In this document: positions 1 to 64,000 of the stretch, one piece after another
Layout: each line of letters begins with the position of its first letter
How positions within the stretch are numbered: position 1 is the stretch's first letter
IMG/VR virus record: IMGVR_UViG_3300014050_000012
Coordinates: 1-64,000 of that record
From: a virus
DNA length: 64,000 nucleotides
Reading direction: 5' to 3' (one strand)
Notes under the pieces: model-generated
The model's database searches: none
Seen by the model: only the letters and a program-made list of their open reading frames with translations
Told to the model about the DNA's origin: nothing
Position numbers and translations under genes: made by a program

Positions 1-6
1 CATCAT
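1..6 (-). CDS. Start of a leftward gene that runs off the window
   Basis: Two consecutive ATG codons lie on the minus strand at 6-4 and 3-1. They follow an AAGGAG ribosome binding site (minus strand, 15-10), placed just after the stop of the 63-residue gene. The second ATG has the better spacing (6 bases). Only the first one or two codons are inside the window, so nothing can be said about the product. It is probably the next gene of the same leftward transcript. Confidence 0.45.
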
Positions 7-16
7 TTTCTCCTTT

Positions 17-208
17 TCAAACAAGATACCACGGATCGCCCGCTTCGTCAAGATACACTTCGTCAAAAATATCGTCAGCACAACCTACAACTTCCGCCCA
101 GTCGAGCGGATGGCAGTCGTTCTCATCAATCGGCTCGACCATCGGCTCTACGATACCAGCGTCGGCCATTTCCGCAAGAATCCGGTTGACATTGTCGAAA
201 TCGTACAT
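17..208 (-). CDS. Small acidic protein, unknown function (63 aa)
   Basis: The ATG at 208 is preceded by a good GGAGG ribosome binding site and, 28 bases upstream, by a sigma70-type promoter (236-263). The product is 63 residues, very rich in Asp and Glu, with no signal peptide or membrane segment. I do not recognise the family. It is the first gene of the leftmost leftward transcript and its stop is followed at once by the signals for another gene. Strong acidity in small early phage proteins is sometimes linked to binding or mimicry of host DNA-binding proteins, but nothing here tests that. Gene reality is well supported; function is unknown. Confidence 0.7.
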   Translation of the reverse strand: MYDFDNVNRILAEMADAGIVEPMVEPIDENDCHPLDWAEVVGCADDIFDEVYLDEAGDPWYLV

Positions 209-235
209 GAGAACCTCCGTTGGGGTGATGCGTGG

Positions 236-263
236 ATTCTACACTAATGATCGGCACTGTCAA
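236..263 (-). promoter_or_regulatory. Sigma70-type promoter for the 63-aa gene
   Basis: On the minus strand there is a perfect -35 hexamer TTGACA (263-258), a 16-base spacer and a -10 TAGAAT (241-236, 5 of 6 to consensus). Transcription would begin near 229, giving a short leader that contains the GGAGG site of the gene starting at 208. Confidence 0.7.
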
Positions 264-295
264 GCAGAAAATCTTAGAAAATCTAAAAATAATCT

Positions 296-325
296 TGTGC
301 CAAACGAAAAAATTTTTGTGGCACA
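296..325. repeat. Inverted repeat TGTGCCA/TGGCACA
   Basis: Perfect 7-base arms TGTGCCA (296-302) and TGGCACA (319-325) lie upstream of the promoter at 236-263. The right arm is part of a longer block, tggcacaccgtatgct, that recurs almost exactly near 1021-1036, upstream of the promoter at 929-956. The shared block suggests a common regulator site; no T-run follows, so a terminator is unlikely. Confidence 0.35.
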
Positions 326-346
326 CCGTATGCTTAGTCTTTTGTT

Positions 347-427
347 CTAAGTGGTTGATACATAAGCACTTACGTCGCGGCGGGCGGCCCGATTTCGCTG
401 TAAGTCCTTATACGGTAAGAGTTTACG
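347..427. repeat. Conserved ~80 bp palindromic GC-core element, copy 1
   Basis: The element begins with the palindrome TAAGTG...CACTTA (348-372), continues into a GC-rich core (GGCGGGCGGCCCGATTTCG), then a GTAAGTCCTTA arm and a TTTACG end. The same order of parts occurs at 1091-1171 and 2459-2540. It lies between the end of one leftward operon and the promoter region of the next. An operator, an origin element or a structured RNA would all fit; no product is encoded. Confidence 0.6.
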
Positions 428-495
428 CTGACTATGGCACCACTATGCAAACCCGTAGGGTTAGGTGAGACAGTGTGGATGCCTTGTCACCCCCC

Positions 496-693
496 TCAAT
501 TGGTGGCAGTTGCCACGGGTGACCGATATACTATATGACCACACTTATTAGCATAGAGTGAACGATATCCCACATTATAATCATTAATAAGTAGCAAGAT
601 ACCCTTTCCGGGAATGTTACGGATACTCTCAACCGGACCCTCGAAAACTTCGCCGGTCACATATACCACATGAACGATATCACCAATCTTCAT
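496..693 (-). CDS. Small conserved protein, paralog of 1757-1954 (65 aa)
   Basis: The ATG at 693 follows a GGGAGAAAG ribosome binding site. The 65-residue product starts MKIGDIVHVVYVTGEVFEGP and differs from the product of 1757-1954 at only about eight positions. Spacing of hydrophobic and glycine residues suggests a small beta-barrel (SH3-like or KOW-like), which is inference. No cysteine pair, signal or membrane segment is present except a single Cys near the C-terminus. It is the second gene of a leftward operon (47 aa, then 65 aa) driven from 929-956. Function unknown. Keeping two near-identical copies in 2 kb suggests recent duplication of an operon or selection for dosage. Confidence 0.75.
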   Translation of the reverse strand: MKIGDIVHVVYVTGEVFEGPVESIRNIPGKGILLLINDYNVGYRSLYANKCGHIVYRSPVATATN

Positions 694-753
694 TTTTCTT
701 TCTCCCTTTGTTTTCTACAATCCTACCAAACTTTTCCGTCGATTCAACCCCTA

Positions 754-897
754 TTAGGATGGGCAGGTCGGATCGTCGATTTCCTCAATAACGCAGTCGC
801 AGTGTTCCCAGCATCGGGGACACAATTCGAGACCAGCGATATCACCAACAATCTCAACACCACAGCAATCGGAATAGTAAACTTCAATCTTGCTCAT
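754..897 (-). CDS. Cys-rich mini-protein, putative zinc binding (47 aa)
   Basis: This short leftward ORF starts with ATG at 897, just downstream of the promoter at 929-956 and a GAGAGAAAAG leader, and ends with TAA at 754. The product has a CC pair near residue 11 and a C-P-R-C-W-x2-C-x-C cluster near residues 26-35, which could hold one zinc ion. The C-terminal half is acidic. No family is recognised. It is the first gene of a two-gene operon followed by the 65-residue gene at 496-693. The start, promoter and shared spacer with neighbours support a real gene despite its length. Confidence 0.6.
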   Translation of the reverse strand: MSKIEVYYSDCCGVEIVGDIAGLELCPRCWEHCDCVIEEIDDPTCPS

Positions 898-928
898 TCT
901 TTTCTCTCTTTCTTTCTCTTATATCGAC

Positions 929-956
929 ATTATACCATGGATTCTTTAGGTTGCAA
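929..956 (-). promoter_or_regulatory. Sigma70-type promoter for the 47-aa/65-aa operon
   Basis: On the minus strand there is a -35 TTGCAA (956-951), a 16-base spacer and a perfect -10 TATAAT (934-929). The first ATG of the operon is at 897. Just upstream lies a second TTGACA-containing palindrome, TGTCAAgagattTTGACA (976-993), which might be an operator. Confidence 0.6.
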
Positions 957-1090
957 GAAAAATCTGGAAATTTTTGTGTCAAGAGATTTTGACAAAACTT
1001 TTCATAATTTTCTTCCATATTGGCACACCATATGCTAGAGCAATTGTCATACCAAAAATCATGGCATAGAGTTTGCTATTAGCATTTGTT

Positions 1091-1171
1091 GTAAGTCGTT
1101 ACCACATAAGCACTTGCGTCACGGCGGGCGGCCCGATTTCGCCGTAAGTCCTTACGGTTCAAGACTTTACG
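1091..1171. repeat. Conserved ~80 bp palindromic GC-core element, copy 2
   Basis: Second copy of the element at 347-427, with the same order of arms: GTAAGTCGTT, ATAAGCACTT, the GC core, GTAAGTCCTTA and CTTTACGTCG. In this copy the core is flanked by a perfect ACGGCG/CGCCGT inverted repeat, so a hairpin could form. It lies just beyond the 3' end of the leftward gene ending at 1186. Confidence 0.6.
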
Positions 1172-1185
1172 TCGAGCCCATCCCT

Positions 1186-1374
1186 CTACAGGGTGGGGAA
1201 TACCTCGGCAGGGTGGATAGCGCGGGCCGTACCATCATCACGGATAGCATAGTGAACGCCACCCACAGTGTACAAACTAACATCACCACCCAAGTCGCAC
1301 AAGTACATGGCCGAATGTCCATGAATTGCAATCAAACGAAGCAACGTTTTTTCCACCGCAAGTTGAATCGTCAT
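1186..1374 (-). CDS. Small protein, paralog of 2548-2697 (62 aa)
   Basis: The start at ATG 1374 (MTIQ) is chosen because the paralog at 2697 begins with the same residues directly after its upstream stop; an in-frame ATG at 1386 would overlap the previous gene. The two products share the frame T-L-x-R-L-x-A-x-H-G-x-S-A, then a G-rich L-Y-x-x-G-G segment and R-x-D-G-T. The family is not recognised and no catalytic motif is evident. It is the last gene of a four-gene leftward operon (70, 65, 105 and 62 aa) and ends next to element copy 2. Confidence 0.65.
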   Translation of the reverse strand: MTIQLAVEKTLLRLIAIHGHSAMYLCDLGGDVSLYTVGGVHYAIRDDGTARAIHPAEVFPTL

Positions 1375-1378
1375 GTGT

Positions 1379-1696
1379 TCACTCATCTCCAATAAAGGGA
1401 CTCATTTCATCTTCACTAAGTCTAGCATACTGTTCCGCAAGAGCAACCACCCTTTCGGGGGAACCGGGCTGTCCAACCGGGAAACGCATATGATCTACAG
1501 TACCCACAACGCGAGGATCGACCTTTTCGACCTTACTCTTACCGATCTTTCGTAGGGCTGAACGATTGAACTTCAATACCTTTTCACTTCGAATACTACC
1601 ACCATCAGCGGTACGCTTGTCGCAAGGGATCGCAATGCCGTAGAAGATACCACGCACTGTACGCTTGTACTGTTCAACAATTGGGAACTTTTCCAT
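1379..1696 (-). CDS. Basic small protein, unknown function (105 aa)
   Basis: The ATG at 1696 follows a GAAAGAGAGAAAGAG leader like its neighbours. The product is Lys- and Arg-rich in its first two thirds, which would suit nucleic-acid binding, and acidic at the end. No motif is recognised. It lies between the 65-residue gene at 1757-1954 and the 62-residue gene at 1186-1374, with only 4 bases to the latter, so translation of the two is probably coupled. Confidence 0.6.
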   Translation of the reverse strand: MEKFPIVEQYKRTVRGIFYGIAIPCDKRTADGGSIRSEKVLKFNRSALRKIGKSKVEKVDPRVVGTVDHMRFPVGQPGSPERVVALAEQYARLSEDEMSPFIGDE

Positions 1697-1756
1697 TTTC
1701 TCTTTCTCTCTTTCTTGTGTGCTGATTCTACCAAACTTTTCCGCTGCCGCAACCCC

Positions 1757-1954
1757 TCAATCGGGTGTGACTGCTACGGGTGATCGGTAGACTATATGAC
1801 CACACTTGTTAGCATAGACCGAACGATACCCTACAGTATCGTCGTTGATGAGAAGCAGAATACCCTTTCCGGGAATATTCCGAATTCTCTCAACTGGACC
1901 TTCGAACACTTCACCTGTTACATAGACAACATGGACGATATCGCCAATCTTCAT
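1757..1954 (-). CDS. Small conserved protein, paralog of 496-693 (65 aa)
   Basis: The start at ATG 1954 lies after a GGAAAGAAAGAGAG leader. The product is nearly identical to that of 496-693, with changes grouped around residues 23, 40-41, 47 and the last five. The two copies also share upstream sequence (the polypurine leader and the GTTTGGTAG box), so the duplicated unit was larger than the ORF. Function unknown; a small beta fold is inferred from the pattern. It is the second gene of the four-gene leftward operon. Confidence 0.75.
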   Translation of the reverse strand: MKIGDIVHVVYVTGEVFEGPVERIRNIPGKGILLLINDDTVGYRSVYANKCGHIVYRSPVAVTPD

Positions 1955-2025
1955 TTTTTTCTCTCTTTCTTTCCTTCAAGTCTACCAAAAAAATTCGCCG
2001 CCGCAACCCCCCTTATAGGGAAGGA

Positions 2026-2238
2026 TCACTCTTCGATCACAACCCTTTCCAATTCGATAGGACCGTTATCCTTGTAGGACTGCGGAATCTTTGAGAGGGC
2101 TTCACCCTCACTAATTCCACCTACCTTACCGATACGCTTGCCATTCTGGTAAACTATCCACAAGTTAGTACGAACATGACGATGGCGGTTAGACCGCTCA
2201 TCACGATAGGACCGAAGGGCTGAACTGTAACGATTCAT
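2026..2238 (-). CDS. Basic small protein, unknown function (70 aa)
   Basis: The start is taken as ATG 2238, after a polypurine AAAGAGAGAAAGAG leader; ATG 2244 in the same frame is equally possible. A longer reading frame back to 2307 would translate through the promoter at 2283-2320 and is rejected. The N-terminal half is Arg-, Tyr- and Ser-rich (R-x-Y-R-D-E-R-S-N-R) and the C-terminal half acidic, with an I-V-Y-Q-N-G-K-R-I-G-K-V segment like small DNA- or RNA-binding beta domains. No family is recognised. First gene of the four-gene leftward operon. Confidence 0.55.
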   Translation of the reverse strand: MNRYSSALRSYRDERSNRHRHVRTNLWIVYQNGKRIGKVGGISEGEALSKIPQSYKDNGPIELERVVIEE

Positions 2239-2282
2239 TCTCATTCTCTTTCTCTCTTTCTTTCTTTCTTTCTTTACTACCC

Positions 2283-2320
2283 TATATATATGCACTTCCC
2301 ATGCCATTCACCAAAAAATA
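2283..2320 (-). promoter_or_regulatory. Conserved TATATA promoter element, copy 1
   Basis: On the minus strand an A/T tract is followed by GAATGGCATGGGAAGTGCATATATA. Nearly the same sequence is found at 3214-3250, each time about 50-70 bases upstream of the first gene of a leftward operon. TATATA would be the -10. The -35 region is poor (TTGGTG here, nothing clear in the other copy), so the conserved GAATGGCAyGGG block may bind an activator. Confidence 0.5.
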
Positions 2321-2331
2321 TTTTTTTCTTC

Positions 2332-2359
2332 CTAAGTCCTTACGCCACAACACTTTACA
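2332..2359. repeat. Partial copy of the palindromic element (right half only)
   Basis: TAAGTCCTTACGCCACAAC followed by ACTTTACA matches the right-hand part of element copies 2 and 3 (1144-1171 and 2511-2540) but lacks the GC core and the left palindrome. It sits between the promoter at 2283-2320 and iteron cluster I. Confidence 0.45.
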
Positions 2360-2364
2360 ACTTT

Positions 2365-2441
2365 CTCATTTTGAGACGGGGGTGTGCCAAGGTGAAGCAT
2401 TTTGCTACAGGTGTTGCATTTTGCTACAGCATTTTGCTACA
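2365..2441. repeat. Iteron cluster I: CTCATTTTGAG box plus three GCATTTTGC repeats
   Basis: A short palindromic box CTCATTTTGAG followed by ACGGGGG (2365-2382) precedes three direct copies of GCATTTTGCTACA at 2397, 2416 and 2429; the last two abut. The same layout recurs at 3295-3367. Repeats of this size and spacing are typical of initiator-binding iterons or multi-site operators. Too short and unspaced to be a CRISPR array. Confidence 0.6.
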
Positions 2442-2458
2442 CCACCTTTGGGGTCGAT

Positions 2459-2540
2459 GTAAGTGCTTGATATATAAGGAGTTACGTCAAAAATGGCGGC
2501 CCGATTTCGCCGTAAGTCCTTATACCACAACGGTTTACGT
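2459..2540. repeat. Conserved ~80 bp palindromic GC-core element, copy 3
   Basis: Third copy of the element: TAAgtgCTTgatatatAAGgagTTACG, a shortened GC core (TGGCGGCCCGATTTCGCCG), GTAAGTCCTTA and GGTTTACGTCG. It lies between iteron cluster I and the 3' end of the leftward gene at 2548. The left palindrome has diverged in its inner bases but keeps symmetry (gtg...gag against gtg...cac in copy 1). Confidence 0.6.
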
Positions 2541-2547
2541 CGAATTC

Positions 2548-2697
2548 TCACAGAATCGTACCATCCCCTCTAATGCGGTACATGATGCCGCCGATACTGT
2601 ACAGACATATACCCTCTCCCATATGCTGTACAAACGTAGCCGAATAACCGTGGTGAGCAACAAGGCGACGAAGCGTATTCTGTATTTGAATCGTCAT
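2548..2697 (-). CDS. Small protein, paralog of 1186-1374 (49 aa)
   Basis: The ATG at 2697 is two bases after the stop of the gene at 2700-2861, so the pair is probably translationally coupled. The 49-residue product begins MTIQIQ and aligns with the product of 1186-1374 over its length (T-L-R-R-L-V-A-H-H-G-Y-S-A, then C-L-Y-S-I-G-G and R-G-D-G-T), but ends earlier. Function unknown. Last gene of the three-gene operon 3162 to 2548. Confidence 0.6.
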   Translation of the reverse strand: MTIQIQNTLRRLVAHHGYSATFVQHMGEGICLYSIGGIMYRIRGDGTIL

Positions 2698-2699
2698 GT

Positions 2700-2861
2700 T
2701 CAAGATACCTTTGCAGATTCTGCTTTGTAAATCGGATAGAACTGTTCGAAGGTAAGGTTAGTGTACTTCAGTATACCAGCAACGTACAGGTCATACCGAT
2801 CATTCTTACCTTCTGTCATCGTCCAAACGATATACCGATAATCTTGTGTCCAACGTTTCAT
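2700..2861 (-). CDS. Small aromatic-rich protein, unknown function (53 aa)
   Basis: The ATG at 2861 follows a GAAAGAGAGAAAAAG leader and the ORF ends with TGA at 2700. The product is rich in Tyr, Trp and Thr (six Tyr and two Trp in the first 35 residues), with alternating hydrophobic and charged residues suggesting a small beta sheet. No motif is recognised. Middle gene of a leftward three-gene operon, two bases from the next start. Confidence 0.55.
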   Translation of the reverse strand: MKRWTQDYRYIVWTMTEGKNDRYDLYVAGILKYTNLTFEQFYPIYKAESAKVS

Positions 2862-2931
2862 CTTTTTCTCTCTTTCTTTTCTACGATCCTACCAAACTTT
2901 TTTTCTACCACAACCCCCCGACTAGGGGCTA

Positions 2932-3162
2932 TTACTGGATCGCATAATCATCGACCACATAACCCATTTCATCAATCTGGATGAATCCACCATCATCACA
3001 GAATCCTAACTCATGATTGATTTCGATCATGTTATCATTCTGGCGAACCCTTTCCAGAAGATCCATTGCAAAAGCAACTCGACCAACAAACGTAGTCATG
3101 GTCGTATTGTTGATCAACTCGCACAACTCACTAACCGTATTCAGCACAATCATGTTTTCCAT
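2932..3162 (-). CDS. Small acidic protein, unknown function (76 aa)
   Basis: The start is ATG 3162, with an AAAGGAT ribosome binding site 8 bases upstream; a longer frame to 3237 would read through the promoter at 3214-3250 and is rejected. The product is mainly helical in its first two thirds and acidic at the end (D-D-G-G-F-I-Q-I-D-E-M-G). No family is recognised. First gene of the operon that continues with 2700-2861 and 2548-2697. Confidence 0.6.
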   Translation of the reverse strand: MENMIVLNTVSELCELINNTTMTTFVGRVAFAMDLLERVRQNDNMIEINHELGFCDDGGFIQIDEMGYVVDDYAIQ

Positions 3163-3213
3163 CTTATCTATCCTTTTTCTACTTGTTTCCGAAACCCCTT
3201 GTTTCGATGCCAG

Positions 3214-3250
3214 ATATATATGCACACCCCGTGCCATTCGAGAAAAAAAA
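3214..3250 (-). promoter_or_regulatory. Conserved TATATA promoter element, copy 2
   Basis: On the minus strand GAATGGCACGGGGTGTGCATATATA matches the element at 2283-2320 at most positions. It stands about 50 bases upstream of the ATG at 3162. Conservation of the block upstream of the -10, rather than of a -35 hexamer, suggests recognition by an activator or a non-sigma70 factor. Confidence 0.5.
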
Positions 3251-3294
3251 TAGGATTTTTCATAAACCCTTGAAAAATATAGGGTTACAGCATT

Positions 3295-3367
3295 CTCAAT
3301 TTGAGACGGGGGTATCGATCACCGTAGCATTTTGCATCACACTGTAGCATTTTGCACAGCATTTTGC
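3295..3367. repeat. Iteron cluster II: CTCAATTTGAG box plus three GCATTTTGC repeats
   Basis: Same layout as cluster I: palindromic box CTCAATTTGAG followed by ACGGGGG (3295-3312), then GCATTTTGC at 3327, 3347 and 3359 (spacings 20 and 12, against 19 and 13 in cluster I). This is part of the 387-base gene-free stretch 3163-3549, which also holds promoter copy 2, a palindrome (3402-3418), a GC-rich tract (about 3421-3440) and a terminator (3496-3520). Confidence 0.6.
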
Positions 3368-3401
3368 GTCACCCGCTCAGTAGGGGGGTTTTTTCATTTT
3401 A

Positions 3402-3418
3402 TTGAGAACGATTCTCAA
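3402..3418. repeat. Perfect palindrome TTGAGAA-cga-TTCTCAA
   Basis: Seven-base perfect arms with a three-base centre, between iteron cluster II and the GC-rich tract. The half site TTGAGA resembles the TTTGAGAC of the iteron boxes, so the same protein could bind both. As RNA it would form a short hairpin without a T-run. Confidence 0.4.
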
Positions 3419-3495
3419 AACTGGCGGCGGCCGGGGGTGGTGCAAACACGATCCGAACACCATAAAATAATTGGCCGTATTCCCTAATAACTAAT

Positions 3496-3520
3496 AAAAA
3501 AAGGGAGCATGATGCTCCCC
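3496..3520 (-). terminator. Intrinsic terminator of the leftward gene 3550-3798
   Basis: Read on the minus strand: GGGAGCA, loop of three, TGCTCCC, followed by seven T (3502-3496). A 7 bp GC-rich stem plus T-run is a standard Rho-independent terminator. It separates the small divergent gene from the GC-rich left block. Confidence 0.8.
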
Positions 3521-3549
3521 AATTTTATCTGATACTAACTTCTATATTT

Positions 3550-3798
3550 TCAATTAGAAGCTTGAACACCAGAGCTAACGATACTATCTTGAATAAAGTT
3601 TCTATTTTTGGGTTTCCTTCCGCGACTCTTTTTCAAAGATAGTTTTCGTCTTTGTCTCCTAATCATTGGCGCTGTAATCTGATCATTGCCAGATATTCTG
3701 CTTATGTTTAATGCTAATTCATCATCGCTTAGTATAGCATGATTATCTTTTATATACTGCAACTCTGTTGTGCTCCACTTATGGTAAGATGACCTCAT
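3550..3798 (-). CDS. Small basic helix-turn-helix-like protein (82 aa)
   Basis: The ATG at 3798 has an AAGGAG site 7 bases upstream, and the gene ends before the terminator at 3496-3520. The product begins with a W-S-x2-E-L-x-Y-I-K-D-N stretch, then an S-D-D-E-L-A-x-N helix and a very basic tail (R-R-Q-R-R-K-L, K-K-S-R-G-R-K-P-K). This pattern fits a Myb/SANT- or GcrA-like HTH that binds DNA. A similar Y-I-K-D-N...L-S...A-x-N segment starts the product of 4620-5441, so the two may share an ancestral domain. It is divergent from the packaging operon and could regulate the shared promoter region (inference). Confidence 0.65.
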   Translation of the reverse strand: MRSSYHKWSTTELQYIKDNHAILSDDELALNISRISGNDQITAPMIRRQRRKLSLKKSRGRKPKNRNFIQDSIVSSGVQASN

Positions 3799-3815
3799 AT
3801 TTATCTCCTTGAACT

Positions 3816-3848
3816 AGACTAAAGGTGTAGTAACCTTATTATTATAAT
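3816..3848 (+). promoter_or_regulatory. Candidate phage promoter of the packaging operon
   Basis: AGACTAAAGGTGTA (3816-3829) is identical over 14 bases to the sequence at 35167-35180, and AGGTGTA recurs at 16168-16174; all three lie upstream of rightward gene groups. A TATAAT (3843-3848) lies 31 bases before the ATG at 3879. The complementary strand reads TATAAT too (3846-3841), so the divergent gene at 3798 may start here as well. Confidence 0.45.
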
Positions 3849-3878
3849 ACGATCATAACCGTTAGCAAGGGCCGCTTT

Positions 3879-4040
3879 ATGAATAAAAATTACAATTTTG
3901 TACCGTCAGTATTACATACTACAGCACAAGAAATAGATGTTACAAATGATCTACAGGCCGAATCCACAAAAACAATAGCAGAACTACTGCATGAAAAAAA
4001 AGAAGAAGAAAAAGACCCAAAAGCCTTGTTTACCGAATAA
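3879..4040 (+). CDS. Small protein overlapping the sigma-like gene (53 aa)
   Basis: This is the first ATG after the candidate promoter at 3816-3848. The product is 53 residues, with a Thr- and Val-rich first half and a Lys/Glu-rich end. There is no clear ribosome binding site and no recognised family. Its last 50 bases overlap the A-rich 5' end of the sigma-like ORF in another frame. It may be a leader peptide that couples translation, or the true N-terminus of the next protein if a frameshift occurs in the A-rich stretch. Confidence 0.4.
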   Translation: MNKNYNFVPSVLHTTAQEIDVTNDLQAESTKTIAELLHEKKEEEKDPKALFTE

Positions 4041-4623
4041 TGTTCAAGAAGAAGACTTTTTAAAAGCCATAGATAATGTTGCTAAAAAATTAGCACATAA
4101 ATTTAAATTTGGATATCATAGTTTTGAAGATATGAAACAACAAGCTATTATTTTTGGCTTAGAATGCTTAGATAAATACGATAACAAAAGACCCCTAGAA
4201 AACTTCCTATGGACCCACGTTAGAAATAGACTTTTCAATTATAAAAGAGATCACTATCAAAGGCCCGATAAACCTTGTTTTAAATGTCCCGAAAACGATC
4301 CTTACCTTTCCTGCTCAAACAATGGATGTAAAGCATTTTCAAACAAGAGCGATTGCGAACTATACAAATTATGGGAAAAAAGAAATAATAATAAGAAAAA
4401 TTTAATGACTCCACAAAATATAGATGATATGAATATTTTTAGTAATGAATCTAGTATTTGTGGTGATATTGCAAATAAGGAACTATTAGAACTAATAGAC
4501 AAACACATGTTACCATCAGACAGGGCCGTTTATATCAAATTAAAACACGGACAAAAAATACCTAGTGCAGAATTAAACAAACTTAAAGAAACTATACTAA
4601 ATATTATAGCTAATTACCAATGA
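3991..4623 (+). CDS. RNA polymerase sigma factor-like protein, region 2 plus Cys cluster (210 aa)
   Basis: Residues about 25-90 match sigma-70 region 2: a D-M-K-Q-Q-A-I-I-F-G-L helix, L-D-K-Y-D, then F-L-W-T-H-V-R-N-R-L-F, the part that contacts the RNA polymerase clamp and the -10 element. The size and lack of a clear region 4 recall the T4 late sigma factor gp55, which needs a sliding clamp for late transcription; this likeness is known for the family, but equivalence here is inference. An unusual cluster Cys96, Cys99, Cys108, Cys113, Cys122 follows region 2 and could bind zinc. The poly-Lys start lies in an A-rich stretch overlapping the upstream ORF and lacks a ribosome binding site, so the start is uncertain. 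Overlaps the next gene by ATGA. Confidence 0.7.
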   Translation: MKKKKKKKTQKPCLPNNVQEEDFLKAIDNVAKKLAHKFKFGYHSFEDMKQQAIIFGLECLDKYDNKRPLENFLWTHVRNRLFNYKRDHYQRPDKPCFKCPENDPYLSCSNNGCKAFSNKSDCELYKLWEKRNNNKKNLMTPQNIDDMNIFSNESSICGDIANKELLELIDKHMLPSDRAVYIKLKHGQKIPSAELNKLKETILNIIANYQ

Positions 4624-5441
4624 CTATTCCTAAAAAAAGAGGACAACTGAGCTTAGACGAAGAAAAATATATTAAAGATAATATTCATTCTTTATCCGTG
4701 GCCGATATTGCTAATAATCTTAACAGAAACATAGCCCCGATACAAAAATATGCCGAACAAAACTTTTTATTTACTGATCAAGAATCTATAGCAGATCTTG
4801 AATATTTAAAACTTAAACTTCATACTAAGCCGTTTTGGCCCGAAATTACTAAACAATTTGACAACACATCAGGAGAATTAGAATACTTTGAGAATACATG
4901 GGTAAGCTTAATTAAACAATTTAGAGAAGATGTTCTTCCTGCTGAAGAATTACAAATTAAACAATTTATTACTATTGATATTCTTATTAATCGCAGTATG
5001 AAAGAGCGTAAAAGACACATAGCCGACACTGAAAAAATACAAAATGAGGTTGATAAAGAGTATGCTAAAAGTGAAGATCAAAGAGATATTCCGAAATTGG
5101 CCAACCTGGAAACGCAACTATCATTCGCCCGTAACAGTATCGCTAATTATACTAATGAATATACCAAGCTTCTTAACGAACAACAAAAAATTAGTAAAGA
5201 TCTTAAAGCTACTAGGGAGCAAAGAATCAAACGAATAGAAGATGGCAAAAGCTCTTGGGTAGGATTAATACGAATGTTGGAAGACGAAGAATTAAGAGAA
5301 AAACAAGGTCGTGAAATGGAAATATTGAAATTAGCCACTCTTAATCAAAAAAATAAACTTGAGCAACTTCACTCATACTCTAATAATAATATAGACCGCC
5401 CCCTTTTAACACCAGAAAGCGTGGAAAAATATGACAAATAA
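4620..5441 (+). CDS. HTH and coiled-coil protein, putative terminase small subunit (273 aa)
   Basis: The start overlaps the upstream stop (ATGA). Residues about 10-50 look like an HTH (E-E-K-Y-I-K-D-N, L-S-V-A-D-I-A-N-N-L). Residues 90-240 are long charged helices, probably coiled coil, with an S-S-W-V-G-L-I-R-M-L segment and a D-R-P-L-L-T-P-E motif at the end. An N-terminal DNA-binding domain, a central oligomerisation helix and a short C-terminal tail is the layout of small terminases, and the position upstream of TerL fits. No decisive motif is visible, so a regulator remains possible. Confidence 0.5.
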   Translation: MTIPKKRGQLSLDEEKYIKDNIHSLSVADIANNLNRNIAPIQKYAEQNFLFTDQESIADLEYLKLKLHTKPFWPEITKQFDNTSGELEYFENTWVSLIKQFREDVLPAEELQIKQFITIDILINRSMKERKRHIADTEKIQNEVDKEYAKSEDQRDIPKLANLETQLSFARNSIANYTNEYTKLLNEQQKISKDLKATREQRIKRIEDGKSSWVGLIRMLEDEELREKQGREMEILKLATLNQKNKLEQLHSYSNNNIDRPLLTPESVEKYDK

Positions 5442-6471
5442 AACTGCCGTTATTACAGGAATTTCAGGTCAAGACGGATCATACTTGGCCGAATATCTAC
5501 TATCACTATCAGAGTATACTAGAGTAATAGGAATTCACAGAAGACTATCTAACAATAATGGACTATCAAGAACATCCCATCTTCTGCATAATCCTAAATT
5601 CTTGTCAGAAGAAGGTGATCTTACAGATTCTCATTCTGTATGTAATATAATCAAAAAGTATTCTCCACACGAATTTTATAATCTAGCAGCTCAGAGTCAT
5701 GTGGGTACCAGTTTCAAACAGCCCAATTTAACTTTTAGCGTAAATACTAGCGGCGTAGTTAATATACTAGAAAATCTATTAAATTATTCGCCCCACACCA
5801 AACTATATCAGGCTAGCACAAGCGAAATGTTTGGTCAAGAATTTTCAGCAGCCGAAAATCATGATTTAAATGTTATAGAAAAATTTCAAGACGAAAGCAC
5901 ACCCTTTAAACCTCAAAGTCCATACGGCGCTAGCAAATTAGCTAGTCATCACTTGGTAAGAATATATCGTGAAGGATACAATCTATTTGGTTGTTGCGGC
6001 ATACTATTTAATCACGAAAGTCCGCGACGCGGCGTAAATTTTGTTACTAAAAAAATTACTAATTATATAGGTATGCTACAAAATAATCTAACAAATGAAA
6101 AACTCAAACTTGGTAATCTAAATAGTTGCAGAGATTGGGGCCATGCTAAAGATTATGTGCGCGCTATGCATCTTATGTTACAACAAAATATTCCTGATGA
6201 TTTTGTTATCTCCACAGGCTCATCACACTCTATTAAAGAATTTTTATCCATAGCTTTTAATTTGGTTAATAAAAATTATGAAGATTATGTGGAAATTGAT
6301 AGTGAATTTATTAGACCAGCAGAGGTAGACTATTTACGAGGACGATCCACAAAAGCTTATCATATTTTAGGATGGCAACCACAAATATCTTTTGAGCAGC
6401 TAGTACAAGATATGGTGGATTATGATGTTAAACAATACTCCCATAGCAAATATAAAAAAGTTGTTTCATGA
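5431..6471 (+). CDS. gmd: GDP-mannose 4,6-dehydratase
   Basis: A short-chain dehydrogenase of the extended type that converts GDP-D-mannose to GDP-4-keto-6-deoxy-D-mannose, the precursor of GDP-fucose, GDP-rhamnose and related sugars. NAD(P) binding is shown by G10-I-S-G13-Q-D-G16 and the active site by T130-S-E132-M-F-G and Y165-x3-K169. The phrase G-Q-D-G-S-Y-L-A-E-Y and the segment S-P-R-R-G-x-N-F-V-T are typical of Gmd rather than other epimerases. At 346 residues it is of usual length. It overlaps both neighbours and so belongs to the packaging operon, which is unusual for a sugar gene; it may feed glycosylation of virion proteins or reshape host surface sugars. Confidence 0.9.
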   Translation: MTNKTAVITGISGQDGSYLAEYLLSLSEYTRVIGIHRRLSNNNGLSRTSHLLHNPKFLSEEGDLTDSHSVCNIIKKYSPHEFYNLAAQSHVGTSFKQPNLTFSVNTSGVVNILENLLNYSPHTKLYQASTSEMFGQEFSAAENHDLNVIEKFQDESTPFKPQSPYGASKLASHHLVRIYREGYNLFGCCGILFNHESPRRGVNFVTKKITNYIGMLQNNLTNEKLKLGNLNSCRDWGHAKDYVRAMHLMLQQNIPDDFVISTGSSHSIKEFLSIAFNLVNKNYEDYVEIDSEFIRPAEVDYLRGRSTKAYHILGWQPQISFEQLVQDMVDYDVKQYSHSKYKKVVS

Positions 6472-6743
6472 GATTTTTTAATTCTTTAGAATACAAACAG
6501 TGGAGAAAAGAGGTCTATACAAGAGACAACAAAACTTGTCAGTGGCCCAATTGTAATAGCAAGAAAAAGATAAATGCTCATCATATAAAAACGTGGGCAA
6601 ATCATCCTGGATTACGATATGATGTTAACAATGGAATAACACTATGTTATGAACATCATAAAATGATCAGGGGCATTGAAACCTATTACGAAGCAGTTTT
6701 TTTAAAAATAGTAGCGGACAAGAAAAAAGATGACAGATCCTGA
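6468..6743 (+). CDS. HNH endonuclease (91 aa)
   Basis: A small single-domain HNH nuclease. The C-Q-W-P-N-C pair near residue 23, the A-H-H-I catalytic core, the N-N-G-I-T-L-C second Cys site and the Y-E-H-H end give the full zinc-ribbon HNH pattern (C-x4-C, H-H, N, C, H-H). HNH proteins beside terminase genes often take part in DNA packaging in HK97-like phages; free-standing homing HNH enzymes look similar. The ATGA overlap with gmd and 14-base overlap with the next gene indicate a fixed member of the operon. Confidence 0.85.
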   Translation: MRFFNSLEYKQWRKEVYTRDNKTCQWPNCNSKKKINAHHIKTWANHPGLRYDVNNGITLCYEHHKMIRGIETYYEAVFLKIVADKKKDDRS

Positions 6744-7209
6744 ATATACCATAATTATTGATTCTAGAGAACAGCAACCATGGACTTTTAGAAATAAAAT
6801 TACAGCTGTAAATAAATTAGACACTGGAGATTATAGTATACAAGGATTAGAAAACTTGGTAGCAATAGAAAGAAAAAAGAGCGTTAGTGAACTAGCAACT
6901 AACATCACAGAAAGCAGATTTAAGGATGTTATACAAAGATTAAGTGAAACAAAATATGCTTTTATGCTTTTTGAATTTTCTTTAAAAGATATTCTAATAT
7001 ATCCAATAGGATCAAATATTCCTAAAAGCAAGTGGCAATATATCAAAATTACTGCAAATTTTTTACTAAAAAATATAACAGACTGGCAATTAAAACACAA
7101 TATTAAAGTATATTTTTGTGGATCTCATTCTTATGCTGAGAATCTAGCAGGATATCTATTACATAAAATTTATAATCAAGAAAAAGGAAATTTACATAAT
7201 GAAACTTGA
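6730..7209 (+). CDS. ERCC4-type (XPF/MUS81 fold) nuclease (159 aa)
   Basis: Residues 4-80 hold the ERCC4 nuclease pattern: I-I-D-S-R-E near the start, L-D-T-G-D-Y, then I-E-R-K-K-S-V-S-E-L with the metal-binding E-R-K core, where the usual Asp is replaced by Glu. Enzymes of this fold cut branched or flap DNA. In phages they may resolve replication or packaging intermediates; here the gene sits between HNH and the terminase genes. The gene is a single nuclease domain without the helicase or HhH domain of cellular XPF. Confidence 0.8.
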   Translation: MTDPEYTIIIDSREQQPWTFRNKITAVNKLDTGDYSIQGLENLVAIERKKSVSELATNITESRFKDVIQRLSETKYAFMLFEFSLKDILIYPIGSNIPKSKWQYIKITANFLLKNITDWQLKHNIKVYFCGSHSYAENLAGYLLHKIYNQEKGNLHNET

Positions 7210-7762
7210 TTTTCCCATAACAATTACTCCTCCGCCATATACTGATCCATCAACTAAAAAAATTACTCAGCCAGAATCTATAACTTTACAAGATTTAAAA
7301 ATAACTTATATTGATAGTCCGGATCAAAAAAAATTAGTAGCAAGAATAGACTCATTACCCTATGTGCTTCCTTTGGTGGAGTCAGATCAAGAATATGATA
7401 ATTTGGGTGATTATTCTAGTTCCATTAGAGAAAAACTAGTTAAAGAAAAACTAGGATCAGATCCGGCAGCTAAAATAAGATCTTTGTTTCCTCCTACGTT
7501 AGAAGAATTTCCAAATGGTCCTGGTACAATACTATCACAAATCATTAAAAGCGTTGGCATATCTATAACACCAACATGCAAATGCATGAAACATGCTAAT
7601 GAAATGAATACTAAAGGAGTACAATGGTGCGAAGATAATATAGAAACAATTATAGAATGGCTTAAACAAGAATGTAAAGAACGAAATATTCCATTTATTC
7701 CAACAGTAGTTCGTATGGTTGTTAATCAAGCTATTAGTAAAGCTAAAAAACATGTCATATAA
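7199..7762 (+). CDS. Cys-motif protein upstream of terminase, paralog of 34566-35135 (187 aa)
   Basis: Function unknown. The N-terminal half begins with I-T-I-T-P-P-P-Y-T-D and continues as beta-rich sequence. The C-terminal half holds N-G-P-G-T-I-L, then C-K-C-M-x-H-A-x2-M-N, W-C-E-x-N, and W-L-x-Q-E. All these are conserved in the product of 34566-35135, along with length and order. The C-x-C-x2-H and later W-C could form a metal site. From memory, G-P-G...C-x-C...M-N...W-C motifs recur in environmental phage proteins, but I cannot name the family. It overlaps both neighbours. Confidence 0.7.
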   Translation: MKLDFPITITPPPYTDPSTKKITQPESITLQDLKITYIDSPDQKKLVARIDSLPYVLPLVESDQEYDNLGDYSSSIREKLVKEKLGSDPAAKIRSLFPPTLEEFPNGPGTILSQIIKSVGISITPTCKCMKHANEMNTKGVQWCEDNIETIIEWLKQECKERNIPFIPTVVRMVVNQAISKAKKHVI

Positions 7763-10700
7763 TTTTGATGATGCATGGTTAGGTCTAGGAGATTTATCTA
7801 AACTAACTATTAGTCGTAATCTTATGATTAATAGATCCAGAGAAGATATAGAAAATCCAGATAAACATTTATTAAAAATTATGAGAGATCCCAATTATTT
7901 AGGATCAACATGCAAACTACTAATGAACATTGAACTACATCCTATACAGATAGCAATATTACAAGAATTTTGGAATAGAGCTTTTCCAATGTTTGTTGCT
8001 AGTCGTGGTTTTGGTAAAAGTTTTTTATTAGCACTATACGCTACATTAAAATGTATCTTTATTCCCGGAACCAAAATAGTTATAGTTGGTGCAGCATTTC
8101 GTCAAAGCAAAGTGATTTTTGAATACATGGAAACGATTTGGAGAAATAGCCCAATTCTAAGGAGCATATTCAATGGCAATGACGACGGCCCGCGAAGAGA
8201 TGTTGATAGATGCACAATGAGATATGGCGACAGCTGGGCTATTGCTATTCCAATGGGTGATGGATGTCTTACTTCTGATACCATGATAACATTCAGTAAT
8301 TGTTTTTCAACACTAGGATCATTATTTGATTTAGATTACGATGAAGAACTAGATACTGTTAATAACTGTGAAGTTTGGGACAATATTAAGTTTGAAAAAA
8401 GTTTACATAAAAGATATAATGGATTAAAAGATACAATTAAAATCAAAACAAAAAGAGGATTTGTTCTAGAGGGGACACATAATCATGAAATTAAGGTATT
8501 TGATGGAAATAATGTGATTTGGAAAAGATTAGATTCTATCAACATAAATGATAAAATCCTAATAGATGTATCAGAAAGATGGCACGAAGGAACAACAGAA
8601 CTAACAACAGACGAATCTTATGCTTTAGGATTGATGATAGGAGATGGCTGTTGGACCAATAAATATAGATTAAGATATACATCTAATGATCCAGAACTAG
8701 TAATAGCATTAGAAAAAGGCACAGGATATAAATTTTATCAATGTTCTGATGGTATTCATTATAATCATGATAGTATAAAAAATGTTAAAAAATGGATGAA
8801 CAAGTGGCAAATTGATCATACATATACTAAAGACAAGCATTTACCAGAACCTATTCTTCATAGTTCTCAAGAAATAATGAGCGCTTGTTTAAGAGGTATT
8901 TTTGATACAGATGGACATGTTCAAGGGAATAAGGCCAAAGGAGGTATTGGAATAACAATAAGTTTAACCAATACTTCAGAAAAATTAATGAAACAAATTC
9001 ATTATATTTTATTACATTACGGTATTGTCTCTACTCTTAAATCGCGAAAACGCAAAAAACAATGGAATACTATTTATGAGTTATTGATTAATGGTTATAA
9101 CGTCAAAAAATTTGCAGAAAAAATTGGCTTTGGATTAAAACGTAAACAACATTCTCTAATAGAATATATATCAAAAAAACAGAAATGGTTATCTCAAGAA
9201 AAATATTATAATAGTTTTTTATTAGATTATATTACAGATATTAGTTATGATCGTAATTACACATACGATATAGAAGTTGAAAATTCTCATCAATATAATG
9301 CTAATGGTATATGTGTTCATAATAGTAAAATCAGAGGTCTAAGAGCACATATTATTATCGCAGACGAATTTGCGTCAATATCTCCAGATATTTATGAAAC
9401 GGTTGTTTCAGGTTTCGCAGCCGTGAGCGCTAGTCCAATACAAAATGTAAAAGAACAAGCTAAAAAAACAGCGATGCAAGAAATGGGCATATGGAATGAT
9501 GAATTAGAAGCATTAGACACAAAAATGAGCAATCAGGCCATAATAGCAGGAACAGCCGACTATGCTTTTAAGCATTTTGCTAAATATTGGAATAGATATA
9601 AAACTATTATTAATAGTAAAGGAGATATTAATAAACTCAAAGATGTATTTCCAGAAAGTGTTCCAGAAAATTTTAATTGGAAAGACTATAGTATAGTAAG
9701 AATACCATATGAATTAATTCCTAAAGGATTTATGGATGATAAACAAGTTGCTAGAGCAAAAGCCACTATTCATACTGGTATCTATAATATGGAATATGCC
9801 GCTTGTTTTGTTGAGGATAGTGAAGGATTTTTTAGGCGTAGTCTAGTAGAAAGTTGTGTTGTATCAACAGAAAAAAATATCACAGATTCCCAAGGAAGAC
9901 CAATACTTTTTGACGCAACAGTTAAGGGTTCCTCACACAAGCAGTATATATATGGCATCGATCCTGCATCAGAAAATGATAATTTTAGTATAGTTATTTT
10001 AGAATTAAACAATGATCATAATAGAGTAGTATATTGCTGGACAACTAATCGTAGTAATTTTAAAGATCGTCAAAAGACAGGGCTAGTAGAAGATCATGAC
10101 TTCTATGGTTTTTGTGCAAGAAAAATTAGAAATTTAATGAAAACTTTTCCATGCGCTAGAATAGGATTAGATGCTCAAGGAGGAGGTATAGCTATAGAAG
10201 AAGCTTTACATGATCCTGATAAGTTAAATGATGGAGAAATATTAATTTGGCCAACTATAGACTACAGCAAATCCAAAGAAACTGATAATCAGCAAGGATT
10301 GCACATACTTGAACTTATACAATTCGCTAGAGCAGATTGGACTAGTCAAGCTAATCATGGTTTACGAAAAGATATGGAAGATAAAGTATTGCTATTTCCA
10401 AGATTTGATAATCTTACACTAGGTTTAACACTAGCATCAGAGGGACAGGATATATTAACAACAGATCTTAATCCTATTTATGATAATCTTAGCGAATGTG
10501 TTGTAGAAATTGAAGAACTTAAAAACGAATTAACCACAATTGTTATGACACAAACTAGTCAGGGCCCCAATGCTAGAGATAGATGGGATACTCCAGAAGT
10601 AAAACTAACTAGCGGTAAAAAAGGTAGATTAAGAAAAGATAGATATAGCGCATTACTTATTGCTAATATGCTAGCAAGACAAATGACTAGATCATATAAA

Positions 10701-10835
10701 ACTATCGAATATGATGTTGTAGGAGAAAACGCTAAAAATGCTACAAAATTAAATGGTCAAATGTACAAAGGTCCAGAATGGTTTACGTCCAACGCTAATG
10801 ATAATGATATATATTTGGGTATTTATAATAATTGA
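7752..10835 (+). CDS. terL: Terminase large subunit, intein-containing precursor
   Basis: ATP-driven DNA packaging motor and headful nuclease. Start ATG 7752 is chosen (MSYN...) because it overlaps the upstream stop; the frame extends to 7719 without a better signal. Walker A lies at residues 84-90 (S-R-G-F-G-K-S). Walker B I-I-I-A-D538-E539 follows the intein. The C-terminal RNase H-fold nuclease shows G-I-D-P-A-S and G-L-D-A-Q-G-G-G. The ORF encodes 1027 residues; removing the 353-residue intein leaves 674, a normal TerL size. The intein splits the ATPase domain, so packaging depends on splicing. Confidence 0.95.
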   Translation: MSYNFDDAWLGLGDLSKLTISRNLMINRSREDIENPDKHLLKIMRDPNYLGSTCKLLMNIELHPIQIAILQEFWNRAFPMFVASRGFGKSFLLALYATLKCIFIPGTKIVIVGAAFRQSKVIFEYMETIWRNSPILRSIFNGNDDGPRRDVDRCTMRYGDSWAIAIPMGDGCLTSDTMITFSNCFSTLGSLFDLDYDEELDTVNNCEVWDNIKFEKSLHKRYNGLKDTIKIKTKRGFVLEGTHNHEIKVFDGNNVIWKRLDSININDKILIDVSERWHEGTTELTTDESYALGLMIGDGCWTNKYRLRYTSNDPELVIALEKGTGYKFYQCSDGIHYNHDSIKNVKKWMNKWQIDHTYTKDKHLPEPILHSSQEIMSACLRGIFDTDGHVQGNKAKGGIGITISLTNTSEKLMKQIHYILLHYGIVSTLKSRKRKKQWNTIYELLINGYNVKKFAEKIGFGLKRKQHSLIEYISKKQKWLSQEKYYNSFLLDYITDISYDRNYTYDIEVENSHQYNANGICVHNSKIRGLRAHIIIADEFASISPDIYETVVSGFAAVSASPIQNVKEQAKKTAMQEMGIWNDELEALDTKMSNQAIIAGTADYAFKHFAKYWNRYKTIINSKGDINKLKDVFPESVPENFNWKDYSIVRIPYELIPKGFMDDKQVARAKATIHTGIYNMEYAACFVEDSEGFFRRSLVESCVVSTEKNITDSQGRPILFDATVKGSSHKQYIYGIDPASENDNFSIVILELNNDHNRVVYCWTTNRSNFKDRQKTGLVEDHDFYGFCARKIRNLMKTFPCARIGLDAQGGGIAIEEALHDPDKLNDGEILIWPTIDYSKSKETDNQQGLHILELIQFARADWTSQANHGLRKDMEDKVLLFPRFDNLTLGLTLASEGQDILTTDLNPIYDNLSECVVEIEELKNELTTIVMTQTSQGPNARDRWDTPEVKLTSGKKGRLRKDRYSALLIANMLARQMTRSYKTIEYDVVGENAKNATKLNGQMYKGPEWFTSNANDNDIYLGIYNN
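8265..9323 (+). mobile_element. Intein with LAGLIDADG homing endonuclease inside TerL (353 aa)
   Basis: The element starts at Cys (C-L-T-S-D-T-M-I, block A) and ends with V-H-N followed by Ser as +1 extein residue. Block B is G-T-H-N-H-E-I. Two LAGLIDADG motifs are present: Y-A-L-G-L-M-I-G-D-G and C-L-R-G-I-F-D-T-D-G. Block F is Y-D-I-E-V-E-N-S-H-Q-Y. All residues needed for class 1 splicing (Cys1, block B His, His-Asn end, Ser+1) are in place, so it should splice, and both endonuclease acidic residues are kept, so homing may still be active. It lies between Walker A and Walker B, in the highly conserved G-D-G/S-K-I-R-G-L-R-A site. Confidence 0.95.
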
Positions 10836-10887
10836 GTGTATTATTAAAGTAATCACATCATAATCCTACTGCATTACAATTAATATT

Positions 10888-13086
10888 ATGGCTAAAAAAT
10901 ATCCAAGAAGTGAAACAGCTAATACTACCAATAATTCCGACGAACCAGCTTTTATAGCTTGGGGAGACGACGAAGCTTCTCGACAAGAAGCTATGAAAAT
11001 TTCTGGACAATCATTATCTGAATATACAGTTGTTGAAAAAGCAGGCGCAACCAGACGATATAATCTTGATTATTCTGATCTTGATCGTAATACATCAGGC
11101 AGACCAGGATTAACCAAATCTGACTACTATTATTTTAGACCAGGCGAAGCTATTCCTGTTAGACAAAAACAGATAATGCAAAAGGCCGAAGATATTTATC
11201 AAAGAGTTGGTTTAGTAAAAAATGTTATTGACCTTATGGGCGACTTTGCTTCTCAAGGAGTTAGGTTGGTTCATAAAGATAAAAGAATAGAAAGATTTTA
11301 TAAACAATGGTTTAAAAAGATTAGGGGTAAAGATCGTAGCGAAAGATTTTTAAATAATCTATACAAGACTGGGAACGTTGTTGTTAATAGACAAACAGGT
11401 AAACTAAGCTTAAAAGTAGCTAACGATCTTTATAAAAGCGTATCATCTCCAGATCTCTTGGTAGATAAAATTATAACTCCAATCGTTGAAAAAAGAGAAA
11501 TTCCTTGGAAATATACTTTTATAGATCCTGTTGTAGTAGACATAACAGCCGGCCCAATAGCATCATTTGCACAACAAAAATTACTTGAAATTTCTTTACC
11601 AGCACCAATTAGAAAAGCTATATTAGCTCCAAAAACCGAAATTGAAAAACAGATTGTTAATTCTTTACCACAAAATATTGTCGAGGCAGCAAAACAAAAA
11701 CGTGGATATCCATTAGATCCTAATAAAACTCTAGTCTTTCATTACAAGAAAGATGATTGGCAAAGCTGGGCATATCCTATGATATATGCTATTATGGATG
11801 ATATTACAATTCTTGAAAAATTAAAATTAGCAGATATGTCAGCATTAGATGGCGCGATATCTAATATTCGTATTTTTAAATTGGGTAGCCTAGAACATAA
11901 AATATCTCCTACCAAAGCAGCAACCAGTAAATTAGCACAAATTTTAGGCAATAATGTTGGTGGTGGTACAATGGATCTTATTTGGGGTCCAGATATTGAT
12001 TTGCTAGAAAGTAAAACTAGTGTGCATCAATTTTTAGGAGAAGGTAAATATATCCCTCATTTAAATAGCGTATATGCTGGTCTTGGTATTCCTCCAACGC
12101 TCACCGGCACATTTGGTGCAGCAGGAACAACAAATAATTTTATTAGTCTAAAAACCCTCACACAAAGATTACAATACGGAAGAGATGTATTAACAGAATT
12201 CTGGGAGAATGAAATAGCAATAGTACAAAAAGCTATGGGTTTTAGATATCCTGCTAAAATAGAATTCGATAAAATGGATCTTAGTAATGAAGATTCCGAA
12301 AAGGCTTTACTTATTCAATTAGCAGATCGTAATCTTATTAGTGACGAACTATTACATAGTCGTTTTGGTTTTGATGCCGATATAGAAAAATCAAGACTAT
12401 CAAGAGAATCTAAAGATAGGGCAAAAAATCGTATGGTTAGAAAAGCTGGGCCGTGGCATGATCCTCAATTAGAAAATTCATTAAAGAAAATAGCTCTACA
12501 AAGTGGATTAGTATCTCCTAGTCAAGTTGGACTAGAATTAGAAAAAAAGAAAAATGGCGAAAAAAATGCTATGGAACTTAAACAAGAATTGGCAATGCCT
12601 AAACTTGGTTCGCCAGTAGCACCATCTGTTGGACCAAATTTATCTGGACAACCTAATCAGGGTCGTCCTAAAAATAGTAAAGATACCACCCAAAGAAAGC
12701 AAAAGCAATTTTCTCCCCAAACAGGAGCTAGCTTAAATATATGGGCAAATAATGTTCAGGATAAAATTAGTAATATTATTAATCCTATTATTTTAGACTT
12801 CTATAATAAAAAAAATCTTAGAAGCTTATCTAATGAAGAAAGTAAAGAATTAGAAAAAACTAAAACTAAAATTTTATTCACATTAGATCCTTTTGAAAAT
12901 ATTAGTCATAATTCTGTTGTTAGTAAACTAGAAACTATAAATGATCAAAAAATTCTAGCTACTATGGATATATATAGTGTATGGTTAAATAGATTAAAAT
13001 CTGATTTGCAAGAAGAATTGTCTACTGAAAATATTAAACAAGCTAAATCTTCATTCTATACTACCCTCTATTCTTTAGATAATTAA
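10888..13086 (+). CDS. Portal protein (732 aa)
   Basis: Forms the dodecameric vertex through which DNA enters and leaves the head. The position directly after TerL, the length, and motifs support it: Y-F-R-P-G-E-A near residue 88, V-I-D-L-M-G-D-F-A (wing/stem entry), Y-K-K-D-D-W-Q-S-W-A-Y-P-M-I-Y, and G-L-G-I-P-P-T-L-T-G-T with N-N-F-I-S-L-K-T, common in phage portals. The last 150 residues are a polar linker and helices and may face the capsid interior. No ribosome binding site is evident; the 52-base gap to TerL holds nothing recognisable. Confidence 0.88.
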   Translation: MAKKYPRSETANTTNNSDEPAFIAWGDDEASRQEAMKISGQSLSEYTVVEKAGATRRYNLDYSDLDRNTSGRPGLTKSDYYYFRPGEAIPVRQKQIMQKAEDIYQRVGLVKNVIDLMGDFASQGVRLVHKDKRIERFYKQWFKKIRGKDRSERFLNNLYKTGNVVVNRQTGKLSLKVANDLYKSVSSPDLLVDKIITPIVEKREIPWKYTFIDPVVVDITAGPIASFAQQKLLEISLPAPIRKAILAPKTEIEKQIVNSLPQNIVEAAKQKRGYPLDPNKTLVFHYKKDDWQSWAYPMIYAIMDDITILEKLKLADMSALDGAISNIRIFKLGSLEHKISPTKAATSKLAQILGNNVGGGTMDLIWGPDIDLLESKTSVHQFLGEGKYIPHLNSVYAGLGIPPTLTGTFGAAGTTNNFISLKTLTQRLQYGRDVLTEFWENEIAIVQKAMGFRYPAKIEFDKMDLSNEDSEKALLIQLADRNLISDELLHSRFGFDADIEKSRLSRESKDRAKNRMVRKAGPWHDPQLENSLKKIALQSGLVSPSQVGLELEKKKNGEKNAMELKQELAMPKLGSPVAPSVGPNLSGQPNQGRPKNSKDTTQRKQKQFSPQTGASLNIWANNVQDKISNIINPIILDFYNKKNLRSLSNEESKELEKTKTKILFTLDPFENISHNSVVSKLETINDQKILATMDIYSVWLNRLKSDLQEELSTENIKQAKSSFYTTLYSLDN

Positions 13087-13088
13087 TT

Positions 13089-14618
13089 ATGAATATATTT
13101 ATTGCCGAACAAGAAGATGGTCTAGAAGATATTATCAAATCATCCGCATCCATAACCTATGCATCTATTGCAGAAAAAGCTGATTCTAAAGACGAGCCAG
13201 CAATGAGATGTATGGTAAAAAGCGAAGCATCTGTCAAAGATTCTGACTTATATTATGTTCAATCTATTTTAGTAAGTTCATCTTGGAATAAAAATGATGA
13301 TATTTTTGATAAAACAGAAGTTTGGGCAGCAAAAGATTCTCCAGAAGACAAACCAACAAATCTTGAACACGATGAAAATACTATAATAGGCCACATAACT
13401 GCTAATTGGCCAATTGATGATAGTGGAAATATTATAGATAAAGATATTCCATTAGATCAACTACCAGATAAATATCATATATTAACAGGATCCGTTATTT
13501 ATAGGGGATTTACAGATCCTGAACTTAAAAATAGAGCAGAAACATTAATTTCAGAAATTGAAAATGGAACTAAATTTGTAAGTATGGAATGTTTTTTTAA
13601 AGGATTTGATTATGGATTGCTAAATACTAAAAATGGTAAATATTCTATATTACCAAGAAACGAAAGTACGGCCCATTTAACTAAGTTTTTACGAGCTTAT
13701 GGTGGAGTTGGTCAACATGAGAACTATAAAATTGGTAGAGTTTTACGAAATATTACTTTTTCTGGAAAGGGTTTTGTTAATAAGCCCGCTAATCCTGATA
13801 GTATAATTTTTTCACAAAGTTGTATTTGTGATAAAAAAAATGATTCTTTCGAAGAATTAGGTGTATTACTGAATCAGTCAACCTGTATACCGGAGACAAT
13901 AGATATGAGTTTAGACACAACACAAAATAACGTAGCAACTGAAGTATCGGAGGCATCAGTGGTCACAGAAAACACCAATGAGTCTCCAGTAGCAGAAGTA
14001 GTGACTAACACAACAGAAACCGAAGCTGCTGTTCCAATGAATAAAGATGAAGATACTCTTATGAAAATGGTTGAAGAAAAAGCTATGAAAATGGCTGAAG
14101 AAAGAGCCATGAAAATGGCGGAAGAAAAAGCTATGAAGATGGCCGAAGAGAAAGCTATGAAAATGGCAGAAGAAGTTGCTCTAATGAAAGCTGAGTATGA
14201 ATCAAAATACAAAGCTGCACTAGCAGAACTAGAAGAAGCTAAAGAAGCTATCGCTGCTTATAAGGCCAAAGAAGTTGAAGACATGAAAAAAGAGAAAAAG
14301 AACAAAAGAATGGCCGCTCTTATCGACCTTGGTGTAGCTAAAGAATTAGCTAATGAAACTGTTGATAAGCTAGAAAAAGTTGATGATGACACATTTGAAA
14401 CATTCAAAACACTTTTTACTAACAATTATAAAGCAGAAGAATCAGTAGCTAGCGAAAATGAAGAAGTTACTCCAGAATTGCTTGATACTGTAGAAACTGA
14501 AGAATCAGTTAATTTATCTGTTGGCTCAGAAAGTGTTTCTTCAATAGACACTACCCGTGCCGAACTTGTTGAATTCGTATGTGCTAGACTAGGCAAAAAA
14601 CTTAATAAGGGAGAATAA
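13089..14618 (+). CDS. Prohead protease fused to scaffold-like coiled coil (509 aa)
   Basis: Residues about 40-240 match the herpesvirus assemblin-like prohead proteases: N-L-E-H-D-E-N-x-I-I-G-H (catalytic His) and K-F-V-S-M-E-C-F-F (catalytic Ser), plus R-N-I-T-F-S-G-K-G-F-V near the domain end. These serine proteases cleave scaffold and capsid precursors during maturation. A Thr/Glu-rich linker follows, then a long coiled coil built from five repeats of an 8-residue unit (E-E-K-A-M-K-M-A), then a conserved helical end, as in delta/scaffold domains. No separate scaffold gene lies before the capsid gene, so one protein probably does both jobs and removes itself by self-cleavage. Confidence 0.8.
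   Translation: MNIFIAEQEDGLEDIIKSSASITYASIAEKADSKDEPAMRCMVKSEASVKDSDLYYVQSILVSSSWNKNDDIFDKTEVWAAKDSPEDKPTNLEHDENTIIGHITANWPIDDSGNIIDKDIPLDQLPDKYHILTGSVIYRGFTDPELKNRAETLISEIENGTKFVSMECFFKGFDYGLLNTKNGKYSILPRNESTAHLTKFLRAYGGVGQHENYKIGRVLRNITFSGKGFVNKPANPDSIIFSQSCICDKKNDSFEELGVLLNQSTCIPETIDMSLDTTQNNVATEVSEASVVTENTNESPVAEVVTNTTETEAAVPMNKDEDTLMKMVEEKAMKMAEERAMKMAEEKAMKMAEEKAMKMAEEVALMKAEYESKYKAALAELEEAKEAIAAYKAKEVEDMKKEKKNKRMAALIDLGVAKELANETVDKLEKVDDDTFETFKTLFTNNYKAEESVASENEEVTPELLDTVETEESVNLSVGSESVSSIDTTRAELVEFVCARLGKKLNKGE
14070..14189 (+). repeat. 24-base tandem repeat encoding coiled-coil octads
   Basis: Four 24-base units (14070-14165) and a degenerate fifth encode (V/A)-E-E-(K/R)-A-M-K-M. 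Third-base changes between units (gct, gcg, gcc, gca) while the protein repeat is kept show selection on the peptide. Slippage here could change scaffold length. Confidence 0.8.
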
Positions 14619-14619
14619 T

Positions 14620-15069
14620 ATGGCTCTTAAACCTGATCGTATCGAAGTACTTACCGATGTATCATTTTTCATGAATACAACTGGCGCTAGGGGCGGTGTT
14701 GTTTGCACTACAACTAGTGGTTCAGGCGTAGCAATGGATGATTCTGCTGCTGTTGTGGCATATGCTGCTGCTGCTAGCGGTTCTCTTCCAGTCGGCGTTC
14801 TATTAAATGACGTAGTCAATTATGATCTAACCAGACAGCACATCAATTGGCACAAAGATGAAGTGCAAGTTGGTGGCAAAGTCACACTATTGCGTGTTGG
14901 TCAAGTTACTACAAATCTGGTTGATGGTACCCCAAGTGCTGGTAGCGGCGCTTATGTTGGTGCTAATGGCCTAATTTCTACCACAAGTACCAACGCTGTG
15001 CAAATTGGCTCATTCTTGAGCAAAGTAGATGCTGATGGTTACGCCAAAGTCTCAGTCAACATTCGATAA
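14620..15069 (+). CDS. Head decoration protein-like (149 aa)
   Basis: Lies between the protease/scaffold and the major capsid gene, the usual place of decoration or cement proteins that lock the mature capsid. The product is beta-rich with many small residues (A-A-A-S-G, T-T-S-G-S-G-V), a G-V-L-L-N-D-V segment and V-G-G-K-V-T-L-L-R, like DUF2190-type and other phage capsid cement proteins. A strong GGGAG ribosome binding site and more C/G-ending codons than neighbouring genes suggest very high expression. Assignment rests on position and pattern. Confidence 0.65.
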   Translation: MALKPDRIEVLTDVSFFMNTTGARGGVVCTTTSGSGVAMDDSAAVVAYAAAASGSLPVGVLLNDVVNYDLTRQHINWHKDEVQVGGKVTLLRVGQVTTNLVDGTPSAGSGAYVGANGLISTTSTNAVQIGSFLSKVDADGYAKVSVNIR

Positions 15070-15095
15070 TTTTTTAAAATAAGGGAGAAACACTT

Positions 15096-16109
15096 ATGTC
15101 AGAAGTTAATACTAAAGCTTTTAAGCCAACACCAGAACTTACCGATCTTTTGGTAAAATCTGGTTCTGCTAATAGAGAGGTATCTCTTGCTGCTAATGCA
15201 GAATTTGCAAAAGCACTAGAGCTTCCACTTCGTCAAGGTTTGTTGAGTGGTGATATTCTTGATGGTATTTTTGAACCCATTCAATTGGCTCAAAGTGCTA
15301 CTCCTGAATTCCCACTAGATTTCTTAGCTCCTGGAACAGAAAAAGACTTTGTTGCTTATACTGTTCCTAATCACGGCTATATTCCAGAACGTCATGTTGA
15401 AGGCGATTACGTCATGGTTCCAACCTATGACATCGGAGCTAGCATCGACTACTTACTAAAGTATGCTCGTGATGCTCGCTGGGATGTTGTTGGTCGTGCC
15501 ATGGAAGTGCTAGAAGGTTCATTTGTCAAGAAGATGAATGATGACGGCTGGCACACTGTTCTTGCCGCTGGTGTTGATCGCAATATCGTAGTTTACGATA
15601 GCGATGCTACTGCTGGTCAATTTAGCAAGAGATTGGTTTCTTTGATGAAAACAGTCATGAGACGTAATGGTGGTGGTAACTCTGCCAGTAATAATCGTGG
15701 TATGTTAACTGATCTTTATGTTTCACCAGAAGCTATGGAAGATATCCGCAACTGGGGTATCGATCAAGTTGATGAAGTGACTCGTCGTGAAATTTATACC
15801 GCTGCTGACGGTACTCTTAACAGAGTATTCGGCATCAATCTTCACGATCTTGATGAACTTGGTGAAGGTCAAGAGTATCAACTATTCTATAGCAATACTC
15901 TTAGTGGTAGTCTTCCTGGCAGCAAACTAGAAGTTGTTGTTGGTCTTGATCTTCGCAAGAGAGACAGCTTCATTATGCCAGTTCGTCAAGAAGTTCAAAT
16001 TTTTGAAGATGATACTCTTCATCGTCAAAAACGAGCTGGTTTCTATGGTTGGGCAGAACAAGGTTTTGCTGTTCTTGATAATCGTAGAGTGCTACTTGGC
16101 GCTCTATAA
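15096..16109 (+). CDS. Major capsid protein, HK97 fold (337 aa)
   Basis: Main shell protein of the head. Supported by position after protease and decoration genes, length, a strong GGGAG ribosome binding site, biased codons and its own terminator (16133-16167). Sequence features fit HK97-fold capsid proteins: a helical N-terminal stretch, a P-N-H-G-Y-I-P-E-R-H-V-E-G segment, a long central helix (V-G-R-A-M-E-V-L-E-G-S-F-V-K-K), a T-D-L-Y-V-S-P-E-A-M-E-D-I-R block, and a C-terminal R-A-G-F-Y-G-W-A-E-Q-G-F-A-V-L-D end. The usual N-terminal scaffold-like delta domain is absent, which fits the scaffold fused to the protease. Confidence 0.9.
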   Translation: MSEVNTKAFKPTPELTDLLVKSGSANREVSLAANAEFAKALELPLRQGLLSGDILDGIFEPIQLAQSATPEFPLDFLAPGTEKDFVAYTVPNHGYIPERHVEGDYVMVPTYDIGASIDYLLKYARDARWDVVGRAMEVLEGSFVKKMNDDGWHTVLAAGVDRNIVVYDSDATAGQFSKRLVSLMKTVMRRNGGGNSASNNRGMLTDLYVSPEAMEDIRNWGIDQVDEVTRREIYTAADGTLNRVFGINLHDLDELGEGQEYQLFYSNTLSGSLPGSKLEVVVGLDLRKRDSFIMPVRQEVQIFEDDTLHRQKRAGFYGWAEQGFAVLDNRRVLLGAL

Positions 16110-16132
16110 TATAACCATAATAACTTGATTAT

Positions 16133-16167
16133 AAAATAGGGCTGGCCTAGTGCCAGCCTTATTTTTT
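16133..16167 (+). terminator. Intrinsic terminator after the capsid gene
   Basis: A 14 bp stem (16133-16146 with 16152-16165, one G-T wobble), a five-base loop ctagt and a T-rich end. It is nearly symmetric and could also work on the minus strand. It separates highly expressed head genes from the connector and fibre genes. Confidence 0.88.
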
Positions 16168-16178
16168 AGGTGTATAAT
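16167..16178 (+). promoter_or_regulatory. Candidate promoter after the capsid terminator
   Basis: TAGGTGTATAAT with TATAAT at 16173-16178 lies directly after the terminator and 28 bases before the ATG at 16206. The AGGTGTATAAT string is identical to that at 35174-35184 and AGGTGTA is shared with 3823-3829. Confidence 0.5.
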
Positions 16179-16205
16179 ACATTAGTATATAACAAAGGAG
16201 ATATT

Positions 16206-16721
16206 ATGGCTTGGCAATCTGATATTATTAATTTAGTTAGAGTTTTAATAAATGATTTATCTGATAATCCTAGTTATAATGATGATAGATTAACGCAAGT
16301 TATAACAGTAGCTGCTAGATATGTTCAGTTTGATGTTCAATTAGAAACAGAATATAATATTGATAGTATAAATAATATAATAACTCCTGATCCAACAGCT
16401 AATAATGACGAGATTTTTCTTTGCTTAGTTAGTTTAAAAGCAGCTTGTATTATTGATCAAAGTAATTTTAGAACCAGAGCAGCACTAGAGGGTGTAAGGG
16501 CCGGTCTTGGTCCTGCTCAGTTAGCAATATCCAATCATTTATCAGGCTTTAAAGAAATTATACAGCACGGTCCGTGTCAGTTATATACCGATTTATCAGA
16601 ACACTGGGATATTCAACAAGCCACATCAGTTGCTGCTATACTTAGTCCTTTTGTTGGTAATAAATTTGATCCATTTATGCTTATCGCCTACGATAATCAT
16701 CGTCATAAAAATATGTTCTAG
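16206..16721 (+). CDS. Head-tail connector (adaptor) protein (171 aa)
   Basis: Start ATG 16206 follows a perfect AAAGGAG site; an upstream GTG at 16170 lies inside the candidate promoter and is rejected. The helical product with L-V-R-V-L-I-N-D-L at the start, a V-I-T-V-A-A-R-Y-V helix, I-T-P-D-P and K-A-A-C-I resembles gp6-type adaptor proteins that bind below the portal. The C-terminal half has G-P-x-Q-L-A and H-G-P-C-Q-L-Y. First gene after the head operon. Assignment by pattern and position. Confidence 0.6.
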   Translation: MAWQSDIINLVRVLINDLSDNPSYNDDRLTQVITVAARYVQFDVQLETEYNIDSINNIITPDPTANNDEIFLCLVSLKAACIIDQSNFRTRAALEGVRAGLGPAQLAISNHLSGFKEIIQHGPCQLYTDLSEHWDIQQATSVAAILSPFVGNKFDPFMLIAYDNHRHKNMF

Positions 16722-16732
16722 AAAGGGCATTA

Positions 16733-17161
16733 ATGTCAGCCGCTAACTATAATTTTACTATAGAAAGAGGATCATCTTTTAGAATATCATTAGTATATAA
16801 AGATGCTAATGAAAATCCTATTAATATTACTAATTGGTGTGCTAGATTAACTATGAAAACTGAATATTTATCTGTTAGTAAAAAAAGTCTAGTATCAACA
16901 AAAGTATATACTACGACTAATCTAGATTATTCATTATATAAATTTTATATAGATGGTACTGATGGTAGATTAACCCTATTATTACCGTCTGATACTACCA
17001 ATAATTTTGACTTTGACAGTGCTAAATACGATCTTGAATTACAATCACCAGATGAATTCTATGGAGATGGTGGTAATTATACTATACGATTACTTTATGG
17101 TGTAATTACAATTAAACAACGATATAGTAGTTCTGAAACCGCATTGGATTGTCAGACATGA
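16733..17161 (+). CDS. Beta-sandwich structural protein, paralog of 35233-35661 (142 aa)
   Basis: Contains an N-terminal F-x-I-E-R-G-S-S-F, N-I-T-N-W-C-A-R-L, a D-G-R-L-T-L-L-L-P segment and Y-D-L-E-L-Q-S-P, a pattern like BppU-N-type domains that dock fibres to the tail tip or neck. The product of 35233-35661 shares all these motifs and length, and in both places the gene is followed at once by a short Ile-rich protein start and a fibre gene. A role as fibre adaptor is inference. Confidence 0.6.
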   Translation: MSAANYNFTIERGSSFRISLVYKDANENPINITNWCARLTMKTEYLSVSKKSLVSTKVYTTTNLDYSLYKFYIDGTDGRLTLLLPSDTTNNFDFDSAKYDLELQSPDEFYGDGGNYTIRLLYGVITIKQRYSSSETALDCQT

Positions 17162-17376
17162 GCAATATTATTGTTATTGAAACCTCTAATGAGGCCAATA
17201 TAGTTACTATTGAAGATCAGGTTTCATTAAATATTGAAGTTGTCAATACAGAAAAATTTTTAATTTCAGATTTACCAGATAATATTCCATTAACAAAAAT
17301 TAAAAAGACTGGAGTTGATGGGTTGGATTATTATTTAGACAATTATTTTTATGAACTAGACTGTGGATCACCATAA
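17158..17376 (+). CDS. Small Ile/Asn-rich protein, fibre-associated (72 aa)
   Basis: Start ATG 17158 overlaps the upstream stop (ATGA); a TTG at 17149 in frame is a weaker choice. The first 40 residues (I-I-V-I-E-T-S-N, N-I-V-T-I-E) resemble the N-terminus of the giant fibre at 35668 (V-N-I-L-E-D-S-N, I-V-T-T-N-V). This suggests a detached fibre N-terminus or a capping module. It ends in D-C-G-S-P. No further function can be read. Confidence 0.5.
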   Translation: MSNIIVIETSNEANIVTIEDQVSLNIEVVNTEKFLISDLPDNIPLTKIKKTGVDGLDYYLDNYFYELDCGSP

Positions 17377-17393
17377 CATTAAAGGTACCAACT

Positions 17394-19130
17394 ATGCCAA
17401 TTAATAATTTAATTCAATTTAGAAGAGGATCAACAACCCAATGGAATAATGCCTCTGGTATTTTAGGACAAGGCATATTATATAATGGTGAATTAGGCTA
17501 CGATACTACAACAAAAAGATTTAAGATAGGCGATGGTTCAACACATTGGGCCAGTGGATTACCATTCACAGCCATAGTACCAAGTGGTTTTTTAAGTAAT
17601 AGTGGTGTTGGATTAATATTAGGAGCAGATGGCTCAACACTTACTATTGGAGTAACAGGAATAGCCGTCTCTCAAGTTAATAATTTTAATCAAGCAGTAT
17701 TGGATCTTGTATCAAGTGCTTCTGTTGACACAGAAGGTGTTCAAGATATTGTTGGTAGTGGAGACCATATAACTACTGGATTTTTACGTAATTGTACTGG
17801 TATAGCTTGGACATATGATGATAATGCTGGAACTTTAAAAGCCTGTGTTACTGGCATACCATCAACTTTGATCACAGATTTTGCAGATGCGGTTTCTGAT
17901 CAAGTAGACACAACTCTTAGTGCTGGTACTGGTATTGTTTTAAGTTATGATAGTAATAGTAATATATTAACTGTTCATACTACAGGATATGCTTACTCCA
18001 ATCATACTCATTTATGGAGTAATATAACAGATGCATCTACCAGAGCCACACTAAATGAGTTGACATATTTATCTGGAGTTATTGCTGGAACAGGATCAGC
18101 TGGTAGGGCCGTAGTATTAGATAGTAGTAAAGATATAACTGGTTTACGAAACTTAACTACTGATGGAAATGTTACCGTTGGAGGTAATCTGGTTGTTCAG
18201 GGTACTACTACTACCGTTAATAGTACAACTGTTGATATTGGAGATAATATCGTACAAGTTAATGTTTCTGGAACAGAAAGTTTAGGCGGATTACAAGTTC
18301 TTGATCATGATAATAGTAAACTTCATCAAATAGTTTGGGATATTAATGATAGTAGATGGGAATTTATTAGTAATTCTGGTTCGTCTCCCAATGTTTATAC
18401 TAGCGGAAACATTACAGCCAATACTATCACATCCACAGTGCCTAATGGTACTGCGCCACTATCAGTATCGTCTTCAACTTTAGTTAATAATTTAAATGCT
18501 GATTTGTTAGATGGTCAGCATGGTAGTTATTATAGAAATTTTGTTAATCTAAGTGGTTTACCAAGTCCAGTAATTACCGGTACATTAACAGGAGATGTTA
18601 CTGGTACTAGCAGTGTTACTCTTACAGAACTTGGTAATGGTATCTTAACCATTAATACAACCATAGCAAATAATAGTGTTGCTCTTGGTACAGATACGAC
18701 TGGTCAATATGCTAGTACAATTACTGTGGTCGGAACAGGATTATCAGCAACATCACCTGGTGTTGATGATGGTACTGCATATACAATTACTAGTAATGCT
18801 ACTCATGCTAATGCTACTGGTACTATCGTGGCGAGAGATGCTAATGGAGATTTTTATGCTGGTACTATATATGCTACATTTAATGGAAATGGTTCTAATG
18901 TTACTAATTTAAATGCTAGTAATATTAATACTGGTACTATTGGAGTAGCTTATTTACCAACTAATATTCCAGTAACAAATTTAGCTAGTAGTGGCGTAAC
19001 GCTAGGTTCCACAACAGTAAATCTTGGTCAAACTAGCACAGTTATTGATGGATTAACAAGAATTAGTGGCGTTAGTGCTCTTAATCCAACTTATATATAC
19101 TATGCTGTAATTGATGGTGGTTCTCCATAA
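17394..19130 (+). CDS. Tail fibre with GDG N-terminus (578 aa)
   Basis: The N-terminus holds the fibre module Q-F-R-R-G-S-T-T-Q-W-N, G-E-L-G-Y-D-T-T-T-K-R-F-K-I-G-D-G, known from major tropism determinant and hyaluronidase-like phage fibres. The remainder is a Gly/Thr/Ser/Asn-rich trimeric-fibre repeat with V-G-G-N-L-V-V-Q-G-T-T-T-T-V-N-S-T-T-V and L-L-D-G-Q-H-G-S-Y-Y-R-N, the latter also present twice in the giant fibre at 35668. It ends in D-G-G-S-P. Role: reversible or specific host adsorption. Confidence 0.82.
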   Translation: MPINNLIQFRRGSTTQWNNASGILGQGILYNGELGYDTTTKRFKIGDGSTHWASGLPFTAIVPSGFLSNSGVGLILGADGSTLTIGVTGIAVSQVNNFNQAVLDLVSSASVDTEGVQDIVGSGDHITTGFLRNCTGIAWTYDDNAGTLKACVTGIPSTLITDFADAVSDQVDTTLSAGTGIVLSYDSNSNILTVHTTGYAYSNHTHLWSNITDASTRATLNELTYLSGVIAGTGSAGRAVVLDSSKDITGLRNLTTDGNVTVGGNLVVQGTTTTVNSTTVDIGDNIVQVNVSGTESLGGLQVLDHDNSKLHQIVWDINDSRWEFISNSGSSPNVYTSGNITANTITSTVPNGTAPLSVSSSTLVNNLNADLLDGQHGSYYRNFVNLSGLPSPVITGTLTGDVTGTSSVTLTELGNGILTINTTIANNSVALGTDTTGQYASTITVVGTGLSATSPGVDDGTAYTITSNATHANATGTIVARDANGDFYAGTIYATFNGNGSNVTNLNASNINTGTIGVAYLPTNIPVTNLASSGVTLGSTTVNLGQTSTVIDGLTRISGVSALNPTYIYYAVIDGGSP

Positions 19131-19163
19131 TTTATAATACTGGTAGGTTTTTGAGGATATTTT

Positions 19164-21560
19164 ATGCCAGTAAATGATATTATTTTACTTAGAAAAGGCT
19201 CCAGTACGGAATGGAGTACTACTAATCCAGTATTAGGTAGTGGTGAACCAGGATTTGATACAACTAATAATCTTTTAAAGATGGGAAATGGAATATCCAA
19301 TTGGGCATCATTATCTGGGGTAAATATTGGGAATTCTGTTTTTAATAGTGCCGTAAGTGGTCTTTTACCTGTTAAGGATATTATCTCTGGATCTGGAATT
19401 TCCATAGGAGCAACTAGTGGAATTTATACTATAACCGCAGAAGGTGTCGCAGCATCTAGCGCATCATCTCTTGTGACTCGATGTTCTAATCGCACAGGAT
19501 CTACTATTCCAAAAATGACAGCGGTTTATATTAATGGTGGTCATGGAAATTTACCAACCATAACTCCGGCACAAGCTAATAATGAAGCTGGTTCTAGTAA
19601 AACATATGGAATAACACAAACTCAAATATCGGATAATAATACTGGTAATGTTGTTGTGTTCGGAGCTTTGATTGATGTTGATACTAATCAATTTGGCGCT
19701 AACGAGGGTGATGTATTATATCTTAGTCCAACAACTGCTGGAACAATAACGGCAACAAAACCAAGCGCCCCAAATCACATGGTCAGTGTTGGTAAAATAG
19801 TAAGAAATCATAATAATCAAGGTATTATTGAGGTTGTTATTCAAAACGGTTTTGAATTACAAGAATTACATAATGTTGCTATTGATGGAGTAACTAATGG
19901 ACAATTTTTACAATATAACTCTGCTAGTGGATTGTGGTTAGCTAGTAGTAGTGGTAATTTTACATCACTAAGTGTTAATGGAACTGATGTTAGCGTTAAT
20001 GGACACACACATACTAGTAGCGATATAACCAATTTTAACTCATCTGTTAGTGGTTTGGTCAACGGTATATATGCTCCATTAACAGGAACATTAAATCAAT
20101 TTGCAAATACCACATCATCTCAATTAAGCTCAATAATATCTGATGAGACAGGATCGGGATTATTAGTATTTAATAATAGTCCAACTTTTACAGGAGTTCC
20201 ATTAGCTCCAACAGCAACTAGCGGCACCAATACTAATCAAATAGCTAGTACCTCATTTGTAAGAACAGAAATTAGCAATCTTGTAAATTCTGCTCCATCA
20301 ACACTAGATACTTTAAATGAGCTTGCGGCGGCACTAGGAAATGATGCTAATTTTAGCACAACAATCACAAATACTTTAGCTGGTAAAGCAAATCTTAGTG
20401 GAGCAACTTTTACAGGAACTATAAGTGCTCCTAGTGGTAACTTTACCCAGAGTCTACAAGTTAATGGTACAGGAGTGAGTTTGAATGGACATACTCATAC
20501 GGTTTCACAAATTACAGATTTCAATAGTGGCATTAGCGGTTTATTGCCAGTTAAAAATATAGTGTCTGGAACAGGAATTTTCTTATCATCAAGCGATGGT
20601 ATTTTTACTATTCATGCTACCGGTACTACTGGCGGATCTAATTTAAATACAGAAGATGTAATGGATATTATTGGTACGGGTATTATTGGAGGTACAGGAA
20701 TAAGCGTTAGCTATGATGATACTAATGGCAGTGTTAGCGTTAATCTATACTCATCCTCAATAACTGGCTATGAAATACTATCAACAACAAAAAATACCTT
20801 TAGTGTTAGTCCAAATTATTTAGTTGGTAATTTATCAGTATATTATAATGGATTTAAATTATTATATGGCGAAGATTATACTGCGACCGATGGATCAACC
20901 TTTGTATTATCTAGTCCGGGTAATTCTGGAGATGTTGTAGAATGGGCAGGACTAGGAGGTCCGGCACAATATTCCACAATAAATCATTCTCATGGTAATA
21001 TAACCAATAGTGGTACAATAGGATCAACCAGCGGACTAGTTTTAGTAACAAAATCTAGCGGATCCATAGATGTCGGATCTGGTTTGTATTATGATATTAA
21101 TAAATTAGGAATTGGTACTAATAGTTTAAGTGGAGTTTTATCATTAAGTAATGGTTATTTTAATAATGATGGTGATTCTAAGCAGACTTTATTAACTTTG
21201 CGTAATAGCACATCTAATGCTTCTACAACAACATTATATACTGACGGATCCTCTAGTAAACTAGTTTTACCAGTTAGCGGAGTTTGGAACTTTAATATTA
21301 ATTTGACCTGTTTGAGTATATCCAACAGTGGTGCTGCTGGATGGAATTTTAAAGGGTGTATTAAAAGAAATAGTAGCACTACAGCTCTAGTTGGATCAAT
21401 TATAGAAGAAAACTTTATTGATAGTAGTCTGAACGGAGTAGCGGCAACCGTTGTGGCTAACACCGGCACATCTAGTTTGGATATCAATGTTAATGGATTG
21501 GTTAGCAATAATATTCGTTGGACAGCAGCGGTTAATTTAGTTCAAACTTATTATGGTTAA
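19164..21560 (+). CDS. Tail fibre with GDG-like N-terminus and shared repeat module (798 aa)
   Basis: Begins with I-I-L-L-R-K-G-S-S-T-E-W and M-G-N-G-I-S-N-W, a variant of the N-terminal module of the previous gene. Residues about 270-430 carry a long module (D-E-T-G-S-G, Q-I-A-S-T-S-F-V, L-D-T-L-N-E-L-A-A-A-L-G-N-D, A-P-S-G-N-F) that recurs almost unchanged near residues 40-200 of the product of 21566-24553. The C-terminal domain (about 650-798) is a beta-rich tip resembling C1q/TNF-like heads: F-N-I-N-L-T near a G-W-N-F stretch. Its ribosome binding site is GAGG. Confidence 0.8.
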   Translation: MPVNDIILLRKGSSTEWSTTNPVLGSGEPGFDTTNNLLKMGNGISNWASLSGVNIGNSVFNSAVSGLLPVKDIISGSGISIGATSGIYTITAEGVAASSASSLVTRCSNRTGSTIPKMTAVYINGGHGNLPTITPAQANNEAGSSKTYGITQTQISDNNTGNVVVFGALIDVDTNQFGANEGDVLYLSPTTAGTITATKPSAPNHMVSVGKIVRNHNNQGIIEVVIQNGFELQELHNVAIDGVTNGQFLQYNSASGLWLASSSGNFTSLSVNGTDVSVNGHTHTSSDITNFNSSVSGLVNGIYAPLTGTLNQFANTTSSQLSSIISDETGSGLLVFNNSPTFTGVPLAPTATSGTNTNQIASTSFVRTEISNLVNSAPSTLDTLNELAAALGNDANFSTTITNTLAGKANLSGATFTGTISAPSGNFTQSLQVNGTGVSLNGHTHTVSQITDFNSGISGLLPVKNIVSGTGIFLSSSDGIFTIHATGTTGGSNLNTEDVMDIIGTGIIGGTGISVSYDDTNGSVSVNLYSSSITGYEILSTTKNTFSVSPNYLVGNLSVYYNGFKLLYGEDYTATDGSTFVLSSPGNSGDVVEWAGLGGPAQYSTINHSHGNITNSGTIGSTSGLVLVTKSSGSIDVGSGLYYDINKLGIGTNSLSGVLSLSNGYFNNDGDSKQTLLTLRNSTSNASTTTLYTDGSSSKLVLPVSGVWNFNINLTCLSISNSGAAGWNFKGCIKRNSSTTALVGSIIEENFIDSSLNGVAATVVANTGTSSLDINVNGLVSNNIRWTAAVNLVQTYYG

Positions 21561-21565
21561 TTATT

Positions 21566-24553
21566 ATGAGTATTAATTTTAACAATCATGATATTACGAC
21601 TAGTGGAAATTTTACTGCAAATAGTGGTAATTTTAATAGCTTAAGTGTTAATAATACACCAGTTAGTATTGTTGGTCATTCTCATACCTCTAGTCATATT
21701 ACTAATTTTAACTCTTCTGTTAGTGGTTTAGTTAGTGGAATATTTGCTCCATTATCTGGTTCTCTTAATCAATTTGCTACCACCTCCTCATCTCAATTAG
21801 CAAGTGTTATTAGCGATGAAACAGGATCAGGATCTCTTGTTTTTTCTAATAGTCCAACCCTAACCGGTATTCCATTAGTTCCAACAGCATTAAGTGGAAC
21901 AAATACTAATCAAATTGCTAGCACAAGTTTTGTACGAACCGAAATTAGCAATCTTGTAAACTCTGCACCAAGCGCTCTTGATACATTAAATGAACTAGCT
22001 GTTGCTTTGGGTAATGATGCTAATTTTAGTACTACAGTAACCAATAGCTTAGCCAATAAAGCTAATCTTAGTGGATCCTCTTTTACAGGTTCAATATCAG
22101 CACCAAGTGGTAATTTTACTCAAAGTTTACAAGTTAATAATACTGGAGTAAGCTTAAGTGGTCATACGCATACTAGTAGTTATATTACAAATTTTAATAG
22201 TAGCGTTAGTGGATTACTTCCAACTATAGCTAATAGTGGAAATAATAGAGTTCTTACTAGTACAGGAAGCACTGTTGGAATTAATGCTGAAAGTAATTTA
22301 ACTTTTGATGGTGAGACATTAGTTATTGGAGAGTATACTGATGACATTGGCGGAAAAATTGTGCTATATAATGGTACTTCTAGCGATGGATTGCCATCTA
22401 TTACTTTTATAGACAATAATGGATATGATACTTTCAAAATATATATGGATGATTCGAACAATAAAAGTTATATAAACACTAATTATGATCACGATTTAAT
22501 TATTAGCGGATCTAACAATAATTCTATTACATTAGATGCTTTTAGTGGAAAAATTGATATTGTTTCTAGTGGAGTTACTATTAGTTCTAGTGGAACAAAT
22601 GTTCCACTCACTATTACTAATGATGGTACTGGTAATAGTTTTGTTGTTAATGATGTTACTGGTGATACGACACCGTTTGTTATTGATAGTTCTGGAAATG
22701 TTGGAATAGGAACAACCACCCCAACGTTTGTAAATAATACTTACTCTGGATTACATATACACGCAGCAACCGCTACTTCATTAAAACTAACAAATACTAC
22801 TACGGGACAAACATCTACGGATGGGTTTGAGTTATTACAGGATTCTGCTGGTAATGCTTATATATGGAATCGAGAAAGTACTAATATATCTATCGGTACT
22901 TCTGGAACGTCGCGTATTATAATAACTAGTGCTGGAAATGTTGGAATAGGAACAATTAGCCCTCAAGCTAGACTACACGTATCTAGTACAAATGATGGAG
23001 TACAAGCAATATTTACTGGAGCGCAAACAGCAAATACACAATCTATATTATTTAGAAGTGCTTATCATACTAATAATGGAACAGCAGGTTTTGCTAATAT
23101 AGGATGGATAGACAATGCATCTCAAGGGGGACATTTAACATTTGGCACAACAACTAGTAATAGTGGCACTACTGGTACTCCAACAGAAAGAATGAGAATA
23201 ACTAGTGCTGGAGACATTGGAATAGGAACAAGTTCAGTCAGTAGTGGATTTAAAGTTGATATTAGAGGTCGTATATTATCCTATACAACAGCTAGTGATG
23301 GACTGATAACAACCCAAGGTTTACAAACAACAAGTGGTGGTACTGGCAAAGCTGCTATTCAAATTGATGTTAATGGAAAAGGTGGCTTTGCATGGCAAAA
23401 CGATGCTTCAAGTGGCACAAGATCTCTAAAATTAATAGAAAATAATGGTTATGGAGCTAGTGAAAGCACATTATGGACAGTACAAAGTGGCGGTAATACT
23501 GGACTCGGAGCATCTCCCTCTAATGATTATAAATTAGTTATTGGTGGTGGAACAAGAACAGATTCATATACTACAAATCCATCTTTAGTAGCTATAAAAG
23601 ATTTTACCAATACCAATACTGGAGATAATCTATCAAGCGCCACATATAGTTATGCTACAACTAATGGTAATTATGCTGTTAGAAATGTAGCTATAAATAC
23701 ATATTTTAAGATTAATTCTGGAATAACAAATAGTGGTAGTAGTATTGGTATAGCTAATAATAATCTACGTAATTATGCATTAACCAATGATATTGGCACA
23801 TTAACTTCATTATATGGTATATATAATCAATATGGTCATTATAATACTTCTGCTGTTTCGCCAGTAACTACAACGGCAATTGGAATACAACATATACTAT
23901 GGAGAGCCGCTGGAACAATAACAAATGCTTTTGATATTTATTGTAGCGATGCTAGTTCTGGCGCTACAGTTACTAACAGATGGGGTATATATGTAGAACA
24001 TACTGGTAAAAATTATTTTGGTGGTAATACTGGCATTGGTGTATCGCCAACATATCGTTTTGAGGTAAGAGGATCTGGAGCTACTAGTTCAACAGTTTCT
24101 TTTTATGTTTCGAACAGTAGTGGCACAGCTCTTTTATATACAAGAGATGACGGAGCCATAAATACTGGAACAGCATCAGTTTCTCCATATAATAATCTAA
24201 CATCTACTGCTGCTAATGTGGTAGTTGGTAGTGATGGATTTTTATATAGATCAACATCATCACTAAGATATAAAACCAACATAAATGATGCCACTCATGG
24301 ACTAAATGAAGTTTTACAATTAAGAAGTGTAACATTTAAAAGCCATAACGATGGAGACAAAATATTTGGTGGTTTAATTGCCGAAGAAGTAGATGAAATA
24401 GGATTAACAGAATTTGTACAATATGATAATCAAAATAGGCCAGATGCTATACATTATAGCAATATGGTTTCACTTTTGATTAAAGCTATACAAGAACAAC
24501 AAATTATGATCAATAACTTAAAAGACCGTTTATCCATTCTAGAGGGAAATTAA
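21566..24553 (+). CDS. Tail fibre/spike with S74 intramolecular chaperone (995 aa)
   Basis: Fibre repeats (shared with the preceding gene) lead into domains with G-N-V-G-I-G-T repeats typical of phage and bacterial trimeric fibres. The C-terminal ~110 residues form a peptidase S74 autoprocessing chaperone: S-L-R-Y-K-T-N-I-N-D with the self-cleavage Ser, G-L-I-A-E-E-V-D-E and a final coiled coil. Such domains fold the trimer, then cut themselves off. Begins five bases after the previous stop and lacks a clear ribosome binding site, so translation is probably coupled. Confidence 0.88.
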   Translation: MSINFNNHDITTSGNFTANSGNFNSLSVNNTPVSIVGHSHTSSHITNFNSSVSGLVSGIFAPLSGSLNQFATTSSSQLASVISDETGSGSLVFSNSPTLTGIPLVPTALSGTNTNQIASTSFVRTEISNLVNSAPSALDTLNELAVALGNDANFSTTVTNSLANKANLSGSSFTGSISAPSGNFTQSLQVNNTGVSLSGHTHTSSYITNFNSSVSGLLPTIANSGNNRVLTSTGSTVGINAESNLTFDGETLVIGEYTDDIGGKIVLYNGTSSDGLPSITFIDNNGYDTFKIYMDDSNNKSYINTNYDHDLIISGSNNNSITLDAFSGKIDIVSSGVTISSSGTNVPLTITNDGTGNSFVVNDVTGDTTPFVIDSSGNVGIGTTTPTFVNNTYSGLHIHAATATSLKLTNTTTGQTSTDGFELLQDSAGNAYIWNRESTNISIGTSGTSRIIITSAGNVGIGTISPQARLHVSSTNDGVQAIFTGAQTANTQSILFRSAYHTNNGTAGFANIGWIDNASQGGHLTFGTTTSNSGTTGTPTERMRITSAGDIGIGTSSVSSGFKVDIRGRILSYTTASDGLITTQGLQTTSGGTGKAAIQIDVNGKGGFAWQNDASSGTRSLKLIENNGYGASESTLWTVQSGGNTGLGASPSNDYKLVIGGGTRTDSYTTNPSLVAIKDFTNTNTGDNLSSATYSYATTNGNYAVRNVAINTYFKINSGITNSGSSIGIANNNLRNYALTNDIGTLTSLYGIYNQYGHYNTSAVSPVTTTAIGIQHILWRAAGTITNAFDIYCSDASSGATVTNRWGIYVEHTGKNYFGGNTGIGVSPTYRFEVRGSGATSSTVSFYVSNSSGTALLYTRDDGAINTGTASVSPYNNLTSTAANVVVGSDGFLYRSTSSLRYKTNINDATHGLNEVLQLRSVTFKSHNDGDKIFGGLIAEEVDEIGLTEFVQYDNQNRPDAIHYSNMVSLLIKAIQEQQIMINNLKDRLSILEGN

Positions 24554-24554
24554 T

Positions 24555-24878
24555 ATGTTACCAGTTTTAAGTCCAGCAATAGTATCCACAGTTCCAGCAA
24601 AAACATATGATAAATTATGGGTTGAAGAAATAATTATTAGTGCGGGAACTTTGGGCGGTGAGGCTACCGCTAGAGTTCGTTTGAAAAAATTTGGAGTATT
24701 TGATGGTGTGGCAGAATATATGCCCGGCGATAATGGAACTTGGTTAGTTATTGATAATTTATTAAGTAAAAGTGAACAAGATAGTGACCTTGCAAATATA
24801 GTGCAATCATTACTATTATATATAGGAAAAGCCGGGGCAGAACAGGGTGTTATTGCTCCAATTAACAGTCCAGAATAA
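24555..24878 (+). CDS. Small structural protein, unknown (107 aa)
   Basis: Start one base after the fibre stop, with AGAGGG upstream. The product has D-K-L-W-V-E-E-I-I-I-S, an A-R-V-R-L-K-K-F-G-V beta pattern and a helical C-terminus. The pattern suggests a small beta domain that could cap or attach a fibre. Not recognised. Confidence 0.55.
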   Translation: MLPVLSPAIVSTVPAKTYDKLWVEEIIISAGTLGGEATARVRLKKFGVFDGVAEYMPGDNGTWLVIDNLLSKSEQDSDLANIVQSLLLYIGKAGAEQGVIAPINSPE

Positions 24879-24889
24879 GGGGAAAAATC

Positions 24890-25060
24890 ATGGAATTAAA
24901 TCAAGGCGATATTCAGAATCTAATGGTGGTTATTGATCTTGCTACTCAAAGGGGCGTTTTTAAGGCCAGTGATTTGGTAGCGATTGGTCAACTTTATGAA
25001 AAACTAAGTGGTATTAATAAGAATTTAACAGAACAGAATAAAGATAAAACTACTAGTTAA
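24890..25060 (+). CDS. Small helical protein, unknown (56 aa)
   Basis: ATG 24890 follows an AAGGGG site; the ORF ends nine bases before the next gene. The product is helical and soluble: M-V-V-I-D-L-A-T-Q-R-G-V-F-K-A-S-D-L-V, L-Y-E-K-L, and a Lys/Asn-rich end. The Q-R-G-x-F-K-A-x-E/D-L pattern is common in very small phage proteins located beside tail genes, but no function is known to me. Confidence 0.65.
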   Translation: MELNQGDIQNLMVVIDLATQRGVFKASDLVAIGQLYEKLSGINKNLTEQNKDKTTS

Positions 25061-25068
25061 GGATATCT

Positions 25069-28000
25069 ATGGTTAAAATATTAAATTATGCACAAAATAT
25101 TACCAGAAGCAGTAATGATAATCTATTAATAAACGGCAATTTTGACGTTTGGCAAAGAGGATCTCCATTTTTTGCTGGTGGATTTACCGCAGACAGATGG
25201 TATATGATTAGTAATGGTGGCAATCAAGCTTCACGGTTAGCTGGTAATATTGGGTTGGACAACGCATCTAATTGTATAAGACTAAAAACACTATCTTCAG
25301 GATCGTATCCGGTTTTGAGTCAAGCTATTGATAGTGATACTACACTAGATATTAGGGGCAAAACTCTAACATTTAGTTTTTATGCTAAAAAACCTTCTGA
25401 TAGCAATTGGAGTGGTCCGGTATATGGTAACGTATATTATAGTCCTAATTTTGATAACATAAGCAATGGTAAAATAGAGATTATAGATGCTAAATTTAGT
25501 GGTTCTTTAACTTCCGCCGATACTTGGACACTGTTTAAAAATTCTTTTAGTGTTCCGACCAATGCTTCTACATTATTGGTAGAAATATATCCTAGTGGTG
25601 GATTAGCTAATAATTCTATTATTGATATAGGTAGAGCTAAATTGGAAATTGGTAATGTTGTGAGTAATTTTAAGCCTATTACGTATAATGAAGAATTAAC
25701 TAAATGCAAAAGATTTTACCAAAAAGTTGATGCTACTCTAAAAGCTGGCACCGGAGCTGGTAAAAGTAGTAGAAAATTTGGAATCAACATACCGTTACCT
25801 GTACCACCACGATCATCTAATCCAAAAATTAGTATATCTCAAAATAATAATATTTTAATAGATAGTTTTAGTGCAAGTATTACCGAAAACTCTTATCTTA
25901 ATCTTGTTGCTGATACCAAAAATCTATATTCTGAACTAAATTTACAACTAATTATTGATGATGAAATTCTTTATGGTAAAGAACCAGGAGTTATTAATAG
26001 CGCTAGTATTATAAGAGGTAGTGGTAAAGTTGATATCGATTGGAATGCCCCAACTAATAGTGATACAACAATAAGCTATGCTATACTATATGGTAATACT
26101 CCGAATAATATTATTAATATAGCTACTTTTAGTGATTCATCAGGATCAATAACGGGCTTAAGTGATAGTAGTCCATATTACTTTAAATTATATAGTGTTA
26201 ATTCCTATGGCCAATCACCACTATCTAATATTTTTGAGGTTGCTCCGGCTTATAATGTTCCTTCTGGATTAACATCATTAATAGGAGTTTGGGGATTTGA
26301 CACAACCTATCTATCTTGGGATGGACCAAATAATAATGGAGGATCACCAGTAACAGGATATCGAATAGATCGATCAATGTATAGTAATTTTCCTGATGTT
26401 GAGGATGTTCCAAACTATAATTCTACTTTTTATGTTTCTGGTTCATTAAGAAACTTTAATATTAGCAAGTTTAATCCCGAATTAACAACTACTGGTAATT
26501 ATTATTTTAGAGTAGCAGCAATGAATTTGGCCGGTACTGGCACTCCATCATCTTTCACACTAAGAAAAACAACACCGTCCGCTCCCACAGGATTATCATC
26601 TCTTGTTGGTAATGCTTCTGTTACTCTTAATTATTTACCACCCAGTGGTAATGGTGGATTAATAATAGATCATGTTAGTGTTGAAAAAAGCTCATCAAGT
26701 TCTTTCGCCTCAACAACCGGCTCTTTGCATGTGGCAAATTATCAGCCAATTACTCTGAGTGGCTTAACAAATAGTGTTAATTACTATTTTAGAATGAGAG
26801 CATATAATGCTTCTGGATATGGACCATATTCATCAACAATATTAGCTATGCCAAACAAGCCCGTTACTGTTCCTAATGCTCCTCAAACTATTAGTGCTTC
26901 ATGGGTAGATGACGATACTGTTCAAGTATTAATGTCGGCCCCAACAGATGACGGCGGAACCCCTATAATAAATTATACCGTATATTCATCATCCGGATCA
27001 GCATTTGCTACAAATTTAACAACTAGTATAACACAAAACAGCATTCCTAATATAAGTTTTGATGTACCAATAACTGGTAATTATAATACTTTTTATTTTA
27101 GAGCTAAAGCTAATAATAGTGTTGGCTCTAGTACGTATAGTCCTACTGGTTCGTTAGCTAAACAAAGTCCAAATGCTCCAACATTAACCAATATTTTACC
27201 AGGAGACGCATCTGCTACGCTATTATATTCTCAACCCATATCAAGAGGATCAGCAATAACCGGTTATCTTATTGATTATAGCACAAGTAGTAATTTCTCT
27301 TCTAGTACCACTACAACATCAACAACTCTTAGTAAAGTTATTACAGGATTAACTAATAATACTCTTTACTATAGTAGAGTAAGAGCAGCTAATATTATTG
27401 GTACTGGTAGTTATTCTAACATAATCAGTTTTATACCAGTAAGTCCTTATTCTGCACCCACAGCCCCGACTAATCTTACGGTTGGAGAATTAAATTACGG
27501 TTCTGTCTCAAACCCTTTACCTATAAATACTTCAAGTTTTTATGGTTATACACTATATGCTGGATGGATATATTCGGTAATAATAAATAATTCTTATCAA
27601 ACTGCTAATTTTAATTATGGAAACACAGCATTTACTGGACAAGTTTATGGATCTAATCCATATATGAGTTTTTCTGATTTTAGACGAGCAGCTGTTCATG
27701 CTGGAGTATTTTCATCATTATCTTCTACTGGAATATTGTATATTTATGGTGGTATCATTAATGACTTTTTGGTTGGTTCTACTAAAAATAATATATCTTC
27801 ATTAAATTCATTATCAACAATATCTCTACAACAAACATTTAATATTATTGGAGCATCAACTAATACTGGATGTTATTATACTAAAGGAAATGTTGCTGGA
27901 GTTACTACTAATACTCATTCTCCAATATTAAACTGGTCTGGACCGTCTAATAATGGAGGATTACCTATTACGGGTTATGAAATTCAATATGCTGCCAACA

Positions 28001-28905
28001 GTTCATTCTCTAGTCAATTAACAACATTATCTGTTCCTGGTAAACTTAATTATCATACTCAATGTATATCTCATAGTGGAGTAGATTTATATGCTAGAAT
28101 AAGAGCATATAATGCTACTGGCGTATCTCCATGGTCAGATACTGCCTTTATACTAGGCAAAGGTTTAGGCGCTCCACAACCACCAACTTCTGTAACAGCA
28201 GCAGCAATTGGAACAACAGGGATATTTTTATCTTGGTCAGCTCCTAGCAATCCTATTGGCAGTGGTTTTGATAGTCCATCGAATATTACTTATCGTTTAC
28301 AATATTGGAACCAGACTACTCCAACAGTTCAAACGGCAATTAATTATAGTGGAGTAACATCAGCAGCAGTTCCTATTAATGGACCAGGTACATATACACT
28401 ACAATTACAAACAAAAAATAGTATTTATTTTAGTAATAGTAATAATACTGTATTAATTGTTACGGCAAACACTTCTACTCCAACAACTTGGACTTTATCT
28501 ACTAGTACTCCTTGTTGTGGTACCGCTACTCCTGATATTTTAGTATCTAAATTAAGAGATAATCTTAATGAAAATGGTAGTACTTTTAGCAGTTGTGCTG
28601 GACCTAGTGGTCTTGCTTTTATAACTGCTGATTTTGGAGGAGTTAAAAAAGTAACAAATATTTCTATTCGTCCACATTATTTCTATGGACCATACTATTT
28701 AAATCATACCTTATTAGAAGGTAGTGTGGATGGTATTAATTGGACTACTATTTGGAATTTTGGAAACTACACAGGTTCTGCATCTATTTTTACTGATAAT
28801 ACAACCACACAAACCACAAGCGGTGGCTGGATGAATTTTAGATATATTAGATTAAAATCTGGTAATGTAGGATGTATAGATTTATCGGAATTTAAATTCT
28901 CATGA
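25069..28905 (+). CDS. Multi-Fn3 tail fibre with carbohydrate-binding ends (1278 aa)
   Basis: The N-terminus has L-L-I-N-G-N-F-D-V-W-Q-R-G and T-A-D-R-W, a jelly-roll module frequent in phage fibres. From about residue 300 to 1120 follow six or seven fibronectin type III-like units marked by P-S-N-N-G-G-x-P-I-T-G-Y and Y-x-R-x-R-A-x-N repeats. The last ~130 residues (C-C-G-T, D-F-G-G-V-K-K-V-T-N-I, Y-I-R-L-K-S-G) resemble a discoidin/F5-8C-like sugar-binding tip. Fn3 units in phages bind or space adhesins on the bacterial surface. AAGGA ribosome binding site. Confidence 0.8.
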   Translation: MVKILNYAQNITRSSNDNLLINGNFDVWQRGSPFFAGGFTADRWYMISNGGNQASRLAGNIGLDNASNCIRLKTLSSGSYPVLSQAIDSDTTLDIRGKTLTFSFYAKKPSDSNWSGPVYGNVYYSPNFDNISNGKIEIIDAKFSGSLTSADTWTLFKNSFSVPTNASTLLVEIYPSGGLANNSIIDIGRAKLEIGNVVSNFKPITYNEELTKCKRFYQKVDATLKAGTGAGKSSRKFGINIPLPVPPRSSNPKISISQNNNILIDSFSASITENSYLNLVADTKNLYSELNLQLIIDDEILYGKEPGVINSASIIRGSGKVDIDWNAPTNSDTTISYAILYGNTPNNIINIATFSDSSGSITGLSDSSPYYFKLYSVNSYGQSPLSNIFEVAPAYNVPSGLTSLIGVWGFDTTYLSWDGPNNNGGSPVTGYRIDRSMYSNFPDVEDVPNYNSTFYVSGSLRNFNISKFNPELTTTGNYYFRVAAMNLAGTGTPSSFTLRKTTPSAPTGLSSLVGNASVTLNYLPPSGNGGLIIDHVSVEKSSSSSFASTTGSLHVANYQPITLSGLTNSVNYYFRMRAYNASGYGPYSSTILAMPNKPVTVPNAPQTISASWVDDDTVQVLMSAPTDDGGTPIINYTVYSSSGSAFATNLTTSITQNSIPNISFDVPITGNYNTFYFRAKANNSVGSSTYSPTGSLAKQSPNAPTLTNILPGDASATLLYSQPISRGSAITGYLIDYSTSSNFSSSTTTTSTTLSKVITGLTNNTLYYSRVRAANIIGTGSYSNIISFIPVSPYSAPTAPTNLTVGELNYGSVSNPLPINTSSFYGYTLYAGWIYSVIINNSYQTANFNYGNTAFTGQVYGSNPYMSFSDFRRAAVHAGVFSSLSSTGILYIYGGIINDFLVGSTKNNISSLNSLSTISLQQTFNIIGASTNTGCYYTKGNVAGVTTNTHSPILNWSGPSNNGGLPITGYEIQYAANSSFSSQLTTLSVPGKLNYHTQCISHSGVDLYARIRAYNATGVSPWSDTAFILGKGLGAPQPPTSVTAAAIGTTGIFLSWSAPSNPIGSGFDSPSNITYRLQYWNQTTPTVQTAINYSGVTSAAVPINGPGTYTLQLQTKNSIYFSNSNNTVLIVTANTSTPTTWTLSTSTPCCGTATPDILVSKLRDNLNENGSTFSSCAGPSGLAFITADFGGVKKVTNISIRPHYFYGPYYLNHTLLEGSVDGINWTTIWNFGNYTGSASIFTDNTTTQTTSGGWMNFRYIRLKSGNVGCIDLSEFKFS

Positions 28906-30071
28906 TATGTAACTATGCCAATATATACGACTATTGCTGTAATAAATATTCATATGCATATGCTAGCTTTATCACTAATAATAATTATGTAATAGCAAAT
29001 ACTGGATACGATGGATCAGTTTACCGAACAGACAAAACTACTAATGAAACAGTTTTATTACAACCTAATTCATCATTACAAATAAAAACTTGCGACCTTA
29101 ATGACGAAAGTCCTGAGCTTAATGCGTGGGAATGTTACTTATGGTATAAAAATAATAATTGCGGATTAGTTAGTGATCCTCCGTTAGAAGATTACCAATT
29201 AGCTCAGATTGATCTTATTAATAGTAACTATGATAGTGCTCTAGATAATGGTTTATTAATCACAATATCTAATTTTGCTACTAATATTAGTTTATCAGTA
29301 AACGGAGCATATTCTAACACTACCATTTCTGAAACTACAAATTTTAGTATAGTATTACCAGCAAAAAAAGATGACGTTATTAACTTTAGCAATATACTAT
29401 CACTAGCCACACTACTAAATGCTAATGATGATTCGTCTCCGTTGCCACCATTGATAGACTACTATAATAATGCTCATTTTTTAAACTATTATAATCTAAC
29501 CAATATTTTATCTAACTATTTTAATAAACTAAAGTCTTATAAGATCATAAAAGATAACTTGATAAATAATATATTAAACTCTAGCACAATATCTGATATT
29601 CAAAAACAAACTTTTGCTCCGTCTTACACATCAACCTTAACTTCTGATAAAAATACAAACTTATCAAGTAAAAATAGTATTATTGTTAAATTTAGTTCAT
29701 TAAGTTGTGAAGAAAAAGAAAAATTGTGCGATCCTCCATGCGATCCAACTAATTGCCAAAGTTGCGTGGATGGAGAGTGTGTGAGTAATTGCTCAGAAGG
29801 ACAGTGTTGTAGTAATGGAGTATGTGTAGAAGAATGTGATCGAACAGTTTGTACAGATAGCGGTACATGTAGCGAAATATCTTGCGATGACTGTGACTGT
29901 CCAATAGGATACGATTGTGTCTTTTCTGGTTTAACATTTGCATGTATTAAATACTACGAGGTTCCAGACAATGTTGATAATTGTCAAGATTATCTAGGTT
30001 CTCCATCCTATAATTGGACAGGACCCACCACACAAAATGGTACATGCGTTAATGGGCAATGTGAGTACTAA
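28902..30071 (+). CDS. Cys-rich adhesin-like protein, paralog 1 of 3 (389 aa)
   Basis: First of three tandem paralogs that all begin M-I-C-N-Y-x-N-I-x-D-Y-C. A ~250-residue conserved body (D-K-T-T/D-x-E, C-x2-N/T-D, W-E-C-Y, S-D-P-P-L) is followed by a disulfide-type tail starting C-D-P-P-C-D-P-T-N-C-Q-S-C-V-D-G-E-C. The tail has over 25 cysteines in 130 residues, unusual for an intracellular phage product, and would form disulfides only in the mature virion outside the cell. Probably a virion surface or fibre-tip protein; family not recognised. Overlaps the previous gene by ATGA. Confidence 0.65.
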   Translation: MICNYANIYDYCCNKYSYAYASFITNNNYVIANTGYDGSVYRTDKTTNETVLLQPNSSLQIKTCDLNDESPELNAWECYLWYKNNNCGLVSDPPLEDYQLAQIDLINSNYDSALDNGLLITISNFATNISLSVNGAYSNTTISETTNFSIVLPAKKDDVINFSNILSLATLLNANDDSSPLPPLIDYYNNAHFLNYYNLTNILSNYFNKLKSYKIIKDNLINNILNSSTISDIQKQTFAPSYTSTLTSDKNTNLSSKNSIIVKFSSLSCEEKEKLCDPPCDPTNCQSCVDGECVSNCSEGQCCSNGVCVEECDRTVCTDSGTCSEISCDDCDCPIGYDCVFSGLTFACIKYYEVPDNVDNCQDYLGSPSYNWTGPTTQNGTCVNGQCEY

Positions 30072-30073
30072 TT

Positions 30074-31144
30074 ATGATATGTAACTATCAAAATATAACT
30101 GATTATTGTTTAAATAAGTTTACTTATCAGTATGCTAGTGTTCCCACAGCAACTAGTGGAGATTTAATTACCAGTGTTATTCGCACAGATAAAGATTCTG
30201 GTGAAATTATAACTATTGGTCCAAATACTGAGCTATATGTTTTACCATGCGATAGCAATGATTTAGTAGAAGTAATATCAGTATGGGAATGTTATCAAAT
30301 TTTTGTTAATAATAATAATCTAGTTAATAAAGTAGACACAAGTATTATTAAAAATAATAAACAAGCAGAAATTACTAATAATTATGATCTTAATCTTCAA
30401 GATAGTATAAGTATAAATTTAAATAATTTTAATACCATAATGCTAGACAGCTCTACTGAAAATCAAATTCATCTTGGCAACATATTTTGTTTAGCTAATA
30501 TACTATACAACGAAGATGTTAATAGTGTTATGCCATATATATTAGACATTAATAATATAGCCTATTATTTTAGCTATAATGATTTAAAAAGCTTGCTAAA
30601 AACTTATTTTTATAAAGTAGCTAAAGTTAAAAATATAAAAGATGATTTGTTGTTTCAAGTATCATCAGATACTAATAGTGAAGATATAAATAGTAAATCG
30701 TTGTGTAAAAATAAAGTAGCAGTTAATATATTTAAGGAAAATAAAACTATTGATATTTCAACATATAAAAATCCAATACTAGTTAGTTTACCACCAGAAA
30801 TTTGTGATCCTCCGTGTGATCCAGCTAATTGCCAAAGTTGCGTGGATGGAGAGTGTGTGAGTAATTGCTCAGAAGAACAGTGCTGTAACGACGGCGTATG
30901 CGGGGAGTGCTCGGAGCCATGTGAGACAGACGCAGACTGCGGCATCTGTCGCTGTTGCGTAAACGGCTTTTGCCAGGACCCCGGAGGTGTTGAACTGTTT
31001 ACTTTTGAGCCAGGAGGCGCAAACGTATGTCCTGATGGGCGTGACTACGCAGGCGGTCCGGAAGGCACTTCGGATTACTACTGTTGCGTTGGCAACGGTA
31101 GAGCGTTGAATCCATTCCTGTGCCCTGGTGCTTGTTGCCCGTGA
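30074..31144 (+). CDS. Cys-rich adhesin-like protein, paralog 2 of 3, with GC-rich tail (356 aa)
   Basis: Body as in paralog 1. The tail repeats C-D-P-P-C-D-P-A-N-C-Q-S-C-V-D-G-E-C and then changes to a different Cys-rich module (E-C-S-E-P-C-E-T-D-A-D-C-G-I-C). The DNA coding this last part (about 30880-31143) is roughly 55-63% GC by hand count against about 30% around it, and uses codons rare elsewhere in the window. The junction follows a 51-base stretch (30825-30875) identical to 29749-29799 in paralog 1. The tail therefore looks imported by recombination. It ends in P-G-A-C-C-P. Confidence 0.65.
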   Translation: MICNYQNITDYCLNKFTYQYASVPTATSGDLITSVIRTDKDSGEIITIGPNTELYVLPCDSNDLVEVISVWECYQIFVNNNNLVNKVDTSIIKNNKQAEITNNYDLNLQDSISINLNNFNTIMLDSSTENQIHLGNIFCLANILYNEDVNSVMPYILDINNIAYYFSYNDLKSLLKTYFYKVAKVKNIKDDLLFQVSSDTNSEDINSKSLCKNKVAVNIFKENKTIDISTYKNPILVSLPPEICDPPCDPANCQSCVDGECVSNCSEEQCCNDGVCGECSEPCETDADCGICRCCVNGFCQDPGGVELFTFEPGGANVCPDGRDYAGGPEGTSDYYCCVGNGRALNPFLCPGACCP

Positions 31145-31177
31145 AGTACCCGATATCTTTGATTTGTAAGGTTTTAT

Positions 31178-32323
31178 ATGATATGTAACTATCAAAATAT
31201 AAATGACTACTGCTTAAACCAATACTCTTATCAATTTATTGGTACAATATCTAATAATGGAGTGGTATCCATAGACAAATCGGAAACTGCTCCAGTATTA
31301 CGTACTGATAAAACTACTGGAGAAAATAAAGTTATCTCACAGTTTTCTAGCAATATCATCAAACCGTGCTCTAGCACAGACGACAACGAAAGTACGACAG
31401 AATGGGAATGTTACATTATATATAGATACATAGGAAGCGGATATATTAGTGATCCTCCACTAGATACCTTAAAAAATGCCCAAATAGATATTATTAATAA
31501 CTCTTATGATAGTTCTTTAGATGAAGGTATTTTAGTAAATATTAATAATACAAATGTTATATTAGGATCAACCATCGAAGATCAGATATACTATCAAAGT
31601 ATTTTAAATTATTCTCAAGCACTATACGACGACGACTCTGATGCTGTTATGCCATCTTTTAGTGATTCTCAAAATAAAGTATATTCAGTATCATATAATA
31701 CTTTAGTTTCTATTTTTAAAACCTACTTTAATAAAGTAATATATTACAAAAATCTCAAAGAATCTCTAGTCTCTCAATGCTTAAATTGTAACACATTATC
31801 AGATATAGAAACTTTAAATTGGTGCGATACTAAGGTTTTGATTAGTAATATACAATCTACAAAAATAGTAACTAATGTAGAAAAAACTAGCGTTCAGAAT
31901 TGTGAAGATATCGCGATTAGTGGACCACTGTGTGATCCTCCGTGCGATCCGGACAGTTGTGAAAGTTGTGTGAATGGAGAATGTGTTAGCTATTGTTCAG
32001 AAGGAGAGTGTTGTATTAATGGAGAGTGTACAATAAATAGTTCTTGTTATTATTGTTACCATGAAACCGGAGCACCTGATGCAGCAACTTGCTATAGCTT
32101 ATATTCTGTGCCCGGACTAGAATTTTTGTTTTGTCCTCCATCACCAGAATCTCCTCCTGGAAGTTATGGAGACTGTCATATGTGGGTACTCGGAGACGCG
32201 TCATTAACTACACAACAAGATAGAGATAATTACTGTACATATGATTCCGGTATTCCATCAATACCTACATCTGGTAATTGTAATACAGGATCTTGTGTAT
32301 TTGACGTTAGTAATTTATGTTAA
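31178..32323 (+). CDS. Cys-rich adhesin-like protein, paralog 3 of 3 (381 aa)
   Basis: Same N-terminal body as the two previous genes, with an AAGG site. The tail begins C-D-P-P-C-D-P-D-S-C-E-S-C-V-N-G-E-C and ends in a unique 90-residue Cys/Pro/Ser/Tyr-rich domain of normal local base composition. The three paralogs thus share a conserved base and vary at the tip, as expected for receptor-binding or decoy proteins. Its TAA directly abuts the stop of the convergent leftward gene at 32324, with no room for a terminator. Confidence 0.65.
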   Translation: MICNYQNINDYCLNQYSYQFIGTISNNGVVSIDKSETAPVLRTDKTTGENKVISQFSSNIIKPCSSTDDNESTTEWECYIIYRYIGSGYISDPPLDTLKNAQIDIINNSYDSSLDEGILVNINNTNVILGSTIEDQIYYQSILNYSQALYDDDSDAVMPSFSDSQNKVYSVSYNTLVSIFKTYFNKVIYYKNLKESLVSQCLNCNTLSDIETLNWCDTKVLISNIQSTKIVTNVEKTSVQNCEDIAISGPLCDPPCDPDSCESCVNGECVSYCSEGECCINGECTINSSCYYCYHETGAPDAATCYSLYSVPGLEFLFCPPSPESPPGSYGDCHMWVLGDASLTTQQDRDNYCTYDSGIPSIPTSGNCNTGSCVFDVSNLC

Positions 32324-32908
32324 TTAGATCTTATAATTAAATTTTTTAGCATCAGGTTCCCACCAATTTTTTAATTTTTCTATCATTTCAACCGTTAATA
32401 CATCTTGATATTTTGGGGTGCTAGAGCCCATACCCGGATCAAACTGATTACTACTTAATAGTTGTCCTTTATGTTGTAATATTTTAAGATTAATCAAATG
32501 ATCTTCTAAAAATTCATTTTTAATAATATAATCATATTCTAGATCTTTAATAATATCACATTGATTAGATCTATAAAAATAAAATTCATACCATTCATTT
32601 GCTACAGCATCAACAAAGTGTTTTAGTTGTGTTACTGGTTGAAAAGTCATTACTTGTTCTTTTGCCATATGAGCCCATAAACTCACCAATCTTTGTAGCG
32701 GATGTCTCACCACAACAACCACCTTCCACTTGAAGGGTGCTTGTGGTAAAATTATTGAATGATGATCATAATATTTTGGATCATTTCCGCTAGGTCCAAT
32801 ACAGAAAACTCCTCTATAAGGAACTCTACACAACGTTTCAAATAGTGCGGTACTACCGGTTTTTGGTAAAGTAATAATTGCGGTTTGTTGAGCATATAAT
32901 AATATCAT
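32324..32908 (-). CDS. Sulfotransferase family protein (194 aa)
   Basis: Transfers sulfate from PAPS to an acceptor, most often a carbohydrate. The 5'-phosphosulfate loop is L-P-K-T-G-S-T-A near residue 14 and the 3'-phosphate motif is V-V-R-H-P-L-Q-R-L-V-S near residue 67, the two hallmarks of the family. At 194 residues it is a little short (cellular members are 230-300) but both sites are present. It follows the HAD gene on the minus strand with an ATGA overlap, so they form one transcript opposite to all surrounding fibre genes. Likely target: a glycan on the virion or host surface (inference). Confidence 0.8.
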   Translation of the reverse strand: MILLYAQQTAIITLPKTGSTALFETLCRVPYRGVFCIGPSGNDPKYYDHHSIILPQAPFKWKVVVVVRHPLQRLVSLWAHMAKEQVMTFQPVTQLKHFVDAVANEWYEFYFYRSNQCDIIKDLEYDYIIKNEFLEDHLINLKILQHKGQLLSSNQFDPGMGSSTPKYQDVLTVEMIEKLKNWWEPDAKKFNYKI

Positions 32909-34503
32909 GATAATATTCTTATATTTTTACGTTTTTCCCATAATGAATGTACAACACTATCGGTATATGTGGCTTTATTCATTAGTTTCATTAGTATCTG
33001 AGTTAAATCTTCTTCCCCATTAATACGATCTCTATATAATATACACCCTTGTATAGCAGACTTTATACAGTTGTCAAATATCTTACAAATGGTCTGATTG
33101 TGCTCGCTCTTTTTTCGAATAGCTTCTCCACCCCATCCTACCATCGGCCCAAGATCCGGAGCAATATTAAATTTTTCTAAAATTGTGCCACAACAACACT
33201 TTAAACCATTTTTAGAAGCTAATCTATTATGATTAAATCTGGTATTTTCTAATGTTTCTGGAAATATTCTATCAAAACACATTATAAAATTTTGCACATT
33301 AATATTTTTAATATTATTATCAGCATGTTCAGTAACGAATAATATTTTTTGCTCCACGCCCTGTTGTTTAAAAAAATGTCCGGAACTATATCCTGTTCCG
33401 TGTAGATCCACAATTGTTTTATTATTAGTTGTATTTAATACATATTCTTTATATTCGTCACTATATGGATAATAGTAACTATTTCTACAAGACTCCAAAA
33501 CTGGCACATTAGTATCAAAAATACTATCATATATTTGTTTCCAAAAATAACAATCTCTATAAGAAAAAACTATATTTTTAGGTAATAAATAACTACTATT
33601 AATAAGTAAGGGAATATTATATGATGCTTGCTCTGTCCATAATATGTACTCATCAAATCTGGATGTGTTAATGGGTTGATCAATCCATTGTGCAGATATA
33701 TCTTTTTTATTATATTCGTTTAGTACAGTGATACTGTTTTGATTTTTATACAGATAATAGGTCGTCTCTGAAAAAGTATCCTCTAATATAATTTTTTCAC
33801 TATTTTCATTAAGTTGATTTAATAAAGATATTTCTCCATTTTTTTCTAGAATCCAATAAACACCATAACAGCGGCTCAATGATCCATTATCAAATATTAT
33901 TTCTTTATATGGAATAAAATATGGATTGGATAATCTAATATATTTAATCCAATATGCTAAATAGGGGGAATATCTCTCTATAATTTTTTCAGTATTTGTT
34001 AAATAAGAAGATCCATAATATATAGTATTTATTCCATAATTTCTTGGAGTAATAACATCAGAATGAATACTATCTCCTATATGAAACTTAATATCATACT
34101 TTTCTCTTAGTTCATTCCATATGCTACCATTTGCTTTTCTTCCATATGTGGAATATACTTTTACGTCCTTGTCTAAACCATGATATCTTAAAATATCTAA
34201 AATTTCTTCTGATGATAAATACATATCAGAAACGATAATATCACCATCTTTTATTCTATTAAAATTTTCTTTTATAGGATAACTATATTTTTTTTCTAGT
34301 TCTAATTCTAGTAAGCTGTCATGGCCCGATAAATGTTCGTATATTCCTTGTAAAGTTTTATTACTAGTTATTTTTTCAGCACGGATTCTTTTTTGCACAA
34401 AATCACTATCGTTTGTATAGTGTGCTATAAGTTCAAAAATACTTTTTGGATAATGATAATATCTTGATATTAAAGTATCAAAACAATCCCACGAAACTAT
34501 CAT
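32905..34503 (-). CDS. HAD-superfamily hydrolase with long C-terminal domain (532 aa)
   Basis: Residues 1-190 hold HAD motifs: S-W-D5-C-F-D7-T-L (motif I, nucleophile and acid/base Asp), I-V-S-D-M-Y-L (motif II) and H-I-G-D-S-I-H-S-D-V (motif IV). This variant (D-x-F-D-T-L...S-D-M-Y-L) is common in polysaccharide and glycosyltransferase loci. The C-terminal 340 residues are Tyr- and Asn-rich with a C-C-C-G cluster and are not recognised. Start ATG 34503 has an AGAGG site. First gene of a leftward two-gene island; the shared control region is 34504-34565. Confidence 0.75.
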   Translation of the reverse strand: MIVSWDCFDTLISRYYHYPKSIFELIAHYTNDSDFVQKRIRAEKITSNKTLQGIYEHLSGHDSLLELELEKKYSYPIKENFNRIKDGDIIVSDMYLSSEEILDILRYHGLDKDVKVYSTYGRKANGSIWNELREKYDIKFHIGDSIHSDVITPRNYGINTIYYGSSYLTNTEKIIERYSPYLAYWIKYIRLSNPYFIPYKEIIFDNGSLSRCYGVYWILEKNGEISLLNQLNENSEKIILEDTFSETTYYLYKNQNSITVLNEYNKKDISAQWIDQPINTSRFDEYILWTEQASYNIPLLINSSYLLPKNIVFSYRDCYFWKQIYDSIFDTNVPVLESCRNSYYYPYSDEYKEYVLNTTNNKTIVDLHGTGYSSGHFFKQQGVEQKILFVTEHADNNIKNINVQNFIMCFDRIFPETLENTRFNHNRLASKNGLKCCCGTILEKFNIAPDLGPMVGWGGEAIRKKSEHNQTICKIFDNCIKSAIQGCILYRDRINGEEDLTQILMKLMNKATYTDSVVHSLWEKRKNIRILS

Positions 34504-34529
34504 AAAAAGTTGCCTCTTGTAATTTTACT

Positions 34530-34545
34530 ACTACTATATAGTAGT
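34530..34545. promoter_or_regulatory. 16 bp perfect palindrome between divergent genes
   Basis: ACTACTATATAGTAGT lies in the 62-base gap between the leftward HAD gene (start 34503) and the rightward gene at 34566. It could be an operator or a bidirectional -10 region (TATATA on both strands). A GGAG ribosome binding site for 34566 follows at about 34554. Confidence 0.45.
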
Positions 34546-34565
34546 CTATTTATAGGAGATAGCAA

Positions 34566-35135
34566 ATGAATTTAGATCATGAAATTACTATTCAACCACC
34601 ACCTTTTACAGATAATAATGGTAAATTAGTAGAACCAAAACCATTAGTTTTTAATAGTCTAAATGTAAGTTATATTGATAATCCATCTTCAAAAACAGTA
34701 TTTGCACATATTCAAAATATACCGAATAGGATTTTGTTATTAAGTCCAACAGAATATGAAACTTTTGGTGATTATACTCAAAATCAGATAGAAAATAAAT
34801 TACGAGAAAAATTAGGTGAAAATATAGCTAGTACTTTACGATCATTATTTCCTCAAACACTAGAAGAAAATCCTAATGGTCCTGGTACTATTCTTGCCGG
34901 AATGTTTAGTTCTTTAGGTATCAAAACCAGCCCAACGTGTTCGTGCAAGAGACATGCATTAGAAATGAATAGAAACGGTGTTGATTGGTGCGAACAAAAT
35001 ATATCTACTATTGTTGGTTGGCTAAAGGAAGAAAGCTCCAAGCGCAAAATTCCTTTTGTAGAAAGTTTAGCTATTTTAGTTGTTAAAAGAGCAATTCGTA
35101 AATCAAAACAAGCCACATATTCTGTTCAAAAATAA
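34566..35135 (+). CDS. Cys-motif protein, paralog of 7199-7762 (189 aa)
   Basis: Shares with the product of 7199-7762 the I-T-I-x-P-P-P-F/Y-T-D start, Y-I-D-N/S-P, N-G-P-G-T-I-L, C-S-C-K-x-H-A-x2-M-N, W-C-E-x-N-I and the final W-L-K-x-E. Identity is spread over the full length. One copy adjoins the terminase and the other the giant fibre, so a role in DNA packaging alone is unlikely; a DNA-bound or virion-attached role is possible. Function unknown. Strong TAGGAG site. Confidence 0.7.
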   Translation: MNLDHEITIQPPPFTDNNGKLVEPKPLVFNSLNVSYIDNPSSKTVFAHIQNIPNRILLLSPTEYETFGDYTQNQIENKLREKLGENIASTLRSLFPQTLEENPNGPGTILAGMFSSLGIKTSPTCSCKRHALEMNRNGVDWCEQNISTIVGWLKEESSKRKIPFVESLAILVVKRAIRKSKQATYSVQK

Positions 35136-35166
35136 ATATTATCAATTTAACCTGTTGCTTTTTTGG

Positions 35167-35184
35167 AGACTAAAGGTGTATAAT
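35167..35184 (+). promoter_or_regulatory. Candidate phage promoter before the giant-fibre cassette
   Basis: AGACTAAAGGTGTATAAT: the first 14 bases equal 3816-3829 and the last 11 equal 16168-16178. TATAAT (35179-35184) is 49 bases upstream of the ATG at 35233. The gap 35136-35232 otherwise holds only a T-rich stretch. Confidence 0.55.
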
Positions 35185-35232
35185 TCTTTTAGTTCTAAAT
35201 AGATATGGCTATATTTTCATTAGGATGCCATT

Positions 35233-35661
35233 ATGCCAGCAGCAGACTATAATTTTCAAATAGAAAAAGGTACTAGTTTTTATATATCATTTGATTATAA
35301 AAGCGATGATGGCACTCCAATAAATTTAACCAATTGGTGCGCTAGATTACGATGGTCCGATAGCAATAATACTACAAAAACTTTTACAACAAATACAACA
35401 AACTCCGAATATCAATTTACAATTGATCCATTAATTGGTCGATTAATTTATAGACTTCCAGCTAGCACAACAGCGGCATTTACTTTTACTAGCGCTAATT
35501 ATGATTTAGAACTTCAAGAACCTAACGATCTGTATGATGGTGGCGGTAAAAAAGTCTTTAGAATATTAAAAGGTGTTATTACTCTAGTCACAAGGAATGT
35601 ACCCGGAGACGATGCGTTCTCATGCTCATACGATCCACAGGACCCATGCAACACATGCTAA
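35233..35661 (+). CDS. Beta-sandwich structural protein, paralog of 16733-17161 (142 aa)
   Basis: Same length and motifs as the product of 16733-17161: F-Q-I-E-K-G-T-S-F, N-L-T-N-W-C-A-R-L, I-G-R-L-I-Y-R-L-P, Y-D-L-E-L-Q-E-P and a Cys-rich end (C-S-Y-D-P-Q-D-P-C-N-T-C). It precedes the giant fibre by seven bases, as its paralog precedes a short fibre-like protein. Likely a fibre adaptor (inference). AGGA site. Confidence 0.6.
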   Translation: MPAADYNFQIEKGTSFYISFDYKSDDGTPINLTNWCARLRWSDSNNTTKTFTTNTTNSEYQFTIDPLIGRLIYRLPASTTAAFTFTSANYDLELQEPNDLYDGGGKKVFRILKGVITLVTRNVPGDDAFSCSYDPQDPCNTC

Positions 35662-35667
35662 TATCAT

Positions 35668-38600
35668 ATGACTATAGTAAATATACTAGAAGATTCTAAT
35701 AATCCTAATAAATACCTTATTATTAGTAGTCAGGACGGAACTAGCGAAAGCATTGTAACTACTAATGTTTTTGTAACCAGTACTTCTAATAATAGATTAG
35801 ATCTTATAGAAATTACTAAGATTCCAGGAGATAAAGGCGATAAGGGAGACAAAGGAGATATAGGACCACCGGGACAAGATGGTCTAGTATTCACAGTTTT
35901 GCCGGTATCTAGCGGAGGTACTAGTAACACATCTTTTATAACAGATAAAGTTATATATTATGATGGTACTCAATTAGTAAGTTCTGATTTAGATATTAAT
36001 AGTATTCAAACAGATATTATTAGTAATATTAATGCTGGTAATGGCTTATCTAAAGTACAAAATGGAGATGAGGTTACTCTTAATACTAATTTGGGTAATG
36101 GATTAACAATAGTTGGAGATAATCAAATAGGCGTCGATACCAATGTTGTTATTACCAAATCCACTTTTGATTTATCTAATACTAGTTTTTATCAAGGTAT
36201 TTTACCAATAGCTTATGGTGGTACAAATAATACATTTTTTGGCCTCAATTCTTTGATTTACTACGATGGATCAAAGTTAGCCACATATCCTATACCAACC
36301 GGAGGTATTGTTCATAGTGGACAACAAATTAATATTATTGCCGGGTCGGGATTAGTAGGTGGCGGAGATATAACTCTTCCAAATGGCTCTGTGGTTATTA
36401 AACTACAAAATTCTGATGATATTACCGTTTTTGATGATCGTATAGAACTGTCTGAAATTATTACAACTGGCACATTTACTAAAGTTAATGTTAATAGTAA
36501 AGGCAGGGTTATTGGTGGCTCAAATATTACATTAAATGATGTGGTTACAGCACTTGGTGGAATGCCCTGGACATCTTCAACAGATGGTTCTGGATCAGGA
36601 ATGGATGCTGATTTATTAGATGGTCAGCACGGATCTTTTTATAGAGATGCTGCTAATATTAGCGGAACAATATCCACTGGAGTATTACCAAATATAGTAT
36701 CTCCAGCAACCGCATCTAAAGTTCAATTTAATGCTAAAGGATTAATTATAGGTACAGATTTTCTTACTGATACTGAGATTACAGATGCTTTGGGATATGT
36801 CCCATTTGATGAGAGTGGCGGTACTATTTTCAGTAATGTAGAAATATTAGGAAATTTAATAGCTGATAGCGCTACTTTTGATAATAATACTATAACTATT
36901 GGATCACCTACTAATACTAATGATATTAGAGGTATAAGATTCAGATACAATGACGTTCCCGCTAAACATGCAGTATTAGCTTATTATCCAGCAGAAGGAT
37001 TATTCCGTATCTCTGCTGAAAGTCCAGGTACTAGTGGCATAATACTCACACAAGAAAAAGCAGACTCTAAATATGTTGCTGTTACTGGCGAACAACAAAT
37101 TAGTGGAATAAAAACATTTCTGGATAACTTAAATGTTTATTCAAGAATAATTATCAGAAATCCTTATCCTGAGCTTTCTCCTTTAGATATTGGATCTAAT
37201 TCTACTCTAGTACAGTTTTTAAATGCGGATCTATTGGATGGTCAACATATATCTTATTATAGAAATGCCGTAAATCTAACAGGAATATTAAATACTGGTG
37301 TTATTATTCCTCATATTCAAAATAGAGCAACAGTAACATATTCAAATATTAATAATCCAGATGATGGTTTTGTAGAATATTTTCCTGTTTTTCATAGGCC
37401 ATCTTCTGGTCATCCTATGGTATTAAGATCGAGTAATGTATATCATACTGGATATAATATACATATGAAAGATAGTAGTTTATCTGTTGGCTTCAATATA
37501 TTAGATGATAATATTTCTAATTCTTTAGTTGTAGGAACTAATAATAGCGGTTCTGCTTTAGCAACAAATAGTTTAGCAGTTGGTAGTCAAAATATTATTT
37601 CTGGAGAAAATTCTATAGCATTAAACTATAGAAGCTCTGCTGGTACTTCTAATAGTATTGCTCTAGGTAGATATGGAGAAACATGGCTGGATGACCAAAT
37701 ATCTATTGGTGGATTCAAAAATTTTAATGTTGGTCAAGACAACATACCAAGAAAAGATTCTCATGGACAATTATCTTATATACCATTGAAATATCACGGA
37801 GAAGCTGGTGGATATGTTAATATTTTAAGTTTTACTCTACCAGAAAATAAAACATTAGAATATGAAGCTAGTTTATTATTTACTAAACAAATTAATACTG
37901 GAGTAGCTTCATTTAATATTAGTCCTGGTATAGTTAAAAATTATGGATACAGAGATCCATCTCGCGGATATGCTGCATATAAAAAAGCTACTATGGTAAC
38001 GCATCATAATGTTACCGAAGTCTATAATAATTCTCAAGAAAGAATATATAATTTGGCTGTTGAATTAGATAACTCATACGATGCAAACTTTAAAGCTAAT
38101 GATTTGGAAGTAACTGCCAAGCCATATCAGTACAATACTCTTGATATACAGTCTTATGGAACCCCAATTGTTATAACTCCTAAGTCTGATCATAGTAGTA
38201 AATTAAAAGTTACAAGAGGCTCTTCTGATTTAGAAGATACATATCGAGATAATTATGTTATTAAAATAGAACCATATAATAGATCTCCATATAATACTGG
38301 TGCTCCTATTACTTTAGGACGTAATATTAATCATATTACAGAATGTTTATATTACAGACCTTCTGGCAGTACAACTGGTATTATCAAGTTTAGCAATCAT
38401 GGATTTTCACCAAGTTGTCCATTTGAAATATCTCAATATATTGGTACTGGAAATATTAAAATATTAGCAAGAAAAGATAGTGTTTTTGATTTTGGACTAC
38501 CTACTATTCAAAAAACTGGTACTACAATAAATTCGTTTTATAAAGAAAATAATTCTAATAATGAAATAATATATCGTACCTATATAGATAAAAATATTTT

Positions 38601-41600
38601 TGGTACTATTACTGGTACAGTATCTTTTGATATATATAAAACTAGTGGCGTTTCCTCTTCTGATCCTTTGTTACCCCCAGTTAAACTAACAGGATCTTAT
38701 GATTGGAATCCAATATTTTCTGGTACCCATTCTGTTTATGAAACTACATTATCATTTAATTTTAAAGCAACTTCTCTACAGCTATCTAATAAAAATTGGT
38801 CTGATTTAGATAATCAAAAGATTAGTTTGAGTATTGTTAAAAATAATAGTGCCAATTGGACCACTTATGGATTATCAAATAATATTACGGCATATATCCA
38901 TCCACACCTAGGCTTATTAGAATTTGATCTTAATGCTACTTTACCATTATCTGGACCCAATATTTATTTGTATACATCGGAGCCTGTTTATCCAGATTTT
39001 TATGGACAGCCCGTATATTTTTATCCAGGTTACTACATAAATGATACCACAGCATCTATAAATATAGAACCATACTCTTATATAAATTATATATATGATA
39101 ACTTTAAATATATAGATTCTAATACTTTGGGCTTTGAACAGAAACAACTATGTTACACAACCGGTACGGATATGATTCTTATCTCTTATCCTTCGATTCT
39201 AAAACATAGAACCAATCTGATAGCAGACGAAAATGAGCCTTTATTTCTACAAATTGGCGACAGTATTAAAATAAATAATACAAACGATACTATTACTAAT
39301 ATTTATATAGATAATAGTGGTCAAAAACATTATTCTGTATCTAATTCTTATAGCGCTAATACAGGATATGTTTATTTAACAAGTTCTATTTCTGGAGTAG
39401 GTTTTTCTAGTCAAAGATCTTTTAATAGCATAACAGGATCTTATACTTTTTCTAGATCATCTAATAGTGATTACTCTAGTACTCTAGAAGGCCAGACTTT
39501 TGCACCATTAATAAGTTTGCCTATTCCTGGATGTGTTATTAATGAACCACCATTTTATAGTCCAAACTGTTTATATTCTGTACCAACAGGATATAATTTT
39601 ACTTTTACATTTAATAGTGGATTATATCCAAATGGTCAAGATTATTTATCTAGTAATGTATGGTCTTCTTTTAGTTCAAATGCTCTAATAGTATCTTCTT
39701 CGATAATTCTTTCTTCTGGGCAAAATTATGTAGATTTACCACCACTTTTAGTTCCAAATGGATTTTTAAACAGTACCGGAGTTAATGTTGCTAAATACTC
39801 ATCATCTATTTTTGATTTTAGACTAAATAATTTAAGAATGTCAGACTCCACATATAAGATTAGATATAGTGGGTATGATCCAAATAATAATACAGGAATA
39901 AATAGTACATTTAATGGCTTACCGGCAATATTAATTAGTGGAGACTATAATAGATTTTATTTTGATACTGCTAGTACCGGGAATGAAATTTTTGCATATA
40001 AATTTTTAACTATTTTAGATAGCAATAATCAACACTATATTTCCAATACCTTTAGATCTCAAATTAATAATACTAATCCAACTATAGACAATTATGGAAA
40101 TAAATTAATAAGATGTTCTGATTGGGGATTATTATCAGACTCAAGATGGACGGGTGAAGTAGAGTGTAATAACTTTAATCTTGACTTTAGTGTTTCGTTG
40201 CCTCTTGATCTTAATAATAACTTTATAGAAAATTTTACACAAAATACCAGTACAACAGGAACATTTATTATAGCCTCTGGAACTGGACTAATTTTACCAG
40301 CAGATACTGGCACTTGGACAGCTTATGGTTTATCTGGTATAAATAATATATATGGAGATATTGTTTTATATCTAAAATGTAGAGAAAATTATAATTATAC
40401 AAATTTTAGTGGCGTTTTATCAACAGGTCAATTAGCCCAGCAATCAATATATAATCGTGGATTTACAGTAACTGAAATTTATCCAGAAATAGACTGTAAT
40501 ATTTATTCTGCTAATGGTACAAATACTGGAATATTTTCTATCTCTCTAAGTAATAAGCAAAATTATCATACACTAACAGTAAATTATCCTGACACATATC
40601 TAGATTATTTTAGACTACTACAATCATCGAATACTATAGATATACATAATAATCTAAACTTATCTTTTGCGTTATTAAATGGATCAAATACCACTATAGT
40701 TTCTGGTATATTTTTACCAAATACACAATGCAATAAACATATCATAAACAAACCTTTTAGTAAAATTTATAATGTTAACTCGAATACTTTTAATATTGCT
40801 GTTGTTAGCGGCTATATACCATCTGGATTACCAAGTTCAGGACCAATTATATTAACTATTCCAAAAATTTATGATTTGGTTCCATCAGATCAGATGCCTA
40901 GCTATCACACAGAATCTAGGGGAGTATTTGACTTTTCTTCCAGCAATGCAATCTTATCTAATGGTATTTATACCATAGAAAAACTAGATGATTATAATAT
41001 ATATTTATATGATTTCCCCAGATCTTTCGTCACAGGAGCTGATAGCGGAGAAAGTACTATTAGATATAATAATATAGGATTTAATATTACAGATGATAAG
41101 TTTAGTTTGTGGGGTAAAAATTTTGCTGGCGACACTATATTACATCCGTGGAGAGATGTGCCAACATTTGTTTCGGATTCTCCTGGCATTTGCGAATCTG
41201 GGAAATTATGTATTAGATTTTCTGGTATTCCAAATTATTTTCAAGAAAAAGATAATTTTTGGGTAGATATTATTCCAGATATTTATCCTCAATCTACAGG
41301 ACTAGTATATGCTACGGGATATTATGTAACTGGATTAAGCGGAATTAATGATAGTACTGTTTATATAAGATGTACTGGAGCATCTTCTTTAGGCGTTGTA
41401 CTGGGCATGAATATTTATTCAACAAATAATTGGACACCAAATAACTCTTACATATCCAGCTTAGTTAGTGGACAAGTTATAAAACTTAATACAAATATTA
41501 CCAGCGCATCGCCCGGAATATATACTAATATACACTCTAATTCATTCGCATATCCGTATCTATTTGCTTTTAATAAAGAAACCTCCTCACAAAATGCTGA

Positions 41601-44600
41601 GACAGATATTCTAAGAGAAGCTTGGAGAACTTTCATTTCTGGAGCATATTCTATACATAGAGATGAGGTTGCGCCAACAGTTGTTAGTATTTTAACTAAA
41701 ATTCCACCATTTTACTATAATGCTAATCATCCATATTATTCTGCATGGAATAGTTCTCAGGCCACTAGAGGAGTAAATGTTTGGAAAAATACTGGGTCTA
41801 CTGGTATATCGATGATGATTACGGGTGTTGAAAATATTCAAACCGATAAAAATCCTAACTATGGCTATAGATTTGTAAATACATCGCCATCCATATCATT
41901 CCAACCATCTATCACAGGATACGGCACATCTGGCAACATAGCAAATACTGGAAATAATAGTAAATTTAGATTTGCTCTAGATGAACTTAATAAATATTTA
42001 TGTGTTACTAGTATAAGTGGCATACATAGACCAACACTATCTTCTGGGCTTTTGGGTGCAAATGTTAATTTCCTTTCTGCATCAGATTGGACTATGAATA
42101 GTTCAAAAACAGAAAATACTAATTTATTAGTAAAAGATATAGATAATTTTACACTATTAGGCATAGATACTATTTCATTAAATAATACCCATAACGTAAT
42201 TTACAATTCTGGAAATAATATTTTTATAGCATCAGGATTACCACAAAATAGTGGATTAAAATTTAGATTTGGTTTGTGTGGCGGAGCATCAATACCATCA
42301 TTACCACCGGAAATTCAAGTTTTTGGTATTAATTCAAACTTTAACTATACAACAAAACATGTTTATGGTCTACCAACCGGAGATCAAGGATTATCTTCAT
42401 ATAGCAATCTCATTACTCCTTATAGTAATGTTTGGTATATTGATTTATATGTTAATGAGCTTAATAATATTCCTTCTTTTTCTTATAGTTTTAAAGATAT
42501 ACTTTACAATAAAGTAACCGGTATTATTTATAACAATAACCAAGCTGCGAATCATTATTATATTAATAATTTTACCACAACAACATATTCTAATGGAACT
42601 TTACCGTGGGTAGCTTCGTTTGATTTAGAAAATGTCAGTAGTGGTACTAACATAGGCATTAGTGGTGGTAGTGGAAACAATGTATTAATTCTAAGTAGTG
42701 GATTGGTATATAATCCTTATATTAGTAAGTGGCAAGGCTATATTTTTGGAAGTGGTACAGGTATAAATACCACATACAGCAATTTACCGGTTGGTATTAC
42801 TGGCGCTATAAATCTAGTACATACTGGTAATTTATTAGTAACAGGAGTGAATGCTGCGTATTCTCCAAGAATTAGTAATCTTTTAGATACAATTAAATTT
42901 AGAAATACAGGATTAGATCCCATAGTGCTCTACTTTAATTACCAAAAAGCTATTGGAGAAATAGATAGTCCATCTATTCAATTAAGTAATTATCCATCTG
43001 GCGCCACTATTAGCACAAATAAAATATCAGATATTAATTTAAATGCTTTTGCTCAAGCAACGAACAAGGAATTATGGAAAATAACTATAGGTAATATTGG
43101 AGCCACAGGATATACTCTTAATGGAGTGGCTTCGTTGTCTCCATATATAGATAATTTTAGTAGTAAAATTATTTCTTATGATTTATTTGGTATAAGTAAT
43201 GTATTATCTCCTGATCCTATTAATTTAACTAATACTAATTGGTTAATACAGTTAAGCGTTGATGGTGGAGGAGGACCAAATTATCCACCAAATATACAAC
43301 TGTTCAACACCCCTTCTGTGTATCAAACCGGAACATTAGCTTATGACTATACTAATAGTCAATGGGATATATCTTTAATAGGTAAGATTGATGATTTACA
43401 AAGATATAATATCGCTACAGGATTATACAATATTCAAATATATGGCCGAGATACTACAGGATATGCAACCAGCAGTACTAGCTTCACTTATTTATGCAAT
43501 CCAGAAATTCTAAATTTGAGAAAATGGTATGCTGTTAAAGATAAATCATATTTAATAAATTATGAAGTAAATAATTGTTGTAGAAATGAATACAATGTAA
43601 ATTCTAATACTTTTATAACTGATCCAAATTTACCAACATCAGAAACTCTACTATATAAAAAATATAATCCACTAATTAATACTTATGAATTGAGATATTT
43701 AGGAGATGCACCAGTAGATAAATGGGGAGCTAGATTAGAAATTTCTAATATTGATACAGAATATGCTTATGATGCTGTTAATGCTAATACTTTTACCATA
43801 GATGTAAAGGGATTAGACTCTGATGTGATTAGTGTTGTTGGACTATTAAAACTTAAAGAACTAGAAACGATTAATTCTGATTATCCGCCAATAGATATTA
43901 TTAATGTTAATCCAGAAGAGGATAAAACAAAAGCATTAACACAAGGAGATAACTGGTCTTTAAGCTTTAATGTTGTTGGTGGTTTATCTAATATTAATTT
44001 TCCTCCTACAATATTATTAAGCGGCTTACCATCTGTATGTAGTGGATATTTTCCTGATATTGAACCTAATGGTCCGCCATGTTTATCATCATTCTCTTTT
44101 AATAATAGTACATTACGTTGGACATTTAATTTTGCTGGACAAAGCAATTGTACAACTGGATTATATAATATTAGCATTAAAGCTTTTGACTCCACAGGAG
44201 AAGACACAGCATATACCAATCTATTCTTTGAACCATTACCGATACCTGGACCATCAGTTGTTTCTAAACTAACATCAAATTCTTTATTTCCTAACTGTTT
44301 GCCATTTTCTGGAGATATTCATGTTATTTCTCCAAGAAGAGGTTCTCCATGCCCATATATAACTGGTATTAAAGGATGGGAATTAATAGGTTCATTACCA
44401 AACGGTCTAGCTTTAGTATCAAACGAACTAGCTGGACTAAGTGCTCCTCATTACGTTGGTACTGGTATAGTTTCGATTACAGGAACAGCAACACAATTTG
44501 CTCCAGATAATGTTTATCCTGCGTTTATAATTAGAGCAACAGGATTTAATGATAAAACAGCTCAAACTGTTATTACTCTTAATAGTGCTGGAATAGTTCC

Positions 44601-46794
44601 TATCGATGAATATCCTCTTGGCTTTACTTTATATTTTCCACATTCTGGATATATGCTACCAACCTATAAACCGAATCCCAATGACACTCCACGAATAAGA
44701 TCAGCGAATCAAAGTGTTTATAAACCATATCCTGGTACTGGAGCGATGATTTGTCGTAGTTCATTATCTGATAATAATTGTCCAATATATTATACTGGAA
44801 TATATACTTTGCCAACATTTTCTATTACAGGATACGAAATAGCATCAATAAATAATCAAACAAACTTTTATGTGACAGGATCATATGGTTATATACCAGG
44901 ATATCTAAGTGTATGGAAAAATAATACGCTGTTAACTAACAATACAGATTTTACTGCTACTGGAAGTCCATTAATAACTTTGTCTGTTTCTGTTAATCAA
45001 AATGATGAAATTAGATGGAGTGGATTAGCATCTACCGGAACTGGATTAATTATAGATTTTGGCACAGAATCCATTTCTAGTTCGAATGTATACAGTGTAT
45101 TTGATTTTAATTTAACTAATAATAAGAATAATATTTATCAATTAATTAATATTAGTAATGAAGAATTTTTTGATGAAAAAACGCAACAATTCTACTATAA
45201 GTATGGTGGAGAATTATCTAATGTTTGCGATTCTAATCTACTCTTTTCTGGATTATCTCCAATATCTGGACATATACAACTTATGCCATTTGGCGTAGAG
45301 TCTATGAATATGCCAAACAGTTTTAATCTTAAAGGCGTTCCTGCATCAACTATGAACTGTAAAACATGCTTATTGGGTAATGGTGAGTTCGACACGTCTG
45401 GACCTAATCCTATACTTATTGGTAAAATGAGACCATCTATGATGTTAAATATTACAGGAAATATATATCCATTACAAGAATACGATTCAACAAATACTTG
45501 TATATCCAATAATTATTATATGGGTGGCGGCGTACAAAATCTGACCCTAATAAGCGGCGTATCTATAAGCTTACTACCAGGATTTTCTAGTGGAGAAATA
45601 GAGGAAATTTGCTATAAAAATTGTTATGAAAGTGGTGTTTCGTATCTTAGTGGCATAGTGGTACCAACTCCAGTAATAGAAATTACTGACCCGATACCTT
45701 ATGTTCGTAATTCACAAAATGTAGCATATGCCCTAAGATGTTCTTTTGGCGACACTAGTGTAAAAAGAGATAATATACAAAACTATAGAGGGGTAGATAT
45801 CAAATATTATATTAAACATTTAAATAGTGGATTATACTGGAATAATTCAGAAAATAAATTTGTATCTACAAAAACATTTTTTACACAATCTACAACAACG
45901 AATCTATCATTACCACAATCCATACCTTACTCAGCGCCAATTTTAACTAGTGGAGCGACATATGAACTATTTATGGAAAGAGCATCAGATGAATTTCCAA
46001 CTGTAAATATTAATTCTTATCCGTATATGAGTAATGCTATTTATTGGATACATCAGGCAAATGACGGAAATTCCTATCCTGCAACATCATCAACATATCC
46101 TGGATTTATGCCTATTCGATATAATAGTGGTATATTTATTGAGACCGGAGTTCCATTTAGAATACCTGCTCAAATTATAGGTGGTAGTGGATCGTATCAA
46201 CCAACAATAACCGGTTATTTAAGTCTTATTGATAGTAATACGGAAGTCTTGGATATTAATGGATTATCTCATAATCTAGCTGTTAGTACTAGTGGATCTA
46301 TTGTTAATGATGGATTATGGAATATTCAAATTACTGGTAATATTACTGGATTATTAAATTCTTATTTATCAAATTATGACTTACATATAGATATTACAGA
46401 AAATATTTTAGCTCCATTTGGTAAAACTACTAATAATATTATTCCAGTAACCATGCTTAGTCCTTTGTCATTTGCTATAACTAGCGATGGAGGATCCACC
46501 GTTTCTGCGACAATCGGATCAGTATGGAGCATATCTTTTACTGTTACAGGTGGAAATAGGCCACCAAGATATCATACTAATACTACTCAATGGGCAATTG
46601 ATAATGAGCCTATAGTAGAAATTGATGGCGAAATTTGTAATCATATATTTACTAAGTCTTATAATATGTCTAATAATACTTGGTCATATACTGTAACTTC
46701 TGCAAATATAGTTTTGGGCAATGAAATCCATACGATAAAATATATTGATAAAATGGGATATAGTATTTCTCAAGTTATTAACATACAAGTGTAA
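35668..46794 (+). CDS. Giant tail fibre/adhesin (3708 aa)
   Basis: At 11.1 kb this is the largest complete gene in the window. Order of parts: a 40-residue Ile/Thr-rich start; a collagen-like Gly-x-y run (G-D-K-G-D-K-G-D-K-G-D-I-G-P-P-G, residues about 54-71); fibre modules with G-G-T-S/N-N-T-x-F and Y-Y-D-G; two L-L-D-G-Q-H units; an A-L-N-Y-R-S-S-A-G-T-S-N-S-I-A-L-G head-like region; then over 2500 residues of Ser/Asn/Tyr/Gly-rich beta domains. At least three homologous Ig/cadherin-like units (W-x-I/L-S-F-x-V-x-G-G...P-P) occur near residues 2525, 2755 and 3610. No enzyme motif is seen. Likely a long side or tip fibre for host contact. Start lacks a ribosome binding site. Confidence 0.8.
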   Translation: MTIVNILEDSNNPNKYLIISSQDGTSESIVTTNVFVTSTSNNRLDLIEITKIPGDKGDKGDKGDIGPPGQDGLVFTVLPVSSGGTSNTSFITDKVIYYDGTQLVSSDLDINSIQTDIISNINAGNGLSKVQNGDEVTLNTNLGNGLTIVGDNQIGVDTNVVITKSTFDLSNTSFYQGILPIAYGGTNNTFFGLNSLIYYDGSKLATYPIPTGGIVHSGQQINIIAGSGLVGGGDITLPNGSVVIKLQNSDDITVFDDRIELSEIITTGTFTKVNVNSKGRVIGGSNITLNDVVTALGGMPWTSSTDGSGSGMDADLLDGQHGSFYRDAANISGTISTGVLPNIVSPATASKVQFNAKGLIIGTDFLTDTEITDALGYVPFDESGGTIFSNVEILGNLIADSATFDNNTITIGSPTNTNDIRGIRFRYNDVPAKHAVLAYYPAEGLFRISAESPGTSGIILTQEKADSKYVAVTGEQQISGIKTFLDNLNVYSRIIIRNPYPELSPLDIGSNSTLVQFLNADLLDGQHISYYRNAVNLTGILNTGVIIPHIQNRATVTYSNINNPDDGFVEYFPVFHRPSSGHPMVLRSSNVYHTGYNIHMKDSSLSVGFNILDDNISNSLVVGTNNSGSALATNSLAVGSQNIISGENSIALNYRSSAGTSNSIALGRYGETWLDDQISIGGFKNFNVGQDNIPRKDSHGQLSYIPLKYHGEAGGYVNILSFTLPENKTLEYEASLLFTKQINTGVASFNISPGIVKNYGYRDPSRGYAAYKKATMVTHHNVTEVYNNSQERIYNLAVELDNSYDANFKANDLEVTAKPYQYNTLDIQSYGTPIVITPKSDHSSKLKVTRGSSDLEDTYRDNYVIKIEPYNRSPYNTGAPITLGRNINHITECLYYRPSGSTTGIIKFSNHGFSPSCPFEISQYIGTGNIKILARKDSVFDFGLPTIQKTGTTINSFYKENNSNNEIIYRTYIDKNIFGTITGTVSFDIYKTSGVSSSDPLLPPVKLTGSYDWNPIFSGTHSVYETTLSFNFKATSLQLSNKNWSDLDNQKISLSIVKNNSANWTTYGLSNNITAYIHPHLGLLEFDLNATLPLSGPNIYLYTSEPVYPDFYGQPVYFYPGYYINDTTASINIEPYSYINYIYDNFKYIDSNTLGFEQKQLCYTTGTDMILISYPSILKHRTNLIADENEPLFLQIGDSIKINNTNDTITNIYIDNSGQKHYSVSNSYSANTGYVYLTSSISGVGFSSQRSFNSITGSYTFSRSSNSDYSSTLEGQTFAPLISLPIPGCVINEPPFYSPNCLYSVPTGYNFTFTFNSGLYPNGQDYLSSNVWSSFSSNALIVSSSIILSSGQNYVDLPPLLVPNGFLNSTGVNVAKYSSSIFDFRLNNLRMSDSTYKIRYSGYDPNNNTGINSTFNGLPAILISGDYNRFYFDTASTGNEIFAYKFLTILDSNNQHYISNTFRSQINNTNPTIDNYGNKLIRCSDWGLLSDSRWTGEVECNNFNLDFSVSLPLDLNNNFIENFTQNTSTTGTFIIASGTGLILPADTGTWTAYGLSGINNIYGDIVLYLKCRENYNYTNFSGVLSTGQLAQQSIYNRGFTVTEIYPEIDCNIYSANGTNTGIFSISLSNKQNYHTLTVNYPDTYLDYFRLLQSSNTIDIHNNLNLSFALLNGSNTTIVSGIFLPNTQCNKHIINKPFSKIYNVNSNTFNIAVVSGYIPSGLPSSGPIILTIPKIYDLVPSDQMPSYHTESRGVFDFSSSNAILSNGIYTIEKLDDYNIYLYDFPRSFVTGADSGESTIRYNNIGFNITDDKFSLWGKNFAGDTILHPWRDVPTFVSDSPGICESGKLCIRFSGIPNYFQEKDNFWVDIIPDIYPQSTGLVYATGYYVTGLSGINDSTVYIRCTGASSLGVVLGMNIYSTNNWTPNNSYISSLVSGQVIKLNTNITSASPGIYTNIHSNSFAYPYLFAFNKETSSQNAETDILREAWRTFISGAYSIHRDEVAPTVVSILTKIPPFYYNANHPYYSAWNSSQATRGVNVWKNTGSTGISMMITGVENIQTDKNPNYGYRFVNTSPSISFQPSITGYGTSGNIANTGNNSKFRFALDELNKYLCVTSISGIHRPTLSSGLLGANVNFLSASDWTMNSSKTENTNLLVKDIDNFTLLGIDTISLNNTHNVIYNSGNNIFIASGLPQNSGLKFRFGLCGGASIPSLPPEIQVFGINSNFNYTTKHVYGLPTGDQGLSSYSNLITPYSNVWYIDLYVNELNNIPSFSYSFKDILYNKVTGIIYNNNQAANHYYINNFTTTTYSNGTLPWVASFDLENVSSGTNIGISGGSGNNVLILSSGLVYNPYISKWQGYIFGSGTGINTTYSNLPVGITGAINLVHTGNLLVTGVNAAYSPRISNLLDTIKFRNTGLDPIVLYFNYQKAIGEIDSPSIQLSNYPSGATISTNKISDINLNAFAQATNKELWKITIGNIGATGYTLNGVASLSPYIDNFSSKIISYDLFGISNVLSPDPINLTNTNWLIQLSVDGGGGPNYPPNIQLFNTPSVYQTGTLAYDYTNSQWDISLIGKIDDLQRYNIATGLYNIQIYGRDTTGYATSSTSFTYLCNPEILNLRKWYAVKDKSYLINYEVNNCCRNEYNVNSNTFITDPNLPTSETLLYKKYNPLINTYELRYLGDAPVDKWGARLEISNIDTEYAYDAVNANTFTIDVKGLDSDVISVVGLLKLKELETINSDYPPIDIINVNPEEDKTKALTQGDNWSLSFNVVGGLSNINFPPTILLSGLPSVCSGYFPDIEPNGPPCLSSFSFNNSTLRWTFNFAGQSNCTTGLYNISIKAFDSTGEDTAYTNLFFEPLPIPGPSVVSKLTSNSLFPNCLPFSGDIHVISPRRGSPCPYITGIKGWELIGSLPNGLALVSNELAGLSAPHYVGTGIVSITGTATQFAPDNVYPAFIIRATGFNDKTAQTVITLNSAGIVPIDEYPLGFTLYFPHSGYMLPTYKPNPNDTPRIRSANQSVYKPYPGTGAMICRSSLSDNNCPIYYTGIYTLPTFSITGYEIASINNQTNFYVTGSYGYIPGYLSVWKNNTLLTNNTDFTATGSPLITLSVSVNQNDEIRWSGLASTGTGLIIDFGTESISSSNVYSVFDFNLTNNKNNIYQLINISNEEFFDEKTQQFYYKYGGELSNVCDSNLLFSGLSPISGHIQLMPFGVESMNMPNSFNLKGVPASTMNCKTCLLGNGEFDTSGPNPILIGKMRPSMMLNITGNIYPLQEYDSTNTCISNNYYMGGGVQNLTLISGVSISLLPGFSSGEIEEICYKNCYESGVSYLSGIVVPTPVIEITDPIPYVRNSQNVAYALRCSFGDTSVKRDNIQNYRGVDIKYYIKHLNSGLYWNNSENKFVSTKTFFTQSTTTNLSLPQSIPYSAPILTSGATYELFMERASDEFPTVNINSYPYMSNAIYWIHQANDGNSYPATSSTYPGFMPIRYNSGIFIETGVPFRIPAQIIGGSGSYQPTITGYLSLIDSNTEVLDINGLSHNLAVSTSGSIVNDGLWNIQITGNITGLLNSYLSNYDLHIDITENILAPFGKTTNNIIPVTMLSPLSFAITSDGGSTVSATIGSVWSISFTVTGGNRPPRYHTNTTQWAIDNEPIVEIDGEICNHIFTKSYNMSNNTWSYTVTSANIVLGNEIHTIKYIDKMGYSISQVINIQV

Positions 46795-46796
46795 TT

Positions 46797-47459
46797 ATGG
46801 CTACAATTTTACCAACAGCACAACCCAATCATATTGTTAGCGTATTATCCTATAATCCTGTCGATACGGGAGTATTAATGGGAGTAGATCTTACTATAAG
46901 AGACTTATTGGGTAGTCAAGTATCTATTATAGAAACCACAAGAGGCTTGCAAGGATATACGGGACCAAGAGGTAGCGGATTTAGATATTTTACAGATAGC
47001 GATAATCCATTATCCTTTATTGAAGCAAGTGGAACATCTGATACTTTATTTATTAATTCTTCTGGTAATACTCAGATATTTTTTGATAATACTACAAAAA
47101 CACTTACAATAGGATCAACCCCGCTAGATACTGGTAATATCCCATTTTCCATAGATGTTGGCGGAACGAATAATACAACTTATGATACCAATTATTTAAT
47201 TTATTATGATGGCAACAAATTAACCAGCTCAACAGTAGACGAAACGATGATATCGAATTTTATGTCTACTGGAACAAGTTTGAAAATTGGTGACGGTACG
47301 AATGTTGTTATTTCTTACAATATGAAAGATAAGCTTAATATTGTCAGCTCAAGTGGTATTGAAATTATATATGATGATATTACTAATACTATTTCTATAG
47401 GCTCTAGCGGAACCAAAAAAACAATGTCTCCGTTAGTTTCTTCATTAATTTTCGGATAG
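46797..47459 (+). CDS. Short collagen-like fibre protein (220 aa)
   Basis: A compact version of the start of the giant fibre: an I-I-E-T-T-R-G-L-Q-G-Y-T-G-P-R-G-S-G collagen-like patch near residue 48, then V-G-G-T-N-N-T-T-Y and L-I-Y-Y-D-G-N-K-L as in the giant fibre (G-G-T-N-N-T-F-F, L-I-Y-Y-D-G-S-K-L), then a beta-helical end. It may trimerise on its own or supply an accessory tip. Begins two bases after the giant fibre stop. Confidence 0.65.
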   Translation: MATILPTAQPNHIVSVLSYNPVDTGVLMGVDLTIRDLLGSQVSIIETTRGLQGYTGPRGSGFRYFTDSDNPLSFIEASGTSDTLFINSSGNTQIFFDNTTKTLTIGSTPLDTGNIPFSIDVGGTNNTTYDTNYLIYYDGNKLTSSTVDETMISNFMSTGTSLKIGDGTNVVISYNMKDKLNIVSSSGIEIIYDDITNTISIGSSGTKKTMSPLVSSLIFG

Positions 47460-47468
47460 GAGATACTT

Positions 47469-47828
47469 ATGGCAGATCCAAATATTGTTGATACTACAAT
47501 TGTTAAAGGTAAAACCGCTGTAATAGCTAATATAGCAACAACAGGTACCACATTATTAACTAATACCACAAGTAATTCTGTATATAAAATTGGAACATTA
47601 ATTATTAGTAATATTGATGGCGTTGCTCCATATGATGTGAGCGTGAGTTTTGTGCGTAGTACTACTCCTTATAAACTTATTAGTACCGTATCTATTCCTC
47701 AAGATTCTAGTTTAGTAGTTATAAGTCGAGACACTAGTATATATTTACAAGAAAATGATACGCTACAAGCAACAGCAAGTTCTGGAAATGTACTACAAGC
47801 TATTTGTAGTTATGAGGAAATTTTATGA
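47469..47828 (+). CDS. Small beta-rich structural protein (119 aa)
   Basis: Good AGGAG site. The sequence alternates beta strands and turns (T-I-V-K-G-K-T-A-V, Y-K-I-G-T-L-I-I-S-N-I-D-G, L-V-V-I-S-R-D-T-S-I-Y-L-Q-E-N-D) and ends in C-S-Y-E-E-I. Small proteins of this pattern lie near fibre genes in many environmental phages and may be capsid or fibre decorations. Overlaps the next gene by four bases. Confidence 0.55.
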   Translation: MADPNIVDTTIVKGKTAVIANIATTGTTLLTNTTSNSVYKIGTLIISNIDGVAPYDVSVSFVRSTTPYKLISTVSIPQDSSLVVISRDTSIYLQENDTLQATASSGNVLQAICSYEEIL

Positions 47829-48847
47829 GATATACTAATGGTGGCTATATTGGCACCGGAATACTCCCACTATCATCTGGAGAATTTGATGGTATTTGGA
47901 GATATTATACTGATGTTACGAGAAATATTCGTAATAATAAATGGTGTGTAAGTACTGTTCCAGCCAATGCTAGAGTATCACCGTCTAGTGTTGTTGAAAC
48001 TACCGGAACTTTAATCACTTTAAATTGTTTGTATGATGATGATCCTTATGGTTTTATAGAATCTTTTCAGTGGCAAATATCTTCTAATAATATTACTTGG
48101 TCTAATATTTCTGGCGCTATTTCTGGTTCTTATATTTTTACTATGACATCTGGTAACAATAACACATATTATAGATGTAAAATAGATAGAGCTTTTAAAA
48201 ATGTTTTTAGCGTTTCGTCTTCAATATCTGTTGGTTTGAATACTATCACAATTAGTGATCATCCAGATGATACGACTGTATATGCCGGAGAACAAACTAC
48301 ATTTTATGTAATAGCAAGCGTAGATGGTGGAGCAACTATTAATTATCAGTGGCAAGTATCAACTAATGGTGGATCATCATGGTCTAATGCTCCGGGATCT
48401 TCTACTTCAGCATCATACAGCGTCACTCCTCCGTATAGTAGTAATGGATACTTATATCGATGTTATTTAACCGCTGCTGGCGCCACACCAGCAACATCAA
48501 ATTCTGCAACATTAACAGTAAACGATAATTCTATTTATATTTATTATCAGCCAAGTCCAGGATATTGCTTATATTCTAGTCCTGTATTTTTCTATATTAG
48601 TGCATATATTTACTATGGATCTCCACTATCTTATCAGTGGTATAAATCGTCTTCACAAGGTGGTCCATTTACGGCCATTACGAACGATTCTGGGTTTAGT
48701 GGTGGGGATACTAGTTCTCTAACTATAGATTGTACTCAACAAACCAGTAATCTATATATTAAGTGTAAGGTGTATTGGAGTATAATAGAACAATATAGCG
48801 ATACTGTTCTTTACGACGCTACCGTATACACGCCTCCGCCGCCATAA
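47825..48847 (+). CDS. Ig-like domain surface protein (340 aa)
   Basis: Three consecutive immunoglobulin-like domains are marked by W-Q-I/V-S-x-N and Y-x-C motifs: about residues 55-135 (F-Q-W-Q-I-S, Y-Y-R-C-K-I), 140-235 (Y-Q-W-Q-V-S-T-N-G-G, Y-L-Y-R-C-Y-L) and 240-330 (Y-Q-W-Y-K, Y-I-K-C-K-V). Ig-like domains on virions are known to bind host surface or mucus carbohydrates. A Pro-rich tail P-P-P-P ends the protein. Confidence 0.75.
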   Translation: MRYTNGGYIGTGILPLSSGEFDGIWRYYTDVTRNIRNNKWCVSTVPANARVSPSSVVETTGTLITLNCLYDDDPYGFIESFQWQISSNNITWSNISGAISGSYIFTMTSGNNNTYYRCKIDRAFKNVFSVSSSISVGLNTITISDHPDDTTVYAGEQTTFYVIASVDGGATINYQWQVSTNGGSSWSNAPGSSTSASYSVTPPYSSNGYLYRCYLTAAGATPATSNSATLTVNDNSIYIYYQPSPGYCLYSSPVFFYISAYIYYGSPLSYQWYKSSSQGGPFTAITNDSGFSGGDTSSLTIDCTQQTSNLYIKCKVYWSIIEQYSDTVLYDATVYTPPPP

Positions 48848-48862
48848 ACTAGCGAGAATACC

Positions 48863-49396
48863 ATGAATATATTTGATAGTGTGTTAACGCCACAATATAA
48901 ACAAGTTTATAAAGATGCTATTGATAGTTTAATATCATCTAACGGTTTGGGTACTCAGTGTAAATTATCATATAACAGTAATATAACATCAGCTACAGAT
49001 TGTAATAATTGTTTAATAGATCCTATATATAAAAAATCTATGGGCAAATATAATGGTTCTGGACCAAGAAGTTTTCCAGAAGGAGCCGTTTGTCCAGTGT
49101 GTAATGGGGCTGGATTTTTGGTTGTAAATAATAGTGAAACCATATATATGGCCGTACTAGTATCTGAAAAAAACTGGATAAATATAGGTCTTGATCCTGT
49201 TAAAATACCCCAAGGATCTTTACAAACTATTAGCAAGGCTGATACATTTAATAAAATTATGAATAGTTATTCTATGGCCATATCTGATCAAAATGGTACA
49301 AATAATAATTTATTATATGAAAGAGATAGTGATCCAACATATGTTGGTTTTGGTAATAATGATTATATCATTACAATGTGGAAAAGAATAATATGA
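48863..49396 (+). CDS. Neck/head-closure-like protein with zinc motif (177 aa)
   Basis: C-N-N-C near residue 51 and C-P-V-C-N-G-A-G-F near residue 80 form a C-x2-C...C-x2-C site, probably a zinc ribbon, joined by Y-x-G-S-G-P-R-S-F-P-E-G. The first gene of the neck and tail block, ahead of tail completion and tail tube genes, so a head-closure role is likely but inferred from position. Confidence 0.55.
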   Translation: MNIFDSVLTPQYKQVYKDAIDSLISSNGLGTQCKLSYNSNITSATDCNNCLIDPIYKKSMGKYNGSGPRSFPEGAVCPVCNGAGFLVVNNSETIYMAVLVSEKNWINIGLDPVKIPQGSLQTISKADTFNKIMNSYSMAISDQNGTNNNLLYERDSDPTYVGFGNNDYIITMWKRII

Positions 49397-50028
49397 AATA
49401 TCATATTAATTTAGTAGAGTCTGATTCTACAATTAATAAATTAATTTTACAAAATTTATTGCCTTTAGTTAATAAGAAATTAGATGGTGCTATTACTCAA
49501 ATTATTCGTCTTATTAATCTTGGATTAGAAAACTCTATACGAAACCAAAATGAATACGGCTCTTTAACTATGCCAAATGGTAAACTAAGAGCTGAATTTG
49601 GTATAAGCGATATTGGCTTAGTTGATGGTGCAATTAATGCTATTCTGGATAGTGTGTATGTACAAAGAAAGCCATTGAGAGCTTCTAAAAATGGATTAGT
49701 TGGTGGTTTTTTACTAGGATTTATGCCCAATAATGTGCTTTTGAGCGTAGCGGATCAGTTTAGTGTAATTACTGAAAAGGGACAGTCATTACCGTGGTTA
49801 AAATGGCTATTATTTGAAGGAACATCTTCGATAGTAAAAGACTATGATGTAAAATTTGGACCCAACACAAAATCACGAACTGGCGAAGCTATTATGGTAC
49901 AAACTAACAGATCATGGAGAGTGCCACCAGAATTTGCTGGAACAATAGCTGATAATTGGTTTACTAGAGCTATTGATAGTATTGATGATAGTATAGAGAC
50001 TATTATAATAAAATCTATGAAAGAATAA
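49393..50028 (+). CDS. Neck/tail-completion-like protein (211 aa)
   Basis: Start ATG 49393 overlaps the upstream stop (ATGA); a GTG at 49378 in frame is less likely. A helical N-terminal half is followed by R-T-G-E-A-I-M and W-R-V-P-P-E-F-A-G-T-I-A-D-N-W-F near the end, a pattern like HK97 gp10-type and other neck proteins. It lies between the zinc-motif protein and a second completion-like protein. Tentative. Confidence 0.5.
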   Translation: MKYHINLVESDSTINKLILQNLLPLVNKKLDGAITQIIRLINLGLENSIRNQNEYGSLTMPNGKLRAEFGISDIGLVDGAINAILDSVYVQRKPLRASKNGLVGGFLLGFMPNNVLLSVADQFSVITEKGQSLPWLKWLLFEGTSSIVKDYDVKFGPNTKSRTGEAIMVQTNRSWRVPPEFAGTIADNWFTRAIDSIDDSIETIIIKSMKE

Positions 50029-50030
50029 TT

Positions 50031-50957
50031 ATGTCTGATTGTGGCTTCGGTAATACATTTGATAAAATAGATAGTTTTAACGAATATTCCTTAATGGCAC
50101 AAACAGAGGAAAATCTTAAAGCTTATCTAGATTGGGGATTTTTAAACCTGGGTGGTTTTGTTAATTGTACAGGACTAGATACCAATCTTTATCAATCTCA
50201 AGATACTAAAGCAATACATTATGAAACTCCCCAGTATGCTACTGGCAGAGCATGGAGAACACTACATAAATCTTGGGTTTATGAAAGTGGTATTAATTAT
50301 GATGGAAATATTCCAGTATCAATAAGCGGAGTTAAGGTCAATAATACCTTTTTACCTGCACCAACAGGTAGTGGAAATTATGCATATAAATTAGACTATA
50401 ATAATGGACAAATTATTTTTAATAAACCTATACCCACAGGATCACGAGTTAATATTGATCATTCATACAAAAAATGCCAAGTCTACAAAAGTAGCAGCTG
50501 CAATTGGTGGTCAGAGTTTAAAAATGCCATATATTCTAATTTGCCAAATGAATACTCTTTGCAAACTCCAGCTATTGTTATAGAACCCATAAATACGGCC
50601 ACAATGATTCCGTATCAAATTGGAGATAGATCATTTTTTATTAATCAAGATTTTTTACTTTATATTTTTTCTGACTCTGCTGTTGAAAGAAATAATTTAG
50701 CCGATATAATTAGATTACAAAAAGAAAAAACTATTTTTTCATATGATATTAATAAAGTTATAAAAGATAATGTGTATATATTAACGTACAATGGAGAACT
50801 TAATCCTAGTGGTTTGGCTTATCAATCTTTGATAACTAATAATTCCTATAAATATAAAAATATTTTTCTATACAACGTGAATTTAATGGGATTAGAAAGC
50901 TATAGCAAAAAATTATTTTGGTGTATTCTTAGATTAACCACACAAACAATACATTAA
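50031..50957 (+). CDS. Tail-completion or tail-terminator-like protein (308 aa)
   Basis: Lies directly before the major tail protein, the usual place of tail completion or terminator genes. The sequence has a mixed alpha/beta start (Y-L-D-W-G-F-L-N-L-G-G-F), an I-S-G-V-K-V-N-N-T beta region with D-Y-N-N-G-Q-I-I-F-N-K-P, and a longer C-terminal domain. The Y-x-N-G-Q-I-x-F-x-x-P phrase recurs in phage neck or baseplate proteins. Not firmly recognised. Confidence 0.5.
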   Translation: MSDCGFGNTFDKIDSFNEYSLMAQTEENLKAYLDWGFLNLGGFVNCTGLDTNLYQSQDTKAIHYETPQYATGRAWRTLHKSWVYESGINYDGNIPVSISGVKVNNTFLPAPTGSGNYAYKLDYNNGQIIFNKPIPTGSRVNIDHSYKKCQVYKSSSCNWWSEFKNAIYSNLPNEYSLQTPAIVIEPINTATMIPYQIGDRSFFINQDFLLYIFSDSAVERNNLADIIRLQKEKTIFSYDINKVIKDNVYILTYNGELNPSGLAYQSLITNNSYKYKNIFLYNVNLMGLESYSKKLFWCILRLTTQTIH

Positions 50958-50970
50958 AGGGAGAATCCTC

Positions 50971-52074
50971 ATGGCCAATTCCAGAATTTATTATGCTGTT
51001 CAATCCGTAAGACTTCGTGGCCCATCTGGTACAGAGGTTACGCCAATAAATACCGACTGGGATCGCGTTAGAGGCTTACAAACAGTAGGTATTAATACCA
51101 ATTTTAACCTTGAACCAATTTATCAAATGGGTCAGTTAGAGTTGTATGATAATTTCGAAGAAGTGCCTGATGTTGAAGTTACTCTAAACAAAGTACTTGA
51201 CGGTTTTCCTTTAATCTATGGTATGGCCCAAGGTACTGGTACTCTTAATGAAATTGCTAACAATAGATGTGGTGTGCAACTTGGTATATTTAAAGATTCT
51301 GCTGCTGCTGCTACTGGAACCACAGAACAGCTATTACAAATCGAACCCGCATATGTATCAACAGCCACATATACTTTTAGCACAGATGGCAATTTCACAG
51401 AAGATGTTACTCTTGTTGCTAATGATAAAGAATGGCTAACAACTCAAGCAGATTTTGGTTCCTATGGCGATAATGATACATTCTGGACAACTAGTCCAAC
51501 AGGGTTTGGTATTGCTCGTAGACAACAATTTAATCTTGGCGCAAGCATTTTACCAAATAGCGGAAATAATGCTGGCCCTCTAGTCCGCTATACAAATGGC
51601 GGTATTGCTCCGGGTTCTCGCATTACTAGCTTAACTATAACAGCTAATCTTAATCGCGAAGAAATCAGAGAACTTGGCCAAAGACGACCATTTATTCGCT
51701 ATATTAATTTCCCAGTTGAAATTACTTGCGAAATTGAAGTTACTGCTGCTAGTGGAGACCTTGTGGGCGTTAATAATACTAATGCGGCTTGTGCTAATCC
51801 CAAAGCTCTAGAAAATAAACAAATTAAAGTTGTATTATGCGACGGCACAACTTTTGATCTTGGCACCAAGAATAAACTTACCACAGTAAACTATCAAGGT
51901 GGTGATACTGGTGGTGGTAATGCTACTGTTACATATAGTTACCAGAACTTTAATGACTTTACATTTATTCAAGGTACTGGATATGATGGTAGTACTGCCA
52001 TTTCCAATAAGATTTGGGAAAGTATGGGTGGTGGTCAAGACTTTAATTTTAATGATGGTAGTAATCCAGGTTAG
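50971..52074 (+). CDS. Major tail (tube) protein (367 aa)
   Basis: Forms the tail tube. Evidence: GGGAG site and biased codons like the capsid gene, position between neck genes and tape measure, and sequence pattern V-R-G-L-Q-T-V-G-I-N-T-N-F-N-L-E-P-I-Y-Q, L-D-G-F-P-L-I-Y-G-M, and repeated beta hairpins ending in Y-S-Y-Q-N-F-N-D-F. No sheath protein is seen beside it, which argues for a non-contractile tail. Length is at the upper end for siphophage tube proteins, so an added surface domain (about residues 110-300) is likely. Confidence 0.75.
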   Translation: MANSRIYYAVQSVRLRGPSGTEVTPINTDWDRVRGLQTVGINTNFNLEPIYQMGQLELYDNFEEVPDVEVTLNKVLDGFPLIYGMAQGTGTLNEIANNRCGVQLGIFKDSAAAATGTTEQLLQIEPAYVSTATYTFSTDGNFTEDVTLVANDKEWLTTQADFGSYGDNDTFWTTSPTGFGIARRQQFNLGASILPNSGNNAGPLVRYTNGGIAPGSRITSLTITANLNREEIRELGQRRPFIRYINFPVEITCEIEVTAASGDLVGVNNTNAACANPKALENKQIKVVLCDGTTFDLGTKNKLTTVNYQGGDTGGGNATVTYSYQNFNDFTFIQGTGYDGSTAISNKIWESMGGGQDFNFNDGSNPG

Positions 52075-52098
52075 TAAATACTAAGGATTCAAATAGGG

Positions 52099-52227
52099 AT
52101 GGATGATATATTTATACTTATAGGTAAATTATATTTGGAATTGTATCAAGCTCAAAAGCTGATCGAGATACAAAACCAAAAAATACAATCACTATCTAAC
52201 GGCACTTCTGTTTCTAGCAATGATTAG
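52099..52227 (+). CDS. Short coiled-coil protein (42 aa)
   Basis: ATG 52099 follows an AAGGA stretch about 10 bases upstream and overlaps the next gene by eight bases. The product is one amphipathic helix (I-L-I-G-K-L-Y-L-E-L-Y-Q-A-Q-K-L-I-E-I-Q-N-Q) that could pair as a coiled coil. Very small helical proteins between tube and tape measure genes occur in other phages, but the role is unknown. Confidence 0.55.
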   Translation: MDDIFILIGKLYLELYQAQKLIEIQNQKIQSLSNGTSVSSND

Positions 52228-53254
52228 AAATATTAGTGCCGTTATTGATAGGATAATTAGTAAAAAAATTTATTTTATCTATCAGGACAATGTCTATTAT
52301 TATAAGTATCCAAATTCTGATATTAAACTACAATCTAGCTTAATATACGAAGAACATTATGACAAAATAAAATACGATAATTTTATACAAGAGGATATTG
52401 ATTTTTATTTACAAGATTTTGATATTGCGGATGCTTCGCTAAAACAATTTTTAGAAGGCAAATATAAACAAATAGATAATCTTAAAGTAGAATTATATCA
52501 AAACTTTTGGAAAACTAAAGAGAGCAAAGCGGCTCGCAATAAGCTTAAAATAGTAAGAAAAACTGTTCAGGATACTGAAAATCAATTACATTATTTAGAT
52601 TCATTAACTACAGAATTTTTGTGTGCTCAAAGACAAAATGAATTTTTATTTATTAATGGTATCTATGATAAAAATCATCAATTAATTTTTGACTATAATA
52701 AAATAGATACTATTAGTGAACATATGTTTAATGGTATGATTACAGTAATAAATAGTAAATTGTTAAAATCAGCAGATTTTAGATATATTGCTAGATCGTA
52801 CGATTGGCGATCAATATGGAATATTAAAAATCATCATATTTTTAACGAACCAATAGTAGAGTGGAGCGAAGAACAAAAGAGCTTAGTAGCATTTTCTCAA
52901 ATGTATGATAATATACATCAACATTTAGATTGTCCAGATGATAAACTTATAGAAGATGACGATGCTTTGGATGGTTGGTCTATTTATCAAAACAGAAAAT
53001 TAGAACAAGAAAAAAAGAAAAAGGGTGTAAATAGTATTGCGGATAAGTATGATAAAGCTCAGGAAATTTTTCTAGTGGCTAATGATGCTCAGGAATTTAA
53101 TAATATTATGGATATGAATGATGATGTTGCTAAGAGTAAAATGAGTAATAGATTTGATTTTGTACAACAGCATGGACGAGTAACAGAAGATAATTTACCG
53201 GATGTTAGAGCAGATATTAGACAACAATATGCTAATATGAATAAAAGGAAATAA
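52220..53254 (+). CDS. Tail assembly protein, function uncertain (344 aa)
   Basis: Mostly helical, charged, with M-Y-D-N-I-H-Q-H-L-D-C-P-D-D-K-L-I-E-D-D-D-A-L near residue 232, then a basic linker (K-L-E-Q-E-K-K-K-K). Its position between the tube and tape measure suggests an assembly chaperone or tail morphogenesis role. No domain is named with confidence; a baseplate-hub role cannot be excluded. Confidence 0.5.
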   Translation: MIRNISAVIDRIISKKIYFIYQDNVYYYKYPNSDIKLQSSLIYEEHYDKIKYDNFIQEDIDFYLQDFDIADASLKQFLEGKYKQIDNLKVELYQNFWKTKESKAARNKLKIVRKTVQDTENQLHYLDSLTTEFLCAQRQNEFLFINGIYDKNHQLIFDYNKIDTISEHMFNGMITVINSKLLKSADFRYIARSYDWRSIWNIKNHHIFNEPIVEWSEEQKSLVAFSQMYDNIHQHLDCPDDKLIEDDDALDGWSIYQNRKLEQEKKKKGVNSIADKYDKAQEIFLVANDAQEFNNIMDMNDDVAKSKMSNRFDFVQQHGRVTEDNLPDVRADIRQQYANMNKRK

Positions 53255-53256
53255 TA

Positions 53257-53544
53257 ATGCAAAATAAGAATATAGAAGACTTGTTTGAGAAAAGAATGAC
53301 AACTATAATGATAGGGGCCTTAGCAAGATTCGAAGAAAATTTTGATTATTTATGGGAAGATAACAAAGCTAATGCGGATTATTTTTTATCATTATGGCAA
53401 AAGGCTAGACAAGAAGTTTTGGACTATGGAAACAATCAAATAAGATTAGCGCAAAAGGATTTGGAAAAATTATACAATCAGAAACACACCAAATATAAAT
53501 ATCAATATAAATTTGATATGAGGAGATTTAATGATGAGTACTAA
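53257..53544 (+). CDS. Small helical protein, tail assembly cluster (95 aa)
   Basis: Begins two bases after the previous stop. A charged, helical product (F-E-E-N-F-D-Y-L-W-E-D-N-K-A, L-W-Q-K-A-R-Q-E-V). Overlaps the next gene by 14 bases in a different frame. In siphophages two adjacent chaperone ORFs before the tape measure are often joined by frameshifting; I see no clear slippery heptamer at this overlap. Function unknown. Confidence 0.5.
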   Translation: MQNKNIEDLFEKRMTTIMIGALARFEENFDYLWEDNKANADYFLSLWQKARQEVLDYGNNQIRLAQKDLEKLYNQKHTKYKYQYKFDMRRFNDEY

Positions 53545-54421
53545 AACTAAGACTTTTAAAGTTGAGTTAGATGGTAAAGATGTTGAGTTTATTATTAGGA
53601 CACCATCGTTGTCTGAACAAAGGGAAGGACAAAAGGTTTATAATCAATCTTTTAGCGATGCTGTCAAAGCTAAGGCTATCGTTAGAGCCAGAATGGACGA
53701 TCTTTTAGAAGAGCAGGGATTATGGGATAGTTCTAAACAAAAAAGACTCACAGAACTACAGCAAATAGTTTTGGATAACGAAAGAGCATTGGCCAAAGGT
53801 GGTATCCCATTGAAAAAGGCTAAAGAACTTGCTATGGAAATGAAAAATACCAGATTAAAAATTAGAGAACTAATAGCCGATAAAACATCTTTAGATAATC
53901 ATAGCGCAGAAGGACAAGCTGATAATGCTAGATTCAACTACTTGGTAAGTGTGTGTTTGGTGTATAATGAAACTAAACAGCCATATTTTAAAAACTTGGA
54001 AGATTATTTATCGAGATCAAATGAGCCGGTAGCGATTTTGGCCGCTCAACATTTAGCGAACATGCTTTATGGTCTAGATAATGATTATGAGAAAAATTTA
54101 CCAGAAAACAAATTCTTGAAAAAATTTAAATTTGTTGATGATAATCTAAGACTTATTAACGATAAAGGAAAACTGGTTGATGAAGAAGGAAGACTGGTAG
54201 ATGAAAATGGTAGATATATAAATGAGGCTGGAGAATTTATTGATAGGCATGGTAATAGAGTTGATGACAAGGGAGAATATGTTGTTGAACATAAACCATT
54301 CTTAGATGATGATGGCAACCCTATTGCAGAAATTCAAAATGAACTACCAGAAACTAAAGTACAAGAAGAAGATGTTGTTAAGGAAAGCGTTGATTCTACT
54401 CCAGTTGAGTCAGAAGCTTAA
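53531..54421 (+). CDS. Putative tail assembly chaperone with acidic tandem repeats (296 aa)
   Basis: The N-terminal 200 residues are alpha-rich with an initial beta hairpin (F-K-V-E-L-D-G-K-D-V-E-F-I-I), like T4-type and other tail assembly chaperones, which bind the tape measure before tube assembly. Residues about 200-262 are seven or eight short repeats of the form G-(R/K)-L-V-D-E-(E/N), giving an extended acidic arm. The last 35 residues are Glu/Val-rich and disordered. It is directly upstream of the tape measure and is followed by a terminator. Confidence 0.6.
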   Translation: MMSTKTKTFKVELDGKDVEFIIRTPSLSEQREGQKVYNQSFSDAVKAKAIVRARMDDLLEEQGLWDSSKQKRLTELQQIVLDNERALAKGGIPLKKAKELAMEMKNTRLKIRELIADKTSLDNHSAEGQADNARFNYLVSVCLVYNETKQPYFKNLEDYLSRSNEPVAILAAQHLANMLYGLDNDYEKNLPENKFLKKFKFVDDNLRLINDKGKLVDEEGRLVDENGRYINEAGEFIDRHGNRVDDKGEYVVEHKPFLDDDGNPIAEIQNELPETKVQEEDVVKESVDSTPVESEA

Positions 54422-54455
54422 TCCGATATATAAATATTATTATAGTTTTGTGTGT

Positions 54456-54492
54456 CAAAGGTTCAGTCTTTATCGGCTGGACCTTTGTTTTT
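54456..54492 (+). terminator. Intrinsic terminator before the tape measure gene
   Basis: CAAAGGTTCAG (54456-54466), a ten-base loop, CTGGACCTTTG (54477-54487), then five T. The stem is 11 bp with one T-G pair. It sits 12 bases before the tape measure start codon, so it may be partial, reducing but not blocking expression of the tape measure relative to the tube. Confidence 0.75.
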
Positions 54493-54503
54493 AGGGAATA
54501 AAT

Positions 54504-57500
54504 ATGGCAGCATTTAATCTAACAGCACAATTAAATCTTGTTGGACCAACAAATATTAGGCAAATTGTTGGAGATATTAGAAAACAATTAGGAACCATTA
54601 AGGGAACTATTAATGTTGGTATTGATCCACAATCAGCTAAGGCTATAGCACAAGCACAATCTCAAGCTGCTCAATTAAGTTCCGGACTAAATAACGTAGC
54701 AAAATCTGGAAATACTGCCGCAGCTGGCATGAGAGATTTAAATGACGCTGCTGCAAAAAATCAGTTAGGATCTACAGCTAAAAATGCTGCATCGGCCGCT
54801 GATGCTGCTACAAATCTTGGTAAACAAAGTTCCAGAGCTGCTAAAGATGTTAAGGTGCTAGGTAATGAGTTAGCTGAGTTCGGTAGGCAGTCTGGTTTAG
54901 CTATTAGACGTTTTGCTGCTTTTAGTTTGGTATCAGGAGTTATGTATAAACTTAATAGTGCTATTAATCAAGCATTATCTCAATATATAGATTTTGATAG
55001 AGAATTAGTAAGAGTTTCACAAGTTACGGGAAAAAGTGTTCAAGAATTAGGTAGTTTGGTAGATGAAATATCTTCGTTGGCAGGCAGTACTGGCGTAGCA
55101 TCTAAAGAATTAATACAAGTATCATCAACCTTAGCACAAGCTGGTTTGAGTGCCAGAGAAGCAGAACAGGCCCTAAAAGCTTTGGCGCTTAGTGCTAATG
55201 CGCCGTCTTTTGATAATCTTAATGATACTGTAGAAGGTAGTATCGCTTTAATGAGACAGTTTGGTATTAGGGCAAATGAACTAGAATCAGCACTAGGTAG
55301 CATTAATGCTGTGGCCGCAGCATTTGCTGTTGAAGCTAGTGACTTAATTACCGCAATTAGTAGAACTGGTGGTGTGTTTGCTAGTGCTAGTAGAGGAGTT
55401 AGTGAAGGAACGCAAGCACTAAATGAATTTATTGCTGTATTCACAAGTGTTCGTGCTACAACTCGTGAAAGTGCCGAAACTATTGCTACTGGTTTAAGAA
55501 CTATTTTTACTCGTATTCAGAGAGAGTCCACAATTACTGCTCTAAGAGAGCTGGGTGTGGAACTTAGAGATGTGGAAGGAAAGTTCGTTGGTCCGTATGA
55601 GGCCGTTAGAAGACTAAGCGAAGGATTGGGACAACTAGATCCTAGATCTCAAGTATTTGCTAATATCATAGAAGAACTTGGTGGTTTTCGCCAAATTGGT
55701 AAGGTTATTCCGCTTATTCAACAATTCGCTACAGCAGAAGCGGCTTTGCAAGTAGCGCTCAAGGGTGGAGATTCACTAGCAGAAGCTAATAGACAAGCCC
55801 AACAATCTTTAGCTGTACAACTAGCTAAAACTAGAGAAGAGTTTGTGGCATTAGTAAGAGATTTTGCTAATAATTCTGTATTTAGAGGATTTTTAACAAC
55901 TACAATTAGTATAACAAAAAGCATATTAAGTTTAGCAAGAGCGGGAAAATCATTATTTCCCTTACTAACTATACTTGGTGGATTTAAAGCATTCTCTGCT
56001 GCTACTCAGTTTGCTGGTGGATTTTTAAAGGGTGTGCGACCAACAGGAGGAAGACCTGGTGGTTCTGCTAGTAGGGGTATAGGACAAAATCTTGGTGAGG
56101 TAATTAGTGGTTCCAAAAGCGAAAGACAATCAGCATCGTTAGACAAGATAGCTAAAGTTTTAGAAAGTAATGCTGGAAATTTTAATACCAGTGTATCATC
56201 TTTAATTCAACCTATCACACAACTATCTACAGCTATACAACAAAATATAGTTAGTCTTACAGATAATACTGGAGCTTTGACAGCAAATACAGCTGCTATT
56301 AATAATTTAACTGCTGCATTGGGTATGAAGGGAACAACATTAGCTGGTGGTGGCAAGGTTTTAGGCTTCGCCAAGGGAGGAACTGTTCCTGGCAGCGGAA
56401 AAGGAGACAAAGTTCCAGCATTATTAGAGCCTGGCGAAGTTGTAATGAGCAATAGAGCTGTTAATAAGTATGGAAGAGGTAATTTGGTTAATATGAATAA
56501 AAGATATTTTAAAGGAGGTATAGCCCAAGAAAAGCTTCAAACACTAGTTGAAAAAAGCAATAGTATTAAAAAATATATTAATGACACTATCAATCCAGAT
56601 GATGAAGCATTAACAAAGATAGTTCCATTTCGTGTTGATCTTGATGATAATGATTTCAGAGAAATGAAACAAATCATGATAGATACTGAAAGGCAAAGAC
56701 TTAGATATTTAGAAACATATCGTGATGATCCCAAAGCAAATAAACAAGTGCAACAGAGAGCCAGAAGCAGCAAAGACCCTAGAACAGTTGTTGGATTTCT
56801 TGGTCTGAAAAAACCAGAATCTCATTGGGGTCCAGGTAATGCTTTTCAACAGCATTTAATTAAAAGACTAAATATTTCACCAAGCGATATGCCCCCTAAT
56901 CTTGGCACACCACAAGAACAATTTAAAGATATTATAGACGAACATTATGCTGTTTTAGACTACCAAGACGGTGATGCTAAATTTTGGAAAGATCTAAGTT
57001 ATTTTGATACACAACCCGGAAAAATAGACATACTAAATAAACAATTTAAAAATGTAGTCAATAATAATCAACTAAAACCAAAACCAACCCCAAATTATGA
57101 ACTTTTTACTTTACCGGATACGCGAGTTTATTATCCTGAGATTGGCACAAAAGAACAATTTATGCGAGATTATGCGGCGTTTACCACAGCAGATTATGCA
57201 AAAACACATCTTCCAGCAGGAGCTTATTCTATTGGTGGAAAAATTCAAAAATTTGCTGGTGGAGGAGAAGCACTACAATCTAAATTATCAACCATAAGAA
57301 CTCTTTTAGGCGAATTTTATGGAAACGATGAACAACTGATATCAAAATCAATTTCTAATTCTATGATAATCGATGAGGCTCGTGCTGATAAAATTATTGC
57401 TAATTTAGAATCATCTAGATCACAGTTACCATTATTTAGAAAATTATTATCAGAAAAATCGTCTTCTGTTGGTGTTTTAAATGGATTTCCAATAGCCAGG

Positions 57501-60500
57501 TATGGTGCTATTGGTGGTATTGAGACTATGAGATTTGATGAACTAAAAGATGAAGAAACCATTAGAGAGTTTATAAAAAGAGGAAAATTAGCAACACAAG
57601 CTTCGCGTGGTCCAGTTGGTAAACGCATAGTTTACAGTGATCAAAAAGCAGCAAGACGAAGGTTTGCGGTTGGCGGAACAGTAGAGGGCATAGCTGCTAA
57701 AGAAAAAAAATCTATTGAAACTGTAATTTTAGAACAATTATCCAGTTTTGGAGATGCTAGCGGAGTTAAAAAAATACTAGGATTAGGAGCTGGAGAAAGA
57801 GAGATTAGCTCTATATTGAATGCTAGTAATATTAGAGCCGGTAAAAACATAGAAAAAGCTATTAAATTTATAAATAGGGCGCTAGCTAAGACAGGAAAAC
57901 AAGATGCTGCTAGAGAAGCAAAAGAAGCAGCCATGAGAAAAGTTGCAATTGCCGGATTATTTCCATTAGATTATAATAAAGATTTTTCAGACTGGAAGTT
58001 GGAAGATGGTAGAGAAATTTATGGTTATGTTAGAGGATTTCAATCTAGCTTTTTACCACAAATAGAAGCTATGCAAGAGGCTAATAGAGCTACTCGTCAA
58101 AAATTTGCTGAAGATATTCAAGATACGGCAGCATTAGGCGGATTAGGTAATAGAAATATTCAGGGGCCAATTCAACCATTAGCAATAGATTTTGATGAAA
58201 CATTGGCTCTTGGAACAAAAATGTTAAAAGTTAACAAAGAGGGTAAAGAAGAAGAAGATTTACCAGCCTATGCGGATAGAAAAAAAGTTATGGAAAGTCT
58301 AGCCCAAGCTAGACCAACCTCACTAGCTAAAAGATTGGCTAGTATAGAACAAAAAAATCCCGGATATGTTAGGATGTATAGTCGTATCTTAACGGCCCGT
58401 CCTCAAAGCACAGCAGATATTATAGCATCTACTCTTAATAGATTCGGATTACCGTATTTAGAACAAGATGTTACTGGAGTTAGTCAAGGATTAGGAACAA
58501 ATATAGCAAAAGCTAAAGCTGCTAATGTTGCAGCAGCGGAAAAATTGATCGATGATAGTGAAGAAAATATTAGAGCAACAATGGCTGCTGGTAAAAGCAC
58601 TTTTCGTTATGGCGAAGTTCCAGAACTCAAAGGACCAGCAGAAGAAAAATTTGGACAATCTAATATTGAAGGAGGCTTGTTAGAAGCGGCACTATCGCAA
58701 TTATTGGGTTATAATATAAATGTTGATGCTTTAGAAAGAAATAGGGCGATTGATTTTCCACAAGGACTAGGTAGAGGTGCTCAACTTTTTGGATTACCTC
58801 CGAATATTGAAACAGAAGTAAAAAGAACTTTGGACGGAGATAGTTTTTCAAAAGCCAGAGAAGAATTTAGTAGATACTTTACAGAAAATCCACAAGCCTA
58901 TGCTAAAGGAGGAGCAGCAACATTTGGCTCTGGATCATTTAAATTTCCCAAAAGAATAAGTAATGCTTATGTTCGGGAAATGGAAAAATTATTAGAACAA
59001 GAACAAATGGAGAAGGTTTTTTCAACGTATCCTGGTAATGAAAGAATGATTGTAGACGAAGAGGCTGTGAAAAAAGGTTACGAATCTCCTTTTAGTAGAG
59101 AACTATTCATAAATTCGTTTAAGGATAAAATAAATAGAAATACAGTTTTTGAAAGAATGGGGCAATTTGCGCGAGTTATAGGATTGCCACCCGCCGATCT
59201 TTTATCTGCAATACCAACTCAATTAGACTTTGGTGTTAATTATCCTGCTACAGCATTATTTAGCAAGGATCCTTCTGGCCCAGGAACCAGGGGACTACAA
59301 GGGGTGGATCTGACACCATATGGTTATACTGAACAAGATAAACAAGATTTATTCGGATATACTAAACTAATAGAAGAAAAAAAGAAACAAATATTAAAAA
59401 CAATTAAAACTCCTGTTACAACATATGAAGATGGTAGTTTTGGTTATGATGTGGCTCTAACAGAAAAATTAAGAGCAGAATTAGACGATTTACAAAAACA
59501 ACAAAGATCTCTTATTGATAAAAACAATGCGGCTATTAAAGCTGCAAAAGAATCCAGATTACAATCCGCAAATCAGAGTGGTCGAGGTAGCGTTGGTATA
59601 GCTACTAATCCGTTCAATACAAGTCAACGTCAAGACTATAGTATTTTATATCATGAATTAACTCATCAACTTTTTAATAGTCTTAGAACTAAAAATGCTC
59701 AATCATTTGAAGCATACAAGGCAAAAGTTTCTAGTTTATTCGATGGAAACAATGATGATGTGGCAGATGCTTTTGATACTCTGGTAGGAAATAGTGGATA
59801 TAATAGTGCTGATGTTGCTTATGGAAGAAGTTATAAACTTAATGGACTAAGTAGTTTAATGATAGGCTCCGCTAAAAAAGAGTCGTTTGAAAAATATGTT
59901 AATAGTGATCCAGAATATGTTCCAGAATTAAGAAAAACTTGGGCCGAAACAAATTCCACCACAAAGGCCAAAGCCTTTAAGCCACTTAATCCTAGAGTTA
60001 ATGATGTTTTATTAAGAGGTAAAATAAGTCAAGATGTTATAGATAAATATGAAGATAATGGTAAAGAAGAATTTTTAACCACACTAGTACAAAAATTACC
60101 ATTATTAGATGAAAATTTAAGTGGAATTTTGGATAGTACTCTGGATGAGTTGTTGGGAGGTGCTGAAATAAGTAGACAAAAATTTGCTATAGGTGGTAAA
60201 GTTAATTTATATCATGGTTCGACAACAGGAATAGATGATAATCAATTAAAGAAATTTAAAGAACAAGGAGCTTTATCTAATATAGCTCAAGGATATGGTC
60301 AGGGTGCTGGATTTTATGTCTGGACTGATAAATTAACCGCTATTAAACATGCGGATATGAGGATCAAAGCAGCAAAAGAAGGTATAAATAGTATTATGGG
60401 AGGAGATACTGGTGGAAAAGGAATGATCTTAGAATTCCAAGAATCTTTGGATCCATCCTTATGGGATCTTGATTATGAAATATCTAAAGGGCCAGTTATC

Positions 60501-63500
60501 AAATGGATAGCCGATAATTATGAAACTTTAAAAGATAAAGTTGCCGCATCTGAAGGAATAGCCGGCGTTACCGAAGTCGAAAAATATGATCCTAAAGTTG
60601 CCAAAGAAACTGGATTATTATATGGCGGCGCTAATATTATGACACAAACAGCTACTGGATCCAAAAAATATATAGATGCAGATTCAGCTGGAGATATACG
60701 AGAGGGCGAAATTCTTGGACAAATTATGAATAGGCTTCAGTCTAATGATCCTAGTCTTGTTCACTCATTTGAAAATAGTTTTTTCGGTCAACAATCTTTT
60801 CCAAAAGGATCGGCTCTAAAATATGTTGGATCGTCGCCATTAATACCAGTAAATATTGAAACATTCGCTTCTGGTGGTAAGGCTGGACTAGCAGATGTTA
60901 ATAAAGTTGGAGAACAACTATCTAGTGATTTTAAATTAATGAAAGGAAAAAATGCATGGAATCAATTAGAAAATAATTGTTTAAGTATTGCTAATAAGGT
61001 ATCCGATATGTTTGGCTATGTTGTAGAACCAGATAAAATTAGACAACAACTTGATACTTTCCAAAAATTAAGACTTGGTAAAACTAGCGCATTTGGATTA
61101 AAGCCGACAGAAGAAGTATTAAAGAAAATGCCATCATTGAATAGAATGCTTAATAATCCAACTTTAGCTGCTAGTACTGGTAATATAGTAGTTAGAGAAG
61201 GCGAAGAAATGATGAAACATGTATCATTTGAACATATGAATAAGGAATATAATTTTGGAGCAGCTGGTCCTGACTGGCCCATAGTGTTAAGAATACCTTT
61301 AAAAAAGAAAGATGCTGAGCAAAAACGCTATGGAGGTATGCTTAATAAATTCACTTCGGGAGGAACCATACCAGCACTAGTAAGTAACGGTGAGGCTTAT
61401 GTGCCTCCGAAGCTTGCTAAACGCATTGGATATGGAACACTAAGTCGTATGAATATGGCCGATAAAAATGGCATGGGGAGATTTAGTGATGGTGGAATTA
61501 GTGTATTTAAGGGTCCAGGTAGTGGAACTAGTGATAGTATACCAACAAGTTTACCAGTAGGAAGTTTTATAATAAGAGAAAAGGCTACTAAAGCTTTGGG
61601 ATTAAATAAGGGTGGGAGCGTAGGCATTCAAAAATTTCAAGACGGAGGCGCCCCAACAAATAGCGGAGACCTATATTTTACCACCTTGTCATCTGCTCAA
61701 ATACAAGATATAGTTGGTAAAGGATCATCTAGAACAGGAATAGATGTTGAATCTTTAGATTTATTAACAAGATATGCTACAGATGCAGGCATGAGCATAG
61801 AAGATTTTTCTAGCGGACTAATAAGAGCTAGAGATACTGCAATTGAATCTGCTTTAGCACAAGGACAAAGTTTTAAAGAAGCAGCATTAGCTGGACAACA
61901 AGCTGCTATTGCGATGGCAGATATTCCAAATATACAAGTTACAGGAGAAAATCCGTTAGACGTACTAAGATCCTTAACAGCATCGTCCACTAGAGTACAA
62001 GCAAATGTCGAACAACGTAGAGAAATATTAAGTGATCCTGAAATTATTGCTGCTATTAATGAAACTAATGATTTAATGAGTAAACTAACTCCTGCTGAAC
62101 AATTTTCTGTTCAAACAGGAACCGGACCAATGACCCCACAAATGGAAGAAGCAGCAGCATCTAGAAGAAGACAAAAAAATATTGTTGGATATAAAATAGA
62201 AGAAAGACAAACTCAAGCCAATCAACCAGGATTTGTACCACCAACTATACAACAACCAACTAATTTAATGGATATTGATGGTATTAATAATCAATTGAAG
62301 GAAGCTCAAAATAATGCTGCATTATATGCGTCATCTCTTAGGGATCAAGCTAATGCTATTCGCGCACAACAAGAAATTACCATAGATCCTGGCACCTTTG
62401 CTGGATTAGAAGCTAAAGCACAAGCTCTAGAAGAAAAAGCAGCAGCAACCGAAAAAGCTTATCAAGATTTGGCAGATAGTACACAAGAGAGTGTGTCTTG
62501 GTTTGATACAGAATATCAGGCGGCTATAGATAGTATGAGAATACGAGCAGAGTCTGTAGCTAAAGCAACACAAGATGTTGAAAAAGCTATGGTAACAAGA
62601 GCTAAAGAAATAGCCTCTGCAAATCCAGAATTAACAGCTGAAGAAATTGGACAACAGATTAGCACAGAAAAAACAGGAATAGTAGCAGAAGCTAGGGCTC
62701 AACAAACAGAAGCCGAAACAAAATTTGGTAGAGCACAAAGTAGGGTTGATACACTAGCGGGCAAAGCTGGTGCTGGAGCAGATATTTTAGCGGCTGATAA
62801 TAAAGCTAAGGCAGAAGCACAAGCTAAAGCAGATGCTGAAAAAGCCTTAGAGGCTCGTAAACAACAAGCGCGTGACCTTGGGGCGAAACGTGCGGCTATT
62901 GCTGTACCAGAAAAAAGAGAGTACGAAACAGAACAAGAATTTAACGATAGACGACAAAAGGCAACAGAAAGATTTACCAGACAATCAGCACGAGAATTGG
63001 GTCTTAGTAAAACTAGATTTGTTAGCTCAAGACAAAAAAAAGCTATAGAAGAAGAAGAAGCTAAAAAAACTAAAGTTGAGAGAGAAAAAACAGATGTTGC
63101 TATTCAAAGCACAGATACTAAAGCTACACTATTATTAGTACAAGCTATTAATGCAAATACTGTAGCACAAACTGGTTCGGCAGATTCTGTGAAATCATTA
63201 ACCGAACAAACAAATGGTCTCATTGCTACAAATGAACAACTAACTAATGCAAAAAATGCTGATATTGAACAGGCTAATGCTTCTCCTGAGAGAAGCGACC
63301 TATCTAAAGACACCCTAAGAGAAATTCCATTCTTAGACAAACTTGAAACATTAGGATCAGCAGTTGGTGACTTTGCTAATAATTTTGCAGCATCTACTAC
63401 TGATATTGATGGCAATATTGGTAAATTTGGTAGTGTTCTTCAGGGCGGTGCTTCTAGATTAGAATCTGGTATCAAAAAACTAGCTGATGGTATCAGAAAT

Positions 63501-64000
63501 GCTAATACGGCATTTGCAGATACTAAAATAGGAAAGTTTGCGGATTCATTTAGTCAATATGGCACAGCAATAGGTACTGGTGTAACAAGCGTACTACAAT
63601 ATATGGCCGACCAATCTAATGGTTATGAAACACTAACAGGATCAATACTACAAGCAGGATCAACAATAGCTAGTACAGCAACCATATTCGGTACTTTTGG
63701 TGCTCAATTCGGTCCGCTTGGTGGATTATTGGGAACACTTGCTGGCGTAGGGGCTGGAGCAGTACAAAGCATAAGAGATTATGTAGAAGCTCAGAATAAG
63801 GCCGCGGCAGAATTGTTAGAGACACAACGAACAGATGCTTTAGAAAAAGCATCATCAGATATTGCTGTATTTTTAGATAATGTCAATCCGTCTGCGAAAG
63901 ATCTTGAAAGCGCTCTTAGTAATTTGGCTCAGGTAGTAAATATTGAAAAAGAACAAATGTCTACTAATACAGAAGCTAGCAGATATAAATCAACTTATGG
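54504..64000 (+). CDS. Tail tape measure protein with embedded enzyme-like modules (partial, at least 3165 aa)
   Basis: Open from ATG 54504 (AGGGA site) to the window edge; the C-terminus is missing. Residues about 170-500 are a TP901-type tape measure core (L-A-Q-A-G-L-S-A-R-E-A-E, A-I-S-R-T-G-G-V-F-A, L-G-G-F-R-Q-I-G-K-V-I-P-L-I). At 622 begins F-A-K-G-G-T-V-P-G-S-G-K-G-D-K-V-P-A-L-L, the first of about ten F-x-x-G-G linkers (622, 669, 917, 1054, 1466, 1894, 2121, 2283, 2327, 2378). Between them lie several globular, enzyme-like modules described separately. From 2400 on, the protein is long Ala/Gln/Glu helices with a glycine-rich hydrophobic segment near 3060-3090. Role: sets tail length, may be ejected into the host. 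Confidence 0.9.
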   Translation, partial: MAAFNLTAQLNLVGPTNIRQIVGDIRKQLGTIKGTINVGIDPQSAKAIAQAQSQAAQLSSGLNNVAKSGNTAAAGMRDLNDAAAKNQLGSTAKNAASAADAATNLGKQSSRAAKDVKVLGNELAEFGRQSGLAIRRFAAFSLVSGVMYKLNSAINQALSQYIDFDRELVRVSQVTGKSVQELGSLVDEISSLAGSTGVASKELIQVSSTLAQAGLSAREAEQALKALALSANAPSFDNLNDTVEGSIALMRQFGIRANELESALGSINAVAAAFAVEASDLITAISRTGGVFASASRGVSEGTQALNEFIAVFTSVRATTRESAETIATGLRTIFTRIQRESTITALRELGVELRDVEGKFVGPYEAVRRLSEGLGQLDPRSQVFANIIEELGGFRQIGKVIPLIQQFATAEAALQVALKGGDSLAEANRQAQQSLAVQLAKTREEFVALVRDFANNSVFRGFLTTTISITKSILSLARAGKSLFPLLTILGGFKAFSAATQFAGGFLKGVRPTGGRPGGSASRGIGQNLGEVISGSKSERQSASLDKIAKVLESNAGNFNTSVSSLIQPITQLSTAIQQNIVSLTDNTGALTANTAAINNLTAALGMKGTTLAGGGKVLGFAKGGTVPGSGKGDKVPALLEPGEVVMSNRAVNKYGRGNLVNMNKRYFKGGIAQEKLQTLVEKSNSIKKYINDTINPDDEALTKIVPFRVDLDDNDFREMKQIMIDTERQRLRYLETYRDDPKANKQVQQRARSSKDPRTVVGFLGLKKPESHWGPGNAFQQHLIKRLNISPSDMPPNLGTPQEQFKDIIDEHYAVLDYQDGDAKFWKDLSYFDTQPGKIDILNKQFKNVVNNNQLKPKPTPNYELFTLPDTRVYYPEIGTKEQFMRDYAAFTTADYAKTHLPAGAYSIGGKIQKFAGGGEALQSKLSTIRTLLGEFYGNDEQLISKSISNSMIIDEARADKIIANLESSRSQLPLFRKLLSEKSSSVGVLNGFPIARYGAIGGIETMRFDELKDEETIREFIKRGKLATQASRGPVGKRIVYSDQKAARRRFAVGGTVEGIAAKEKKSIETVILEQLSSFGDASGVKKILGLGAGEREISSILNASNIRAGKNIEKAIKFINRALAKTGKQDAAREAKEAAMRKVAIAGLFPLDYNKDFSDWKLEDGREIYGYVRGFQSSFLPQIEAMQEANRATRQKFAEDIQDTAALGGLGNRNIQGPIQPLAIDFDETLALGTKMLKVNKEGKEEEDLPAYADRKKVMESLAQARPTSLAKRLASIEQKNPGYVRMYSRILTARPQSTADIIASTLNRFGLPYLEQDVTGVSQGLGTNIAKAKAANVAAAEKLIDDSEENIRATMAAGKSTFRYGEVPELKGPAEEKFGQSNIEGGLLEAALSQLLGYNINVDALERNRAIDFPQGLGRGAQLFGLPPNIETEVKRTLDGDSFSKAREEFSRYFTENPQAYAKGGAATFGSGSFKFPKRISNAYVREMEKLLEQEQMEKVFSTYPGNERMIVDEEAVKKGYESPFSRELFINSFKDKINRNTVFERMGQFARVIGLPPADLLSAIPTQLDFGVNYPATALFSKDPSGPGTRGLQGVDLTPYGYTEQDKQDLFGYTKLIEEKKKQILKTIKTPVTTYEDGSFGYDVALTEKLRAELDDLQKQQRSLIDKNNAAIKAAKESRLQSANQSGRGSVGIATNPFNTSQRQDYSILYHELTHQLFNSLRTKNAQSFEAYKAKVSSLFDGNNDDVADAFDTLVGNSGYNSADVAYGRSYKLNGLSSLMIGSAKKESFEKYVNSDPEYVPELRKTWAETNSTTKAKAFKPLNPRVNDVLLRGKISQDVIDKYEDNGKEEFLTTLVQKLPLLDENLSGILDSTLDELLGGAEISRQKFAIGGKVNLYHGSTTGIDDNQLKKFKEQGALSNIAQGYGQGAGFYVWTDKLTAIKHADMRIKAAKEGINSIMGGDTGGKGMILEFQESLDPSLWDLDYEISKGPVIKWIADNYETLKDKVAASEGIAGVTEVEKYDPKVAKETGLLYGGANIMTQTATGSKKYIDADSAGDIREGEILGQIMNRLQSNDPSLVHSFENSFFGQQSFPKGSALKYVGSSPLIPVNIETFASGGKAGLADVNKVGEQLSSDFKLMKGKNAWNQLENNCLSIANKVSDMFGYVVEPDKIRQQLDTFQKLRLGKTSAFGLKPTEEVLKKMPSLNRMLNNPTLAASTGNIVVREGEEMMKHVSFEHMNKEYNFGAAGPDWPIVLRIPLKKKDAEQKRYGGMLNKFTSGGTIPALVSNGEAYVPPKLAKRIGYGTLSRMNMADKNGMGRFSDGGISVFKGPGSGTSDSIPTSLPVGSFIIREKATKALGLNKGGSVGIQKFQDGGAPTNSGDLYFTTLSSAQIQDIVGKGSSRTGIDVESLDLLTRYATDAGMSIEDFSSGLIRARDTAIESALAQGQSFKEAALAGQQAAIAMADIPNIQVTGENPLDVLRSLTASSTRVQANVEQRREILSDPEIIAAINETNDLMSKLTPAEQFSVQTGTGPMTPQMEEAAASRRRQKNIVGYKIEERQTQANQPGFVPPTIQQPTNLMDIDGINNQLKEAQNNAALYASSLRDQANAIRAQQEITIDPGTFAGLEAKAQALEEKAAATEKAYQDLADSTQESVSWFDTEYQAAIDSMRIRAESVAKATQDVEKAMVTRAKEIASANPELTAEEIGQQISTEKTGIVAEARAQQTEAETKFGRAQSRVDTLAGKAGAGADILAADNKAKAEAQAKADAEKALEARKQQARDLGAKRAAIAVPEKREYETEQEFNDRRQKATERFTRQSARELGLSKTRFVSSRQKKAIEEEEAKKTKVEREKTDVAIQSTDTKATLLLVQAINANTVAQTGSADSVKSLTEQTNGLIATNEQLTNAKNADIEQANASPERSDLSKDTLREIPFLDKLETLGSAVGDFANNFAASTTDIDGNIGKFGSVLQGGASRLESGIKKLADGIRNANTAFADTKIGKFADSFSQYGTAIGTGVTSVLQYMADQSNGYETLTGSILQAGSTIASTATIFGTFGAQFGPLGGLLGTLAGVGAGAVQSIRDYVEAQNKAAAELLETQRTDALEKASSDIAVFLDNVNPSAKDLESALSNLAQVVNIEKEQMSTNTEASRYKSTY
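58170..58590 (+). other. HAD phosphatase-like module inside the tape measure (residues ~1223-1362)
   Basis: L-A-I-D1229-F-D1231-E-T gives HAD motif I, R-I-L-T1297-A-R-P motif II, a Lys-rich helix (A-K-A-K-A-A, ~1337) motif III, and L-I-D1350-D1351-S-E motif IV. Order and spacing fit a compact capless HAD phosphatase such as 5'-nucleotidases or polynucleotide 3'-phosphatases. All catalytic residues are present. It lies between F-x-x-G-G linkers at 1054 and 1466. Confidence 0.7.
59560..59800 (+). other. HExxH metallopeptidase-like module inside the tape measure (residues ~1686-1766)
   Basis: L-Y-H1717-E1718-L-T-H1721-Q-L-F is a clear zinc peptidase helix, placed after a polar linker and a N-x-F-N-T-S-Q-R-Q-D-Y strand region. 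The third metal ligand is not certain; D-D-V-A-D-A-F-D about 35 residues on is a candidate. The module falls between linkers at 1466 and 1894. Confidence 0.55.
60195..60480 (+). other. ADP-ribosyltransferase-like module inside the tape measure (residues ~1898-1993)
   Basis: Directly after the linker at 1894 come L-Y-H1904-G-S, G-Y-G-Q-G-A-G-F-Y-V-W-T and A-I-K-H-A, then G-M-I-L-E-F. This H-G-S, G-x-G-F-Y, A-x3-A order resembles DUF3990/ART-like domains, where the His and Tyr bind NAD and a Glu or similar residue completes the site. Catalytic Glu is not certain. Confidence 0.5.
60900..61310 (+). other. Papain-like Cys/His module candidate inside the tape measure (residues ~2133-2269)
   Basis: W-N-Q-L-E-N-N-C2159-L-S-I-A-N-K-V places a Cys at the start of a helix, and M-M-K-H2239-V-S-F-E-H follows 80 residues later at the start of a strand, with a D-W near the end. 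This is the arrangement of papain-like peptidases, amidases and related toxins. It is the weakest of the four calls. Flanked by linkers at 2121 and 2283. Confidence 0.35.

Follow-up and report, generated by a model that had tools for sequence, protein, structure and literature searches.

Import of a GC-rich tip into one of three tandem, putative tail-protein genes of an AT-rich phage

Three tandem paralogs follow a fibre-like gene

The window, that is, the whole 64,000-nt stretch of DNA analysed here, is part of an 88,908-base IMG/VR virus record that is AT-rich (34% GC). It encodes three tandem plus-strand paralogs (slots 1-3), whose ORF translations carry MICNY at the N-terminus and a Cys-rich tip at the C-terminus. 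A gene for a 1278-aa fibre-like protein lies directly upstream of slot 1, so the paralogs occupy the position in which DUF4376 chaperones are found. The features of this region are:

25069-28905, plus strand: tail protein encoded upstream of slot 1, with domains of fibronectin-III and F5/8 type C-like type; its gene shares 4 nt with the start of slot 1
28902-30071, plus strand: slot 1 (paralog 1), an ORF with a DUF4376-like body (predicted fold) and a family B Cys-rich tip (core 29829-30068)
29722-29824, plus strand: anchor repeat of slot 1, CDPPCDPxxCxxCVxGECVxxCSE.CC..GV, direct-repeat family D1
30074-31144, plus strand: slot 2 (paralog 2), an ORF with a DUF4376-like body (predicted fold, 24% GC) and an imported GC-rich tip
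30798-30900, plus strand: anchor repeat of slot 2 (D1), which contains the 5' crossover at ~30878-30888
30825-30875, plus strand: 51-nt run within the anchor, identical to 29749-29799 in slot 1
31178-32323, plus strand: slot 3 (paralog 3), an ORF with a body 94-95% nt identical to relatives L004/L006
31178-31258, plus strand: gene-start repeat of the next paralog, family D2, 81 nt, with three copies (28902, 30074, 31178)
31926-32028, plus strand: anchor repeat of slot 3 (D1)
34566-35135, plus strand: 189-aa protein with a homologue (39% over 80 aa) directly downstream of the donor Cys-rich gene described below

A blind repeat search of these 3.5 kb returned two three-copy families of at least 80 nt: the 103-nt anchor and an 81-nt repeat at the gene start. 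Together they flank the tips of slots 1 and 2, and the gene-start repeat is a possible source of 3' homology for exchanges in these two slots. The same search gave only two inverted repeats, both chance-like. The 51-base identity between slots 1 and 2 that an earlier note on this DNA had reported is exact.

Other genes of the window were also noted. A sulfotransferase-like gene and a 532-aa gene without a family lie on the minus strand (32324-34503) inside the plus-strand tail region and are kept in relatives. The 189-aa protein has a paralog at 7199-7762, and both carry an SPTCxC...A..M motif; it is their homologue that the donor lineage has just 3' of its Cys-rich gene. The large terminase gene (7719-10835) is split by a LAGLIDADG intein. 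The tail gene at 17394-19130 has an N-terminal Mtd_N (major tropism determinant) domain, in a record in which no reverse transcriptase was found. A single ORF at 54504-64000 has no stop before the window end (>3,160 codons), runs on into the rest of the record, and is probably the tape measure gene. A gene desert at 54.5-64 kb was ruled out, as the region is this one open-ended giant ORF.

The bodies have a predicted DUF4376-like fold

The 18 paralogs matched no Pfam family at E<=5 beyond two chance matches. DUF4376 gave no sequence match, and we therefore call the paralogs DUF4376-like in fold and not DUF4376 members. Slot 2 and slot 1 each served as query for an AlphaFold model; both models were built on the same 18 sequences and are not fully independent. 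In both, the body fold matches phage DUF4376 proteins (Foldseek search of BFVD; lowest E-values 9e-6 and 8e-5, with probability 1.00), and most named top matches are DUF4376. The tip is modelled with low confidence (pLDDT below 50). DUF4376 proteins are tail-fibre chaperones that have been proposed as caps (PMC10579305, PMC7289586, PMC10877375).

The bodies (~245 residues) are thus predicted by modelling to have the DUF4376 chaperone/cap fold and would sit on fibre ends. The tips are probably receptor-facing, judging from position, fold and variation pattern; a search of the tips against receptor-binding families returned no match. The earlier note had spoken of an adhesin tip. The tip swap itself holds, but "adhesin" stays presumptive, given the chaperone/cap fold of the body and no recognised adhesin domain.

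The slot-2 tip stands out in base composition

The earlier note had described an abrupt rise from about 30% to 55-63% GC at the end of slot 2. Sliding GC and GC3 windows confirm the jump, with the body nearer 24% and a 200-nt maximum in the tip of 58%, not 63%. The tip is bounded as follows:

30876-31143, plus strand: GC-rich imported tip, as delimited in the earlier note; 57% GC, seen in GC and GC3 windows

This stretch has a GC fraction of 0.571, compared with 0.336 on average over the window (sd 0.052, 268-nt windows), and every 268-nt window with GC at least as high starts within 30874-30890. Its GC3 is 0.51 against a mean of 0.165 (sd 0.057) across 16,063 79-codon windows in 32 genes. Only windows on the tip reach that value, which makes the tip the GC3 extreme of all coding windows in this codon-position check. 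The reading frame and the Cys richness are kept across the tip in the ORF translation, in line with the earlier note, which had spoken of frame and Cys pattern.

The tip matches a 63%-GC phage lineage

The earlier note had proposed a search for the tip in other phages, and IMG/VR was searched with the tip alone; all records compared here are metagenomic. The matches are an identical record (L003) and three contigs at 62-64% GC, where the matching sequence encodes the final part of a Cys-rich protein that is free-standing and has 224 residues. The search thus uncovered a donor-type lineage of 63% GC:

30866-31138, plus strand: donor-like stretch, 86% nt identity over 273 nt to L046 (and the identical L047)

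The third contig, L048, is 81% nt identical over 30879-31138 (260 nt). Over 257 sites the window differs from L046 at 34 and from L048 at 50, and L046 from L048 at 41, which places the window tip inside the diversity of the donor tips. Changes unique to the window tip comprise 14 from GC to AT and 3 from AT to GC, as expected for a move into an AT-rich genome, with a modest bias (two-sided p = 0.013 against equal flux and p = 0.055 against base composition).

We conclude that the slot-2 tip, the last ~90 residues, came from the gene pool of a 63%-GC phage unrelated to this one. The comparison demonstrates the import together with its nearest known source, contigs L046/L047, which are ~14% divergent from the window tip; the exact donor is not among the matches. 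Both the window and the donor-type phages could have received the tip from a third lineage.

Beyond the tip, the parts of donor and window that were compared share only weak protein matches (35-47% aa identity), and 20 kb of window DNA found no match in donor contig G005. The donor lineage is otherwise nearly unrelated to the window phage. An antisense donor-window match was rejected as a separate homology because it is the same tip on the other strand. The donor Cys-rich gene sits in a head-gene neighbourhood. Contig G005 carries a serine recombinase, which suggests, as a suggestion only, that this phage may be temperate.

Neither for the donor protein nor for the bodies did two scans of GTDB genomes return a relative, and the tips found no match in Pfam. 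The tips have one weak match in the PDB, to a small inhibitor peptide (E 0.07), and one among 50,697 phage records, to Synechococcus phage S-SCSM2R (E 6e-3).

The 5' crossover lies inside the Cys anchor

In a three-way alignment, the window tracks relative L004 to ~30882 and the donor type (L046/L048) from 30883. The 5' crossover therefore falls at ~30878-30888, inside the Cys anchor, and this junction is demonstrated directly. With a donor-type lineage found and the crossover mapped, the earlier note's idea of tip replacement by recombination at a conserved anchor is borne out. The 3' side is marked by two features:

31138-31139, plus strand: 18-nt in-frame length difference; the donor has 18 extra nt just before the gene end
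31141-31158, plus strand: leftover from the beginning of the gene that comes next in the donor, GTGAAGTACCCGATATCT in the window against ATGAAGCACCTCATATCC in the donor, overlapping the stop codon

The leftover GTGAAGTACCCGATATCT is without apparent use in the window and marks the import of DNA. A return to AT-rich sequence after the stop had also been claimed. The sequence does return to that of the phage on the 3' side, but the foreign DNA runs ~14 nt past the stop codon.

Relatives with the same GC-rich tail would have spoken against replacement, according to the earlier note; L004, L006, L007, L008 and L010 are all without it. L003 alone among the related records carries the tail. As it is 100% identical over all parts compared (same population), it is not an independent confirmation.

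Tips differ between near-identical relatives

The three bodies of L004/L005 and L006 are 91-95% identical to those of the window (91-97% at the aa level), and all three tips differ. The bodies of L008 and L010 are 94-98% aa identical to each other, while two of the three tips are unrelated (slots 1 and 3, with bodies 94-97% identical). Conversely, L007 and L010 have a slot-3 tip in common at 92% aa and 93% nt identity, against 75% and 78% for the bodies. The swaps are hence repeated, and the comparisons demonstrate one tip family in different slots. Family B occupies slot 1 in the window, and its homologues are the slot-2 tips of L006, L008 and L010. Family C occupies slot 2 in the window, and L006 has it in slot 3 in a distant, AT-rich form (z-score 9.6, 0/300 shuffles). 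The slot-3 tip of the window has no similar tip among those found.

The anchors record such exchanges as well. The slot-1 anchor of the window has an identity of 0.86-0.88 to slot-2 anchors and of only 0.74-0.75 to its slot-1 counterparts in L004/L006, despite slot-1 bodies that are 93-95% identical. In the donor lineage, the tips of L053 and L049 are unrelated, although the flanking sequence is 92% identical on the upstream side and 97% on the downstream side; L052 retains the anchor, which is followed by a different tip. Across all 2.9 million IMG/VR contigs, the motif CCN[ND]GVCG is confined to contigs of these two lineages. Both patterns expected of recombining tips were found: near-identical phages with unrelated C-terminal ends, and a tip common to an otherwise unrelated phage. 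These alignments make the slot-2 import one readable instance of a recurring traffic in exchangeable protein ends.

Some records and genes depart from this layout. In L007 (7130-8011), slot 1 stops after a 20-residue anchor stump and is a paralog without a tip. The slot-3 tips of L008 (9076-10293) and L010 (9076-10194), families H and I, are not Cys-rich and are swapped elsewhere, upstream of the expected anchor position. The tail-fibre gene at 21566-24553, which has a Peptidase_S74 end, likewise proves mosaic when the window is compared with L004/L006: conserved sequence surrounds the stretches that were replaced. Anchor matches in L015, L017, L019, L023, L026 and L027 were judged chance-like, and L011 was rejected as a relative, as it has a different Cys-rich protein.

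Recombination and alternative explanations

In the mechanism that we propose, each of three tandem tail genes would join a conserved body, by way of a short and likewise conserved anchor rich in Cys, to a C-terminal tip that is mostly Cys-rich and can be exchanged, and the tips would be replaced by homologous or homeologous recombination. One crossover would fall in the anchor and the other near or beyond the stop codon, with the start of the next paralog serving as the second repeat for the 3' crossover. Slot 2 would have received its tip from the gene pool of a 63%-GC lineage whose own Cys-rich protein likewise ends at this anchor motif. The exchange may have taken place between co-infecting phages or with a prophage. 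Taken as a whole, with cap-like tail proteins, tip exchange by homologous/homeologous recombination and the slot-2 import from a 63%-GC lineage, this account is in our view highly probable. The identity of the acting recombinase is something that we infer.

A dedicated diversification device that changes tips within the genome (a retroelement, an invertible shufflon or silent-cassette conversion) would accommodate the shufflon-like combination of a constant body, a variable C-terminal end and repeats on both sides. It could also draw on the Mtd_N domain at 17394-19130, of a kind linked to diversity-generating retroelements, and on the 51-nt identity and slot-2-like anchor of slot 1, which suggest exchange between slots. 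However, neither a reverse transcriptase nor a serine or tyrosine recombinase was found in the 88.9-kb record, itself a fragment in which a distant recombinase could be missed, and no copy of the paralog protein occurs in the record outside the three slots. Relative G003 (177.9 kb) has only three anchors, all forward, and a RecA-family gene, and no reverse transcriptase or serine recombinase was found in it. The 128.3-kb relative likewise yielded no reverse transcriptase of the kind a retroelement target would call for (these records may be incomplete), and three relatives contain no reverse-oriented anchor, as a shufflon would. Moreover, the tips differ throughout and not at scattered positions, and breakpoints vary along the anchor. 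We consider such a device improbable. Ordinary homologous/homeologous recombination is favoured because these enzymes and extra copies were not found, the three anchors are forward, a RecA-family gene is present and the breakpoints vary.

An assembly chimera, with an AT-rich phage contig joined to reads of a GC-rich phage sharing the anchor, is very improbable. The shared anchor is the type of repeat that can mislead an assembler, and donor-type L046 and recipient-type L006 are both in metagenome 3300043803. Nevertheless, all donor-type contigs found diverge from the tip by 13-19%, there is a length difference of 18 nt that keeps the frame, and most changes go towards AT. The frame is intact, phage sequence resumes on the 3' side, the same junctions occur in L003 (not independent), and same-anchor swaps are seen across all three slots in several relatives. 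Fast evolution of the tips in place, with a GC difference reflecting Cys, Gly and Pro composition, has next to no chance. Tips generally are richer in GC (35-46%) than their own bodies (24-31%), partly through composition, but the slot-2 tip has a GC3 of 0.51-0.52 against 0.11-0.33 across the other 17 tips. For slot 2, divergence in place is refuted, since an unrelated phage of 63% GC matches it at 86% nt identity and the match extends past the stop codon. It is unlikely, if worth keeping in mind, that the swaps are real and the tips are disulphide-locked structural caps, enzyme inhibitors or protease-resistant decoys with no part in receptor binding. The tips are Cys-rich with no recognisable binding domain, their weak PDB match is an inhibitor peptide, and the donor protein is free-standing among head genes. 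Against this, the genes directly follow a tail-fibre-like gene, the bodies have the predicted fold of fibre chaperones/caps, and variation between near-identical phages is only at the C-terminal end, as in receptor-binding tips.

Implications

Exchange of tips by recombination at the anchor, the reading that we prefer, leaves a captured transfer in slot 2: the sequence shows where the junction lies, which known lineage is the nearest source, and what was left over from the adjacent donor gene. With it, one can test how phages come together and exchange parts for host recognition between lineages. The anchor motif is a search handle for a family of exchangeable Cys-rich tips that is unnamed in current libraries. 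Tentatively, at somewhat under an even chance, the Cys-rich anchor may be a standard plug common to unrelated phages of very different base composition, through which tips from a shared pool are fitted to different bodies (the DUF4376-like cap and a Cys-rich repeat protein).

Comparison with known systems

Tail-tip exchange is already known as a kind; what is new is the scaffold, the three-slot layout and an anchor shared across a 30-point GC gap. Haggard-Ljungquist is said to have described in 1992 that tail-fibre genes are exchanged horizontally among unrelated phages (P2 and others). As in such P2-type exchange, segments are traded between unrelated phages by recombination. Here, unlike there, the exchange bridges ~30 points of GC, uses a specific Cys-rich anchor motif, and the cassette moves among three paralogous slots. 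A constant body with a variable C-terminal end is also typical of shufflons, invertible tail-fibre segments and diversity-generating retroelements, from which the present system differs in that no recombinase, reverse transcriptase or silent cassettes were found.

Alteromonas phages V22 (gp27) and A5 (gp9) encode DUF4376 tail-fibre chaperones or transient caps, and host-recognition modules are common to unrelated phages (PMC10579305, PMC7289586). The paralogs resemble these proteins in predicted body fold, in gene position just downstream of a fibre-like gene and in modules shared between unrelated phages. They differ in forming three tandem genes, whereas one chaperone per fibre and no swapped Cys-rich tip are described for V22 and A5 (PMC10579305, PMC7289586).

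The fibre-tip adhesin gp38 of T2-type phages (S16, PP01) has a chaperone-related role and combines a constant part with hypervariable receptor-facing segments between conserved motifs (PMC12892980). No sequence match between gp38 and the window paralogs was found. A constant part with variable, probably receptor-facing segments at the fibre tip is nonetheless the shared theme. In gp38, the variable loops lie between glycine-rich motifs on a polyglycine sandwich, whereas in the window paralogs the entire C-terminal tip, Cys-rich in most cases, comes after a Cys anchor; the body that carries it is DUF4376-like, and three copies lie in tandem.
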